64,000 nt of DNA from Owenia fusiformis. Taxonomy: Eukaryota > Annelida > Polychaeta > Sabellida > Oweniidae. The stretch covers positions 59,165,885 to 59,229,884 of the forward strand of contig CAIIXF020000001.1 in assembly GCA_903813345.2 (NCBI GenBank), written 5' to 3'. Positions 1-64,000 of the stretch are shown here, piece after piece. Position 1 is the stretch's first letter; the number at the start of each line of letters is the position of its first letter. The position numbers and the translations under genes are program-made. The notes below the pieces were generated by a model. The model worked only from the letters and a program-made list of their open reading frames with translations, searched no databases and was not told the DNA's origin.

Positions 1-2471
1 TGTCCATAGCATCCAGGGTTAGATGTATGATCTTGGCTAGCCATTTAGGGTGAATCTTTGCCCCCAAAAGACCTTTAGAAAGGTTGTAAAGACAAGCTGT
101 TGCTGCCATCTGGACACCTAGTTCTCTCGGATTATGCTTCATAGCTGGGAGAATCAGCTGCAATAATATAATATTAGAACATCAACCTTGGTTTGACCGA
201 GCAATGTTATTTTACATTATTTTACACCTGGATTTTTTCAAGAATTGTAGAAAAAGTTGGTCTACATAGAATTAACTTCAAATTAATAAAAAAATAACTT
301 TGAATATTATGAATCAGTTATTACATTGTATATAATGACTCATATTGCCAAAAAATGTCTTGATAGATCAACGTGAGTGTGTCATATAAAAAGAGATCAA
401 GAAAATGTATTATGTACTTAAGTGGTTAGGTTGTTTATCTTTATTATTGGAAGGTTTTATGTAATTTTATCAAACACCAACAAAATTAGAGCAGTGTCCA
501 AGAGTTTTGGATCACCCCTCGTAAATTTACTATAATACACAATATCTGTCTTCATATTACTGAAAGGTTCAGTTCATTCTAATAATTTCATTGAAAACAT
601 AACCGCAACTTACCTCTAGTATGTCTACCTTCGGCTCTCTAAATGTATGCGTCAATCGGAATAAGTTATAAAGAGTTCGTTGGACATAGACTGCTCGTTT
701 GTAGTAATGTCGTAATGACTCCAAAATTTGTTTCTGATCAGCCTCTCCAGTTATCTAAATAATAAGAATAATTTACAAATTTTAAGTGTTGCAAAAATTT
801 ATGGTTGTGTGTGGCACCAATTAAACATTAAACATCACAAAACGTTCATGTTAGTATGATCATATAAAACAGCCTTAATAGTCTTGGTTTAAGCCTTTGC
901 GACCACTCTTCCACTAGACCCTTGGATGTTAAGTGTTCAAGTAGATGAAGGGGGATTCCAGAGACTTAATGCAAGACTCAAGCCTTAAGGGCATACAATT
1001 CAATAAACAAACATCATATCAGAAATAGCCAATTGTATGACTGTCACTTTGCCATAGTATAACCCTATGACTAACTCAACCCTTTGACTATGTGGTCTAG
1101 TATGATCTTGAATAAACCTACTGTGAGATCCTTCCTGTATCCCTCAGATTCTGGCTCTGTAAACTCTGGTATATTGCACACATCAGTCAGGGCAAGGCCA
1201 ACAAACTTGATCTTAGGATGGGTATCTAGAAACTCCCTATAAAATATTCACCGTTTATTAGTTGTAAACCATAGAATACTTTTAAAAAAATCATGTTTGA
1301 TTCCAATGATTTTATGACTTATTTTAAAATATGGATCCAATAAAAATTATTGCATGATAAATATATTATATTTTAAGTAATAATAGTCTAAAATAATAAA
1401 TAGATAAGGACTATTTCCAGACACTTTTTGAATGGGATTCTTCCAAATGCTAATTTTATCTTCAAACAAGGCATTAAAATGGACAATGTCACCACCTACC
1501 ATTCTTACAGACACCGACCTTAGAACACTAAGCACCGAAACACCAACCCCAAAAAAGTTGGAGACTACATATATATAACAATCTCACCACTTTTGATATT
1601 AAGAATATATTTACCTTAATGTTTCCTCGGTTACTCGATCTTTACCAGAAAGATCAATAGATACCATATTAGGAAAGCAATCAGCATTCTGTAGCAGTTC
1701 CTCAACTGGTATTGGCACAGGCTGAAGGCTGACAAACTGAACTGAATAGTCATCCGAAAGATCTAGAAATCGCAGTTCAGATAGTTCACTCAGAACTGAG
1801 CCAACATCTTTATTGTTTGTCGCTCTTAAATTATATATCGAGAGAGATTTTAATCTCTTTTTACATTTTCTCAAAGGTGCAATATCGTCAACTTGTGTAG
1901 ATGATATATCTAAAACTTCCAAATTGGGTAAATCCTCAGTGATGATTTCCAATCCATGAGTATTGAATTCTGTAGAACTGACATTGAGACTCACGAGGCT
2001 TTTCAATTTCGACAACGAGACAATTACGCAGAACTTGGGATTTGTGACAAATGTGCTATTTGCAACATTTAGATTCCGCAAATTTGAAAGCGTCCATTCA
2101 CCCAGGCATCCAATCAAATCATTCACTGTGATATCTTTTAATCCTGTTGCCTCAAGTTCGAGTATTTTATGTGATTTTAAAATCCGTAGTCCCTTGGAGG
2201 ATAACTTCCCATGGCGTATGCAAACATGTCGAAGTCTTACAATATGTGGGTCAAAAAGGGATAATAATTCATCAGTCAATTTGCCTTTCTCACTTAGCAG
2301 TTTTAAAAGTTGGTCTGAAATGTTGTGATGAAAGTATACATCCGGATCTTTGAATGTGAGTTTAGTGTTAGATTCCACAGGACTTGCTTGGACGTCACAT
2401 ACTGATTCAATATTGTCACAAATATATTCCACGCATGAATCCTGTAAGCTGATTGGTGTGTCATACATTCT
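1..2471 (-). CDS. ZYG11B: ZYG11-family LRR/armadillo protein, CUL2 ubiquitin-ligase substrate receptor (3' part off window)
   Basis: Four coding exons read on the minus strand: 2468-1615 (ATG at 2468), 1236-1122, 754-614 and 157-1, the last running off the window. All have AG/GT borders and consistent phases (2, 0, 0). Exon 1 encodes about 284 residues: an N-terminal helical region (DTPISLQDSCVEYICDNIE), then leucine-rich repeats such as LRNLNVANSTF, LVSLNVSSTEF and LEVLDISSTQV. Later exons encode armadillo-like helices, including YVQRTLYNLFRLTHTF and LGVQMAATACLYNLSKG, which I recognise as ZYG11B-like. In the known family, ZYG11B/ZER1 bind elongin C and CUL2 and recognise glycine N-degrons. 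A CTTTCAG acceptor three bases upstream of the ATG implies a spliced 5' UTR. ZER1 is the alternative paralogue; the armadillo segments look closer to ZYG11. Confidence 0.88.
415..530. mobile_element. Solo terminal inverted repeat of the mariner family seen at 11117-12205
   Basis: This intronic stretch of the ZYG11-like gene matches the right end of the complete element at 11117-12205. It runs through the phrase for 'caacaaaattagagcag' and ends in ttggatcacccctcgtaa. Only one end is visible, so it is either a solo end or a heavily truncated copy. Confidence 0.7.
1465..1575 (-). repeat. Dispersed ~90-bp repeat, copy 1
   Basis: One of six copies in this window of a sequence reading (plus sense of the repeat) gttggtgtt, then a cggtgtctgta core, then a ggtggtgacattttgcatgt-like tail. 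Other copies lie at 12560-12665, 18050-18140, 33180-33265, 37010-37110 and 52380-52510. It is not a coding region. It could be a SINE or MITE end; no tRNA-like A and B boxes are clear in it. Confidence 0.6.
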
Positions 2472-3230
2472 CTGAAAGTTAAAAAAATTATTGATAATTT
2501 GATGTAGCTTTTACCCTTTAACAACAAACAATGAACAGTCCTTACCCTCAAATATCCCTTTCTTTCAATAAGAAAATCTGTAGCTTCTAAAAATCATTAT
2601 TAGCAAAAGTTACTGAAACACTGAAAAAACAATGTATTTTTCAAACTTTCGCAAACTCTTTTTGCCATAGACATAGACATGAAGAAATACTAAATACATA
2701 GTGGATACACTTGTCTCTTACCATCTAAAAATATATGAAAACATGAACTAATATTTTGATCACTTCTCCTGTTTTGATTTTTTTTTGTTTGGAAATAAGA
2801 CAAAACCTTGTGATTGAAATTCCAAGGAGGATTGGCTCCCAGATTGCAATCTCCATATTATTTTGAATGAGGCTAATAGATACATTTACAGTTATAATTT
2901 CGAGTGATAGGATACTATAAGACTGTTGTTAAATAATATACATTAAATAAGTTCATAGTCTGGTAATATTAAATCCATTTATTAGTTCATTGTCACAGAC
3001 TTTATCTATATAATTTTTTGTTTTAGTTGTTTCGAATGCAAACTGCATCCATGATCACTAAATTTAAATTGAAAACAGATGAAATGAATACAGGTAAATC
3101 TACTATGACGTCATTAAACCTTAACAACGTCAAAAAAATAATTAATTGTTTTGGCTAACTTCATCCCACAAGCAATCTAGATTGAAGTTGCCCATGTCTC
3201 TATTGAAGTTTTTATGTTTTCTAATGTACC
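2472..3230. other. Intergenic / 5' region of the ZYG11-like gene, no gene seen
   Basis: AT-rich with no credible coding exon. A 35-bp stretch at about 2819-2853 (ccaaggaggattggctccca) also occurs as the arms of a small palindrome at 44866-45000, so it is a transposon remnant. The ZYG11-like promoter and 5' UTR exon should be here or further right but cannot be pinpointed. Confidence 0.5.
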
Positions 3231-3377
3231 TGCAACAATTGTAATAAAAGTTGCATAGGAGAAACAAGTAGACCTCTTGGCACTCGCATCAAGGAGCACA
3301 AAACAGGAGCAGATAAGAAAAAGAGTCACTACACTAGAAACAATAAAAAGATTCTTTTAACAGCTTTAATAAACTAA
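3231..3377 (+). pseudogene. GIY-YIG endonuclease remnant of a Penelope-like retroelement
   Basis: An open frame from 3231 to a TAA at 3375 encodes CNNCNKSCIGETSRPLGTRI followed by KEHKTG. This fits the CIGET-R-L-R-EH signature of the GIY-YIG nuclease that sits at the C terminus of Penelope-like retroelements. No reverse transcriptase is visible upstream. A further matching piece (RNNRFIREAIHI) reappears at about 4050-4090, after an inserted mariner remnant, so the domain has been split. Bacterial or phage GIY-YIG relatives are possible in principle, but the surroundings are animal. Confidence 0.6.
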
Positions 3378-3418
3378 AAAATGGCAACTACAAGGAGCAA
3401 ACCCCAACAAACACTATA

Positions 3419-4015
3419 CAGGGTGGGCCAAAAAACCAATACCCAACTTTTAAGGTATCCAGATTTTAGGGAGAAAATAGTAAATCTGCGGAATAATGTT
3501 AATTTTTTATTTATAGAATATCATTTTGTTAGGTGAATACATGCTTGTATATTAGCATATTGTGTGACTAAACTTATTGTTTATGAATTTTAGTGTTGTT
3601 TATTATCAATAAGTACTCAAAGGGGGTCTGTTAAAAGACATTAAACGTGTATGTGACGAGGATTTTATTTTCCAACAAGACATTGCCTCGTACCATAGAT
3701 CAAAGGAGACATTGGCATGTCTTTGCAAACAAGGTGTCAATTTGATTGATCTCGATGCTTAGCCACCGAACAGCCCCGGTGCTAATGTGTTAGATTACAA
3801 TATATGGAGCCATCTCAAGGAAATGGTACAATCAAAAGCATCCAATAAACAGCATTGATGAGCTGAAACAGAATCCTAAAGTGCTGAAATGAATTGCAAC
3901 AGAAATCTCTCAATAAGGCTATTGATAGATTGCGCGACCACTTAAAGCTTATTGTTGATGCAGAGGAGAGGGGTGGGGGTATATTGAGCAATTGTTAAAG
4001 AAAACCACGTGACAG
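3419..4015 (+). pseudogene. Degenerate Tc1/mariner-type transposase
   Basis: The left end CAGGGTGGGCCAAAAAA follows a TA dinucleotide, as expected for a Tc1/mariner terminus. Inside, about 3655-3845 reads FIFQQDIASYHRSKETL, then a PPNSPGANVLDYNIW block. These are the second D of the DDE/D triad and the PPNSPDLNPLDY-W signature, here with an in-frame stop before PPNSP and a later frameshift into ELKQ/AIDRLRDHLKLIVDAEERGG. The N-terminal helix-turn-helix region and a clear right terminus are missing. The element is dead and appears inserted in the Penelope-like remnant. Confidence 0.7.
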
Positions 4016-4100
4016 GAACAATTATAAAATAGTTAGCACAGAAAGGAACAGAAACAATAGGTTTATAAGAGAAGCCATTCATATTAGCATGGGCTTTCAA
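4016..4100 (+). pseudogene. Continuation of the split Penelope-like GIY-YIG remnant
   Basis: After the mariner remnant, one frame reads STERNRNNRFIREAIHISMG, resembling the region after the nuclease core in Penelope-like elements. It is interpreted as the right half of the target sequence. It is short and decayed. Confidence 0.45.
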
Positions 4101-5139
4101 CTAGAAGGGTAGGCAACTTCCCATATTTCATACATAAGCATTGCCTTTGAGTTTTCATAATTGGAGAATGTACACATTCCAAGAAAATCTTATTTTTTCC
4201 TTTTTATGGATGATTTAAGAAATAACTCAAAAATAAAAACATGATTATCTACATACATGTACATGTAGATAATTTAATAAAAAATTGAATTCATTTTAAT
4301 TATGACAATACAGAAAGTGAACATTCTCCCACAAATTATATTTTTTATTGGAACGTGTTCTTGAATAATTACCCACAATGCAATACTCGAACATCTTGAT
4401 ATCTCTTATTCTTGGTCCTTTTTTGTTTACTTTTACATGAGATTGAATATATTTTATGCTTTAATCATATTGAAAATAGATTTTTATTCAAAATAATACT
4501 AAAACATATACATTTATCTAATACTTTTTGAAATATTACCATAAAAGGGAAGCATGACATTGCTCATTTTGAAGGTTTCATGTTATTACACAGAGTTGCA
4601 TACCCTTCTAATTGATAGCCCATGATATTAGAAAACATAAAAACTGAATTCTCAGGAAATTCAGTCTATTGGATATAGACTAAGTCATTCGGTATGGGTT
4701 TTATTCAAATCTGGAATAATTGAACCTTGTACCTAGACAATATTGGAAACTTTGGGCTTTCAATCCAGTATGTTTTGGAAATGGTTATAGAAAACGACAC
4801 AACAATACTGGGCAATATTATAGGCTCGCTCGAGTTCGAGATTTACTGTAATCTGAGTGAGTGAAGATGAATTCAAGAAATCAAACAAATGCAGTTAGGA
4901 TGAACCCAATAGTCTACTCTGCATTTACTGATTGATTGAGACTTGAAAAAAATTGATTTGACATAAATTTCAAAGACATTGTCTGTTGGCTTATTATTCA
5001 ATAAAAGATCAACAATAAGGTTTGCAATATAGCAAATGATAAAATGATAGTCCTTAAATGCGACAACCTTGATTATATGTGGATTATAAATGTGAAAAAC
5101 ATATGAATACTTACGAAAAATATTACGTGGGCGATAATT
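4101..5139. other. Intergenic AT-rich stretch, no gene seen
   Basis: No coding exon, RNA gene or clear repeat is supported. The stretch holds poly-A/T runs and a short tacatgtacatgta palindrome near 4250. Confidence 0.5.
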
Positions 5140-5524
5140 TACCCTGCGTGCAGAGTCTAGTTAAACTACACTCTGCCTAGTAGAGACCATATTATACAGT
5201 TTAGTAACCCCGCCCCCACGACGGGTACCGGTGACAGTTTGGGTAATAAATCACTTCTGACCTATGCACTGACCTTTCTTCCACCATTCAGCGAGCTTGA
5301 ACAAACATACGCCAAATGCGTTCTAATTAAATATGCGCATGTCATTGGTCAATTCCGGGCTCAACGATGACGTCAGAAGGAATGACCATATATAGAACGT
5401 CGGTCAAATTTGGCCGACGAACACTGATTGACGCGGTGAGTTCACAGGTTTATTTTAGTTTGAAAGAGTGAAGACGAAGCTCTCTTTTAATTTAAGAAGT
5501 GAAGTCAAACGAATGCAAAGGGTA
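5140..5524. mobile_element. 385-bp MITE with 9-bp target-site duplication, carrying promoter-like motifs
   Basis: The element begins TACCCTGCGTGCAGAGTC and ends GCAAAGGGTA. It is flanked on both sides by GCGATAATT (5131-5139 and 5525-5533). A second, internally deleted copy at 62254-62337 shares both ends and also has a 9-bp duplication. The short inverted ends (TACCCT.../...AGGGTA) and 9-bp duplication fit Mutator-like elements best; the superfamily is inferred. The inside holds an inverted CCAAT box, a CRE and a TATA-like box, listed separately. Confidence 0.8.
5344..5441 (+). promoter_or_regulatory. Candidate promoter and first splice donor for INTS9, inside the MITE
   Basis: In order: ATTGG (inverted CCAAT) at 5344-5348, a perfect CRE TGACGTCA at 5368-5375, TATATA at 5389-5394, and a consensus donor GCG|GTGAGT at 5435/5436. 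The order and spacing are those of a compact core promoter with a short noncoding first exon on the plus strand. INTS9 is the next gene on this strand (ATG at 7292). No transcript evidence is available; a role for ZYG11 or chance is possible. Confidence 0.4.
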
Positions 5525-5533
5525 GCGATAATT

Positions 5534-6380
5534 AATTTTCATTCTGAATACCACGAGATTTTTCGAGATCACGTCTTGCAGAAGCTACTTCCGGGTTTAT
5601 ATTTTCACAAAAAAGATGAAATGATATCTAAAATCTAGACAGGTATGGTGGCGGCTTATCAAATATCTATATGTTATGATATTGATTAATAGTTCCTCCA
5701 TGTCTCCATATGAACTGAATTGTTGCCAAGGGTTTTAATAAGCAATGCAAATATTTTTATTTCATGAACGATCAACAGAGTTGCCAAACTGAAAGTGAAA
5801 GCTGTATTATGAGTGTACCCCCATAAATGTTGGGTTGATTTTTCAAATCACCCCCACATCTACTTGTGTATTGATATCTTGTATTTGGAAAAATGTTGTC
5901 AGTATTTGACACAAAGCTGACTTTGTCTAAATAACCACCATCACCAATCCAGCTTATCTGTAACTACAACTTGAAATTGTACAAGATTTCGATAGGCACG
6001 TTGTCGGCACGCCGATAGGCACTAGTCCTCACGCTGATAGGCATCTCTATTGGCATAGTATAGTTTACTGCCGATCGGCACAGTCATCGGAACCGCATAC
6101 CCATTGACACTGCCCATCGACTTTGTCATGAACATTACTGTATCAAAATAAACATTGCTCAATGCCCAGACGATTATATTTTTGATTACATTTAAAATTA
6201 ATGAGACATTAATCCATGTAATATATATCGCCGGATTAAAGACTCAGGGATTTAAAATAGAGTATGTTATGCAGATATCAGCAGATTCCTGAAGCGGTTC
6301 TGTAATACTGGACGACTTGATGACGCGCCAAAGAGAAGTAAAGTCTTGAAGTTCACCCTTGAACATGTGGACTTTATTTA
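5534..6380. other. Upstream region of INTS9, probably intronic or intergenic
   Basis: No coding exon is supported. A short cgccgataggca motif recurs with variation around 5990-6110. Confidence 0.4.
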
Positions 6381-6474
6381 AGGAATAAATAATGATAGGC
6401 CATTCAATATGGTGAAATTCAGCACGAGTTGGACAGAATTTCACCATATTGAATGGCCTATCATTATTTATTCC
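6381..6474. repeat. Near-perfect 94-bp palindrome
   Basis: Arms of about 39 bases (left begins aggaataaataatgatagg, right ends with its reverse complement) flank a 16-base loop around agcacgagttggacag. The transcript would fold into a stable hairpin in either direction. Open frames starting in it on both strands are products of the symmetry. Confidence 0.85.
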
Positions 6475-7291
6475 GATTCAAACATAAAAATTAGTAAAAG
6501 CCGTGTCTGTGGAACGGGCATGAAGGAAGAATACGCATGCTGTCAAGATTCTGAAGTCGGCCGGAAAAATTTTAGAATTTGTTTGGGCTGTTCTATTTTA
6601 CTCCCCGTTTTAGATTTTATACGGTGTATAAACTTGAAGTCAGCCATAGTTAAATAGTTACAGTAGTTACGGAGGGAGTAAAAAAGAACAGCTATCCCCG
6701 GACAGAGCCCCAGATGTGCAGCTGAGATGTGACGTCACTCAAAACAATGCAAATTGCAGATTGAATAGAGCATGGTCGTGCATCTATGGAGAATTAGAGA
6801 ACGTTCTATATTGGCTATGCTGCATTCTGATTGGTTGAGAAATTCGAATAGAGCACGGTCATGTTTGAATGATAAACAGATGAGTGCGAACGACGAGATG
6901 ACTGTAGCTCAACTTGAAGCAAGCCTCAATTCTAAAAGTCTAATTTACTCTAAGACTATTTTATGACTCCGATAATAGCAAAGGTCAGAGAATGTGTATA
7001 AAAATCGAGTTGAATGGCCTAAGAAGAGATTTGGTGGACATTAAAAATAATCTCATTGCATTTCGGTTTGTTTCACTTACTTAAAGCTTTGTTGAGTTAC
7101 CAATTACAAGGATTTCTATTGACGTAGATAGACACCCTTGCAAATTATCACTCAAAAGTCTGATTATCACCTGTGTCCAATCTTATTATTTTTAGATATC
7201 TATCTCAAGGGTGTCAACAGTCCCAAAGGTTTTCTGGAGATTTTTCTAGTCACATTGACCAAGAACCTTAACATTCTGGCACAAACACAAA
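6475..7291 (+). other. INTS9 5' region with candidate 5' UTR
   Basis: A similar phrase (aatagagcatggtcgtg / aatagagcacggtcatg) occurs twice at about 6764 and 6846. A loose palindrome of atagacacccttg with caagggtgtc lies at 7125-7220. A pyrimidine-rich acceptor ending at 7194 (attatttttag) could open the exon that contains the INTS9 ATG at 7292. No ATG lies between that acceptor and 7292. Confidence 0.4.
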
Positions 7292-10200
7292 ATGAGGCTG
7301 GTAAGTTTAATAAAGGGGTTGTCTCTAGGTCCCCACAAAACAATGTCAAAATAACCTGAAAAGCAAATCATTTTAAACTAATCAATTATATAGTATTAAG
7401 TGAGATTAATTTTTCTGTAATTCCTTGCTTTGATAAAAATTTGAATTTCAACTCACTTATTTGTAAAGAATTGCCTTAAGTCATAACAATTGCATGAATA
7501 TTGCATCATTTTTATCGAATCTATGACCCCTCCCATTTGGATTGTCCCTTGACTGTATTATATTTTACTTTCAGTACTGCCTGTCAGGTCACCCCAACAG
7601 ACCATGTTTCATCCTGAAGTTCAAAAGTGTCACTATAATGCTAGACTGTGGCCTGGATACTACTTCTCTTCTCAGTTTTCTACCCATACCTGTTGTTCCA
7701 AGGTAAGCACCTTTTCCCATCACTACCAAGAAGTGGGGAAATTTTGTTATAGCGAACAGTATTTCACCATTTAATGTCAGTGTCTGTTACACTTTTCAAG
7801 ATGTTGATAGTAGCTTGTGTTAAGTCATATTTTATTAGAGATATTTGAGAATGGAAAAGCATGATTTGAGCAAATCATATTGATGAGCAGCTCCTCAGTT
7901 TCAAAGCCATATTGAGCTCCTTGTAATTGATTCTATACATTTTATTTTTTTAGCCAGAAGTTGTCAAAACTGTCTAATTGGGTAGCAAAGGGAGACAAAG
8001 AGGTTAAGCTAGCAGCTAAAGAGCTGAAGGAGAATGGAGGACGTGTTTTCATAGACAGTCCCCCTGAGTTTTATATTCCAGAAGTAAGTTCTTTTCTCTC
8101 TTTGGTGTCTTAATTATTAGCTGAGCCCTGTCCTTTAAATTTAAAACAATGATTTTAATTCCATCAAAGTTCTTAGAGGAATTTGGAGGAATCATCTATT
8201 CATTTTTCAACCAGGGCATTAACTCATATACTTGTTGATGGATTTGGTTCAAACTTATAAACTGATGCCTAAGTGGCATAGAACCTTGGTTCAATAATGA
8301 ACTTCCAGTATAGCTGCTCAATTCAAGATGGTATCTTTGATTCATGCTGTATCAGGGCTTAACATTTTCAACTCATTGTATTTTTTGATGAATGTGCTTA
8401 TGCCATTATAATTACAAATGTATATCATATTCTTAATATGTATTTCTTAGATTGATATGACTGATCTGTCTGAAGTGGACGTGATATTAATATCCAACTC
8501 TAATTGTATGATGAGCCTTCCATACATCACTCAGCACTCTGGCTTTAAAGGGGTAGTCTATGCTACAGAACCCACACTTCAAGTTGGCAGGTGAGTTTCC
8601 TTAAAGGGGCAGTCTATAATATTGAACCCACACTGCAAGTTGGCTGGTGAGTTACTTTAAAGGGTAGTCTAAAGTCTGCTACAGAACCAAAACTACAAGT
8701 TGGCAGGTGAGTTACTTTAATAAAGGGTAGTCTATGCTACAGAACCAACACTTCAAGTTGTCAGGTGAGTTCCTTTAAAGGGGTAGTCTATAATATTGAA
8801 CCCACACTGCAAGTTGGCAGGTGAGTTACTTTAAAGGGGCAGTCTATGATATTGAACCCACACTGCAAGTTGGCAGGTGAGTTACTTTGATAATGAGCTG
8901 TCATAAAATGAATGACCAATGCATAGCAAGGGTTTGGGAGGCTAGAATCTACAACCAGGAAGAAATAAGTAGGCGAAATAAAAAACAATCATCAATCCAT
9001 GTGACATCCCCTCAACCTAGTGAACAGACAGTCTGATTGGTCTAAAGCTGCTTTTCATGTTTCTATGTGTTTTGTTGCAGACAGTACATGGAAGAGCTTG
9101 TTGAGTATATAACTAGAGTGCCAAAGACATATACTGCCACAAAATGGAAACAACCAAATGTCAACAAGTAAGTGAACTACATAGGGAGGTTAAGCTATGT
9201 ATTTTAACTTAAGAGAACTTGTATGTGAACATATGGGATTATGACCCCAAGGGATTACTGACCCCCCTCTCTCAATTGGTTTTTCCTGAGAATTTATGAC
9301 AGATATTTATTTCTTATAACTTTTACTTAATTGGTCAAGTTAATACTAGGAAGGGGAGAACCCGGCATTTCTGGAGGACCATAGTTCTCCAGGTTTATGT
9401 TCAAGTTCTCTTAAATATGTAGCTTTACCTGTTACCATCAGCTTTGTCTTTATCATCACCATGTTTTATTTTTATGTATATTGTTTTTTATTGGCTTCTT
9501 TCCCTTACCTTTTATCTGCTGCACATTCTCCAAAGAATTAAGTACCAAAGGTATGAACTTGTTATTTCTGCTTGCAGACACCTGCCAGCACCTCTCAGTG
9601 ATGTGCCAAACCCATTGTCCTGGAAAACATGTTACACCAAACAACAGGTGGATGACAGCCTTGCTAAAGTTCAGATGGTTGGCTTTGGCCAGAAAATTGT
9701 AAGTCATGAAGTTTTGCTTTACCACCATTGGAGCGAGAAAGTGATAGAATTATTTTCTGTTTCATTAGACTTACGTGTACTTCAGATGAAATGTCTTAAA
9801 GTGGTCAAAACATCCCACATTTTCTTTATTTCGCGTATTCTGATGTTTGAGCAAATGAATACTTAATTAAGTAATTCTAAATTCTGAAACATGTGCAGCA
9901 CCAAGTTGATGACAATGATTAGCTTCAATGCTGGAGTTCTCACTGTCACTTATGAAAAAAATATTGAATTTGTCCCTTTGCAATACGTGAAATGTAAATC
10001 CTGTCTGATTGGAACACCGCTGGAGCCAGCCAAAAGTTTGAATTGTCAGATGATAGCAATCGTAAATGTAAACTGTTTTTCTTTGTCTTTTAAGGATATA
10101 TTTGGAGCAGTGACGGTGACAGCAATTAGCTCTGGTTATAGAATGGGCAGCTCTAACTGGGTCATCAAATCAGATTATGAAAAAGTAAAATATTTTCTAT

Positions 10201-13200
10201 ACTTTTCTGCCACAGTTTAGTTCAGTATGTGAAAATTCAATATGAAGTTTGGATGTTCAAATTCTGATTCATGAAATTTTTCCTGATTTTTGATCAGCTT
10301 TTTGGTGATGAATGAGATCAATGATAATTTGATAAATGATTCTGAAATGAATTGCATGATTGTGATTTATCGTCTACTTTATATTGCTTTTGTCTAAAAT
10401 AGATTCACACTTTGACTTATATTGCAGATCTGCTACTTATCAGGGTCTTCTACTCTGACTACACATCCAAAGGTTAGCAATATTTCTAATAATAGTTTTA
10501 AAGTAACCTATATTTTCAATTTGTTTCTAATAAATGTGTTATGCCCTAATGTTGATAAATGTAATAAATGATGTTACAATAAAACAATTGAGCTAGAGCT
10601 ATATTTATAATAGTCCTGTTGCTGTTTTCTGGCTCGTTCATCATTGGAGATTCATGCCAGATGTATTAAAAGGAAAATAGTTGATGTCATTAGTCATATA
10701 CATGTACTGCGCTATATATACATGTGATAGAATCACTACCTTTACTGTTAGTTATTAACATAATCTCTATTATTTTAGCCCTTAGACCAAGCACCGTTGA
10801 AGAATAGTGATCTCATTATAATGTCGAGTCTTACTCAGGTCCCAACATCAAACCCAGATTCAATGATAGGAGAATTCTGCATAAGCACAGGTATATATTT
10901 CTCAATAAGAGGTCATCTCAAATAAATATTATTGATTTTTACCTATAATGAAGCAGATTATTGTTTTCTGGAGTGCAGATTCTTTATGGCAATAGGGTTT
11001 ATGAAATTAACATACATTGACATTATTCACTAATCACTATGTTTTATGTAAATTTTGTTTTGAGAACTTTTTTTTGTATGTCCTGGCTCACCCTGTACAT
11101 CAAATAAATATAGATACGAGGGGCGATCCAAAAGTCTTGGACGCCCTGCTCTAATTTTGTTGTTTTTTGATAAAATTACTTTAAACTTTCCAATAATAAA
11201 CACCAACAACCTAACTACTTTGTGTATTAATTTCATGGTGATATGATATATTTTATGTATTTTTCTAGATAGTTTTTAATATAGGGACCCTACCACCCAG
11301 AACGGTATTCGCACATGGTAACTTTCAGCCTTAAATGTTGGCGCCATTTGACTTGTTTCGCAAGTCTTGACCACTATCTTTCTTTGAGTTTCGAATGTTT
11401 AACCATGCTAGTTTACTTCCTTTGTTACCAGGCAACAAATTAATTGTGTTTTAATCATAATGTCACATATGACAATGGCTGTATATGTCAAATTCTAAGA
11501 AAATGACATCAGACAAGCAACCCTTATTCTGGTATCATTTTTGCTCCAAGATGGCTGCTGAAATACAGAATATGAAAGAAATCAAAGTGAAACAAAGAAT
11601 ACTACAAGATATTCTCACTAGTATTGACTTTGAGCAGCTACCATATGCATGATACAGTCTAGATATGGCTCCGTGTGATTTTCTTCCTTTTCTGAAGTGG
11701 AAAGGAGGGTTGAAAGAAAATGTTTTTTTTACTCATTGGATGAGGTTTAGAGTGGCACTTCAGGAGCATTTGTATCACATAATGGCTGTTTCATAAATGT
11801 CTTCCATTCATGGGTAAAACGATACGAAAAATGTGTTCAAATTCATGGAAAATATGTTGAAAAGTAGATCTTAATATTTGAAGATGATGATGGCAGATGA
11901 CACTCAGATTGAAAAATTGGAAATTCTCTCATATCGTGACTGGTGTTAGGTTTTGCACCTGCACCTAAAGTATTTGCCATATTAACAGTTGTGACATGAT
12001 TTGCTATATTTAAATACCGTTCCGGGTGGCAGGGACCCGATATTCAAAAATATCTAGAAAAGTACCTAAAATATATTATTTTCTGGTGAAACTTATACAC
12101 AAAGTTGTTCAGATGTTGATCTTTATTATCTGAAAGTTTCATGTAATTATATTTGAAAATAGCAACGTTAGAGCGGGACGTCCAAGACTTTTGGATCACC
12201 CCTCGTATTAGCTCAGACCAAGTGGATTATGTGATTTTCTTATCCTAGCTCTCACCCTCAAGAATGGAGGCAATGTTCTGGTTCCTGTGTACCCCTCTGG
12301 TGTGACATTTGACTTGTTTGAGTGTCTCTCTGGTCACCTTGACAACATGAATCTAGGAAACATCCCCATGTACTTCATATCTCCAGTATCAGACAGCAGC
12401 ATCGCATACTCAAATATATTCGCAGAATGGTAGGTTATTACGGTCATAACCAATGTAAATTAGAAGGGTGTTTATAATACTAATGCAGTTATTTAAAATA
12501 TTGTGTAAACATACAATTACTTCATCAAACTTTTACCAATTCTTTTATTATGTAACCACTACAAGTGTGTTTTTTGTGGACAGTTTTCAGCAGTTGGTGT
12601 TAGGTGTTCGGCAGTCTGTGTCTGTAAAAAATGGCAGGTAGTGACATTTTGCATGTTAATGGTCTGTTTTTACCAATCCTTTTTACTTCTTACTTATTTG
12701 TTGTTATTGTTTTAGGTTATCGTCAAGGAAGCAAAGCAGGGTCTACCTCCCAGAATATCCATTTCCCCATACAGAGGTGTGTTCTATTTTTATCCAATGT
12801 TATTCTTCCTCAGGAGAAAAGACATATTCTTTCCTGATTGTTTTCTTGAACAGTACAGAAAAAATGTAACTAATAGTTCATTCCTAAAAGAGCAACATAT
12901 AATAAGCCAAAACATAGAAATATTTATTATTTATATACATTCATGAGGGATTAGCTCACTTGTTGAGCGGATGGCTTTACTTCATAAAAAAGATACACCT
13001 CCTCTTATTTTATACATTCTTTACAACATGGGTGACATGCTGGACAAAGGGAGTGAATTTGCTTAAGTACTACATAGAGTATTTGATTAAATAGTACATT
13101 GCCATGATTACCTTATTCTGAATGGTCTATTTTTTCAGTTGATATCCCAGGGGAAATTACAGCATTACAAAACGATTCATGGTAAGATTCCTTTAATTTT

Positions 13201-15235
13201 GGGTCAAAAGTATACCATTCGAAAGAAAGATCTAGCCTATGTAGTTAAAATGACTACATTTTCTGCTTATTGATAGCCAACATTCAGTTCACATTTAAAC
13301 TCCCATGAAACGTACAATTGAGATTTTTAAGATCACTGCCATTTTCAGAAGGTAGTGAAGCTAGCTAATAGGATTTGAGGTCCAAATTCTTTACTAAGAC
13401 CGCACTGGATTCATTACACATTTTGAATGTCATATCATTTTGTTATTGTTTGCAGGTGAGCTTAGTAAGAACTACCGAACACCTTGTGTTGTGTTTACGG
13501 GACATCCATCCCTGAGGTTTGGAGACGTGGTTCACTTCCTTGAGCTCTGGGGAAAGTCTAGCAGTAATACAATTATATTCACTGAGCCAGATTTCTCATA
13601 CCTTGATGCCCTTGCTCCATTTCAACCACTCAATATGAAGGTTAGATTTCACTGGACTCTTTAAAATGCTCTATCAAAAACTGTTGACAAGTGATAGAAA
13701 ATGTTCATAAAAATGTTGCAGATATATGAATGAATCATTCTTGTTAAATCATACTACTGGACTTCATCATGTTGTAGAATACTTGACCCTCTTGATTCCC
13801 TGAATGCAGGCCCTCCATCATTGCATTTCAGTTCATGACAGGAATACTCAGATACTCCCACTATCACGAAGTAATTTATTTTATTTATATCCAATTTCAG
13901 GTGCTTTACTATCCTATCGACACCAGCCTTAACTTTAGTCAGGCAAATAAACTTCTAAAAGAATTAAAACCACAACATGTCGTCGTATCAGAGAAATACA
14001 TCACACCACCGCCCATGCTTAACAGACCTGATCTTATAATAGAAAGTGAGCATGCACCCATCCCATACAAGAGATTTGACGTCCTCTCATTACCAATACG
14101 CCGGACAACAGAGAAGATAGAGCTTGAGATGGAGCTGACAGGATCACTTATACCAACAGAGTTAAAGCCAGGTGTTGCCGTGGCAATGGTCAGTGGGGTC
14201 CTAGCGGTGCAAGACAACAATTATATCCTTCAGGTGAGTGTCCAGCGAGGGTTGCATATAGATTAGTGGTATAGACATTTACCTATGATGAGTTGGCCTC
14301 AGGCTTGGTCAGTCCCAAATTCAGGCAAGACTAATTTTCCTCATTGCTAATAGTCATTGGGGTTGTTTTATCTAGTGGCCCACATTTTGTACAAAATGCG
14401 TTGATTTATACAAGTATGTTTATGTATCAATGCACCTTAAAGAACACAGAGCTCCTTCAAGGAGGGCTTCCTAGGTCTGTCATTTATAGCAACATGCATA
14501 AAATTCAGTATAAATTACAGTAAAATTCATGTACAACATTCTTCTACATAAATATAAATAAACGAAAGAAACTTTTATCTATTGTTTTATTTTTCAGAGT
14601 CCAACAAGCAGTAATATTGGGAGAAAACGGAAGCTGGAACTAGACTCCAAACCATACATGTGGGGGGACATAAATGTATCAGCTTTTGTGGATAACTTGT
14701 CAAAGGTATCTAATATCTAATATATGTATGTCTGTACAGGGTGTTTCAGAAAATAGGAGTGCATTTTTATATCCAATCTCAATAATACATCAAGTTTTGT
14801 TTGTAACATATGATATAGGCTACAATTGGATTGATCATTTGATTTCTAATAGATTGATATTTGAATCTTGGTTCCTAGTTGTGATTGTTCTTGATTGCTC
14901 CTCCCTCTTAGCATACATTTGATAAAGTTCAGTTATCACCCTTGGAATGGCTCTAGTAATAGATCTCCCCCAATGGTAATGATAAAACATAATTATTTTT
15001 CAAAACCCCTCATAATAATCTCCCACTTATTGGAATGACCTGTTTGTTATTTTAGCAAGGGATCACAGACATTAAGGTTGAAGACAGTCCAACAGGAGGA
15101 CGTATTGTTCACCTGACTGATGATGATATTCTCATACAATTGGAAGAGGGATCTACACATATTATTTGTGACAGTGATGAATCACTAAGGACTAAAATAA
15201 GAGATGCATTAGTGAAGTGTCTTAACAGATTATAA
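7292..15235 (+). CDS. INTS9: Integrator complex subunit 9
   Basis: Sixteen coding exons join in phase to 650 codons, close to the 658 residues of the human protein: 7292-7300, 7575-7702, 7954-8083, 8451-8590, 9081-9167, 9578-9698, 10095-10184, 10428-10472, 10779-10890, 12249-12429, 12716-12776, 13139-13181, 13456-13640, 13901-14233, 14598-14705 and 15056-15235. The start is MRL then [11 protein letters not shown], as in the family. Later landmarks are [74 protein letters not shown] and the C-terminal STHIICD. INTS9 is the catalytically inactive metallo-beta-lactamase/beta-CASP partner of INTS11, which cleaves snRNA and paused RNA polymerase II transcripts in the nucleus. The last about 60 residues form the known INTS11-binding domain. 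Intron 9 carries a mariner element. Confidence 0.97.
8558..8893 (+). repeat. Six tandem copies of the INTS9 exon 4 end plus its 5' splice site
   Basis: The last about 35 bases of exon 4 and the first intron bases recur in units of 56-60 bp. Each carries a GG(T/C)AG-like exon end followed by GTGAGT. Donors start at 8591, 8647, 8707, 8765, 8821 and 8877. Copies 2, 5 and 6 share an aatattgaaccc variant; copies 3 and 4 keep ctacagaacc. The first donor gives the family-consistent protein (TEPTLQVGR then [10 protein letters not shown]). Confidence 0.92.
11117..12205 (+). mobile_element. Mariner-superfamily element in INTS9 intron 9, transposase decayed
   Basis: The ends are CGAGGGGCGATCCAAAAG on the left and its near complement on the right, each next to a TA. 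The inverted repeats are long (about 190 bp) and include an inner pair around accctaccacccagaacgg / ccgttccgggtggcagggac. The plus strand from about 11570 reads [17 protein letters not shown], a stop, then [11 protein letters not shown]. The MAPCDF block is the catalytic-region signature of mariner transposases. It has an in-frame stop and no N-terminal part. A related truncated copy in inverse orientation is at 55497-56435 and a solo end at 415-530. Confidence 0.8.
12560..12665 (+). repeat. Dispersed ~90-bp repeat, copy 2
   Basis: It lies in INTS9 intron 10 and reads cagttggtgttaggtgttcgg, then gtctgtgtctgtaa, then gtgacattttgcatgttaat. It belongs to the same family as the copy at 1465-1575. 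Confidence 0.6.
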
Positions 15236-15301
15236 CAGTGAATTCATCTTAATAGATTATAACAGTGAATTCATCTTAACAGATTATAACAGTGAATTAA
15301 T
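15221..15301 (+). repeat. 27-bp tandem repeat (3 copies) spanning the INTS9 stop codon
   Basis: The unit starts cttaacagattataacagtg and covers the last codons, the TAA and the first bases of the 3' UTR. It is repeated at 15248 and 15275 with single changes. The first copy holds the stop in use; the others lie in the 3' UTR. Confidence 0.9.
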
Positions 15302-15306
15302 CTATA

Positions 15307-15468
15307 GAGTAAAACCTACTTTATGGAACACTCTGGCCAATATTTTCCTTGTATTCAGGTGTTCCTTACAGAAAGGGTTCATTGAAATGATTGGGGACTT
15401 TGAAAACTGATCCATATAGGGAGGTTTTTCCAAGAGAGGGGAGTTCCAAGCTGACAGGTTTTACTGTA
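15307..15468. mobile_element. MITE related to the 38377-38557 element, in the INTS9 3' region
   Basis: It begins agtaaaacct and ends gacaggttttactgta, the same terminal inverted repeat family as the perfect copy at 38377-38557. The inside reads as degraded 'gtgttcc...' text. A possible polyadenylation signal AATAAA follows near 15675. Confidence 0.6.
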
Positions 15469-18049
15469 TCATTACGTAATTCAGCTGACATTTGGTGTCT
15501 GTCTCCCTAATTTTGGACAATATTAAAGTATGTCCGAGTTTAACATACATTAGAATCTGTGTATGCACAACTGCGACATATCCTAATAGACTACAGTAAA
15601 AAAAAACTGCCAAACATACTGTTCCAATTTTTAAGTTACTTTTCATTATTAGTGTATAGATCTTTGCAATATGAAATAAAACATATTTTTTTATATAATA
15701 ATCATGGTGTTTTTTTTTAAATATTGTTATCTTGAACCAGGGTGATATTTGACCTGTCAATCATCTGAACTTGTCCTCACATTTATTTTGTGGTGTGGTA
15801 ATTTACACCATAGGCCCCTGCTCCACATTGTGCCTCAAATTGGCAAAATAGTACTTTTGGAATTAAAAATCAAATATATGTTTCAATTGAGGTACAGCAA
15901 TATCAGCACGAGCTTCAACTATCATGGTGCAAAATATTGGAGCCTAGGAAAGCCAGAAACAGGACACTCGGTCTGACCCACTGCTTCAGGGCTTCAACTT
16001 AACTGATACAAACTTTGAGGTGACCTGAATAGGTTGGCTCCACCACTGATGGGCTATACTGTATGATATGCCAGGAGTTGGCAGTATGGTAGATGCCTAG
16101 ATGGTAGTGAGCCCCTACAAAGGGCATTATGTTCTACTGTTATAAAACCCATATTCAAATACCCAGTGAATAACCTTTATTTATCATACTGAAGAAATAA
16201 ATCAACATTATTTTTACAAAATGCACTGTTCCCTTTATTTTACTCATATATAAAATATACATGCATAAACTGTACAAATATTTATTTACAATGTAATACT
16301 TTACAACTGTACTTTACATATCAAGGTTTGCGTAACTAAAGCCCAACCTACACCAATGGGGCACATTGGGACCTACATAGACCTAACATTGCATGGGACC
16401 TCATGGGACTCAATAGGACTTGATGGGGCTTTGCCTAATGGGACAACCCTTATACAGTATGAAGAATATGATGCAAACCAAAGTAACATGTGACAAACAG
16501 TTGATATGAAAAGTAGACTTGAATTTTGATTGAATTAAGTTCAAAATTAAAATAACTCATTTGATACCAATTCATTTTACATAATGGTACACACACATAA
16601 ATGAGCTAAATAAACCCATAGCAATATTTGCTATCAAAAATATAATCTTCATCCTTAATAAATAATGACACGTGACAAAACTATGAACAATCAATTGATT
16701 AATTGTGATATATTGTATAGGTCTATTGTATTGCTGTTCTTGTCATAATGAACACTGAACATAGCATAGTTTCACTCTACTATACCTTGCATTTGGCATT
16801 CTTGCGCAACCCATTTGGATTATTAGTAATGATTGTGTTATTTGTTTTTATTTGTCTGTTCCTTATCAATGGTTTATCGGATGACTGTTACATGTTATTA
16901 AGGTACTTTCAAAAATATACTAAACAATACAATTAGACAAACAGAGTATCTTATGCATTTATAGGAGTTAGGTATAGTAGAGTGAGTTTATACCTCGGAC
17001 TGATTCATGTATGTATCATCAATCGTTATTCACTCGGCTCCTGTCGTAAGAACACAATGAAGACCGAGCATGCGAAAGATGTGTATCATTAATCATATGG
17101 ATTATAAGTTATAACTTTGCTTAAAACCATGCAGATCTTCATTGCAAACTTCCCTGAGATGGGCTGTGATTCACAACAATGAAAATTATCATGTATCGTC
17201 TAAAGAAACTATACACACACAAGAAGATACACAAATAATGGAGTAAATAAAACATAGCTGGAACAATCTGAAACACAGATTGCATAAAAGATGCTATTTT
17301 GTCTCCAGATTATGTCAAATGTGATTTCTATATGACATCATACAATGAAGACAAAATACTGAGCAAAAATATCCATAAACAGAATAGATGATTTCATATC
17401 ACAAATGATCAATTACAGCATGGGGTTCTCAAGCCCATGATTACAAGAATATATAAATCAATGGAGTGTTTATGACTGATATATATCTGATTATTTGGGT
17501 ATGTATTTTAATCAGTTCCTCCTTTCTCCATGATTTAAATGATATGAAAGGTATAATATAACATAGAACACCTACCAAACTTTCAAATGGCATTGTTTCT
17601 TGAAGAATTGGTTAATAAAGGACTGAGGTGAGACAGTGACAATTTTTTCAGCTCTAACTATTGGATTTAAATTTGCAAGATTATTTGAGTATCCAGTGTA
17701 TTTCTGTAGAATCAAGCTTTAAACAATGGTCACAATAATATCAAGTAATACATTTTTATTCCCTTTGAGCCTTTGAGTACACAAGCTGATTAATAACTAG
17801 AAAGTTAGAAATATATATGCATGAATCATACAAAACAGGTTTTATACAGTAAAATATAAAACTTTAGATAATAACTTCTTATATACAATAATAATAAAAA
17901 TAATAGTATATACAGTTAAACTGTTAAATGTTAATTTAGTTGTATAATTAACATTACTCGGTATTCATGCTTTCACTGATTATTTTGTGATTACAAATAA
18001 AAGTTATGCTTCTACATGGATCTTAATGCTTTTCATTGGAAACAGAATA
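15469..18049. other. Intergenic region between the convergent INTS9 and UBF-like genes
   Basis: No coding exon is supported on either strand. Candidate AATAAA signals for INTS9 lie near 15675 and 16193. A gggac/gggact-rich piece occurs at about 16360-16450. The open frames here are short and show no domain or splice context. Confidence 0.55.
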
Positions 18050-18140
18050 TACAAGACATTAACATGCAAAATGTCACCACCTGCCATTTGTTACAGACAC
18101 CGACCATCCAACACCAACCACCAAAAAAGGTACCATATTA
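18050..18140 (-). repeat. Dispersed ~90-bp repeat, copy 3
   Basis: It reads acattaacatgcaaaatgtc, then acctgccatttgttacagac, then accgacc, with an accaaccaccaaaaaagg tail. This is the reverse complement of the copy at 12560. Confidence 0.65.
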
Positions 18141-18987
18141 ATATGTCACCAGTTCTAGTGGTGACATAAAAAAAATAAAATTTTAATTACTCTTGATTAG
18201 AAAACTACACTTTTTTAAGAGGCAAGATGGAACAGCAAGAAAAAAGTACAAGTTATATTTTCTATGTGTTGACATTCCAGTCTTCAGAAAAATCTTAAAT
18301 ATATTCAATTCTTTTCCACATTGAATAATATAGATCCTGATTTTATTGAAAACCTTTTCATGCAGTCCTTATAGGCAATAGAGAATTTTACCCCACTTAT
18401 CTACTTTCACAATGGTCTCCAACATGTTTCTAATCCTAAACGTTAAAAAGTAATCCCTGAAAGAACTGCATGAATGAGGCTATTAAAAAATCTTGGATGG
18501 TATCAAATATTAGTGCCCATAATCATGCTTAAAAGTACTAACACATTATTCTATCCACCTTGTAGAATACACTTCAATAAGATACACCATTGAAAATAGG
18601 CCTATATATAATAGTTATAATATCACAATCAAACTGGGGCGGCAATTTTTTTTTACTTCATACAAAAAACAAGATGTGTCCTATTGTATAAACTGTGTGC
18701 ATATAAATATGTCATTAATGATACATAAGTCAAATCTGTCAAGTTTAACATATCTATAAGCAGAATATTTATATGAATGGAACACTTAATTAGTCCCATA
18801 ACCCCAATGGCTTTATTAGATAAACGTCTGTAATCAGCATCCCTTCCAATAAGTGGAACAATTATTAGAGGCACCAAGAGTTTTCCATTGACACAGATTT
18901 TGCTGTACATGTACTCATAAAATCTCATAAAAATAATGACATATATACAATGAGTGGTCTGCCATGATGTGACATGATTTTCCATTA
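18141..18987 (-). other. Downstream / 3' UTR region of the UBF-like gene
   Basis: AT-rich with no coding potential. Several TTTATT (AATAAA on the minus strand) occurrences, for example near 18812, could serve as the polyadenylation signal of the UBF-like gene. Confidence 0.4.
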
Positions 18988-21900
18988 TTATGTACCAGAT
19001 GAACTAGAGTCTGAGTCCTCAGAACTACTGGACGCTTTTTGTGCTGGTTTCTTTGGGGACAGTACCTGAGCCACGCGTTTAACTTCTGGGGGATCCTTTT
19101 TTACAGTTTTCTTTGGCGGTTGTCCTGTTGTTAAGTGGCTCCCTTCTGATTCAGATTCAGAGTCTGTAGAATTATCAGAATCAGAACTTGATACTAGTCT
19201 TTTTGTGGGGCTTTTCACCAGTTTCTTCGGAGAAGCAATTTTGGCTAATTTCTTAGGGGAAGAATTCTGAAACGATTTCTTAGGCGAAGAATTCTGGGCT
19301 GGTTTCTTCAGGGAGACGTCTTTTTTAGGTGATGACTGGAAAGGAATCAAAACAATGTTATGAACCATGATTTCTCAATTTTTAATAATAAAATTGCAAG
19401 TAAAGAGTGTCCAAGGAATATAGAATGTCATGAATGCTATTATAACATTTGATAAAGTGGTTCGGATTGTAGAATGACATTGTGCTATTCATAATGACAG
19501 CCATTATCATTATACATGGACACTACCATCTATTTTTCCACTTATTTTGTTTATTATTTCATGTCTCAAAATTGCCTTTCTGTCCCTAGGCTCCTTGAGA
19601 TTATTGAATTCTTTGCCCAAATTCCCTTAATTTTCCAGGTCAGAGAAAACCAATATGGTTTTCCTTGAAAGTGGCAACACTATACCTGTTTAAGTGGCAC
19701 ACTATTACACAAAGCACATGTAAGAGACTACCTGTTTAAGTGGCACACTATTACACAAAGCACATGTAAGAATCTTTACCTGTTTAAGTGGCACACTATT
19801 ACACAAAGCACATGTAAGAGACTACCTGTTTAAGTGGCACACTATTACACAAAGCACTGTAAGAGACTACCTGTTTAAGTGGCACACTATTACACAAAGC
19901 ACTGTAAGAGACTACCTGTTTAAGTGGCACACTATTACACAAAGCACTGTAAGAGACTACCTGTTTAAGTGGCACACTATTACACAAAGCACATGTAAGA
20001 ATCTTTACCTGTTTAAGTGGCACACTATTACACAAAGCACATGTAAGAGACTACCTGTTTAAGTGGCACACTATTACACAAAGCACTGTAAGAGACTACC
20101 TGTTTAAGTGGCACACTATTACACAAAGCACTGTAAGAGACTACCTGTTTAAGTGGCACACTATTACACAAAGCACTGTAAGAGACAACCTGTTTAAGTG
20201 GCTCACTATTACACAACGCACATGTAAGAGACTACCTGTTTAAGTGGCACACTATTACACAGAGCACTGTAAGAGACTACCTGTTTAAGTGGCACACTAT
20301 TACACAAAGCACTGTAAGAGACTACCTGTTTAAGTGGCACACTATTACACAAAGCACTGTAAGAGACTACCTGTTTAAGTGGCACACTATTACACAAAGT
20401 ACTGTAAGAGACTTTACCTGTTTAAGTGGCACACTATTACACAAAGTACTGTAAGAGACTTTACCTGTTTAAGTGGCACACTATTACACAAAGCTCATGT
20501 AAGAGTCTTTACCTGTTTAAGTGGCACACTATTACACAAAGCACATGTAAGATACTACCTGTTTAAGTGGCACACTATTACACAAAGCACATGTAAGAGA
20601 CTACCTGTTTAAGTGGCACACTATTACACAAAGTACTGTAAGATACTACCTGTTTAAGTGGCACACTATTACACAGAGCACTGTAAGAGACTACCTGTTT
20701 AAGTGGCACACTATTACACAGAGCACTGTAAGAGACTACCTGTTTAAGTGGCACACTATAACACAAAGCACTGTAAGAGACTTTACCTGTTTAAGTGGCA
20801 CATTATTACACAAAGTACTGTAAGAGACTACCTGTTTAAGTGGCACACTATTACACAAAGCACTGTAAGAGACTACCTGTTTAAGTGGCACACTATTACA
20901 CAAAGCACTGTAAGAGACTACCTGTTTAAGTGGCACACTATTACACAAAGTACTTTAAGAGACTTTACCTGTTTAAGTGGCACACTATTACACAAAGCAC
21001 ATGTAAGAGACTACCTGTTTAAGTGGCACACTATTACACAAAGTTCTGTAAGATACTACCTGTTTAAGTGGCACACTATTACACAGAGCACTGTAAGAGA
21101 CTACCTGTTTAAGTGGCACACTATTACACAAAGCACTGTAAGAGACTACCTGTTTAAGTGGCACACTATTACACAAAGTACTGTAAGATACTACCTGTTT
21201 AAGTGGCACACTATTACACAAAGTACTGTAAGATACTACCTGTTTAAGTGGCACACTATTACACAGAGCACATGTAAGAGTCTTTACCTGTTTAAGTGGC
21301 ACACTATTACACAAAGCACATGTAAGAGACTACCTGTTTAAGTGGCACACTATTACACAAAGCACTGTAAGAGACTACCTGTTTAAGTGGCACACTATTA
21401 CACAAAGCACTGTAAGAGCCAACCTGTTTAAGTGGCACACTATTACACAAAGCACTGTAAGAGACTACCTGTTTAAGTGGCACACTATTACACAAAGCAC
21501 TGTAAGAGACTACCTGTTTAAGTGGCACACTATTACACAAAGCACATGTAAGAATCTTTACCTGTTTAAGTGGCACACTATTACACAAAGCACATGTAAG
21601 AGACTACCTGTTTAAGTGGCACACTATTACACAAAGCACTGTAAGAGACAACCTGTTTAAGTGGCTCACTATTACACAACGCACATGTAAGAGACTACCT
21701 GTTTAAGTGGCACACTATTACACAAAGCACTGTAAGAGACAACCTGTTTAAGTGGCACACTATTACACAAAGCACATGTAAGATACTACCTGTTTAAGTG
21801 GCTCACTATTACACAACGCACATGTAAGAGACTACCTGTTTAAGTGGCACACTATTACACAAAGCACATGTAAGAGACTACCTGTTTAAGTGGCACACTA

Positions 21901-24900
21901 TTACACAAAGCACATGTAAGAGACTACCTGTTTAAGTGGCACACTATTACACAAAGCACTGTAAGAGACTACCTGTTTAAGTGGCACACTATTACACAAA
22001 GCACTGTAAGAGACTACCTGTTTAAGTGGCACACTATTACACAAAGCACTGTAAGAGACAACCTGTTTAAGTGGCACACTATTACACAAAGCACTGTAAG
22101 AGACAACCTGTTTAAGTGGCACACTATTACACAAAGCACATGTAAGATACTACCTGTTTAAGTGGCTCACTATTACACAACGCACATGTAAGAGACTACC
22201 TGTTTAAGTGGCACACTATTACACAAAGCACATGTAAGAGACTACCTGTTTAAGTGGCACACTATTACACAAAGCACTGTAAGAGACAACCTGTTTAAGT
22301 GGCTCACTATTACACAACGCACATGTAAGAGACTACCTGTTTAAGTGGCACACTATTACACAAAGCACATGTAAGAGACTACCTGTTTAAGTGGCTCACT
22401 ATTACACAAAGCACATGTAAGAGACTACCTGTTTAAGTGGCACACTATTACACAAAGCACATGTAAGAGACTTTACCTGTTTAAGTGGCACACTATTACA
22501 CAAAGCAAATGTAAGAGACTTTACCTGTTTAAGAAGCACACTATTACACAAAGCACATGTAAGAGACTTTACCTGTTTAAGTGGCACACTATTACACAGA
22601 GCACATGTAAGAGACTTTACCTGTTTAAGTGGCACACTATTACACAAAGCACATGTAAGAGACTACCTGTTTAAGTGGCACACTATTACACAAAGCACAT
22701 GTAAGAGACTACCTGTTTAAGTGGCACACTATTACACAAAGCACATGTAAGAGACTACCTGTTTAAGTGGCACACTATTACACAGAGCACATGTAAGAGA
22801 CTTTACCTGTTTAAGTGGCACACTATTACACAGAGCACATGTAAGAGACTTTACCTGTTTAAGTGGCACACTATTACACAAAGCACATGTAAGAGACTTT
22901 ACCTGTTTAAGTGGCACACTATTTCACAAAGCACATGTAAGAGACTTTACCTGTTTAAGTGGCACACTATTATACAAAGCACATGTAAGAGACTTTACCT
23001 GTTTAAGTGGCACACTATTACACAAAGCACTGTAAGAGACTTTACCTGTTTAAGTGCCAATGGCATAATGCCTGATACATCAGAGTCAGAGTCTTCATCA
23101 CTAGACCCTTTATCACTCGAGCCTGAACCACTCGAGCCTGATCCACTCGAGCCTGAATCACTTGAGCTCTCATCTGCAGTCTCCTTTTTGGCAGCCAACT
23201 AAAATGCAAATTACTGTACATTTATCAATCAAGACTGGAATACAGAAGAATTAAAAAATGATTGTACAACGACAGAACCTTTGGTCAATAACTTTGAAAA
23301 TGTGATCCAGCAGTTGTAGACATTGTTGGATCAAAATCTTTTTACGAGCAGTATGATCTAGAATTTCCGTGATACCCATATAAAATTTATTATCTTGGTG
23401 TACAAGTTAGAAATGTGTAGGAAACACCTGTGTCAGACTCAAATGTATCAAATAAACTAATTTGGTATATCTTATGTACGCAGTCACTCTGTTCCAGACC
23501 CAAACCGAACTGAAATTATTCCATTCCATTTTTATCATTATATACCACTGGGTACTCACATTTGTTGCTGGTAAATTTGGCACTGGATTTTCACTCTCCT
23601 CTGAATCAGACTCGCTTGAACTGCTACCACTCCCTGAACTGCTACCACTGCCTGAACTTCTCCTTTCAATTTCTTTCCTTGTTGTGGTTTGTGTGGATGG
23701 CTACAACAACCATGGGTGATAAAAATTGATTTTGAATTCCAATAATCAACATCAGTCATGATTGAATATTCACAATTATTAGATCACTGTCAAACTTACA
23801 ATTGTATGATTGGCCAAAACTGGGTCACATGTCACGGAAGATCAAGTGAATATTTAGGAATATCATCAATGTTTAAACATATAAATAAATATTGAGGATA
23901 GTGAACTTGGTAATGACACTAGTCTTCTCCAAGAGGAAATTAGTGAATTCTGCTGCGAAAATGCCAATTCCGCGAGATTTTTATGCGTTTCTAATGAAAA
24001 GAGAGATATAATCAAGCTTAAATATCTCTTTCTTGATAGCTGATCTACAACTACTCGATGACGATCCTATCACTGTCAGCATACATTCACTTATTTGATG
24101 ACAAAATTATTTTCAGAATTTAAATTATTTTATTTGCTTTTTTGCCTTTATTTATTTCAAATGTCTTAATCTAATGTTAAATCATAGGTTCTTAGGTTGA
24201 AGTTTTCCAAAAATAAACAAGAACACAAATGTGTACAAAATGTCCCCACCAATGGGTGATCCCATCAAATGGTTATCCTGAAAATGAGTAAACAAGACTT
24301 TACCAACACAATTTGAGGACGGAAAATCCAAAATGGCCACCTTAAAATTTACCCAGAATGCCAAAAATTTAGTCAGTTCTAGATTTTCAAACTAAGAACC
24401 ACCCCTGAAAATTTTTAATTGATCCGTCACACATTTAACTAGAAAACATGTAAACAAGACTTTACAGACAAGATTTTAGGATGGAAAATCCAAAATGGCT
24501 GCCTTGACATTTACCCAGAATGTCAAAAAACTAATCTGTTCCTAGATTTTCATACTAAGAATCATCCCTGAAAATATGACATTGATCTACCAAATGGTTC
24601 ACCTGAAAACGCGTAGACAAGACTTTACAGACAAGATTTTAGGATTGAAAATCCAAAATGGCTGCCTTGACATTTACCCAGAATGTCAAAAAACTAATCT
24701 GTTCCTAGATTTTCATACTAAGAATCATCCCTGAAAATATGACATTGATCTACCAAACCGTTCACCTAAAAACGCGTAGACAAGACTTTACAGGCAAGAT
24801 TTTAAGATGGAAAATCCAAAATGGCTGCCTTGACATTTATCCAGAATGCCAAAAAACTAATCAGATCTAGATTTTCATACTAAGAATCATCCCTAAAAAG

Positions 24901-27900
24901 TTGAAATTGATCTACAGAACGGTTCACCTGGAAATGCATAGACAAGACTTTACAGACAAGATTTTAGGACAGAAAATCCAAAATGGCTGCCTTGACATTT
25001 GCCCAGAATGCCAAAAAACTAATCAGTTCTACATTTCCATACTAAGAATCATCTCTGAAAATTTGAAATTGATCTACCAAACGGTTCACCTGAAAACGCG
25101 TAGACAAGACTTTACAGACAAGATTTTAGGACGGAAAATCCAAAATGGCTGCCTTGACATTTATCCAGAATGCCAAAAAACAAATCAGATCTAGAATTTT
25201 ATACTAAGAATCATCCCTGAAAATTTGAAATTGATCCACCAAACGGTTCACCTGAAAACCCGTAGACAAGACTTCACAGACAAGATTTTAGGACAGAAAA
25301 ATCCAAAATGGCCGACAATAAAAAAGTGATTATGTGTTTTTGCTGATTTCTTCTTACAAAATTATCACATATAACTACTGTTAACAATAACATAGGCTTT
25401 TACAACAAAGTACATGTGAAATTATTTATAAAGCTACTAAATAGTTAAAGTATGAAAACTCAAAAACACCATTCAATATGATACAAAGTATTATCGTGCG
25501 CTAACTTTTCTTAAGATATTCAAAATGGCTGACATGACTGAGCTAACAGGTCCAAAACCTAATCAGATCTAGAATGAAGTGAGCTGAACAAGATGTTAAA
25601 GTTTTAAAAGCAACTGTGAAGCCGTTTTTCTTAAAGTTTGCAGACAAGGATTTTAGCTTTTGACTTAAAAATGGCCGACAGGAAGTAGGTATCGAGTTAA
25701 AATTTTTTCATCCACATCTGTATGCACTCATAAGTTATCCCTGAAAATTTGAAGGAGATATCTGTAGCGGTTTTGGAGAAAACTCCCGGACGTACGGACA
25801 GACGGACGGACGTACGTACGGACAGACGGACGGACGTACGTACGGACGGACAGACGGACGCGCCTAGGCCGACAATATGGCCCCACACTATGTGGTGGGG
25901 ACATAATTAAAAGATGTTCAAATTTTTCTTGACATCTTCACTTCTGATTAAATCAGGGGGAAAGCTGAATTCAGTGTAAAACGATATGGTGACAGGAACA
26001 TATGGACTTTAACACATGATGCCATCTAGTGAGAGAAAAAAACAACACAACAAATTTTATCTATTTTGCAGTTTTGGCTATCTGTGAATGATTTCTATGG
26101 GGATTCAACTGCAGAAAGTATAAAATTACTGAGGTAAGGGGCATATTCATGCATTCAGAAAATATGTCAATTCTGTGCAAAATAATTGATTTATTGCTAT
26201 ATGAAGGAAATAAGAAACAAATAAATAAAAAAAGATCAAATTCTAAGATTAAGATTCTGCATGAAGGTATATTCCATTTGCGCTCTGTGAAAACGGCATT
26301 CTAGGGGGAGTAATAATAATAAAAAAAAATTTCATTCTATTTACTTATTAGGTAATATAGTCAACACAGTAGGTAAACAAAGTCTTGTGTAAATAAATAA
26401 AGTCATAAACAGTATACCGTCTGTGGGGCTGTTTTCTTCCTTGGGGTTTTCAGAGCAGCAGCATGTGTCCTCTTAAATTTACCATATTCCTTCACCTCAT
26501 TCAGATGAGCTTCATAGTCTGCTTGCTCTTTCTCAGACAGACCCTGCAAGCATTCACAAAGAAGTAATAACATTACAATCTTCTCAGACAGCTGCTGACT
26601 AGAAATGAAGAAATTCACTCACATAAAAATGGTGGCCATTTTTCAAAATAGCCACCAACTCCCCAAAGTGTCATTAGACAGTGTGCCATGTTTATAGTAT
26701 TCACATATCAAATATGAACAAAATCGCTCAACTACTTTTCGAATTCTGGTAAAAACTGTAAAAATACTACCGGAAGTGTCATTTGACAGTGTGCAAGGCT
26801 TCTAGTATTCACATTTTCGAGTTATAGTAAAGAAAACATAAAATAACCCATATAAAAATGGTGGACATTTTTCAAAATGGTCACGTTCTACCCAAAATGA
26901 CATTAGACAGTGTGCCATGCTTGTAGTATTCACATACCAGAACTTCGATGGAATAACAATATTTCTTTTCTCTTTGTTTGATTCAAAATGACATAAAATT
27001 AAAAACTAACTGCTTTAAATTCCTCCAGTTCTTTATTATATTCAGCCTTCTTCTGCTCAGTCTTGTCCTTGTACTTTTTCTTTTCCTGTTCTGACAATGC
27101 CTTATAAAGCAGTGAAATGTGTTTCATCCGTTCATTGTTAGGTAGAGCTGCTACAGATTTTGAGACCATCTTCTCACGAGTGAATACGTTGTAAGCATTT
27201 CTGAAACCAATAGATAAGGGTTATGTACTGGGAGGTTTTGGATATGGGGTTTATCCAAGAGGGAGATATGCATATCTACCTGAGGGACCGTAGGGACCAA
27301 AGGTAGATGTGCATATCTCACGAAGGATGAACCCAATATCCAAACCGACCGTACATAACTGCTTTATCCTATACCAAGTAGAGTTTTCTAATTTTCTTTC
27401 AATTTTTTTTTATTTTTTCAATTTTTTCACATTTTTCTTATTTTTTTTCTATTTTTTCAATTCTTTTTCTTTTTTTCAATTTTTCACATTTTTCTTTTTC
27501 TCATTTTTTCAAATTTTTTTTCGAAGCGGGAAGATATGCCCTGGAGCGGGAGATATGGCGGGAGATATGGAGGTTCAGGATATGGAAACCTCAAAATCAG
27601 GATACGGGATATATCTTACCAACTTATCTCCCTAAAACTCTACTTGGCATTGGATAATGTTAACTATGTATTACAGAACATCTTATTAACAGGGCTCTAG
27701 CAGATAATTACAATTACAAAAAACAGCTCCAAAATTATATGGCACCATTCTTGCCTGAAATAACATAGAGTTCTTGTCTCTATAGCAAGCTTCATCTTAA
27801 TATAATATCTAAATGTATTCTCACCCTAGGTACTTCTTAGGTTCTCCTGGGAACTCCTTAGGTTTAGGAATATCAGAATCACAACTTGATATTGATCTCT

Positions 27901-30900
27901 CTGTATGACTTTTCACTAGTTTCTTTGAAGAAGCATTCTTGGCTGATATGTTTGTGGAAGAATTCCCAACTGATTTCTTTGGCGAAGAATTCTGGGCTAA
28001 TTTTTTTGGGGATGACTGGAAAGGAATCAAAAGCATGCAACAATATACAGTATGTACATGTAGTTTATGAAGTGTTATTTTTCATTATCAAAATGATTTT
28101 TGTTCTAAAATTGCAAGCATGGAGTATGTTCAAGGAAGTAATGTTCTAAGATTCGATTGTTTAAAAATGAAAGTGGTCCAGATTGTAGAATGACATCACA
28201 CCATTCATAATGGTAGTTATTATTGTTATACATTCTAGAATCTGTTTCTCAATGTTTCCACCTTTTTTCTGTTTCTCATTTCAAGTCTAAAAATTCCCTG
28301 TTTTATCTTATTTTAGGCTTTTTCGAGACAATTCTTAGTTCCAACATGATTCTAAAAACCAATATGATTTTCCTTGAACATGGCAACACTATTAGACAAA
28401 GCACATTTAAAGAGATCGGATCATCCAGATTTCTCTCCCGGACAATCAGTAATGTCCTAATATAACTGCTCATATAACATCATGATTCATATATACTTTA
28501 GATATATTTTGAGACCAAATTATGAGCACAGTTTCACCAATATATTGAGAAAATCAACAGACAAGCAAAGAACAACCAACTGTCTAGAGCACAATAAGTC
28601 TATAACAACATACAATTTTTTTACATTGTAAAACATTTGTACAGTAAGTAATTAAAAGGATAAAAATATGTTGTGATAAAAAATATATAATAAAAAAAGA
28701 TTGTCAAAGCCGGGAATCGAACCCCAACCTTTTTGACAAAAGCATAGGACGATAAGAAGTCCAAAGTCATCATATAACAAGGAAAAAAAAAAGGGGGGTT
28801 ACTCTAATTGTGCTTTTGGACGATCTGATCTCTTTGAGAGACATTACCTGTTTAAGTGGCAATGGCACGATGCCTGATACATCAGAGTCAGAGTCTTCAT
28901 CACCAGACCCTGAACCACTCGAGCCTGAACCACTCGAGCCTGAACCACTCGAGCCTGATTCACTCGAGCTCTCATCTGCATTGCCTTTGGCCTCTTTTTT
29001 AGCAGCCAACTAAATAAAAAGGTAAACTACTATATTAATTAAGCCTAGATTATAGAAGAAAAACAATTGTACAATGACAGAATCTTTGGTCAATAACTTA
29101 ATAAATGTATATCAGCAGTTGTAGACAATGTTGATCGAAAATAATAAAAATGTTTTCCTTCTAAATATGTTGTTTCTTAATGCTGTCAATACATATAAAA
29201 ACATTGAAAGTATACACGTTCGATACCCCATAGGAACTCACATTTTTTGCTGGTAAATTTGGCATTTGATCCTCAACCTCTTCTGAATCAGACCCACTTG
29301 AACTGCTACCACTCCCTGAACTGCTACCACTGCCTGAACTTCTCCTTTCAATTTCTTTAGTTGTGGTAGATTGAGTGGATGGCTATAATAAACATGGGTG
29401 ATAAAAATTGATTCTGAATCCAAATATAAACTCAACTCAAAGTTAATATTGAATATTTACAAATATGGAACATTCATTCATGACATAACAATTCAATTAA
29501 CCATTGAACATAGGTACAGGTATATTGCATGGTATCTTTAGTATATGGAGACCCGAATTTCTAATTCTCAAATTTCTAAAAAAGAGTAAACAAAGTCTCG
29601 TGTCGTAATCAAATCCATAAGGAGCATACCGTCTGTGGGGCTGTTTTCTTTCTTGGGGTTTTCAGGGCGGCAATGTGTGTCCTCCGAAATTTACCATATT
29701 CCTTTACCTCCTTCAGATGAGCTTCATAGTCTGCTCGTTCTTTATCAGAGAGACCCTGCAAGCATTCACGAGGAATTAATAACATCGCAAAATATTTTCA
29801 CTTGGTAAGTTATAATAACTGGTTACAAAAACGTGACAATGGTTATGACATAAAAAGACACATGGTGATAGACATCACACTTTAAAGAGCAAAATGGTGG
29901 CATGAGTCTTGGGATGAGTCTGACATTAAAGGTATGTTAATTTTCTAATTTGTAGTGTATATATATATCTTTTATTGACTCTCTGATGTCATTGCAATGA
30001 CATATTAGTCACTACAAACTACAATATACAAAATTAAACTAAGACTAAACTAACTACTTCATAGGAAATATACAAAGTTGTAAAATACAATTACAGCATC
30101 ACAAAATGTAAAATACAAAAATGAGATAATTGTAAAATATAGATACAACATGACAGAATTTAAAACATCAGTGTGATGTATCATTGTTACAATATTAATC
30201 CAGTTTTTTGAATGAATGATAAATGAACTTTGCTAGGTGTAAAATTACATAAGAATTTTTATGAGACAAAAGCTTTTTGAAAATAAAGTTAGAACTTCCT
30301 ACAAAATTGAATTGCGTAAGGGTGTCAAACAAAAGTTTTCTCTCTGTAGTGTAAAAATAAAGGGAGACAATGTCTTATTCTACAATAAATATTACTTTTT
30401 TATTAATTCAAAATGATGTGTAAGAAAACACTAACTGCTTTAAAATCCTCCAGTTCTTTATTATATTCAGACTTCCTCTGCTCACTCTTGTCCTTGTACT
30501 TTTTCTTTTCCTGTTCTGACAATGTCTTCCAAAGCAGTGAAATGTGTTTCATCCGTTCGTTGTTATGTAGAGCTGCTACAGATTTTGAGACCATCTTCTC
30601 ACTAGTGAATAAGGTGTAAGCATTTCTGAAACCCACAAAGTGTTCACCGTGTATTACACAATATTCTTTTATACAGAGCTGTAGAAAATTTATACATAAT
30701 AGATATATATATATTTTTAATCAATAGGTTTATTTCATATATACAAACAAATATACAATGAATAGACAGGGTTGGGGCAAACCGCCTTCCGGCATTTCAT
30801 GTCCCCATATAAAGATTTACAAAAGATAGCATGTATGCAAAATTCAAATAGCTAAAATTTGATAATAGATATAGGTACAGTATATTGGCTTTTTTAGTTT

Positions 30901-33900
30901 TTCCTATATTTTCTGGTTTAAAATCTAAAGACAGCCAATAGATGGCAGAAGTGTTTTGGCAACTAGATGTTAGTAGCGACATGACAGGCATATCCAAATA
31001 CATTCATTCTTACCCAGTGTATTTCTTCGGCTCTCCTGGGAAGTCCTCGGGTTTAGGAACACTCTTCAGCTTCCCAGGTGTGGCCCTGTAGTACAAAATT
31101 CAGTCATTGAACATCATTGAAGTATATTGTATGGGAAGTTCTTGGGAAAGGGGTGGCATGCCCATGTTCAAATGTAGAACTTGCTTTTAAAGTCACATTA
31201 CAGAAGTGCTATGAAAAAGTAAATAAAGTGTATCTTTTTCAAATTAGTACAAACACTTTTTTAAATCAGCATTATTTTCCATGGTTATTCTGTCAATTTT
31301 ATTTTCAAAAATTAGCGGCATTATTCAAAATACTTCAACATCATTTGCCACTGCTTATTTTGATAAATGAGAATCTCAGTTTCATGATTCAAACTTACAA
31401 GAAATCTGTCAGCTTCTGCTGCCTTTTCTTGGTCTGTATTGTTTTCTCTGCTTCAGCTAGTTTATGATATAAATTCTGCAAATGTATCATTACTAAAAAC
31501 ATAAATAAATGAGGAGTTCTATCTGATTTACTTTTCTCAACCCCAAACAGTAAAAACTTACATAAAATGAGAACTCTACAAAAAATGGAACAATGCGGTA
31601 CAAATGGCAAACTTTAGCTTATCATGGAGGAACTCAATAGAAATTGAACAATTTTTGATGTTTCCATGACATTAACAGAAATAAACAACATGATTAACAA
31701 GTGAAGCTCTAATATCCATGAAAGCCAAAGGACACCATATAAAGTTGCTATGCTTGATATGACTTCACACAGTATTTTGCACTTCATTCTATATGTGGAT
31801 GAATCTTTTCTGAGTGAAGAGAAGACCAAATCAGTTTAGAAGCTGAATATTAAAGGCTTAATCATTAGCAGAATATACGCTTTATCTACTTTGAAAGAAC
31901 TTAAGAGCCATGAATGGTCTGAGCTAACTGAACCAATACTTACAATTAAATGTATGAAGCTATTTTTATGTTTTGAGAACAATTGACTTATTTCTATTTT
32001 TTGAGCTAGTGTTTTATATTATATTGTCCTACTTAAGGATGTTCCCTGGTCAGATAGGAAAATATTCAATAGTATTTAACTTTTTCTCAAAAATGGTTTT
32101 CTGGGATTCTCACGGGCAACAAAGAATATTAAAACTTTAAAAACCATATGTTAGTGTGCTTTTTTCTGAGCAAGAGGCCTCTAAAGTGTCAATATTTGAC
32201 AAAAGTGGGCGTGGCACTTTCTCATTGAAACCCATGTTAAAAATCAGGTTTTCACCCCAAAACACACTTTTGAATATTTAACTTTTTCTTAAACTCACAG
32301 AAACACTTAGTTATGCTATGTACTTCACATTTTGAAAAGAAAAATTAGGGGTTGGTGTTCATCGTTTTCAACTTCGTCCAGGGAACATCCTTAAGAACAT
32401 TTTTTAGGTTACTTGAGAAATATAAAAGAAATTCAAATATTACAAAAAAATAAATCAATTTTGAATTAGCTAATGTATATTAAATTTAATACCTGTTTTT
32501 CTGGGGACATGCTCTTGAATTTCTTAACCATACGTTGCTTCAGTTCATCATCTTCCATATCTGGATATTTCTTCTTGTATTTATCAAGCTTTTCCTGGAT
32601 GAACATATGCACAGACTTGATGGGCTTACGGATGACTGTATCTTCCCCCTTATCATTATCATTAACACTATCACCTTCATTAACTTTCCTGTGGCTTCCC
32701 TATAGATAAAAACAATGTAATACAAGGTAGGTATAGGTATGTAGGTATACAAATGGAGTAAACTTCTTTAATGATATACAATGGTGTAAACAGCCAAAAT
32801 AAACACATAAAAAATTGACAGAGTTACTTAATATATTCTACAAACTGACAGTGGAAAACAATTACAGACTACTCATTCAGGTGGTTCTTAAAATTGATGC
32901 TCCTCCACTTTAAACCATGGTTGTCCACATTAATTCAGCTTTGGATAGATCAATAATTGTTTTTTGCATACCTTGCTCTTTTCCATGTGTTCGCGATCAA
33001 GTTTTTTGTCCCTGTCTCTGGCAATCTGTCTGAGATCATCAGGTAACATCTCTAAATACTGTTCATACTTGGTTGCATATGCGCTGTTTGTCTGAAATAG
33101 TTCACATCTTTCTTGTTATTTTGATTGAAGTGTCAAGTTTATTGTATTGCTTAATCAATATGTCTATCTTGCTTTTGGGCGCTTGGTATATATGCCTATT
33201 ACGTAAGTTTTCAAAAACTAACAAGGCATTAACATGCAAAATGTCATCACCTGCCATTTGTTACTCAGATAGTAAAGGTTAATGAAAAATTTTGAAAAGC
33301 AGCACATACAGAAAAATCCTTTGTTACGAAGCATTTTCACACTGCTATGTGACTAACAGTAACTAGTACCATAAATGATTAAGACATTTTGTCCAGTTAC
33401 CCCTTCAGCTTATTACCTCTTTAGCAATTTTGCTGTAACCAGCCTGTTGATTGGCATCCATCTCCTTCCATAGTTTTCCTATCTCAGACATAGCTACACC
33501 TTCATTTAGCTTGTCTGTAGTAAAAAAATTGTAGCCACTCCTAAATATAGAGACAAAAACTAGATAACAGCATTGCTCAGACGTAGCAAATCCCATCCAA
33601 CAGCCATGGCTGCCATACCATATTTGTCGTAATAAGTGCCCAGGGTGTTTTGAAATTGAAATTCCGCCCATGTATGAGAGAAGTCAAAAATCCCCAGGAA
33701 TTTCATGTATGGGAAGTTTTCTTGCCAAAAAGGCCTTATTTGTAACGAAAGTGACAGCATATTTTTACAATAATGATATGTATCGTTATTGGAGAGAATA
33801 CAGTAAAGATTGCTAAAATAAAGCAAGAATCTAACTATATTGACAGTGATTGAAGAACTCCCCAGCAGGGCCCCTCGAAGTGAAGGAATTGTCTTCCGCA

Positions 33901-36900
33901 ATTATCTTCAATATTTCCACTTTAGACTTAGATATCGATCTAAAGTTATACCTTGTTTTTTCTAATTTGATGACAGATCATAATTTTTCGTGTAAAAGTC
34001 ATGTTAAAGTTGAGAAATCTTAAAAAGAAACAAGAAAGTTTACGACCTTGACTGATCTTGATGATCGCTGAGTTACTAAAATGTCGTAACAAATCTCTGA
34101 AACTTGATCATTTCCTTCATTCATTATGGACTATTTGAGATAATATTAGCTTAGTATGATGTGGGAAGCACCCACTGATAGATATTCATCAGGAGGATGC
34201 ATCGATTGACAAAATGCGTCATGTTTTCTGCATTTTAGTGTCAGTATTATCACCCACTATATTTCTTTGGAAATTTGATTTTTCTGATATTTTCGTTAAT
34301 ACTTGGTCATTCCTCTTGAGCTCTGTGCAGGGGGGTGGGCGCTTATGAGGGGTGGGCCCTTATTAGGGCAATTACAGTATTTACAAAATCACTCCAGTAC
34401 TTTTTCAGTTACAGTAAAAGAATTGTGAAATAACATGGAAATAAATGGCCCCAAGTATTATAAGAAAGTGTAATATGCTAAGTGTATGAGGCACAAATAA
34501 AATCTCAATAAAATCGCTCCATTACTTTTTGAGTAAAAGTAAAAAAAAACTTTTCCATGTTAAATTTATGATTTCCATTAATTTGCCTGTTGTTTTCATT
34601 TATTAGCCTGTTGTGAGAAATTCTAGTGAAACCCCTGTGTGCAACTAAGTACCATAAACCAGAGCAGGGGCTTTCTAGTACATACCCAGAGTACTCATTG
34701 TAGTACAGAGACCACACCAATATTTTATTTATTTATTACACCTTTAATATTTCATTGTTGTCCCAAAATTTAATCAATCACATTTCAGACTGTTCCCTTA
34801 CCTCCACAAAAATGTGACTAATCATATCTTATAATCCTAATAACTGTTTACTCACAATGTTTTTTTGGGCTTTCCACAAACTTCTTCTACAATTTTCCAA
34901 TCTGCTTTGTGGTCGGGGACATTAGGGGGTTTAAACTTTGGGTCACTTTCACATTTTTCTGCAATCTCAGCCTTTAAACACATTAACCTCACAATTACAA
35001 TTGAATTAATTCAAAATTTACTAAAAGCATAATCGTCAAAAATTTCCACCATCAATAGACATTGGTTCAAATATTTTTTCTGTAAATAGTCAAACCTCAT
35101 AGCAAAACTCATTTCTCAAAACAGCCACCAAAAGAGAAGGACAACAAGACACACAGTGATAAATATCGCACTTTGAAGAGCAAACTGGCCACCATGCAAT
35201 TTACCCAGCATGGCCAAAACCTAATCAGACCTTGGCACTAGTCTGCTCTTGCATCTGTAAACATTTCAAGTTGACAAGGTTAGCGGTTTTCCTGCAATTT
35301 TGATGACAAGAATTTATTTGTAGTCTGGAACTTTGGGAAAATTTAGATAACATCGTTTGTGACCTAATTTGATGACCTTCCACCTTGAAAATTTAACTTT
35401 TTCAGACCTCAGTAGGTGTTTTGTAATTAAGCTGACCTAAATTTAAATCCAAAATATCAATTTAGAAAATCAACTTTTTTGACCTTTTCAAGGTCACTGA
35501 AGGTGAATGAACGGTCAAATCTGAAATCTAAGGTCAGATTTGAACTTCTGAGAACTTGTAGATGTTTTTAAAAAAAATTTGGTCAATTTGGAGCAAGTTG
35601 AAAAATTCAAAATGGCCGCCAAATTGAAAAATTCAAAATGGCCACCATGTAATTCAGCCAGCATGCCCAAAACCTAATCAGATCTTGGCAATAGTCTGCT
35701 CTTGCATCTGTAAAAATTTCAAGTTGAACGGATAAGTGGTTTTCCTGGAATTTTGATGACAAGATTTGTTGAAAAATTCAAAATGGCCCCCACTTAGTTT
35801 ACCCAGCATGCCCTTGACCTAATCAGATCTTGGTACTAGTCTGCTCTTGCATCTGTAAAAATTTCAAGTTGAACAGGTAAGCAGTTATCCTGGAAATTTG
35901 ATGACAAGATTTGGTTTATGTCCCGCCCGCCCAACAGCACAAGACGACGGCAATATAGCACTTTTTCAAAGTGCGATAAAAAGTGATGCGTTATGCTTGA
36001 GTGTATTTACATCTAAAATATCAATGAAATGACCAGAAAGGCAAAAATGACACATATAAAACTGACTGAGTGAGGCTTTCAATAAAAATATTTACTTGCT
36101 TGTTGCATTTAGTGGTATAAGATTCTTATTGATATTTCTCAGTATAGATGGAATAATATTGTAACTTACATCAAACTGTGCCTTGGCGACAAGAGCCTTC
36201 CTTATCCATTTTAATTTCTTCTTGTTTGGCATTCCTTTGTATTTCTCCTGAAGTTCATGTGCCACATCCTTCCTTGAAATCTGTTAACAAAAATCAAAAC
36301 ATTTTATTCCAGGAAAACTAAAGAGTTTCACAATAATGAACTATTTTTCCATTTTCTAACATTATGGTACATATTTTTATAATTAGGAAGAATTTAAACA
36401 CTTCCCCCCCCTTTTGCACTTAAAATCCTAATAACTTCACCAATTAATATTATAGCCCTGATCTTTTGGCAGATATCATATTTGAGATTGTAAGGGATAT
36501 ATTGATAGATCAATTGTACATGTATAAATTCTGCCTTTAAAATATGATTATCTTCACTTGATTTCACATTTTATATGAGAATATTTATCTTTACCTCCTG
36601 CCAACAATGTGTATGCTTTAAACATGTATTGCAAACTGTAAACTTAATATATGAAAAAATGACAATAAAAAAGTGAAAGAATAATAACCTTGCAACCTTC
36701 CTGTTGCATTTTTTCTAATTTGCTCTCGATGAACAAATTTACTGCCGACTTTGGGCGGACTATCTTCTGTTTGTCATCATTATAATCTTTTAAGATTTCA
36801 GACAAACTTCTGCTCTTCCTGATCTACAAAGAAAAAAATGTATTAGTATTTATTGAACAACCCTTGTATATGACAATTAGAAATACAATGAACTCTGTGA

Positions 36901-39900
36901 ACAACATGTTCAATTTAACTCTCTCTATAAAGATTCAATCCAACTTAACTAATACACTCATTCGAAAAAAAATCTACTAATTTTAAAAACCTACTTTGAG
37001 AACAAAAAATTGATCACAAGGCCTGCTATGTTACAGACGTCAACCACTGAAGGTCAAACACCAACCATCTAACACCATTCACAAAAAGTTGAAGACTATA
37101 CAAGGTTATAGCTACACTTATGATCCTACCTTTGAAGTGATTTCAACAAATTTTTGACAACATTCTTCAGGAGTATGGTTGTTTATGTTGATGTCTTCCC
37201 AGGAAAGGTGGTTGATCCTAGCCACATAGCCCTGATCATCCCCCTTGGGAAGTTGTTCTGTGACCCATGTCACCAAAGCATTTTTCTCCTCATTTGTCCA
37301 TGTAGCATCTAAATGGAAGAATTCAATGCCGTTATGGTCCTTGCACTGACAATAGCGCACCCAGTTAAAATTAACAGTTGAAAATCCATTCAAAGAATAA
37401 GTGCCTGAGATTTATCGCATCCTACGACCCCTTTAGATTGTGGTCGTAGGCCCGATTCATTAGTAAGCCTGTGTTTCTACAATGTCGGAGAATGAACTAT
37501 GCATTGCACACATAAATGACCTACCTCGATACATTCAAGAGTATTTTAAAATTCTTTTTATGTTGTTAGATCGCCAATTGTACGCGTTTATCGTCAGAAC
37601 GAAGAGATTTTAGTTTTTACATCGGAAATATCTCAGCAATTTTCAAAATGTCGGAAGGGGAATTCCCCAGGGATTTCCCTTATGACTGGTGCATGCCGGG
37701 AACTGAATGGAGGAATTTGACGGTTGAACATACACGCAAATATTGCTATCAAAAACGAAAATATCTTCGTTCTTCCGATAAACCCATACAATTTGCGATT
37801 CAACTATATGAAAAGAATTCTAAAATACTCAGGAATGTATCGAGGTAGGTCATTTATGTGTGCAATGCATAGTTCATTCTCCGACATTGTAGAAACACAG
37901 GCTTACTAATGAATCGGGCCTACGACCACAATCTAAAGGGGTCGTAGGATGCGATAACCTGAGATTAGAATATCAAGTTTAGAAAATAATTTTTGGGCTA
38001 GCGTTATTTATATCGGAAGGTTAGTATCAACATTCATGTTATAAATTGGATATACAACGATTTAGTTTTATCAGAAAATAACTATTTAAAGTTGATAAAT
38101 ACACTCAGATTCCATCAAATAACTACCTTGAAAAAAATTTCCCGGGGGAGCATGCCCCCCGAGATGCGCGGCCTTCGGCCACGCAATCCTCAAGTGTGCG
38201 TACCAACTCAAAATATACGCCCATGTGATTGCCACAATTGACCATATTGTCACTCATTTTATCACCCTAAAGTTCACTGATCAGATTTTCTAAGTCCATT
38301 GCCAAAACTGAGGTTTGGACCCCTGATTTGGACATTCTTAATCAGAATATGCATTTGTGAAAAAATATGGGCAATACAGTAAAACCTGTCTTAGTGAGCA
38401 GCTCTCTCTCTCTAGTAAACACCTATGTTTACTGAACACCAATCCAATACATATTTTACATCAATTCCTGTATCAAACCCTCTCTGTAGTGAACACCTAC
38501 CTATAGTGAACACTTTTTTGTGACTTTATAGGGGTTCACTATATACAGGTTTTACTGTATATAAATAAATCTACTATGACTAATTATCAAAATAACCTGA
38601 ATATATGAGGAATTCTTCTTTAAAATATGTGTTAAGTAACAGTATCCAATACACCCCGCCAACTATTTGTATATCAAAGGACCTATGATATATTGGTTCA
38701 TGATGGGATTGGTTCTACCTTATCTAAAAATAGCAATAAGTTAATCCTATTTTTTACTTGGGCTTGGTACCTACAACCAATGACATCATCAATTTAGCCA
38801 ATATATCATAACTTCTTAGATATACCAAAAGGAAGGTGGCAGGCATATTGCTACCTACAACCAATGACATCATCAATTTAGCCAATATATCATAGCTTCT
38901 TTGATATACCAAAAGGAAGGTGGCAGGCATATTGCTACCTACAACCACTGACATCATCAATTTAGTCAATATATCATAGCTTATTTGATATACCAAAAGG
39001 AAGGTAGCAGGCATATTGCTACCTACAACCAATGACATCATCAATTTAGTCAATATATCATAGCTTATTTGATACACCAAAAGGAAGGTGGCAGGCATAT
39101 TGCTACCTACAACCACTGACATCATCAATTTAGTCAATATATCATGGCTTATTTGATATACCAAAAGGAAGGTGACAGGCATATTGCTACCTACAACCAA
39201 TGACATCATCAATTAAGCCAATAGCTTCTTTGATGTACCAAAAGGTGGCAGGGTTTATTGGAAAGGTTTATTGAGAAAAGTAAAGTACTTGTGGTTTCAT
39301 CTGGAGTAGAATCATGTGCTTCTTGATTGTTTGATGTAGTTGCTTCTTGATTGGCACCTTCAGCCTCTTGTTGATTGTTTGCTTTACTTTCTCGTTGATC
39401 GCTTGATGAACTTTCTCCCTGACTGAGCTTCTTTTCCTTCTTAACTTTTTTTCGTTTGGGCAGTATGGGAGATTTCATAGGATTCTCTGTAATATAATTC
39501 ACTTATATTATGACATATTAGGATTCAACTCAAAAGGAGTTGGAATGTTGAGAAAACAAAGATTGGCAACTTCAATTAGAAAGGAATTGGTCTGCCATTT
39601 CAAGATTTCTCAACCATTTGAGTTGAATTTTTCAGCAGGTGTACAATGTTTAATTCTGAATTGACAGACAATATTTTATAAACATATCACTTCTAAAAAA
39701 AGTAAAAGTGGTCCGCAGTCAGCAAATTTTGACTGATGTTAGTCTGAAAATTTCCTGCCAAACATATTCATCTTGCCTAGATGGTTGCTTCAAACTACTC
39801 ATACTAGAGGCAGAACAGTACTCTTGAAATCATTTATTCAGAAGTATTCTTAATTGCTGAGAGGATCATTTCATTTATAATTGTTTCCATTAGCCTGGAC

Positions 39901-42888
39901 GCAAATGCATTGTTGACAAACCTAGTCCATAAAGACGTGTTCTAAACCTCCCTTTCGGTATCCCTTGAAGATTTGCTCAAGCCGTTGAAATCAAACATAT
40001 GACCTCTCATATGATGCTTTAGCACCCAAATTGTAGTGAAGCCCAATGGTGCTTCATCTGGTGAATATTGTCAGGTGAATATGGGGCAGTAACAATTTGT
40101 GTGAACCCTAATTCTTCAAGAGCAGTATGGGCAGTTTGAGGAGTGGGGAGGAGCATAGACATAATGGAGGATAACTCCCGCTATTTTGAGTCATGATTGT
40201 GACTTTGAGAGTCTGACGAATGATAAGAAAATAGAGCAAAGTACACTTGTATATCATAATACAGAAGTTACTCTAGAAACTAAAGTTAGAGGTATTTAAA
40301 AATATAATAAAAATCACAGAAATATCATTATAATATGTCCACCAAATAGGTATTAATTAACCATACTTTTGGATCAAGTAAAATTTGAATTCATTTTTAT
40401 TTTACTTGACCCGCTACGCCATTTGTCATGTTGCTATAGTAACAATAATAATCCATTGTGACATCAGATGACAATGAGACTGTTTTATCCAATCCAAAAT
40501 CACAATCCCCATTTACCTTGAAAATTTCAAGTAAACTGGTTAAACCAGAACAACGGCAACGCCAAAGCGTAGCGAATCCCATCGAACAGAAATGGCTGGC
40601 ATTTTTACAAACGAATAGCAAATATCATAAAACAACACACCAGAAAGGCCACCATTTTCAAAATGGTTGCTCACTAGCCAAGTTGTCATCAGAAGAAATA
40701 ATATGCTTTTCAGTAGCCACCTCTAAAATTTTTGAAAAATCGCACACATACTTGTAAAATAACACACATAAAAATGGTGGCCATTTTTCAAAATGGCCGA
40801 CTACTCCCCAAAGTTTTATTAGACAATGTGCCATGCTTAAAGTATTCACATATCAAATATGAACAAAATTGCTCTACTACTTTTCGAGTTATAGTAAAAT
40901 ACGTTAAAATGGCGGCCATTTTTCATAAAATTTTTCAAAATGGCCGCCTTCTACCAAAAGTGTCATAGGACAGTGTGCCATGCTAATAGTATTCACATAC
41001 CAAATATGAACAAAATCGCTCCACTACTTTTCGAGTTATAGTAAAATACGTTAAAATGGCGGCCATTTTTCAAAATGGCCGCCTTCTACCAAAAGTGTCT
41101 TTAGACAGTGTACAATGCTTATAGTATTCACATACCAAATATGAACAAAATCACTCCACTATTTTTTGAGTTATAGCAAAGATCGTAAAATGACGAGTAA
41201 AGGCCGCCATTTTTCAAGATGGCTGCCATGTGCTTCTTTAATATCTACATTTGTAGCATTATTAATGTCCTTTATAATTTTTTTACATTTAAAACATATT
41301 GATATAACAGTTTTACATATTGCACCTAAATTACTGTAAAATCGGCACTAAAATGGCCGCCATTTTGAAATGAGCGGCCATTTTGAAAATCGGCTTTCGA
41401 GCAGAACTTCTACCCCAATAAGGTATATGTGTACAAAATATGAACAAAATCGGGCCAACGGTATTTGAGTTATTGCCCGGACGGACGGACAGACGGACGG
41501 ACGTACGTACGGACGGACGTACGTACGGACGGACGTACGTACGGACGGACGTACGTACGGACGGACGTACGTACGGACGGACGGACGGAGGCGTTCCCTA
41601 TATCCCTCCGAACTTCGTTCGATGGGATAAAAATAATGAAATGACAGATAAATTCCCAGAACTTAGTGATCATCCTGTATTCAATTGTATCAATAGAACT
41701 TTTTATATTTGTCGAAAAAATAATAACTGTTATATTTGTTAAAAACCAGTTGGAATAAAACATACCTGAGTCCAAAGTAGAGTCAAGAGGAGTCACTTCA
41801 GTTTTCTTTTTCTTCAGTTTCTTTACTTTGTGTCTGGTATCTGATGATGACACACCAGCTGTGCCGAAACAAATAGGATTATATGAACATTCCCACGTAG
41901 GTAAAAAACAATGTAAATTGAAATTTAAGATATTAATTTCAGTTTATGCAGTTCAGCAAACAAACCTCAAATCTGGCTCATGAATCATTGAATATAATAT
42001 AAAAATTATAGAAAAATAATTTTGGGTTACAATGATCAGTTCACAGTGTCTTAATTATTTAGACAGTGTTATCAATATTTGTTACATTGTATATTTAGCA
42101 TATGTATTGTAGAAATTGCAGTATTTATTTTACATTCCTTAAGGAAAAATGTGTGTCTGTAAAACAACTATAGCATTACCGATCTTACAATATGTAAGTG
42201 TAAATGTACAATATGTAAGTGTAAATATACAATATGTAAGTATAAATGTACAATATGTAAGTGTAAATATACAATATGTAAATGTAAATGTATAATATGT
42301 AAGTGTAAATATACAATATGTAAGTGTAAATGTACAATATGTAAGTGTAAATATACAAAATGTAAGTGTAAATGTATTTGTAATATGACTTAAAAAACAA
42401 CAACAACAAAGAACACAACATACCTGAACCTGAGTCCAAGGTGGAGTTAAGAGGAGTCATTTCACTTTTCTTTTTCTTCAGTTTCTTTACTTTGTGGCCG
42501 GTATCTGCTGATGATGACGCACCAGCTGTACAGAAACAAATAGGATTAAACGAACAGAAAACAAAAACAATACACAAATTGAAATAAAAAATATTCATTT
42601 TAATTCATGCAATTAAAGCAAACAGATCTCAAATCTGATTCAACAAATCTCTGTCTAGTGTCTATATACATTGTTTCCAAACAACATTCTGAAATGCTTC
42701 TCTTATTTAAAAAAATTCCCAATTTTTCTGCCCTATTCTATATGTTTTAACTTTTTAGATTTGACCAATAAAACCTTGTTCAAGTTGATGAAGACAGTTG
42801 TTATAGCCTACAAGCCTGGAAATTTATACTTACTATTGTCTATTGATGTATCTGCAGATTGAGAACTCTTTTCTCTTTTTCTCTTCAT
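18988..42888 (-). CDS. UBTF: UBF/UBTF-like HMG-box nucleolar transcription factor
   Basis: Twenty-three coding exons read on the minus strand join in phase to 1118 codons: 42888-42834, 42525-42424, 41858-41766, 39486-39289, 37308-37130, 36823-36689, 36280-36170, 34971-34856, 33540-33417, 33091-32972, 32699-32493, 31475-31399, 31085-31014, 30625-30436, 29755-29630, 29382-29242, 29009-28848, 28015-27825, 27200-27011, 26543-26418, 23700-23560, 23198-23046 and 19335-18988. Residues about 150-225 (ATWTNEEKNALVTWV, LSWEDI, RKSRSLSEILKD) match the UBF N-terminal dimerisation region. HMG boxes follow at about 230-295, 325-395, 445-500, 515-590 and 785-860. Serine/acidic tails and SSPKK repeats come last. 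UBF loads SL1 and opens rDNA chromatin for RNA polymerase I. The protein is longer than the about 760-residue human one because the last box and tail are duplicated and a Lys-rich N-terminal extension is present. Confidence 0.9.
19686..23053 (-). repeat. Minisatellite of ~73 units, each containing an exon end and 5' splice donor
   Basis: Units of 45, 46 or 48 bp read on the plus strand acctgtttaagtggcacact then attacacaaagcac, with (a)tgtaagagact(tt). On the gene strand each unit contains CCACTTAAACAG|GTAGTC or |GTAAAG, identical to the end of exon 22 (...LKQ) and its donor at 23046/23045. The array fills most of intron 22. The unit-length variants are mixed, and the 48-bp form clusters near the exon. 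The paralogous intron at 28015-28848 has only a single seed. Confidence 0.97.
24235..25905. repeat. Composite repeat: seven ~160-bp units and a CGGA/CGTA microsatellite between inverted ends
   Basis: Units of 160-166 bp, each with aaaatccaaaatggctgcc and agacaagactttacagac, run from about 24290 to 25320. Two looser AAAATGGC stretches follow. At 25787-25862 lies a cggacgtacggacagacgga array. The outer ends match as inverted repeats (tgtccccacca near 24241; tggtggggaca near 25891). It lies in intron 20 of the UBF-like gene, where the paralogous intron is only 247 bp. A long plus-strand open frame at 24901-25194 is a by-product of the repeat. Confidence 0.8.
26620..26990. repeat. AAAATGGTGGCC-type repeat, diverged copies
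   Basis: Three degenerate units of the kind seen at 40540-41640 (aaaatggtgg(c/a)catttttcaaaat, gtcattagacagtgtgcca, tagtattcacat) lie in intron 19 of the UBF-like gene. Confidence 0.75.
27210..27655. mobile_element. Dispersed element, copy A (copy B inverted at 57035-57440)
   Basis: It shares with 57035-57440, on the opposite strand, the pieces ctgggaggttttggatatgg, catatctacctgagggaccg, atgcacatctcac-like text, aagtagagtttt, and the gcgggagatatggcgggaga tail. Within the copy, accaagtagagtttt and aaactctacttggca form an inverted pair. A T-rich run (about 27385-27520) separates the halves in copy A only. Confidence 0.7.
27825..28015 (-). other. Fusion exon 18 of the UBF-like gene at a tandem-duplication breakpoint
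   Basis: The N-terminal two thirds (SSPKKLAQNSSPKK ... KKLVKSHTERS) resemble terminal exon 23 (SSPKK..., KKLVKSPTKR, SSSDSDN). The C-terminal third (PKPKEFPGEPKKYLG) resembles exon 13 (PKPEDFPGEPKKYTG). The switch falls at about 27868-27873 and keeps the frame open. See the finding. Confidence 0.85.
28407..28840. mobile_element. Insertion with inverted ends AAAGAGATC...GATCTCTTT in UBF-like intron 17
   Basis: The left end aaagagatcggatcatcc and right end ggacgatctgatctcttt are near-perfect inverted repeats. The right-end text (gggggttactctaattgtgc onward) recurs at 53418-53460, and a left-part text (ggacaatcagtaatgtcc ... attgagaaaatcaacag) recurs at about 55205-55325, so the family is dispersed. 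The paralogous intron lacks it. Confidence 0.7.
28705..28735 (-). other. tRNA-like B-box (T-arm) sequence, probable SINE fragment
   Basis: The minus strand reads GGTTGGGGTTCGATTCCCGG, a good polymerase III B box and T arm, preceded by an anticodon-arm-like GGACTTCTTATCGTCC. No A box, D arm or pairing acceptor stem is visible, so this is a tRNA-derived fragment and not a functional tRNA gene. Confidence 0.45.
32037..32390. mobile_element. 354-bp MITE with TTAA target duplication
   Basis: The perfect terminal inverted repeat GGATGTTCCCTGG ... CCAGGGAACATCC is flanked by TTAA at 32033-32036 and 32391-32394. It lies in intron 11 of the UBF-like gene. The TTAA target suggests a piggyBac-type source of transposase. 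Confidence 0.8.
33180..33265 (-). repeat. Dispersed ~90-bp repeat, copy 4
   Basis: It reads aacaaggcattaacatgcaa, then aatgtcatcacctgccattt, then gttact, matching the other copies but lacking the distal half. It sits in intron 9 of the UBF-like gene. Confidence 0.6.
35100..35985. repeat. Composite AAAATGGC repeat with TATCGCACTTTGA-type inverted ends
   Basis: The left end contains aaatatcgcactttgaagag and the right end ttcaaagtgcgataaaaag, an inverted pair. Inside are repeated units with aaattcaaaatggcc, acctaatcagatcttgg and ctgctcttgcatctgtaaa. The design is like that of the 24235-25905 and 40540-41640 composites but with other end sequences. It is in intron 7 of the UBF-like gene. Confidence 0.7.
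37010..37110 (-). repeat. Dispersed ~90-bp repeat, copy 5
   Basis: It reads gttacagacgtcaaccactg, then aacaccaaccatctaacacc, then caaaaagttgaagactata. It sits just downstream of exon 5 of the UBF-like gene. Confidence 0.55.
37413..37958. mobile_element. Fold-back element with ~120-bp inverted repeats and 8-bp flanking repeat
   Basis: The ends TATCGCATCCTACGACCCC and GGGGTCGTAGGATGCGATA begin inverted repeats of over 100 bp. CTGAGATT lies at 37405-37412 and again at 37959-37966, as expected for an 8-bp (hAT-type) duplication with two extra bases on the right. The centre holds an open frame (37648-37848) that starts MSEGEFPRDFPYDWCMPG and ends at a consensus GAG|GTAGGT donor. This could be a captured host exon; no family was recognised. 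Confidence 0.75.
38140..38215. repeat. GC-rich hairpin piece (gcgcggccttcggccacgc)
   Basis: A sharply GC-rich island containing cccgggggagcatgcccccc and gcggccttcggccacgc, both self-complementary, in AT-rich intron. It looks like the end of a transposon that is otherwise not visible. Confidence 0.4.
38377..38557. mobile_element. 181-bp TA-flanked MITE with perfect 13-bp inverted ends
   Basis: CAGTAAAACCTGT at the left and ACAGGTTTTACTG at the right are perfect inverted repeats, each bordered by TA, as for a Tc1/mariner-mobilised MITE. The inside repeats gtgaacac(ct) phrases. Related copies are at 15307-15468 and, degraded, about 54945-55025. Confidence 0.85.
38765..39260. repeat. 84-bp tandem repeat, about six copies
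   Basis: The unit is tacctacaaccaatgacatc, then atcaatttagccaatatatc, then a gatataccaaaaggaaggt stretch. Starts are near 38768, 38852, 38935, 39019, 39103 and 39187. Because 84 is a multiple of three, a 152-residue frame stays open on the minus strand; it is not a gene. It lies 30 bp intronic of the exon 4 donor of the UBF-like gene. Confidence 0.9.
40540..41640. repeat. Composite AAAATGGCGGCCATTTT repeat with CGGACGTA microsatellite and inverted ends
   Basis: The left end caaagcgtagcgaatcccat continues cgaac; the right end cgttcgatgggataaa is its inverse. Five or six units of about 140 bp carry head-to-head aaaatggcggccatttt and gagttatagtaaaat, then a cggacggacgtacgtacgga array at 41464-41590. 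It lies in intron 3 of the UBF-like gene. Related copies are at 43490-44330 and 45890-46310. Confidence 0.85.
41464..41590. repeat. CGGACGTACGTA microsatellite
   Basis: Alternating cggacgga and cgtacgtacg blocks, locally palindromic. Frames on both strands stay open through it and produce RTDGRTYG or VRTYVRPS text, which is an artefact. Confidence 0.95.
42189..42376. repeat. 21-bp tandem repeat in alternating pairs, nine copies
   Basis: The unit is caatatgtaagtgtaaatgta. Copies ending atgta and atata alternate, giving a 42-bp higher-order unit. It lies in intron 2 of the UBF-like gene between exons 2 and 3. It keeps a YIYTYIL frame open on the minus strand. Confidence 0.93.
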
Positions 42889-43489
42889 TGTTCTTCCTCA
42901 ACTAAAATTCACAAGAATTGCACAATGAACTTATGCTAGTTAATAAAATGTCCAGTTTAAGGTAGATATGCATGTTCAGAAATTATAAAGACTTCATATC
43001 AGACTCCTATGTTACTTTCACATACATATAACTCATTCTATACATAATCTACATCTCTTAGCTTTGTACAAAGAGGACATGAAATCTATCTAGATTATTA
43101 GATTAGCGCTCACAAATATTCTAGATATGTAAAAGAGATGTAAATTCAGTAACCTACATTTTTGCAACTGGTAAATGAATTTGCATTTTCGGTGTTATTT
43201 TATGCAACAAATCAACTAAATTTATCTGAAATGTTGAGAGTAAAATTAATTCTCTTGACCTTGACCTTTATTGGAACTACAAAGTTTGAAATGGCAGCAT
43301 ATTTGATTCTAACGTGACAAGATTAGGTACAAGGAGATCTTAACAGGCTGCATCAGCCATTACACAACAATCTTCCTCACGATTAAAGGTCACACTTGCC
43401 AATGCATGTTATGAGAATATAAACAGAATGTGGCTTGTTTTGTGCAATGGACATTGGGCCTCTGACATTGTAAAAGAGAATGGTTTTAA

Positions 43490-44330
43490 AATTTCAACTA
43501 GAAAAACAGCAACTCCACGGAGTAGCAAATCCCACCGAACAAAACATGTTTTAATAAATAGCAGCCATATAAACTTTGAGCCAAATCCATCCACTAGTAT
43601 TTGAATTATCAAAGATTATGTTTTTATGAAACATGGTTGCCATTTTGAAATTCAGCTGTCATCTTTAGATTTCTTCTTTAGCAGAGCTCCTATGTCCCAA
43701 GGCATCAGCATATACAATTTAATCAAAATCCGTCAACTTGAACTTGAGTTATCAAGGATTACATGTTTAATGAAAAATGGCGGAGATTTCGATAAATAGC
43801 AGCCACCTTGAAAATTTCTTCTCAAGCAGAGCTCCTTTATCTCTATGCATCAGTATATAAAATTTGAAATAAATCCATCCAATGGTATTTGAGTTATATT
43901 ATGAAAAATGGCAGCCATTTTAAAGTTCAGCTGACGCCTTTGAGATTTCTTCTGAAGCAGATCTCATTTTTCCCTAAACATCAGCATATAAAATTGGAAC
44001 CAAATTCACTGGTATTTGAGTTATCAATGATTACGTTTTTTTACGATAAATGGTGGCCATTTTGAAATTTAGTTGCCATTTTGAAAATCCCTTCTCGAGC
44101 AGAGTTCCTAGGCATCATGCAGCATGTAAAATTTGAACCAAATCCATCCACTAGTATTTGAGTTATCAAAGATGATATTTTTTCCCAAAAATGGCTGCCA
44201 TTTTGAATTAAGAGGCCATATTCAAAAAAATTCTTTATGGAGGTGAGGTCCTACACCCCTACGGCAACTGATTTGAGTTATCAAAGATAACATTTTTTTA
44301 ATAAAAATGGCCGAAACTCTGTTTATGAAA
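43490..44330. repeat. Diverged AAAATGG-type composite repeat
   Basis: It opens with ctagaaaaacagcaactcc and gtagcaaatcccaccgaac and continues in six loose units with aaatggc(a/t)gccattttga, ttctcgagcagag and tatttgagttatcaa. It is upstream of the UBF-like start codon, possibly in a 5' UTR intron. Confidence 0.75.
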
Positions 44331-44734
44331 AATATTAAGCCTAATATTTTTTCTGAAATTACTTTCGTGGCCACTCAATCATTGGGAATATGCCATTGCA
44401 TCCATATCCCTTGTACATTTTAGACTAGTCTAAATTCAAGAATAAGAATCTTAGATCAAGATCTATCAGAATAATTTAAGATTAGCTACCCCCATAAATG
44501 TGAGGTTATTTTGAGGATTTTTCTTATTTTTGACATTTGTTTCTCAAAATTAAAGTGCTAATTCGGTAAGTTCTGTTTATTTTTTCTCTCACTACAATAG
44601 ATTAAACAGATATTGGCAAGTAAAAATAGTATTCCAACAGACTCTCAACTCATTCCATTTGTTCATTAGTGGCAAAATAAGATTTTCCGGGAAAAAACAT
44701 GACGTCACGAACAGATCCGGTTATGGATCTCCCA

Positions 44735-44870
44735 AGCGGTAGAAAAATAATTCCCATTCACTTGAAGTAGCACAATAAATGAATCCAAAGCTTCATACCT
44801 GCAAATGATGGATAAATTCCTACCAAATCAACAAATGTTTTCATGGATCGCCATGTTTGTGATCCAAGGA
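44735..44870. repeat. Left copy of an inverted pair (mate at 46318-46480)
   Basis: The piece ttgaagtagcacaataaatg, then aatccaaagcttcatacctg, then ggatcgccatgtttgtgatc is found in reverse complement at 46318-46480. A CRE TGACGTCA is close by at about 44700. Confidence 0.8.
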
Positions 44871-45000
44871 GGACTGACTCCCAGAATGCAACATCGGTTA
44901 AACTTATTTACTCATGGCAGTTTTCAAAATGGCGCAATGGCATTTTGAAAGCTGGCACTTGTCATGTTGCATTCTGGGAGCCAATCCTCCTTGCGGCGTA
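44866..45000. repeat. Small palindromic element (ccaaggaggactgactccca...)
   Basis: Arms gatccaaggaggactgactc and gagccaatcctccttgc are inverted copies, both including gcattctggg. A third copy of the arm lies alone at 2819-2853. Confidence 0.7.
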
Positions 45001-45519
45001 ATTGGGGTCCAAAATCGCCTCAACATTTGAAGAGTCTACATTTACACGTGAATATCCACTTCAACTTTTTAAGTTCTTATTTGTCATTATGGACACAAAT
45101 TCCACTTTATTTGGACTTACTAGGATGGAGAAAATAGAGCACTGAATACACTGAGGTAAGAATGTATTACATGTGTGACAGTATGTATTTTTTATAGCTA
45201 TATAGTAATTCTTTATGTTCCCCACTTTAGAGGGTAAGTAAGTAAGTAATCTTCAGGTAACTCTTATATTTCAAGGTCTACCGACTTTTTAACATCATAC
45301 AAGCTTATGGTAATATTTATTCAACACCACATTTTACAATAGGTCACTTACAGTCTGAATTTATTCAGTCGAAGGATACAGTCTAGGGTTCCTCACTTCG
45401 AGAGCCATGTTAGATTTTGAAACTTATTGCTCTCCAACAAAGAAATGGACAGCTGAATAATAGTGACCTTTGAAACATGAATTAAGTTGATCCGCGGCTT
45501 ACTTTTGTTCTCTAACTAT

Positions 45520-45850
45520 GTCGTACATCATTATCATCCTTCCGTGCAAGTATTGGAGCGCTGAAGTACTTCCTTTTCGATCAAGACTTGTAATTGTTAG
45601 TCGAGTGAATGTTTTTTCTGCCAAATTCCAATATGGCGTTTTCTGCTCGGACATTTTCGTACATCTCTGGAGGTTGTCCGAACCTAACTCATTCTCAAAA
45701 TTCATTTTGTTTGTTGCGTATCTCACTACTAGCAAACCGCCATATTGGAAATGGGTCGAAAAAACATTCACTCGATGAACAATTTACAAGTCTTGATCAA
45801 AAAAGAAGTGTTTCAGCGCTCCAATACTCGCACGGATTGATGATGCCTTG
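45520..45850. repeat. ~320-bp palindrome
   Basis: The left arm (atccttccgtgcaagtattg, gagcgctgaagtac, ttgtaattgttagtcgagtg, caatatggcg) pairs with the right arm in inverse order, with the centre near 45700. Overlapping frames on both strands (45499-45771, 45518-45778, 45609-45851) come from this symmetry and are not taken as genes. Confidence 0.85.
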
Positions 45851-45889
45851 ATGATACTGATGTAACTACAGTGCTCACCATAAAGAACC

Positions 45890-46310
45890 AGGACAACGGC
45901 AACGCCAAAGCGTAGCAAATCCCATCGAACAGAAATGGCTGGCATTTTTACAAACGAAATATATAGCAAATATCATAAAATAACACACATAAGAAAGGCC
46001 ACCATTTTCAAAACGGTTGCTTACTAGCCAAGTTGTCATCAGAAGAAGTAATATGCTTTTTCTTTGTAGTATTCACATACCAAATATAAACAAAATCGCT
46101 CCACTACTTTTCGAGTTATAGTAAAATACTTTAAAATGGTGGAAATTTTTCAAAATGGTGACATAATGGTCGCCTTCTACCAAAAGTGTCATTAGACAGT
46201 GTGCCATGCTTATAGTATTCACATACCAAATATGAACAAAATCGCTCCACTACTTTTCGAGTTATAGGAAAAATCGTAAAATAATGAGTAAAGGCCGAGT
46301 AAAATACATT
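45890..46310. repeat. Partial copy of the 40540-41640 composite repeat
   Basis: It begins ccaggacaacggcaacgcca, then aagcgtagcaaatcccatcg, almost identical to 40550-40620, and carries two units with tacttttcgagttatag and gtcattagacagtgtgcc. It is truncated before the microsatellite. Confidence 0.85.
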
Positions 46311-47377
46311 TAAATCTTAGGATCACAAACATGGCGATTCATGAAAACATTCCTTCGATTTGGTAGGGATTTATCCATCATTTGCAGGTATGAAGCTTTG
46401 GATTCATTTATTGTGCTACTTAAAGTCAATGGGAATTATATTTCTTCCGCTTGGGAGAGTTTGAGACACGAAACTTGGAATTTAGAATTGTTTTCATGGC
46501 CTGACTTCGTCGCTAACATGCTAAATATAAGAGTTAGCTGACGTTTGGGAGTCTGACTTACCTTCTAAAGGTTAGAACCCGAATCTTAATGAAACCATAT
46601 CACCTTTGTTGCATCGATGATGATGCATAAACACAGCATTTGATAGAAATTAGTGTAAATGCTTTTCCAACTTTTTCATTTTTCATCAATGTTGACTTCC
46701 GGGAAGGCGTTGTAGTTATCACGAAATAAGGCATTGACCCTTGAACTTTACTTTGTTGACGTGTCAACCAAGCATGTCTGGTGTGAAAATTAAAAGAATA
46801 TTAAGCAATGTTCTACATCCGCCAAGCTAAGTGAAGTAGCCAATATTTAAAATTACAAATTTCAAGTGAAGTCCGCAACGAACAAAACTGTGTGATCTAC
46901 ACTCCCACTATTGGTCTGAACGAAATGCTACGTAAAAATATGAGCCGTCTGCTGTATTAGTCGATTAATAGAGTAAGACCTGTTGGTGATGCTTTATAAT
47001 TTAGACCAAAACATTGAAGAACAAACGAACCTGTGAATCGTGAAAACAACAAACAAATATTCGGTTTTCACATATGTTCGGCAATTTTTCGTATTGAAAC
47101 TTCCGGAACTTACAAGGAAATGATTCATTTTCACGGTCCATGATTTACCTGTTGTAGTCATATAAATCCGACCGTTATATGCTGTTCTTCGATATTCCTA
47201 GTTCTTATTTGGATATTTATTTTTTATCATTTTCTTTGCATATACGGTCGTAGATATTATATGGAACAAATTGCGGTAAACGCTTTCCTGGCCTGTCTGG
47301 GTAACCATAGCTACCATACCAACCAAAGTCACACAAATTATCGAGTAATTATTTAGCTCCAACATCAAAGTGTTAAA

Positions 47378-47803
47378 TCTTACCTTAGACATGTAAAACG
47401 CTTGATAATTGACGAAGTATATTCAATTGAATTATATTTTCATTATCGCCCGCCATGTTGTTAAATGTTGTTTCCGGTAGTCTAAATGTAAAACATGTAT
47501 CGAAACGAAATCATAATTATTTATTACGCAGAGATCGATTCCAAAGCCGTTCTCTCATACTTATCACTTTTCTCATTTTGAAACAATAACTTTTCTAAAT
47601 AACTTCCCTTCTTAACGACACTGCTTCCCTTTCAACTGAATCTTCTTGTAACAAATACTTATGATTTCGTTTGATGTAGTTTACATCTAGACTCAGATGA
47701 ACCCGGAAGTGACCTTGGTATGGCAAAATGAAAATTTTTTAAAATTCAAGCGGCATGCTTATATTTCTTCAATTACCAAGCGTTTTACGTGCCTAAGGTA
47801 AGA
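47378..47803. promoter_or_regulatory. Candidate divergent promoter at the palindrome centre
   Basis: Both arms present an outward-facing consensus donor: AAG|GTAAGA on the minus strand at 47384/47383 and on the plus strand at 47797/47798. The minus-strand copy follows ACATGTCT. Between them are ETS-type motifs, TTTCCGG at 47471-47477 and a perfect CCGGAAGT at 47703-47710. The nearest genes are the UBF-like gene leftward and the C1-domain gene rightward; both have an acceptor just before their start codon, implying a spliced 5' UTR. Transcription start sites are not shown by sequence. Confidence 0.35.
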
Positions 47804-48066
47804 TTAAATACTCAATAGTTGAAGCAAAGAAATTTATTTATCATTTGTGTGAATTTGGTTGGGTAGACAGGCCAGGAAAGCATTTCCCGCAATTTAGATG
47901 AGGGAAGTGTGTATGACGCTGGTATGCAAGAAAATAAGAAAAAATAAATATCCAAATCAGAAAAAATAACAACAGATAACATCATACGAGGGTCAGATTT
48001 ATATGACTAACCTGTTGTGGCAAATGCTCCATGGTTGACGGAACAAAGGTGATATGGTTTCATTAA

Positions 48067-49060
48067 GGTAACCGTTTACTTAATCAAAAGTACAAAAAAA
48101 TGGCAGGCATATATTTTTTACTAAGTCACATGATTTTGTATTCTGTTTTCCTTATATGTGAATGCATTTCCTGACTAAAGAGACATGTCAAAGAAACTTC
48201 ACTTCTAAACGCATTTTTTATAACTATGAATTGGAGGTGCATGGGTCCCCAAAGCTAACATTAAGACCGTGAAATGAGGCTAATTTTTGAAAGTTTGAAG
48301 GAGTAGCCTTGCAACAGTCAAACATTTGCAAGAATCCAAAATTTCCACAAATCATCTTACCTTACCAAGGAACATCGAAGGAGCATGAAAATGTGCTCTT
48401 CTTGCATTGTTAGAGTATGATAAAGCTCAAACCATAGTTTCTGATAAATATTTCATGTCTACCATTTTTCTTGCCGGAACTACTTCTAGACTTCCTGTAA
48501 CTTTTTGTGACTTCACCAAGTGGCATGGATTATCACTAGTATACTTTATATATAACAGTATGATAATCTTTATAGATACATAATTGATGTTTTTTAAATG
48601 TAAACAATGGATACATGAGTGAGGATTATTTTGGACTAGAAAATAGTCCCAGCAAACAAAATAGTGGACATGAAATATTTAGAATTTACTTTGGTTTGAG
48701 CTTTATTATACTCTAACAATGCATGAAGTACATATTTTAATGCTCCTTCAGTGTTCCTTGGTAAGGTATTATGATTTGTGGAAATTTTGGAGTCTTACAA
48801 ATGTGTCTCCATTGCAATCCTACTCCTTGAAATTTTAAAACTTTATCCTCACTTCACCGTCTCCATGCTAGCTTTAGGGACCCATGCACCTCCAATTCAG
48901 CATTAAAAAAAATGCGTTTAAATGTGAAGCTTTCTTTGACATGTCTCTTTAGTCAGGAAATGCATTCACATATAAGGAAAACAGAAAACAAAATCTTGTG
49001 ACTTAGTCAAAAAAATATGCCTGCCATTTTATTGTACTTTAGATTAACTTAAGCGTTACC
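48067..49060. mobile_element. 994-bp palindromic MITE inserted at TTAA in the right arm
   Basis: The ends GGTAACCGTTTACTTAATC and the inverse of GGTAACGCTTAAGTTAATC are flanked by TTAA at 48063-48066 and 49061-49064. Arms of about 400 bp fold back (aaatggcaggcatat, ggaggtgcatgggtcccc and their inverses). The left arm of the host palindrome preserves the unoccupied site (cccgaatcttaatgaaacc at 46580-46600), which proves the insertion and the TTAA duplication. Confidence 0.92.
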
Positions 49061-49942
49061 TTAAGATTCGGGTTCTAACCTTTAGAAGGTAAGTCAGACT
49101 CCGAAAGGTCAGCTAACTCTTATATTTAGCATGTTAGCGACGAACTCAGGCCATGAAAACTAGAATCTAGCTGAGATTGATTTTTGCACCCCACTTTAGA
49201 CACAGTTAGAGACCAAAAGTAAGCCGCGGATCTCATTATTCATGTTTTAAAGGTCACTATTATTCAGCTGTCCAAGTGCGCCGTGGGAAAGCTATTATAT
49301 CAAAACCCACATAGCTTTCGCAGCAAGTAAGTCTATGGGTAAGATCAGAGATCGTCAGTTGGAGAAAAAATACAACCGACATCAGCAACATTTTTTGCAA
49401 ATAATAGTGAATATCTTATGCAGAAATTATGATAGAATACCTTACCTATCAGACAGCTATATGAAGAATTCAAAAATAAGTGTTGATTGTGAGTATAAGT
49501 CCTCCAAAATCTAACAAACGTTGGATATATTTTTTAAATTTTCCACATGCCTGAACCGGAAGTATGCTCTAAAAACAAACCCACCAAAAATTATATGGAA
49601 CGAAAAATAACTCATTCATTAGTCAGATTTAGAAGTTTTCAGCACCATTCTAATAGTTACAATAAATAATGGATGATATAAGGTCATTTCTATAATTTGC
49701 ATCTTGAGTTTAAGATAATGCAAAAAATAGTTTTTGCATAAATTACAGTCAAGCACCAACTGCTTCGCGGATTAAATAAATTTAACCTCGTTTTGGAATC
49801 TAACTTTTCATTTCCGCCAGATTTTGGTTTGATGAGTGACCAGATTTTGGCAAATAACAAACAAAAAATGCCGGTAAACGGCTAGTTGTTTAGCGTGAGG
49901 TGAGGATAGTATCTGGAAGTTCTATCTTTGATCTAAATGCAG

Positions 49943-50186
49943 GACAAATGAAGGATTAACAAGGAAATCAGAGGCAGGCAAAATCTTTGCCTGAATCGGG
50001 ACATTATTTTCAAGATGGCGACTTTGGATAATGATATGCCCAATACATGGAACGATCAAAATGACGATGATGAGGACCCTGGGCATGGTCATTTCTTCGC
50101 TAAAAAGACGTTCCACAAGCCTACATACTGTCACCATTGTACAGAGATGTTATGGGGATGGATTGGTCAAGGATACGTGTGTGAGG
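49943..50186 (+). CDS. First coding exon of a C1-domain (zinc-binding) protein, possibly diacylglycerol-kinase-like
   Basis: The ATG at 50015 opens 57 codons plus one base, ending at a donor G|GTGAGA (50186/50187). After an Asp-rich start (NDQNDDDEDPGHGH) comes a C1 signature: His26, Cys39, Cys42 and Cys56 fit the H-X12-C-X2-C-X13-C spacing, with KPTYC and MLWG-QGY as in lipid or phorbol-ester C1 domains. The rest of the zinc site must lie on the next exon. C1 domains bind diacylglycerol or act as protein modules at membranes. KKTFHKPTYCHHC recalls invertebrate diacylglycerol kinase theta (DGK-1), but protein kinase D and others remain possible. An acceptor (atctaaatgcag) precedes 49943, and a 3-codon upstream ATG frame lies at 49948. 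No later exon was recognised up to 64000. Confidence 0.7.
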
Positions 50187-51002
50187 GTGAGATGCAATTT
50201 ACTATTGATTCTAAATCTCAATGTATTTCATTTTCAGCTATTCTCTCATTTCATTCAAAGCATTACTAGAATAGAGAAGCATAGGTCATTTTTGCCTAGT
50301 GCATAATCCGACTGACATATCCTTTGAGGTATTATCAAATAAAGTATCAGATGTACTACACAGAACGTGGTATCTCCGATACACCATTGCATGTCTTGAG
50401 TGCATTGAATGAATAATCTGCATAAAATAGTATAATGTATGTATTCCAGTGGCAATTAGGAACAGCATTTCGATGATAGTTTTTTTGATGTGTAACATGA
50501 CCTAATATGATATGCTTCTTGTGCATGTAATACATAATTGTAATCTCAATTTGCATATGATTCAGATTATAATATGCAATAAAGCAATATGTAGTATACT
50601 GTAAGGCAGTTGCATATTACATATTTTACAGAATTTTTATTTAACTTTGAAAGTCAAAGGATAAGTGAATGGTTGTGTATGTTAACATTTCATGCAGAGT
50701 TATAAAATGCAATGTATATGAATATATATCTCAATTAACCAGAACACCCCTGCCACCCCATATTCATCTTTGAAACCAGTGTAGTAGAAGTGATCTTACT
50801 GTATTTTGCTTAGTGTGATCATCTGTAGAACTAAAATCTCTATAAGCAATGTCCCATAAATGTGGTTTTCTGTTTCAGATTGAAGCCATTGCCAATACTT
50901 TGGTGCCCAGAAATCAGAATGTACAGTGTCATTGTCAACATAGTCATGATTACACAAATTTCTGTCAGAGTATTATAATGTTAAAAAATTCCATTCGATG
51001 AG
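50187..51002 (+). other. Intron of the C1-domain gene, no exon seen
   Basis: AT-rich, with overlapping short frames on the minus strand that have no domain or splice support. Confidence 0.45.
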
Positions 51003-51010
51003 GTAGATAT

Positions 51011-51469
51011 TAGTGTTGTCACGATTAATCGATACATCGCGATATACATCGCCAAAGCTGATTCTGGCGATGCATCGATGTCTGAAACAAAACATCGATG
51101 TTTTAAAAAAAAATTAATTTGCTAAATATCACACTTTCTTATCTTATTTTGACGCAAATCGCTTCCCTTTCTCATGTCTTATTTCATTTTCCAATGTTTT
51201 CTGATATTTTTTTCGCTTTAAACTGTTTTAGCTAGTCGAAATGAACCATTAATCTATAAAAAATGTACTTTACTTTCATTTCACCGTTACTAGAAGTTCC
51301 CGGATGTACCAGCGTACTCTTTTTAATTTGTTCTGTTCAATATTTTAGTGCATTAGCGTTCGGTATTTCAGTGCACTTTTCTCTGACTTTTTCTTGATGT
51401 GCATCGATGTTTACTACTGAAAATTGCCGATGCATCGATGTATGATTATGGCACATCGCGACAACACGA
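51011..51469. mobile_element. 459-bp hAT-type MITE with 8-bp target duplication
   Basis: The left end TAGTGTTGTCACGAT and the right end GCGACAACACGA are inverted repeats flanked by GTAGATAT at 51003-51010 and 51470-51477. The inside is rich in catcgatg palindromes. The duplication length and the GTGTTGTC end fit hAT elements. Confidence 0.88.
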
Positions 51470-51479
51470 GTAGATATAA

Positions 51480-52379
51480 GTCTTATCCGGTCTCAATTTC
51501 TTTTCTGCAGCTTTATGGACAACATTTGAACAAAGATGAATATAAAGTTTTAGAAACTTATAAATCTATCAAATCCCTTGTGATTTTCAATTGTAAATTG
51601 TGAAAATGATTGAAACTGCTTTTCCTTTTAGAGTGAGACTTACAATAGATAAATAAAGATCATCAGGCCAATAGCCAGGGGGGGGGGGGGCAAAAATTAT
51701 TTCAAATTTATGCTGTTTTTCACTATTCTGAGCACTAGACCCTGTCCTACGCAAGTGAATTCTGGCTAAAGTTGTCAAATACAGATGTTAGTTCTAATAT
51801 AAACATACTGGGCCAGATTGTGACGTATTTTAGTGCAAACTTTGATTTTGCGCCACCAATAACATTGACGCCATATTGGATTTGAAGCGGTTGTAATATC
51901 TATCATGAAACTCCGGTTAATTCGCATTGAAATCATTCATCTACGCTTTTGAAAATTTTACCAGTTTTACCAATGTGCACAACACATTGATTGATTTATA
52001 TAATTATTTACATTATTTACATGTATTTTTGAAGTTCTTAAAGAATTAGTCCGAGCCATCAACTGTCGATTATTTTACGACAAAAATGTAAATCTAACAG
52101 CAGTAAACATTTGAATATCAAAAATCTGAAATCATATGATTGTGTATCACTAGGATGTTTATTTAGGCAAGAAAAGTGTTCCGCATTGGATTCTAGGCTA
52201 ATTACGTCTCATTGCCAAAACACACTCGAAGGAGAGGCTTACGCATGTACATTCGTGCCTCAAATTTGAAGATCCGATTCACCAATTATATTTCATTCTG
52301 GCCCGACGTGAAACTCTTAGTAGTTCAGACAATTGTATCAAACCAACCAGACTGACATTATCACAGCTAATCCACTAAA
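51480..52379. other. Presumed intronic stretch, no gene seen
   Basis: It includes a G12 run at 51678-51689 and otherwise unremarkable AT-rich sequence. Confidence 0.4.
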
Positions 52380-52510
52380 AGTGGTGACATGCTGTTATAG
52401 TCTCCAACTTTTTTGTGGATTGTGTTTGTGTTTTGCATTCAGCCGTTTCCGTTAGGCATCTGAGACAAATGGCAGGACGTGGTGACATTTTGCATGTTAA
52501 TACCTTGTTA
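52380..52510 (+). repeat. Dispersed ~90-bp repeat, copy 6
   Basis: It reads tatagtctccaacttttttg, then gacaaatggcaggacgtggt, then gacattttgcatgttaatac, the longest plus-strand copy of the family. Confidence 0.65.
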
Positions 52511-52519
52511 CAATGCAGC

Positions 52520-53410
52520 ATAATTTTTATGTCAACATCAAGAATTCTTCTGGCCTGTAGTTCAACCTGAGTTCAGCTTGGGCATAAGCAGTTGACTATT
52601 CAGAATCTGTTTCACTTTGTTATCTTTTGCAGGTGAATAGTGGTTTCATTTTTTGTAATGTTATCGCCTCCTTGTTCGTATGCAATGAGAGCTATGATAC
52701 CCCCTTTCATTACTTTTTTTATGTACTAGTTTAGAGACAAATCCATTCGAAATTGTTTATTTCATTTTATATATGAATATGAAAAACCAAATAGTTTGAT
52801 TAAACATAACAAAAACGTTAAGAGCATTAACAACTGTCAACTAGTCATAGTGGAAACTAACCCCCTGTATCCCAAGCAAAGCTCCATATTTGGGTGAACA
52901 AAGGTTTCCACTCCCATTTCTCTCTGAAAGTTAACTGATACCTCTTTCAAAGTCTGTCTGATCTGTATACAAATGTCTTTGCTTGCACCCCATCAGTCGC
53001 TAGATAATCGTAATGGCTGAAACTGAAATCAGCTGCTTACTTAACATTGTTAATGTTTCTCACATCACTGGGCTTTGTTTGTGAAATTCTGGAAGTTATC
53101 AGCTGCCCCTGTCTCGACCAAGATCTTCCTTTTTCTGTCAAGTGGAAAGGAGGAGGGAAAGTATCGCAACATATTTCTGACAGTCATATGTTGGATTTTG
53201 GCTATTTTCTGAGGATATTGAGCCCAGACAGCCAATCACGGATCGGAGCACATTGAAGCGGGTTATTATAATTTTGTTTCGAATTTCTACTGATGTAAGT
53301 AGAAATTATGGCTGTGAACAATCATCAAATTGATACTGTTAACGAATTGGCTGAAGCCCCAACATTGGTAAGTCGATAGAAATACTTGTTTTACGTCATA
53401 TAACATGAAA
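52520..53410. other. Presumed intronic stretch with one doubtful small exon
   Basis: At 53308-53367 an ATG frame of 20 codons (MAVNNHQIDTVNELAEAPTL) ends exactly at a GTAAGT donor. It follows a small hairpin (aatttctactgatgtaagtagaaatt). No family or partner exon was found, so it is noted but not called a gene. Confidence 0.3.
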
Positions 53411-53412
53411 AT

Positions 53413-53462
53413 ACCAGGGGGGTTACTCTAATTGTGCTTTTGGACGATCTGATCTCTTTAAG
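53413..53462. mobile_element. Right-end fragment of the 28407-28840 family
   Basis: gggggttactctaattgtgc, then ttttggacgatctgatctct is nearly identical to 28793-28838. Sequence to its left does not match, so this is a fragment. Confidence 0.7.
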
Positions 53463-55190
53463 CTACGTTGGTGGCAATCCTATTTGAGATAGGAAGTAGC
53501 GATGAGAGGAGCTGGAAAACCTCTACATCCTACTTCTACATGTATTAGGTTTGTTCAGAAATCTTCGGAGATCTGGAACACTAACTTTGTACGCTAACTT
53601 CGTAAACTTCCGTCAAAAGTGCCATTTTGATTTTTTGCTGGAAAATGTCTACTCTGAGGGATAAAGCCAAGTCCTGATCAACCCAGGAGCAGCTGGTAAC
53701 TTACAGACTTTCTTAATCCTTTCCCGACTTGAATATAAGAGGAGAATGTTGGCCTTGGTGATGGATAAGTAAGAGTGGTTTTTAGGGGAAAACTGCAAAT
53801 TACCTACGCACTGGAACCTATACCTTGACTTTTATCACTGAAATACAATTTTTAGTTAGGGTTATCACATTAAAACAACTTGTCAAAATTTGGTGTAAAC
53901 TACTGAATAGAACTGGAGATATTGTCATTTCATTGATGTATATAAATAAAAATAATGGTTCCAAAAGGAGCCTATTGTCCTGAAAGGTATTACATAATAG
54001 GGCTCCATATGGAGCCTATAATCGTGAAATGGTTAAACATATGATTATTATGATGTAGGACATATTTTTAGATGTAAAGTTAAGCAGCTCTGATTTCTCA
54101 GTATTTCAGTTTCAGCCATCAACTTTATTTAGCGGCCTATAGGTGGTGATCAAGGCTTTGAAAGAAGTAAATGTTTTGTTTATTGTGTAATTCAAACTTA
54201 TGCATTTATTTCTCTAGCGTTTTTGTTACATTTGCCTGAAATTCAAAATTCTGCTTTCAATTTTGGGAGTTTTTTGACATCTCCTGTTTTCCCATCTAAC
54301 CTAAGTTCTCTTCTAATTTCCCCAGTTTTGAAACATTTTCCCACAATCCAAAGGACCATGTCAGGTATTGCAAGTGATTTTAGATGATCATATCTAGTCA
54401 TAAATACAATGGTTTTTTTAAAACAATATATGAAGTCCCCGTTATAGTAAAGTATCAATCCAACTCTGAAAAATTATGGATAAGGACCCCATCTTGGCAC
54501 TAAAAATGTTAGGCTTGTTATCCAAAAAGAGGATCTTGTTTTTCTGAATTTAAACATATCAAATGTTTCTTCTATTATAATATACTATTTTAACAATTTC
54601 TGAAAAGGGTATGGGGTTTGAAATGGGCTAAAGTTAAAAACCACACGTTATTTTCCCAGAGGGAAAACTCATGCTATCCATTGTTTTCAGCATAATTTTG
54701 GTCATCGAAAAATGATATCTTCAAAACTTTACTTTCAAACCATTCTACTTTTGAAGAAGTTTTAGACCCCTTGTTGAATAATCTTTTAAGTAAATAGGTT
54801 CATTTTAAAAAGAATGTTGACATTCATAATTTTCCGAATTGTTCGATTGATATTATTATCATTATGGGGACATCATTTGAAAGAAAACATTGTTTAATAA
54901 AACCACTGTATTTATGCCCAGAAAGAAACTACTCATTGAGTCAGTTGGTCTTGGCCCTTTGAAAAGTGTTCTACTAACAGAGGTGCTCATTTCTAGAGGT
55001 GTTCCACTTTAAAGGTTTCACTGTATATGTATACTGGGATTGTGTGTTTCTTAGTATATCATTTCAAATTGATGCAAAAACTGTTTCTACCTACAAAAGT
55101 TTAGAACTGATTAGGTTTTGGGCATTCTGGGTAATCTACTCAAGGGTGCGATTCTATTCACTCTGTGTCTTGTTTTATTAAAGAGGGAAT
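53463..55190. other. Presumed intronic stretch, no gene seen
   Basis: No exon is supported. A weak copy of the 38377-38557 MITE family is suggested at about 54945-55025 (gttccactttaaaggtttca, then ctgta). Confidence 0.4.
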
Positions 55191-55204
55191 GTCTCCGAGA
55201 TTTA

Positions 55205-55325
55205 TGCCCGAACAATCAGTAACGCCCCATTATGATTGCTATATGATATCTTGAATACCTTGGATATGTCTTAAGACCACATTATGGGTACAGTATTGCC
55301 CATATATTGAGGAAATCAACAGAAC
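55205..55325. mobile_element. Left-part fragment of the 28407-28840 family
   Basis: aacaatcagtaacgcccc, gatatgtcttaagaccacat and attgaggaaatcaacag match 28440-28563 with substitutions. Confidence 0.6.
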
Positions 55326-55496
55326 AATAAAATGTCAGAATTGAATGCAATTAGTTTAAAGCAATATATAATCGTTCTTGCTATACTTCAAAACCTTTGA
55401 AATATTACGAGGATTATGACTTTTGAGTCATTTGAGCTGATCTTGGGGGAAATTGTCATTGTCAGTTTGCTTCAGATTGAATCGTTTTTACAAGTT

Positions 55497-56435
55497 GCTA
55501 GTTTTAATACCGGGTCCCTGCCACCCGGAACGGTATTTAAATATAGCAAATCACGTCACAACTGTTATAACATGGCAAATACTTTAGGTGCAGGTGCACA
55601 ACCTAACACCAGCCATGATATGAAAGAATTTTCGATTTTCAGTCGAGTGTCATCTGCCATCATCATCTTCACATATTAAGACCTACTTTTCAACATATTT
55701 TCCACGAATTTAAACACATTTTTCATACCACTTTACCAATGATGGAAGACATTTATGAAACCGCCATTGCTTATGTGATACAAATGCTGCTGGAGTGTTA
55801 CTCGTAACCTCATTCAATGAGTAAAAACGTTTTCTTTCAACCCTCCTTTCAACTTGGAGAAAAGGAAGAAAATCACATGGAGCCATAGATAGACTGTATC
55901 ACGCATATGGTAGCTGCTCAAGGTCAATAATAGTGAAAATATCTTGTAGTATTCTTTGTTCCACTTTGATTTCTATCGTGTTCTGCATTTCAGCAGCCAT
56001 CTTGCAGCAAAAACTGATACCAGAATGAGGGTTGCTTGTCTGATGGCATTTTCTTAGAATTTGACATGTGCGGCCATTGTCATATGTGACATTATAATTA
56101 AAATACAATTAATTGGTTGCCTAGTAACAAAGGAAGTAAACTAACATGGTTTAACATTCAAAATTCAAAGAAATATAGTGGTGAAGACTTGTGAAACAAG
56201 TGAAATGGCGGTAACATTTAAGGCTGAAAGTTGCCATGTGCGAATACCGTTCCGGGTGGCAGGGTCCCTGTATTAAAAACTATCTAGAAAACTATATAAA
56301 ATATATCATTTCTTCATGAAATTAATACACAAAGTAGTTAGGTTGTTGGTCTTTATTATTTGAAAGTTTAAAGTAATTTTATCAAAAACCAACAAAAATA
56401 GAGCAGGGCGTCCAAGACTTTTGGATCACCCCTCG
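55497..56435 (-). mobile_element. Truncated mariner copy of the 11117-12205 family, inverted
   Basis: It carries the same inner inverted pair (gggtccctgccacccggaac / ccgttccgggtggcaggg) and the same outer end (ttggatcacccctcg before TA) on the right. The left outer repeat is missing. The minus strand at 55899-56108 encodes EIKVEQRILQDIFTII, then DLEQLPYA, the same transposase remnant as in INTS9 intron 9. Confidence 0.8.
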
Positions 56436-56449
56436 TACATTAAACAAAA

Positions 56450-57034
56450 AATATGAGATCAATTTTTAATAAATCATACATGATTATTTTGCTCCTAAAC
56501 TTTATTTTATTAATAAATAGTTGAAAGTATGTGTTTTCTGTTGTATGTGGAAAAGTGGAGGACGAAAGGTTTTCAAAATTCATTAAAATAGGGCTAATTT
56601 ACTCCATTCGCCTATTTTCAAGCACAGCAACACGTATATTTATTTCACCTAAAATATCAATTGATTAGTGTTTTATGATGCTCCTATCCCATTGTTAATA
56701 CATGTACGATATCAGAGTTATTCGCCTTAAACATTTTGAGATATAGAGGCAAATGTGGAGGACGAAAGGATTTCCATATGTGTACATTTTTCTCAAAAAC
56801 GTCACATTCTGTGGTGTTAAAAAGCGAAAATGTGTAACAATGAGTGCGCGACCTTTTTGCGACACGTCTATACACTTGACCTACTTCGTACTGCTCCAAT
56901 TGGCTGGGCGCTTTCTCGGTTTCTGGTGGTATTTTTGAAACTGGCACAGAAAAAACAGTCCCAAAGAAATATTAATTATCTAATATCATCCATTATTTTT
57001 CTGTAGTAGTTATCTTCAATCGGATATATAACCT
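56450..57034. other. Presumed intronic stretch, no gene seen
   Basis: A phrase ggaggacgaaagg(t/a)tttcc occurs twice (about 56556 and 56756), suggesting a diverged duplication. No exon is supported. Confidence 0.4.
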
Positions 57035-57440
57035 TTTTTATCCTATGCCAAGTAGAGTTTTAGGGAGATAAGTTGGTAAGATATATCCCGTATCCTGATT
57101 TTGAGGTTTCCATATCCAGAACCTCCATATCTCCCGCCATATCTCCCGCTTCGGTGCATGTCTTCCCGCTTCCGGTGCATATCTTCCCGCTTCCGGTAAT
57201 GCATAAAATGACTTTGCATATGAATGATTTGTTTATTTTTACACCTTGTACTATTAAAATGGCCATATGCCCCTGAAAACTCTACTTGGTATAGGATAAA
57301 GCAGTTATGTACGGTCGGTTTGGATATTGGGTTCATCCCTCGTGAGATATGCACATCTACCTTCGGTCCCTACGGTCCATCAGGTAGATAGGCATATCTC
57401 CCTCTGGATAAACCCCATATCTAAAACCTCCCAGCACATA
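57035..57440. mobile_element. Dispersed element, copy B (inverse of 27210-27655)
   Basis: It contains the same blocks in reverse complement: tatgccaagtagagtttt, ctcccgccatatctcccgct, acggtcggtttggatattgg, gatatgcacatctacctt and aaacctcccagcacataac. A cttcccgcttccggtgcata phrase is repeated inside. Confidence 0.7.
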
Positions 57441-58037
57441 ACAATTATTTATTTGTTTAAAGTATCCATTAGTTTTTGAATTATTCACGTTCTGATAGTG
57501 GGCAGCATGGGTTCATATGAATTCAAATCGTACAAATCAAGTCATTTTAAGTGTTGAATAAATATGTAATTTTAAAAAACCCACCTTATAATATTATGAC
57601 TTAAATCACTAAAATGATCTGGCATTTCTATCTAGTTAAATTGAAAAGATGGACAAAGGGACATGCATGAGGAATGACATTTCCCTTTACAAATTTACCA
57701 GTAGTAGCTATTCTTAGGTATTATGCAGATTCTAATTCAAACGTTCAACATGCAACCTAAACATTAAAGGGGTCGTTAAGTTAGGGTTTCCAAACTTTAA
57801 GTTACATGTACATGCATCACCAGCAACACGAAAGTACCACGACCATGTGCTGAATGTGGAGTGAAAATGATTGTTATCTGGATAGATGAGTTTCTATATA
57901 GCTTTGAATTCCCGGTGTGGAAGAAATGATGGTCCCCTAGGGATTATGGTCCCCTTTCTTAACGGCCCTTACTGGCCCTGATTGCGTATAAGATAATGGG
58001 GGAAAGAGTTGTATTTAGGTCACCATATAAATCAATG

Positions 58038-58272
58038 GAGAGTAGGATCATAATTTGATAGGACCTCCTACCCTTTTACACCTGGTTTAAAATCTCGCTA
58101 ATTCCCTTTTTTGTCGAGAGTAGGACCATAATTTGATAGGACCTCCTACCCTTTTACACCTGGTTTAAAATCTCGCTAATTCCCTTTTTTGTCGAGAGTA
58201 GGACCATAATTTGATAGGACCTCCTACCCTTTTACACCTGGTTTAAAATCTCGCCAATTCCCTTTTTTTGTC
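58038..58272. repeat. 78-bp tandem repeat, three copies
   Basis: The unit is agtaggaccataatttgata, then ggacctcctacccttttaca, then cctggtttaaaatctcgcta. It starts at 58041, 58119 and 58197 and is almost identical between copies, so it is recent. Confidence 0.93.
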
Positions 58273-58437
58273 ATGAGATTTTAAGAGATTTGCACATTAA
58301 AACTCTAATAACTTACCTTTCCTTCTTTATTTAGCATATTTGAATTCAGTGAAAAGTTTTCCACATCATTGACTTTGATTTTAACAATGTGTCATTAATT
58401 CATTTTCTATGAATTTTTCACCTTTTCTAAAAAAACA

Positions 58438-58628
58438 CTTGGGCCAGATCTCCATTGATGCAACGCTAGGTTTATTATTTTGGCAACCAAAATGTTCATG
58501 ATTAACAATAAGTACATTGGCTGGGCCATCCTATAGTATGCCATTCCAATTTCAGACAGATTCAACCAACGCTTTTTTATGAATCATGAACGTTTATAAC
58601 ATGGAAGTCTATGACAGTCTGGCCCAAC
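58438..58628. mobile_element. Possible MITE with TTGGGCCAGA ends
   Basis: cttgggccagat at the left and tctggcccaac at the right are inverted, with an inner pair gttcatgattaac / gaatcatgaac. No target duplication is clear. Confidence 0.45.
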
Positions 58629-59089
58629 AAACAAAAGATAATCAAGGGTGACATCTATTATATCAGCTTTATTCAGCAATTTTGAAACTCCCTTATTGAC
58701 AATGGTGTAATTTTACCATCCCTGAAATATGAATATAGAACAGAATATAAAAGTAAGCAAAATAACTTTTACTGGCATGTTGACGTCCGTAGGGTGTTCA
58801 TATTTCTGCATATTTCGAGCATGTCAAAGAAAATTATTACGATGGTGACTTATGAATTACAATACTCCTGTAGACACTTGCTAGAAGTTCATATCTGGCC
58901 CTTCCTTGCTCATCAGTTTTCCTTCGAAATTGGAAAAATATTTTTATCAAATCAATTCTTTAAATTTCTAATTCAGGTCAGATAGGCCTCAAGTATCCTG
59001 AAAATATAATAAAATATTGATAACTTTTTCAGGATTATGTCGAGGTCATTGCAATGGGTCACGAATACGCTTTTGTCCCCTCAGTTATA

Positions 59090-60254
59090 TGCAACATTTT
59101 TTTCCAACATATGCAACATAATTTACTTATCCACAAGCTAAAATCTTATGGCTTCAATGATAACCTGTTGAAACTTATGAAATCCTACCTAGACAATAGA
59201 AGAGTATGCACACGCCTTAATGGATCTTTATCCGAATTTTCTGAAGAAAATTTTATAAACTCTGGTGTGCCTCAAGGCTCTATTCTAGGCCCCATCCTAT
59301 TTCTGCTATTTATAAATGATCTCCCAGAGGTCATCCAATCAAAATGTTATATTTATGCTGACGATACTTCTATATATGTCCCCGTTCACAAGTTTGAAAA
59401 TGTTTTAACATCAAATACATTATTACAACATGATCTAGACAATGTCTATGACTGGTCAAGGGTTTGGGGGCTTAACTTTAAGCCCACGAAAACCAGAGAT
59501 AATTTTTTCCAAATCTATTCAAAATGTAAGAAACTTTCCTATTTTGACCTTGAGCAACAGAATAATTGAAAGAGTAAATTATCATAAACATCTTGGAGTT
59601 ATCTTAGATAACCACCTTGACTTCAAAGAACATATAGCCCAGCTAAAAGTCAAAATTGATAAAATGTTAAATCCACTTACAGCATTGAAAAATAAAATTT
59701 CATCCAAACACCTTGAAAGAATGTACTTATCGTTCATTTTGCCAAAATTAGAATTCGGATCAATCTTTTATAATTGTTCACCACATTATGCCCTAAATAC
59801 CTTGGATAGGTTATACTACAGAGCTGCCTTGTTAGTCTCTGGGGCCATTAAGGGCTCCTCTGAAATCAAAGTCTTAAATTCACTTAACTGGAAGACACTA
59901 AGTCAGAGAAGAGAAGAAAAAATGGCAACTCTTATGTATAAGGTATCCAAAAACAAGACTCCTAGTTACGTACAATCTATATACAATGAACTTAAAAATC
60001 CAGGTACAGAGCGTGTACTTCGTGCCCAGCACGAATATAATATTCCAGCAAAATCTTCAATGAAATTTACAAACTCTCCTGCCATAGCACCAATAAGAAT
60101 ATGGAAAATGATTTCACCTGAAGTTAAACGCAGCCCCTCAATATCAGCCTTCAAGTCAAGGTATAAGAAAACCAAATATAACCCAAACCCTAGGTCTGTG
60201 TTGACAACAAAATTGAACTTAAATCGATCTATTGAAATTAAACTAATAGGCTAG
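59090..60254 (+). pseudogene. 5'-truncated, frameshifted LINE reverse transcriptase
   Basis: The first frame carries HNLLIHKLKSYGFN, the SGVPQGSILGPILFLLFIND motif and YIYADDTSIY, the catalytic YADD box. Near 59490 the frame shifts to a second one with YHKHLGVILD, a thumb-like region (LSFILPKLEFGS, LDRLYYRAA) and a stop at 60252. The layout fits a non-LTR retrotransposon of the jockey/CR1 type. The endonuclease and N-terminal RT parts are missing, cut inside motif A, as for 5'-truncated LINE insertions. The frameshift makes it inactive. Confidence 0.9.
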
Positions 60255-61131
60255 GCAAATGGAAGTTTAACATCCCAAAAATTGCAACAGTTTTTAAATT
60301 AGGCTTATATTGTATATTGATACCAGTTGAAAAACATATCAAAAATATAGAAAAATATATGCAGTGGACAAATGTGAAATGTCACATTCTAGGTACCCCC
60401 CTCCAAATTTGAGTATGGGATTGTAAATATTTTTTTATTTCAAAATAGAATGCTCTTGTCAACTAAACGAGTAATATTATGATAGTTTACTGACATAAGA
60501 GCAACTAAAAATTGTTAACCAACTATTTGAGTGCAAAAATTGGCATTTCTAGCCCCAATTATCCGAAAATAGGCCATCAAATAGCCCGAATTTAATTTAA
60601 CAATGTATCTATTTCTGTATCAATTTATCTGAATTGCATGAAAAAAATCAAGGAGGTTATTGTACACCTGACCATTGTATTTAATAAGTATCAGGGTCAT
60701 TAAGTGAATATTAAGGGTGAAAATAATATTTGAAATTTCAATATTTTACAACACCCACTTTTGGGGTGACCTTACTTTTGATTAATTACTTCAAAGATAT
60801 GTCATATTTGAACTCAATAGCACAACTAAATTATTTGTAAAGGCTTATTTTGTCCTGAAATCAGTTTTTTGATGTTTTCAGGAAAGGATTGTGTAAAAAA
60901 AGTAAAAAAACAGCAAATGCCAGGTGAAATATAGGGGGAGCCCTACTTTTAGTTGATAACTGCTAAATTATCAAATGTTTTTCCCTTTAAATTCAATTTG
61001 ATATATAATATACCTTTTCTGGTAGAACAGAGAACGATTTGTTAGAAATTAAGTAGAATCAGTGGTCTAAAAATATCCTTGAAAAGGCAACAAAATGTTA
61101 AATATCCCTGTCCCTGTCATCAGTTTATTAA
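60255..61131. other. LINE 3' region and flanking sequence, no gene seen
   Basis: This stretch follows the reverse transcriptase stop and may include its 3' UTR. No poly(A) tail or target duplication could be fixed. Confidence 0.4.
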
Positions 61132-61133
61132 TA

Positions 61134-61675
61134 CAGTATGAGCCAAAAAGGTAACCCAACCAAATGTTTGTTAATAACCCAGTCATTCAGCATGGGTTTG
61201 ACATCATATTTTGCACAATTACCTTGTTCAATGTTCTTTCATTCTGCTTAGTGTCATTGATCTATCCTTAATAGTCACGATTTTATGGCCATTTACAAAA
61301 TGTGCTCAAAATATCGAAATGTGCCTAACTGACTGGACATCAATGTCAAGTCAAGTTTTTTTTATCTGTGGACCTTTCTTCTATACTAGCAACACTTGAA
61401 ACATTAAAACAAGAGATAAGAATGAAGATGAGAGCCATAACACAAGATTTTTATGCTCTTGATTTGAACAACTACGCACGATACGTTCAAGTTGGCCTCC
61501 AGGCATGACACCCATATTTCATGGCATGGTATAAAATGGCCATACAATCGTGACCACTAGAGATAGACCACTGAGATTGGGTAGATTGATAATACATTGA
61601 CCAAGACTCAACTCATGCAGGATGACTGGACTGAGTTATTAAGATTTGTTTGGGTTACCTTTTTGGCTCGCCCTG
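61134..61675. mobile_element. 542-bp TA-flanked mariner-type element
   Basis: The left end CAGTATGAGCCAAAAAGG and the right end, inverse of CAGGGCGAGCCAAAAAGG, share GAGCCAAAAAGGTAACCCAA and are bordered by TA. The end resembles that of the 3419 element (CAGGGTGGGCCAAAAAA). The inside holds no intact transposase. Confidence 0.85.
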
Positions 61676-61679
61676 TATT

Positions 61680-62244
61680 AAGGAAAAATTGTTACTTTTG
61701 ACTAAGGTGTTCTTAACCACACAGTGATATTGAGAAATGAAATGAAGAAGTTCAACTGAAGAATTGGATTTCAAGATGAAATTCAATAATTAATGAGGAA
61801 AAGGTTTCTACGTTAATAAATCCTACTGAGTTAACTAGTGTAACACAAAGTAAATCCCTGGTCTTTATCGGGGTCTTTATACAGGGCATGGTTCGATTAC
61901 GTTATGTTCATTGTCAAAAAGCTGCCTTAATTTTGTAATCTTAACCGTCATATATGGCAACAATCAGTTACAAACTTGTCTATCACCAAACTTCATTAAG
62001 GGTGGATCTGTGAACCAACAAGGGGGGGGGGGCAAATTTCAGGTCTGAGAAAAAAACATCTGGGCTTGCACGGGAAAAAAAATTTGGGCCCCTAAAACCC
62101 TAAATTTTGAAACATTGAGGCCCATTATCTTCAAAATGTGGCCTGTAATTAAAAAATAAGGCCTTAAAAGGCCCACTAATGACCAAAAAGGCCCACTTTT
62201 CGGGGCCTTAAGGCCTTTTTCAGGCCCTATTTTTTTCTGGGCCC
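61680..62244. other. Presumed intronic stretch, no gene seen
   Basis: Low-complexity aaggcc/ggccca repeats occur at 62100-62230. A G run lies near 62022. Confidence 0.4.
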
Positions 62245-62253
62245 ACCCAAGGG

Positions 62254-62337
62254 TACCCTGCGTGCAGAGTCTAGTTAAACTACAGACGAAGACGAAGCTC
62301 TCTTTTAAGGAGTGAAGTCAAACGAATGCAAAGGGTA
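62254..62337. mobile_element. 84-bp internally deleted copy of the 5140-5524 MITE
   Basis: The first 31 bases equal 5140-5170 and the remainder is close to 5467-5524, with the middle missing. ACCCAAGGG flanks it at 62245-62253 and 62338-62346, a 9-bp target duplication. Confidence 0.9.
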
Positions 62338-62616
62338 ACCCAAGGGGGGGGGGGGGCGCGGCCCCCAGATCCGCCAGTGTTCATTATTTAGTCACCATTA
62401 TTTTCATAATCAGTAATGGAGGTATTTGCACAAATATCAGAAATTGGAGGAAGAACACGGGGCTGCAATAATTCAGATCTTGCTGTTCTCTTTTAATAGA
62501 ATTTTTGAAGCCTAAGTTCAGTTAGGGTTTCACCATTTTCCACCTTAAATTGACAAAAGAGCATGTTCCTCTGCAATGACAGAGTTGCTTGCATTTCACT
62601 GGTTTCCACTTAATTA

Positions 62617-63030
62617 CGTTGTAACAAAATGTCGGAACATCGAAGGTATGATTTTTCTTTTTTCCTTATTTCACACGTTGTAGGCAGAATTTCCACAACA
62701 TTGTTATCACAAAATTGTATCAGTATTATGTGTTTAAAAAATGTACATATTTAATTCCTCACTTTAGTTACATAAACGGTATTTCGATAAACAGTTAAGA
62801 TCTGCACTTTTGACCCAAATCGTTTATGTAACTTAGTAAGGAATTAAATCAACAATTCTGTTGTCTTCTGAGCTATTTTTGCGCAAACATGTACATTTTC
62901 TAAAACATATGATACTGATACACGATCACGATGGTAAGAAAAAACATCGTGGAGATTCTGCCTATAACACGTGAAAAAAAGAAAAAAGAAAAATCGTACC
63001 TTCGACGTTTAGACATTTTGTTACCGAAAC
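62617..63030. repeat. ~410-bp palindrome with start-codon and donor-like text in both arms
   Basis: Left arm gttgtaacaaaatgtcggaa, cgaaggtatgatttttctt and cacacgttgtaggcagaat pair with cgtggagattctgcctataa, aaaaatcgtaccttcgac and acattttgttaccg on the right. The inner pair agttacataaacgg / cgtttatgtaact is also inverted. Confidence 0.85.
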
Positions 63031-64000
63031 GACCCATTTGGTAATTTAAAAACAACCGCTTGTTTTCTCAAGAACTCTATCTTTTTTATCTGCCTCAATG
63101 ATAGCTTCTCGTCTATGCCAGGTATAACCAGAATGCGGTGTCACACCCCAGAAAAGATAAACAAAAGAAATCTTATTTCATTTATATTCCAACATTTTGT
63201 TTCTTGGGTTACTGCTTTTGGTTCAGGTTTGAGGAAAATGTTGAAGTTTGTGTACACAAGGAGATCTGTATGAGTACTGTATTTGAGGTTTGGACACTTT
63301 GGATTACAGTTTTCACAATCACAATATCTGCATCCGATTCTGAATGTAGCACATGCACACTCAATGTTTTCCAACCTGACAGACAGAATTACCATCATTC
63401 CTACGCACTGAAATTATATTAATGAAAGACTCCCCGGATATCTGAGATTTAAATGTGCTCTATCAGTTTAAATTCCGTTTAATAACCATAAATTAGTTTC
63501 TACAGCATTATACATCCAATTGATAGTTCCATAGTAATGTACTCCTATGTGATGATTTATTTATCTGATGGATTTAAATATATGCAAATTTTGTAATTGC
63601 GGATTGTAATTAATAATTTTAATTTAAACAATATTAAATTGCACAGAAACTACAACTTACATTAATTATTTAGATAAGCCTAGTATAGCAGTTATCAAAT
63701 ACCCTAATACCCTAATATCAAAGTGGTGATTTGTAATTATTCATCAAATAAAAGTGAGGTCACCTTAACATTTCACCTGGTGCAACTAATAATTCCTATT
63801 TTTCATACTAATTAAGTATAAACCTTCACAAAACTTGTATTTTAGATGATGACAAGCCTATATAAACGATTTAGATGTCAACTCTAACACAAATGTGATG
63901 CATTGTGGGAGTTAGTCATAAAAACTATAGTCTCCCCTATAGTGGGTGGGGCAAAACTATGAAAATGAAGTAATTTTTTTCTTCCTAAGTATACACGTTA
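63031..64000. other. Right-edge stretch, no gene confirmed
   Basis: A minus-strand frame at 63398-63141 is Cys-rich (ECACATFRIGCRYCDCENC) and overlaps a plus-strand frame; neither is confirmed. The remainder is AT-rich. Confidence 0.35.

Follow-up and report, generated by a model that had tools for sequence, protein, structure and literature searches.

In Owenia fusiformis, the final intron within the coding part of an HMG-box (UBF-like) gene opens with a minisatellite of 73 units, each of which repeats the 5' splice site of the preceding exon. The account we favour, with a probability of about 0.7, is that the array arose by slippage at the donor, grew, is tolerated through the choice of the exon-proximal donor and belongs to a genome-wide class. 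The window, i.e., the whole stretch analysed, comprises 64,000 nucleotides of contig CAIIXF020000001.1 (positions 59,165,885 to 59,229,884). It harbours many tandem and dispersed repeats.

The array, its units and its sister intron

The features of the host gene, in positions of the window, are:

18988 to 19335, minus strand: exon 23, the last coding exon, with the stop codon (sequence reading)
19683 to 23056, minus strand: donor-site minisatellite, 73 units of 45-48 bp (TRF, unit list, genome query)
22759 to 23045, minus strand: exon-proximal units of the founder type GTAAAG, the first six of the row, one of 47 bp and five of 48 bp (unit order)
23046 to 23198, minus strand: exon 22 of the host gene, followed at 23045 by the donor that heads the row, donor 1 (open frame with the end PLALKQ, phase 0)
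27011 to 27205, minus strand: HMG-box exon of the array-carrying block, start approximate (Pfam HMG_box, E 9e-8)
28338 to 28910, minus strand: sister junction without array, exon end 28848, donor 28847, with a single, interrupted unit copy after the donor (alignment)
28411 to 28837, minus strand: 427-bp insert of the sister intron with inverted ends of about 20 bp and a TTAA-like target (sequence), probably a MITE

The array-bearing intron is the final one of the coding region, the stop codon being located in exon 23. The array sets in at a real coding-exon end, as is evident from the open frame of exon 22 and the homologous sister junction. TRF places it at 19683-23056, with 73.3 copies and 95% matches. 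From 23045 down to 19685 on the minus strand, 74 donors of the form AAACAG|GT enclose 73 intervals of 45 bp (31), 46 bp (23), 47 bp (5) or 48 bp (14). The original prediction of about 73 units of 45-48 bp that copy a 5' splice site, with the true donor heading the row, is thereby confirmed. Each unit joins the exon end (11-13 nt) to the opening stretch of the intron with the donor GT; ungapped extension yields 11 nt of exon, and 13 nt are common with the sister exon in 72 of the 73 units. On the minus strand of the window, the 13-mer CACTTAAACAGGT is present 74 times, one of these at the sister junction; the plus strand has none, which excludes chance for the array. The donors had been described as GTAGTC or GTAAAG. 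This applies to 59 of the 74 (40 and 19, respectively); the other 15 are of four further types, GTAGTA (7), GTTGTC (6), GTTGGC (1) and GTATAG (1). Nor is the copied exon end exact, as had been claimed. The donor is indeed copied, but exon 22 ends in GGCACTTAAACAG, whereas 72 of the 73 units and the sister exon carry GCCACTTAAACAG; copying is inexact in that exon 22 differs by one base, while the copies match the sister.

A transposable element, a satellite invasion or an assembly artefact would not be out of place in a window so full of repeats. Yet a genome query with 124 bases of units had all its 31 matches in the array (very common words were skipped and only the best candidates scored, here one region), the units are of 24 distinct sequences, and those of different genes, each resembling the exon beside it, are unrelated to one another save for the splice signal (see below). 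Such an origin is extremely unlikely.

The sister intron, at a distance of 5.8 kb, belongs to a duplicated block of this HMG-box gene and is free of the array. With the insert set aside, it aligns with the first unit plus the far edge of the array, and it holds one unit copy between exonic TTGCCACTT and intronic TTGCCA; at the far edge of the array, TTGCCACTT stands where the sister intron has TTGCCA. Judged from this alignment, the sister intron would represent the single-copy ancestral state. We infer that the array was born by slippage between short direct repeats, TTGCCACTT at the end of exon 22 and a copy about 49 bp into the intron, which would give a 48-bp founder. The six founder-type GTAAAG units next to exon 22 fit this origin. 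Birth by slippage across the exon end would also account for each unit repeating exon end, intron start and the AG|GT donor. The array would then have grown within this final coding intron.

GT and AG flank every unit, AG|GT forms its end, and an acceptor-like CTTACAG is found inside 35 of the 73. The row could thus be read as a substrate of recursive splicing, i.e., stepwise removal of units with zero-length exons, or as an intron built by tandem AGGT duplication (Rogers model). Tandem AGGT repeats are reported to act as introns in fission yeast (PMC4974935), and repeats at exon boundaries of human segmental duplications are reported to have given rise to novel introns (PMC2812944). Recursion, however, may be disfavoured by TGTGCCACTTAAACAG, which precedes AG|GT and, judged by eye, looks a poor acceptor that lacks a long pyrimidine tract. 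Also, 45-48 bp is very short for an animal intron. Finally, the intron predates the array; since the sister junction holds an intron without it, the reading of the array as a new intron was discarded. Both variants are considered very unlikely.

The original prediction further pointed to an acceptor-like sequence 15 bases before the copied exon end, which would turn single units into micro-exons. An AG is present in 72 of the 73 units, mostly as TAATAG (70 of 73), but at a distance of 16 nt and behind a short, interrupted pyrimidine stretch, which by eye makes a poor acceptor. On this sequence, micro-exons are unlikely, and they were rejected as the main function.

Choice among the donors

Read-through from exon 22 meets its first in-frame stop 48 nt beyond the exon, soon, as foreseen; the expected role of the 46-bp units as frame breakers needs the correction that unit 1, of 47 bp, already breaks the frame. 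None of the 66 later donors examined at the main array would give an in-frame, stop-free extension (the script took in copies with at least 9 of 12 bases in agreement, which covers 66 of the 73 later donors, within the fetched stretches). Over 26 arrays, 275 later donors were examined, of which 14 would preserve an open frame; 5 arrays have at least one such donor, the other 21 none, so that there the first donor should be used, as exon definition predicts.

The strength of the sites does not single it out. All 74 pair with the 5' end of U1, with duplex energies of -5.6 to -9.4 kcal/mol; donor 1 is surpassed by 8 of them and equalled by 18 others, and so is no winner on strength. Reading frames and homology suggest use of donor 1, with exon definition as the probable reason. 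Splicing would pick the exon-proximal donor, and the array would persist because the downstream donors are ignored and the mRNA remains unchanged. Tolerance, already considered in the original prediction, is the best-supported reading, although not because any donor would be usable: the later donors would, at the main array, possibly yield a decaying transcript. Tandem donors were reportedly also the subject of Lang and Spritz in 1983. In a minigene study, the upstream one of two identical CAG/guaagu donors 52 nt apart was used exclusively under exon definition; earlier experiments of Reed and Maniatis, quoted there, favoured the downstream one of two donors, as did events between short introns (PMC9225289).

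The pairing with U1, and the GT in every site found (the latter by design of the search), would also suit an array with a job, be it a U1 sink, a decoy, a timer or a platform for U1 that prevents premature polyadenylation within a long intron. Against this, 54 of the 74 donors are of the derived types GTAGTC, GTAGTA, GTTGTC or GTTGGC, the sister intron does without an array, and the unrelated units of other genes (about 17-63 bp) have the look of local births more than of a designed element. A job of this kind is highly improbable, and the suggested roles as U1 sink, splicing timer or micro-exon source are unsupported.

Donor arrays across the genome

The array has counterparts in the genome, and the window itself contains a second one:

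8451 to 8590, plus strand: INTS9-like exon (PDB Integrator complex subunit 9, E 5e-41); the second array copies its last 46 nt
8543 to 8888, plus strand: second donor-site minisatellite, about 6 copies of 56-bp units (TRF, sequence)

It begins inside the INTS9-like exon and copies the donor GGCAG|GTGAGTT. The main array is apparently one of dozens of donor arrays in the genome, most of which start from a real exon edge. Similarly built arrays would set in at donors of numerous unrelated genes, and in a few mirror-image cases the array would end at an acceptor. Out of 44 arrays inspected, 21 begin at an exon end supported by homology or a sister intron and 15 more at an open reading frame; the remaining 8, which start away from an exon end or are unreadable, are kept in the denominator. 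Their units, about 17-63 bp long, have the splice signal in common; the rest is unrelated between genes and matches the own exon of each.

The word AAGGTAAGT forms 13 arrays in the genome. Confirmed exon ends (Pfam E <= 1e-3 or PDB) are found at 8 of these, compared with 5 of 40 single occurrences drawn at random, all located in the initial 6.2 Mb of a single contig, 22 of them scored negative without search for want of an open frame of 30 aa before the word (Fisher p 0.0011; 0.0028 with repeats merged to 34). The 8 exons, by Pfam or PDB, belong to:

UDPG/MGDP dehydrogenase
DNAJC3
calpain III
FANCI
Ig
NCS-1
CRIPT
Got1/SFT2

For a second word, GAGGTAAGT, Pfam places 5 of 12 arrays at exon ends. 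By Pfam alone, the arrays of both words score 11 of 25 against 3 of the 40 random sites (p 0.0012), a reverse transcriptase match at L041 being left out of the count; with it, the comparison reads 11 of 25 against 4 of 40 (p 0.0024). Peptides of at least 30 aa that are open up to donor 1, which a script assigned in some arrays and manual reading in others, served as Pfam queries. They covered 12 of the 13 AAGGTAAGT arrays (L019 followed later with a hand-cut peptide), 10 of the 12 GAGGTAAGT arrays and, with 20 peptides, 18 of the 40 random sites; the queries did not include one second-frame peptide of L068, nor some from other arrays. For PDB, 4 array and 4 random-site peptides were picked by eye. 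Three of the counted Pfam matches (L023, L034 and L099) lie below the curated cut-off. Three further exons we take to be ABCC (L022), DIP2 (L027) and USP (L019). The last reached only 0.0026 with Pfam UCH, and the PDB search with the L022 and L027 peptides gave no match.

Minisatellites might be equally frequent everywhere and donors merely common words, which would make the overlap fortuitous. Reversed words form arrays too: TGAATGGAA 10 (complete list) and GARTGGAC at least 12 among the first 100 of its 114 matches. Per word occurrence, the excess is not significant, neither for AAGGTAAGT against its reversal (13/7130 versus 10/11815, p 0.083) nor for CAGGTRAG on contig C1 (7 versus 1 arrays given the word frequencies, p 0.16). 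The raw match counts of words and reversed words (867 versus 114, 95 versus 51, 140 versus 53 and 145 versus 55) were rejected as evidence of enrichment, as they include the copies inside large arrays, and the array-level excess is not significant where it can be counted. Any claim of a hotspot therefore rests on the comparisons of exon ends with random sites. These, namely 8 of 13 against 5 of 40 and 5 of 12 for the second word, speak against chance overlap, which we consider unlikely. Of 9 of the 10 TGAATGGAA control arrays that were fetched, L089 lies about 25 nt past the probable donor of an SNF transporter exon and L092 might be a donor array; a rough look at the other 7 revealed no link to a donor.

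The acceptor word TTTTGCAGG has 31 matches, with 5 arrays, its reversal 23 matches; single copies number 5329 and 4173, respectively. Three of the 5 arrays end at an open exon (L082, L083 and L084), of which L082 alone matched Pfam, weakly (2OG-FeII_Oxy, 0.0015).

Meaning and relation to known systems

Tentatively, and at somewhat less than even odds, functional splice sites might be birth hotspots of minisatellites, at odds about ten times those of the identical word in other places; they would have generated a large class of donor and acceptor arrays outside the exons, made possible by exon definition with its choice of the innermost splice-site pair. If so, every array amounts to a natural experiment that has the spliceosome pick the first donor of a near-identical row, with anything from a handful to 74 members. 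Choice between identical competing donors has been studied in two-donor minigenes (PMC9225289). Nature offers many genes with rows of near-identical donors, and in most of those read only the first would give an intact protein. RNA reads of this species would measure exon-proximal fidelity as a function of donor number, spacing and strength. If donors seed minisatellites more than other sites do, splicing signals, or transcription across them, would be tied to repeat birth and to changes of intron length. Word searches of the open-licence literature found no description of such a genome-wide class.

Related systems are known. In the Rogers model, as PMC4974935 presents it with ATP2A1 and 24-bp repeats of fission yeast, introns are gained by AGGT tandem duplication. 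The copies are likewise bounded by AG|GT; there, however, an exonic segment becomes a new intron, while here the sister junction has its intron without an array. De Grassi and Ciccarelli (2009) described minisatellites across exon-intron boundaries in human segmental duplications, with 27 intron modifications (PMC2812944). These repeats, on average 4 copies of 30-bp units, similarly overlap the boundary and are read as a potential source of novel introns in recent paralogues; here, in contrast, existing introns of assorted conserved genes are affected and the donor is the repeated part.

The splicing of the human CBS 31-bp VNTR was reportedly addressed by Lievers et al. in 2001. This repeat is the closest precedent, and it runs counter to the earlier remark that no described family of donor minisatellites was known: c.1444_1467+7(16_21) denotes 16-21 copies at an exon-intron boundary (PMC2630376). 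By this notation, the unit consists of the last 24 nt of the exon and the first 7 nt of the intron, so that the donor is repeated as in our array. The CBS repeat, however, is shorter and concerns one gene of one species, whereas here we see 73 copies, many genes of one genome and a single-copy sister intron.

The repeated exon end of an HMG-box gene

The minisatellite that copies a 5' splice site lies in the last coding intron of an HMG-box gene. Exons further upstream match Pfam HMG_box at E values of 9e-8, 1.7e-9 and, under the curated cut-off, 7.6e-5; this homology supports HMG boxes, and the name "UBF-like", taken from the original prediction, is putative. Tandem repeats are abundant across the region, whose features include:

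23198-23046, minus: exon before the main array, phase 0, reading ...DSDVSGIMPLALKQ
23056-19683, minus: main array, 73.3 tandem copies, 95% matches
19335-18988, minus: exon after the main array, containing the stop codon
8543-8888: 56-bp array, INTS9-like exon end
24266-25312: minisatellite, 162-bp unit
38764-39223: minisatellite, 84-bp unit
40771-41192: minisatellite, 147-bp unit
42186-42376: minisatellite, 21-bp unit
58038-58268: minisatellite, 78-bp unit
27204-27657 and 57038-57458: dispersed repeat, pieces 94-96% identical, opposite orientation
59024-60254: open frames resembling, by eye, a mobile-element reverse transcriptase

The predicted repetition of a 5' splice site, about 73-fold, is borne out. 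By the unit list, 74 AAACAG/GT donors on the minus strand are separated by 73 intervals of 45 bp (31), 46 bp (23), 47 bp (5) or 48 bp (14); 24 unit sequences are distinct. Within the window the exon-donor junction 13-mer is found 74 times on the minus strand, once at a homologous, array-free "sister" junction, and never on the plus strand. When a 124-base unit query was run against the 498-Mb genome, with one candidate region scored and very common words skipped by the search, all 31 matches fell inside the main array.

The 56-bp array at 8543-8888 is a further donor-copying minisatellite, absent from the original prediction. It starts within a coding exon; with exons joined by hand, a phmmer search of PDB links the product to Integrator complex subunit 9 (E 5e-41). 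Its unit combines 46 exon nucleotides with the donor GGCAG/GTGAGTT.

Proposed birth of the main array

The HMG-box gene (18988-30720) contains an internal multi-exon block duplication (about 30.7-27.8 kb and 27.2-19.0 kb), and sister exons of the array's exons lie within 29140-27865. The sister junction, with its donor at 28847, has no array. Its intron carries an insert of 427 bp (28411-28837), probably a MITE, with inverted ends of about 20 bp and a TTAA-like target. Without this insert, the start of the sister intron aligns to array unit 1 and then to the far edge of the array, apart from a few mismatches and one-base gaps; a single unit copy thus adjoins the donor there. The sister has TTGCCACTT at the exon end and TTGCCATGTTC about 49 bp further on in the intron; the intronic copy of this repeat bordering the array at its far end is TTGCCACTTTC. 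Slippage between the exon-end and intronic repeats, with loss of one T, could have created a 48-bp unit. Units 1-6, next to the exon, are of the GTAAAG type (one of 47 bp, five of 48 bp), and from this order we infer that the founder was of the 48-bp type, the other types having presumably arisen later by base loss. The exon today reads GGCACTT. Since GCCACTT is common to the sister exon and 72 of the 73 units, the copies appear to retain an older exon sequence than the present exon.

Donor arrays across the genome

The genome was scanned for a donor word occurring three times consecutively at intervals of 33-64 bp; each word written backwards served as the control.

Donor words and their reversed controls
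CAGGTRAG: 867 matches, reversed 114; among the matches listed for C1:1-53.8 Mb, at least 7 arrays, reversed at least 1
AAGGTAAGT: 95 matches, full list of 13 arrays (two C8 clusters taken as one); reversed 51 matches, 10 arrays
CAGGTAAGT: 140 matches, reversed 53; at least 11 arrays among the matches listed, 10 new and used
GAGGTAAGT: 145 matches, reversed 55; 12 arrays used among the matches listed (three linked C3 clusters taken as one)

The 44 arrays examined, two of them in the window, are a lower bound, as four words and one spacing range were covered. By exon calls based on short peptides, 21 of the 44 begin at a supported exon end. Support means a match (Pfam E <= 1e-3, or PDB) in the 300 nt before donor 1, the exon-proximal donor; for the main array it is the sister intron.

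Arrays at supported exon ends (the Pfam matches of L023, L034 and L099 fall under Pfam's cut-off)
Window: main; INTS9-like
L011 Rieske; L015 NIF phosphatase; L018 UDPG/MGDP dehydrogenase; L020 DNAJC3; L021 calpain III; L023 FANCI; L025 Ig; L026 NCS-1; L028 CRIPT; L029 Got1/SFT2; L033 Caprin-1; L034 kringle; L036 Il2rg-like; L039 B56; L098 Muted; L099 Cep192; L102 AAA_11; L105 FAD-binding; L107 Neur_chan_LBD

A further 15 start where an open reading frame ends, without qualifying homology (L013, L014, L019, L022, L024, L027, L031, L032, L035, L040, L097, L100, L103, L104, L106); Pfam matches are weak for L019 (0.0026), L097 (0.016) and L104 (0.0078). An open frame by itself is weak evidence of an exon end. 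Eight arrays belong to neither class: at the start of L012, L017, L030 and L037 a clear exon was looked for and not found, L016 and L038 begin about 54 and 85 nt downstream of a recognised exon's donor, and in L101 and L108 the stretch read ends short of the array's 5' end.

Is it the donor or merely the word that is repeated? As controls we took 40 single occurrences of AAGGTAAGT (list entries 1, 3, 5 ... 79), all from the first 6.2 Mb of C1. Confirmed exon ends were seen at 5 of them (L069 kinase, L072 HSP70, L077 kinesin, L052 transportin and, weakly, L073 leucine-rich repeat) versus 8 of the 13 AAGGTAAGT arrays (Fisher p = 0.0011; p = 0.0028 with repeat sites merged to 34), where 22 control sites lacking a 30-aa open frame before the word were scored negative without homology search, as was L041, a mobile-element reverse transcriptase. 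The peptides for PDB searches (4 from arrays, 4 from random sites) were selected by eye, so the count by Pfam alone is the fairer comparison: 11 of 25 arrays of AAGGTAAGT and GAGGTAAGT versus 3 of 40 controls, which represent just one of the two words (p = 0.0012). The array excess per occurrence over the reversed word was not significant, neither for AAGGTAAGT (13/7130 versus 10/11815, p = 0.083) nor, word frequencies considered, for CAGGTRAG on C1 (at least 7 versus at least 1 among the matches listed, p = 0.16). Arrays thus seem to be seeded at real donors more often than at the identical word elsewhere, yet minisatellites in this genome also form from other words. About 25 nt upstream of one control-word array, L089, lies the probable donor of an exon that matches a sodium:neurotransmitter symporter (Pfam SNF, 1e-17).

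Unit content, donor choice and known systems

Across 26 exon-end arrays a unit holds 6-50 exon nucleotides (median 31); units are unlike between genes, and each matches its own exon. Acceptors are copied too. Of five arrays built on an acceptor word, three (L082, L083, L084) run up to an open exon and are mirror images: acceptor and exon start are copied, and the last acceptor adjoins that exon. One exon (L081/L019, C4:3646500-3652300) has arrays on both sides, an 81-bp one before it, with a unit resembling the acceptor plus the first 7 exon nucleotides, and a 54-bp one after it, carrying its donor. The pattern is that surplus splice sites accumulate outside the exon, on both sides.

Among 275 later donors examined, from 26 arrays whose frame could be read, 14 would give an in-frame, stop-free extension; for 21 of the 26, no later donor examined would do so (exceptions L021, L023, L032, L036, L040), and the main array has none among 66 that is frame-keeping and stop-free. 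As later donors mostly break the frame or hit a stop, donor 1 should be used, provided that the genes make their proteins. Donor 1 of the main array has no advantage in calculated pairing energy with U1 (-8.3 kcal/mol, with stronger duplexes for 8 of the 74 donors and equal ones for 18 others), so the choice should depend on position, not on strength. When a published minigene offered two identical CAG/guaagu donors separated by 52 nt, the upstream one alone was used under exon definition; for short introns, that paper describes a preference for the downstream donor and cites older work to this effect (PMC9225289).

Word searches of open-licence literature found no description of a genome-wide class of donor-copying arrays. 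Related structures are on record. Exon-intron boundary repeats are known in human segmental duplications (PMC2812944), and tandem AGGT repeats have been described as an intron source (PMC4974935). The first intron of earthworm metallothionein contains minisatellites, for which the account consulted does not state splice-site copying (PMC12783039). The original prediction knew of no described family of donor-site minisatellites; a precedent does exist, as the 31-bp VNTR of human CBS, with 16-21 copies of a unit given by its notation as 24 exon plus 7 intron nucleotides, is of the same kind as the main array, its unit spanning exon end and intron start (PMC2630376).
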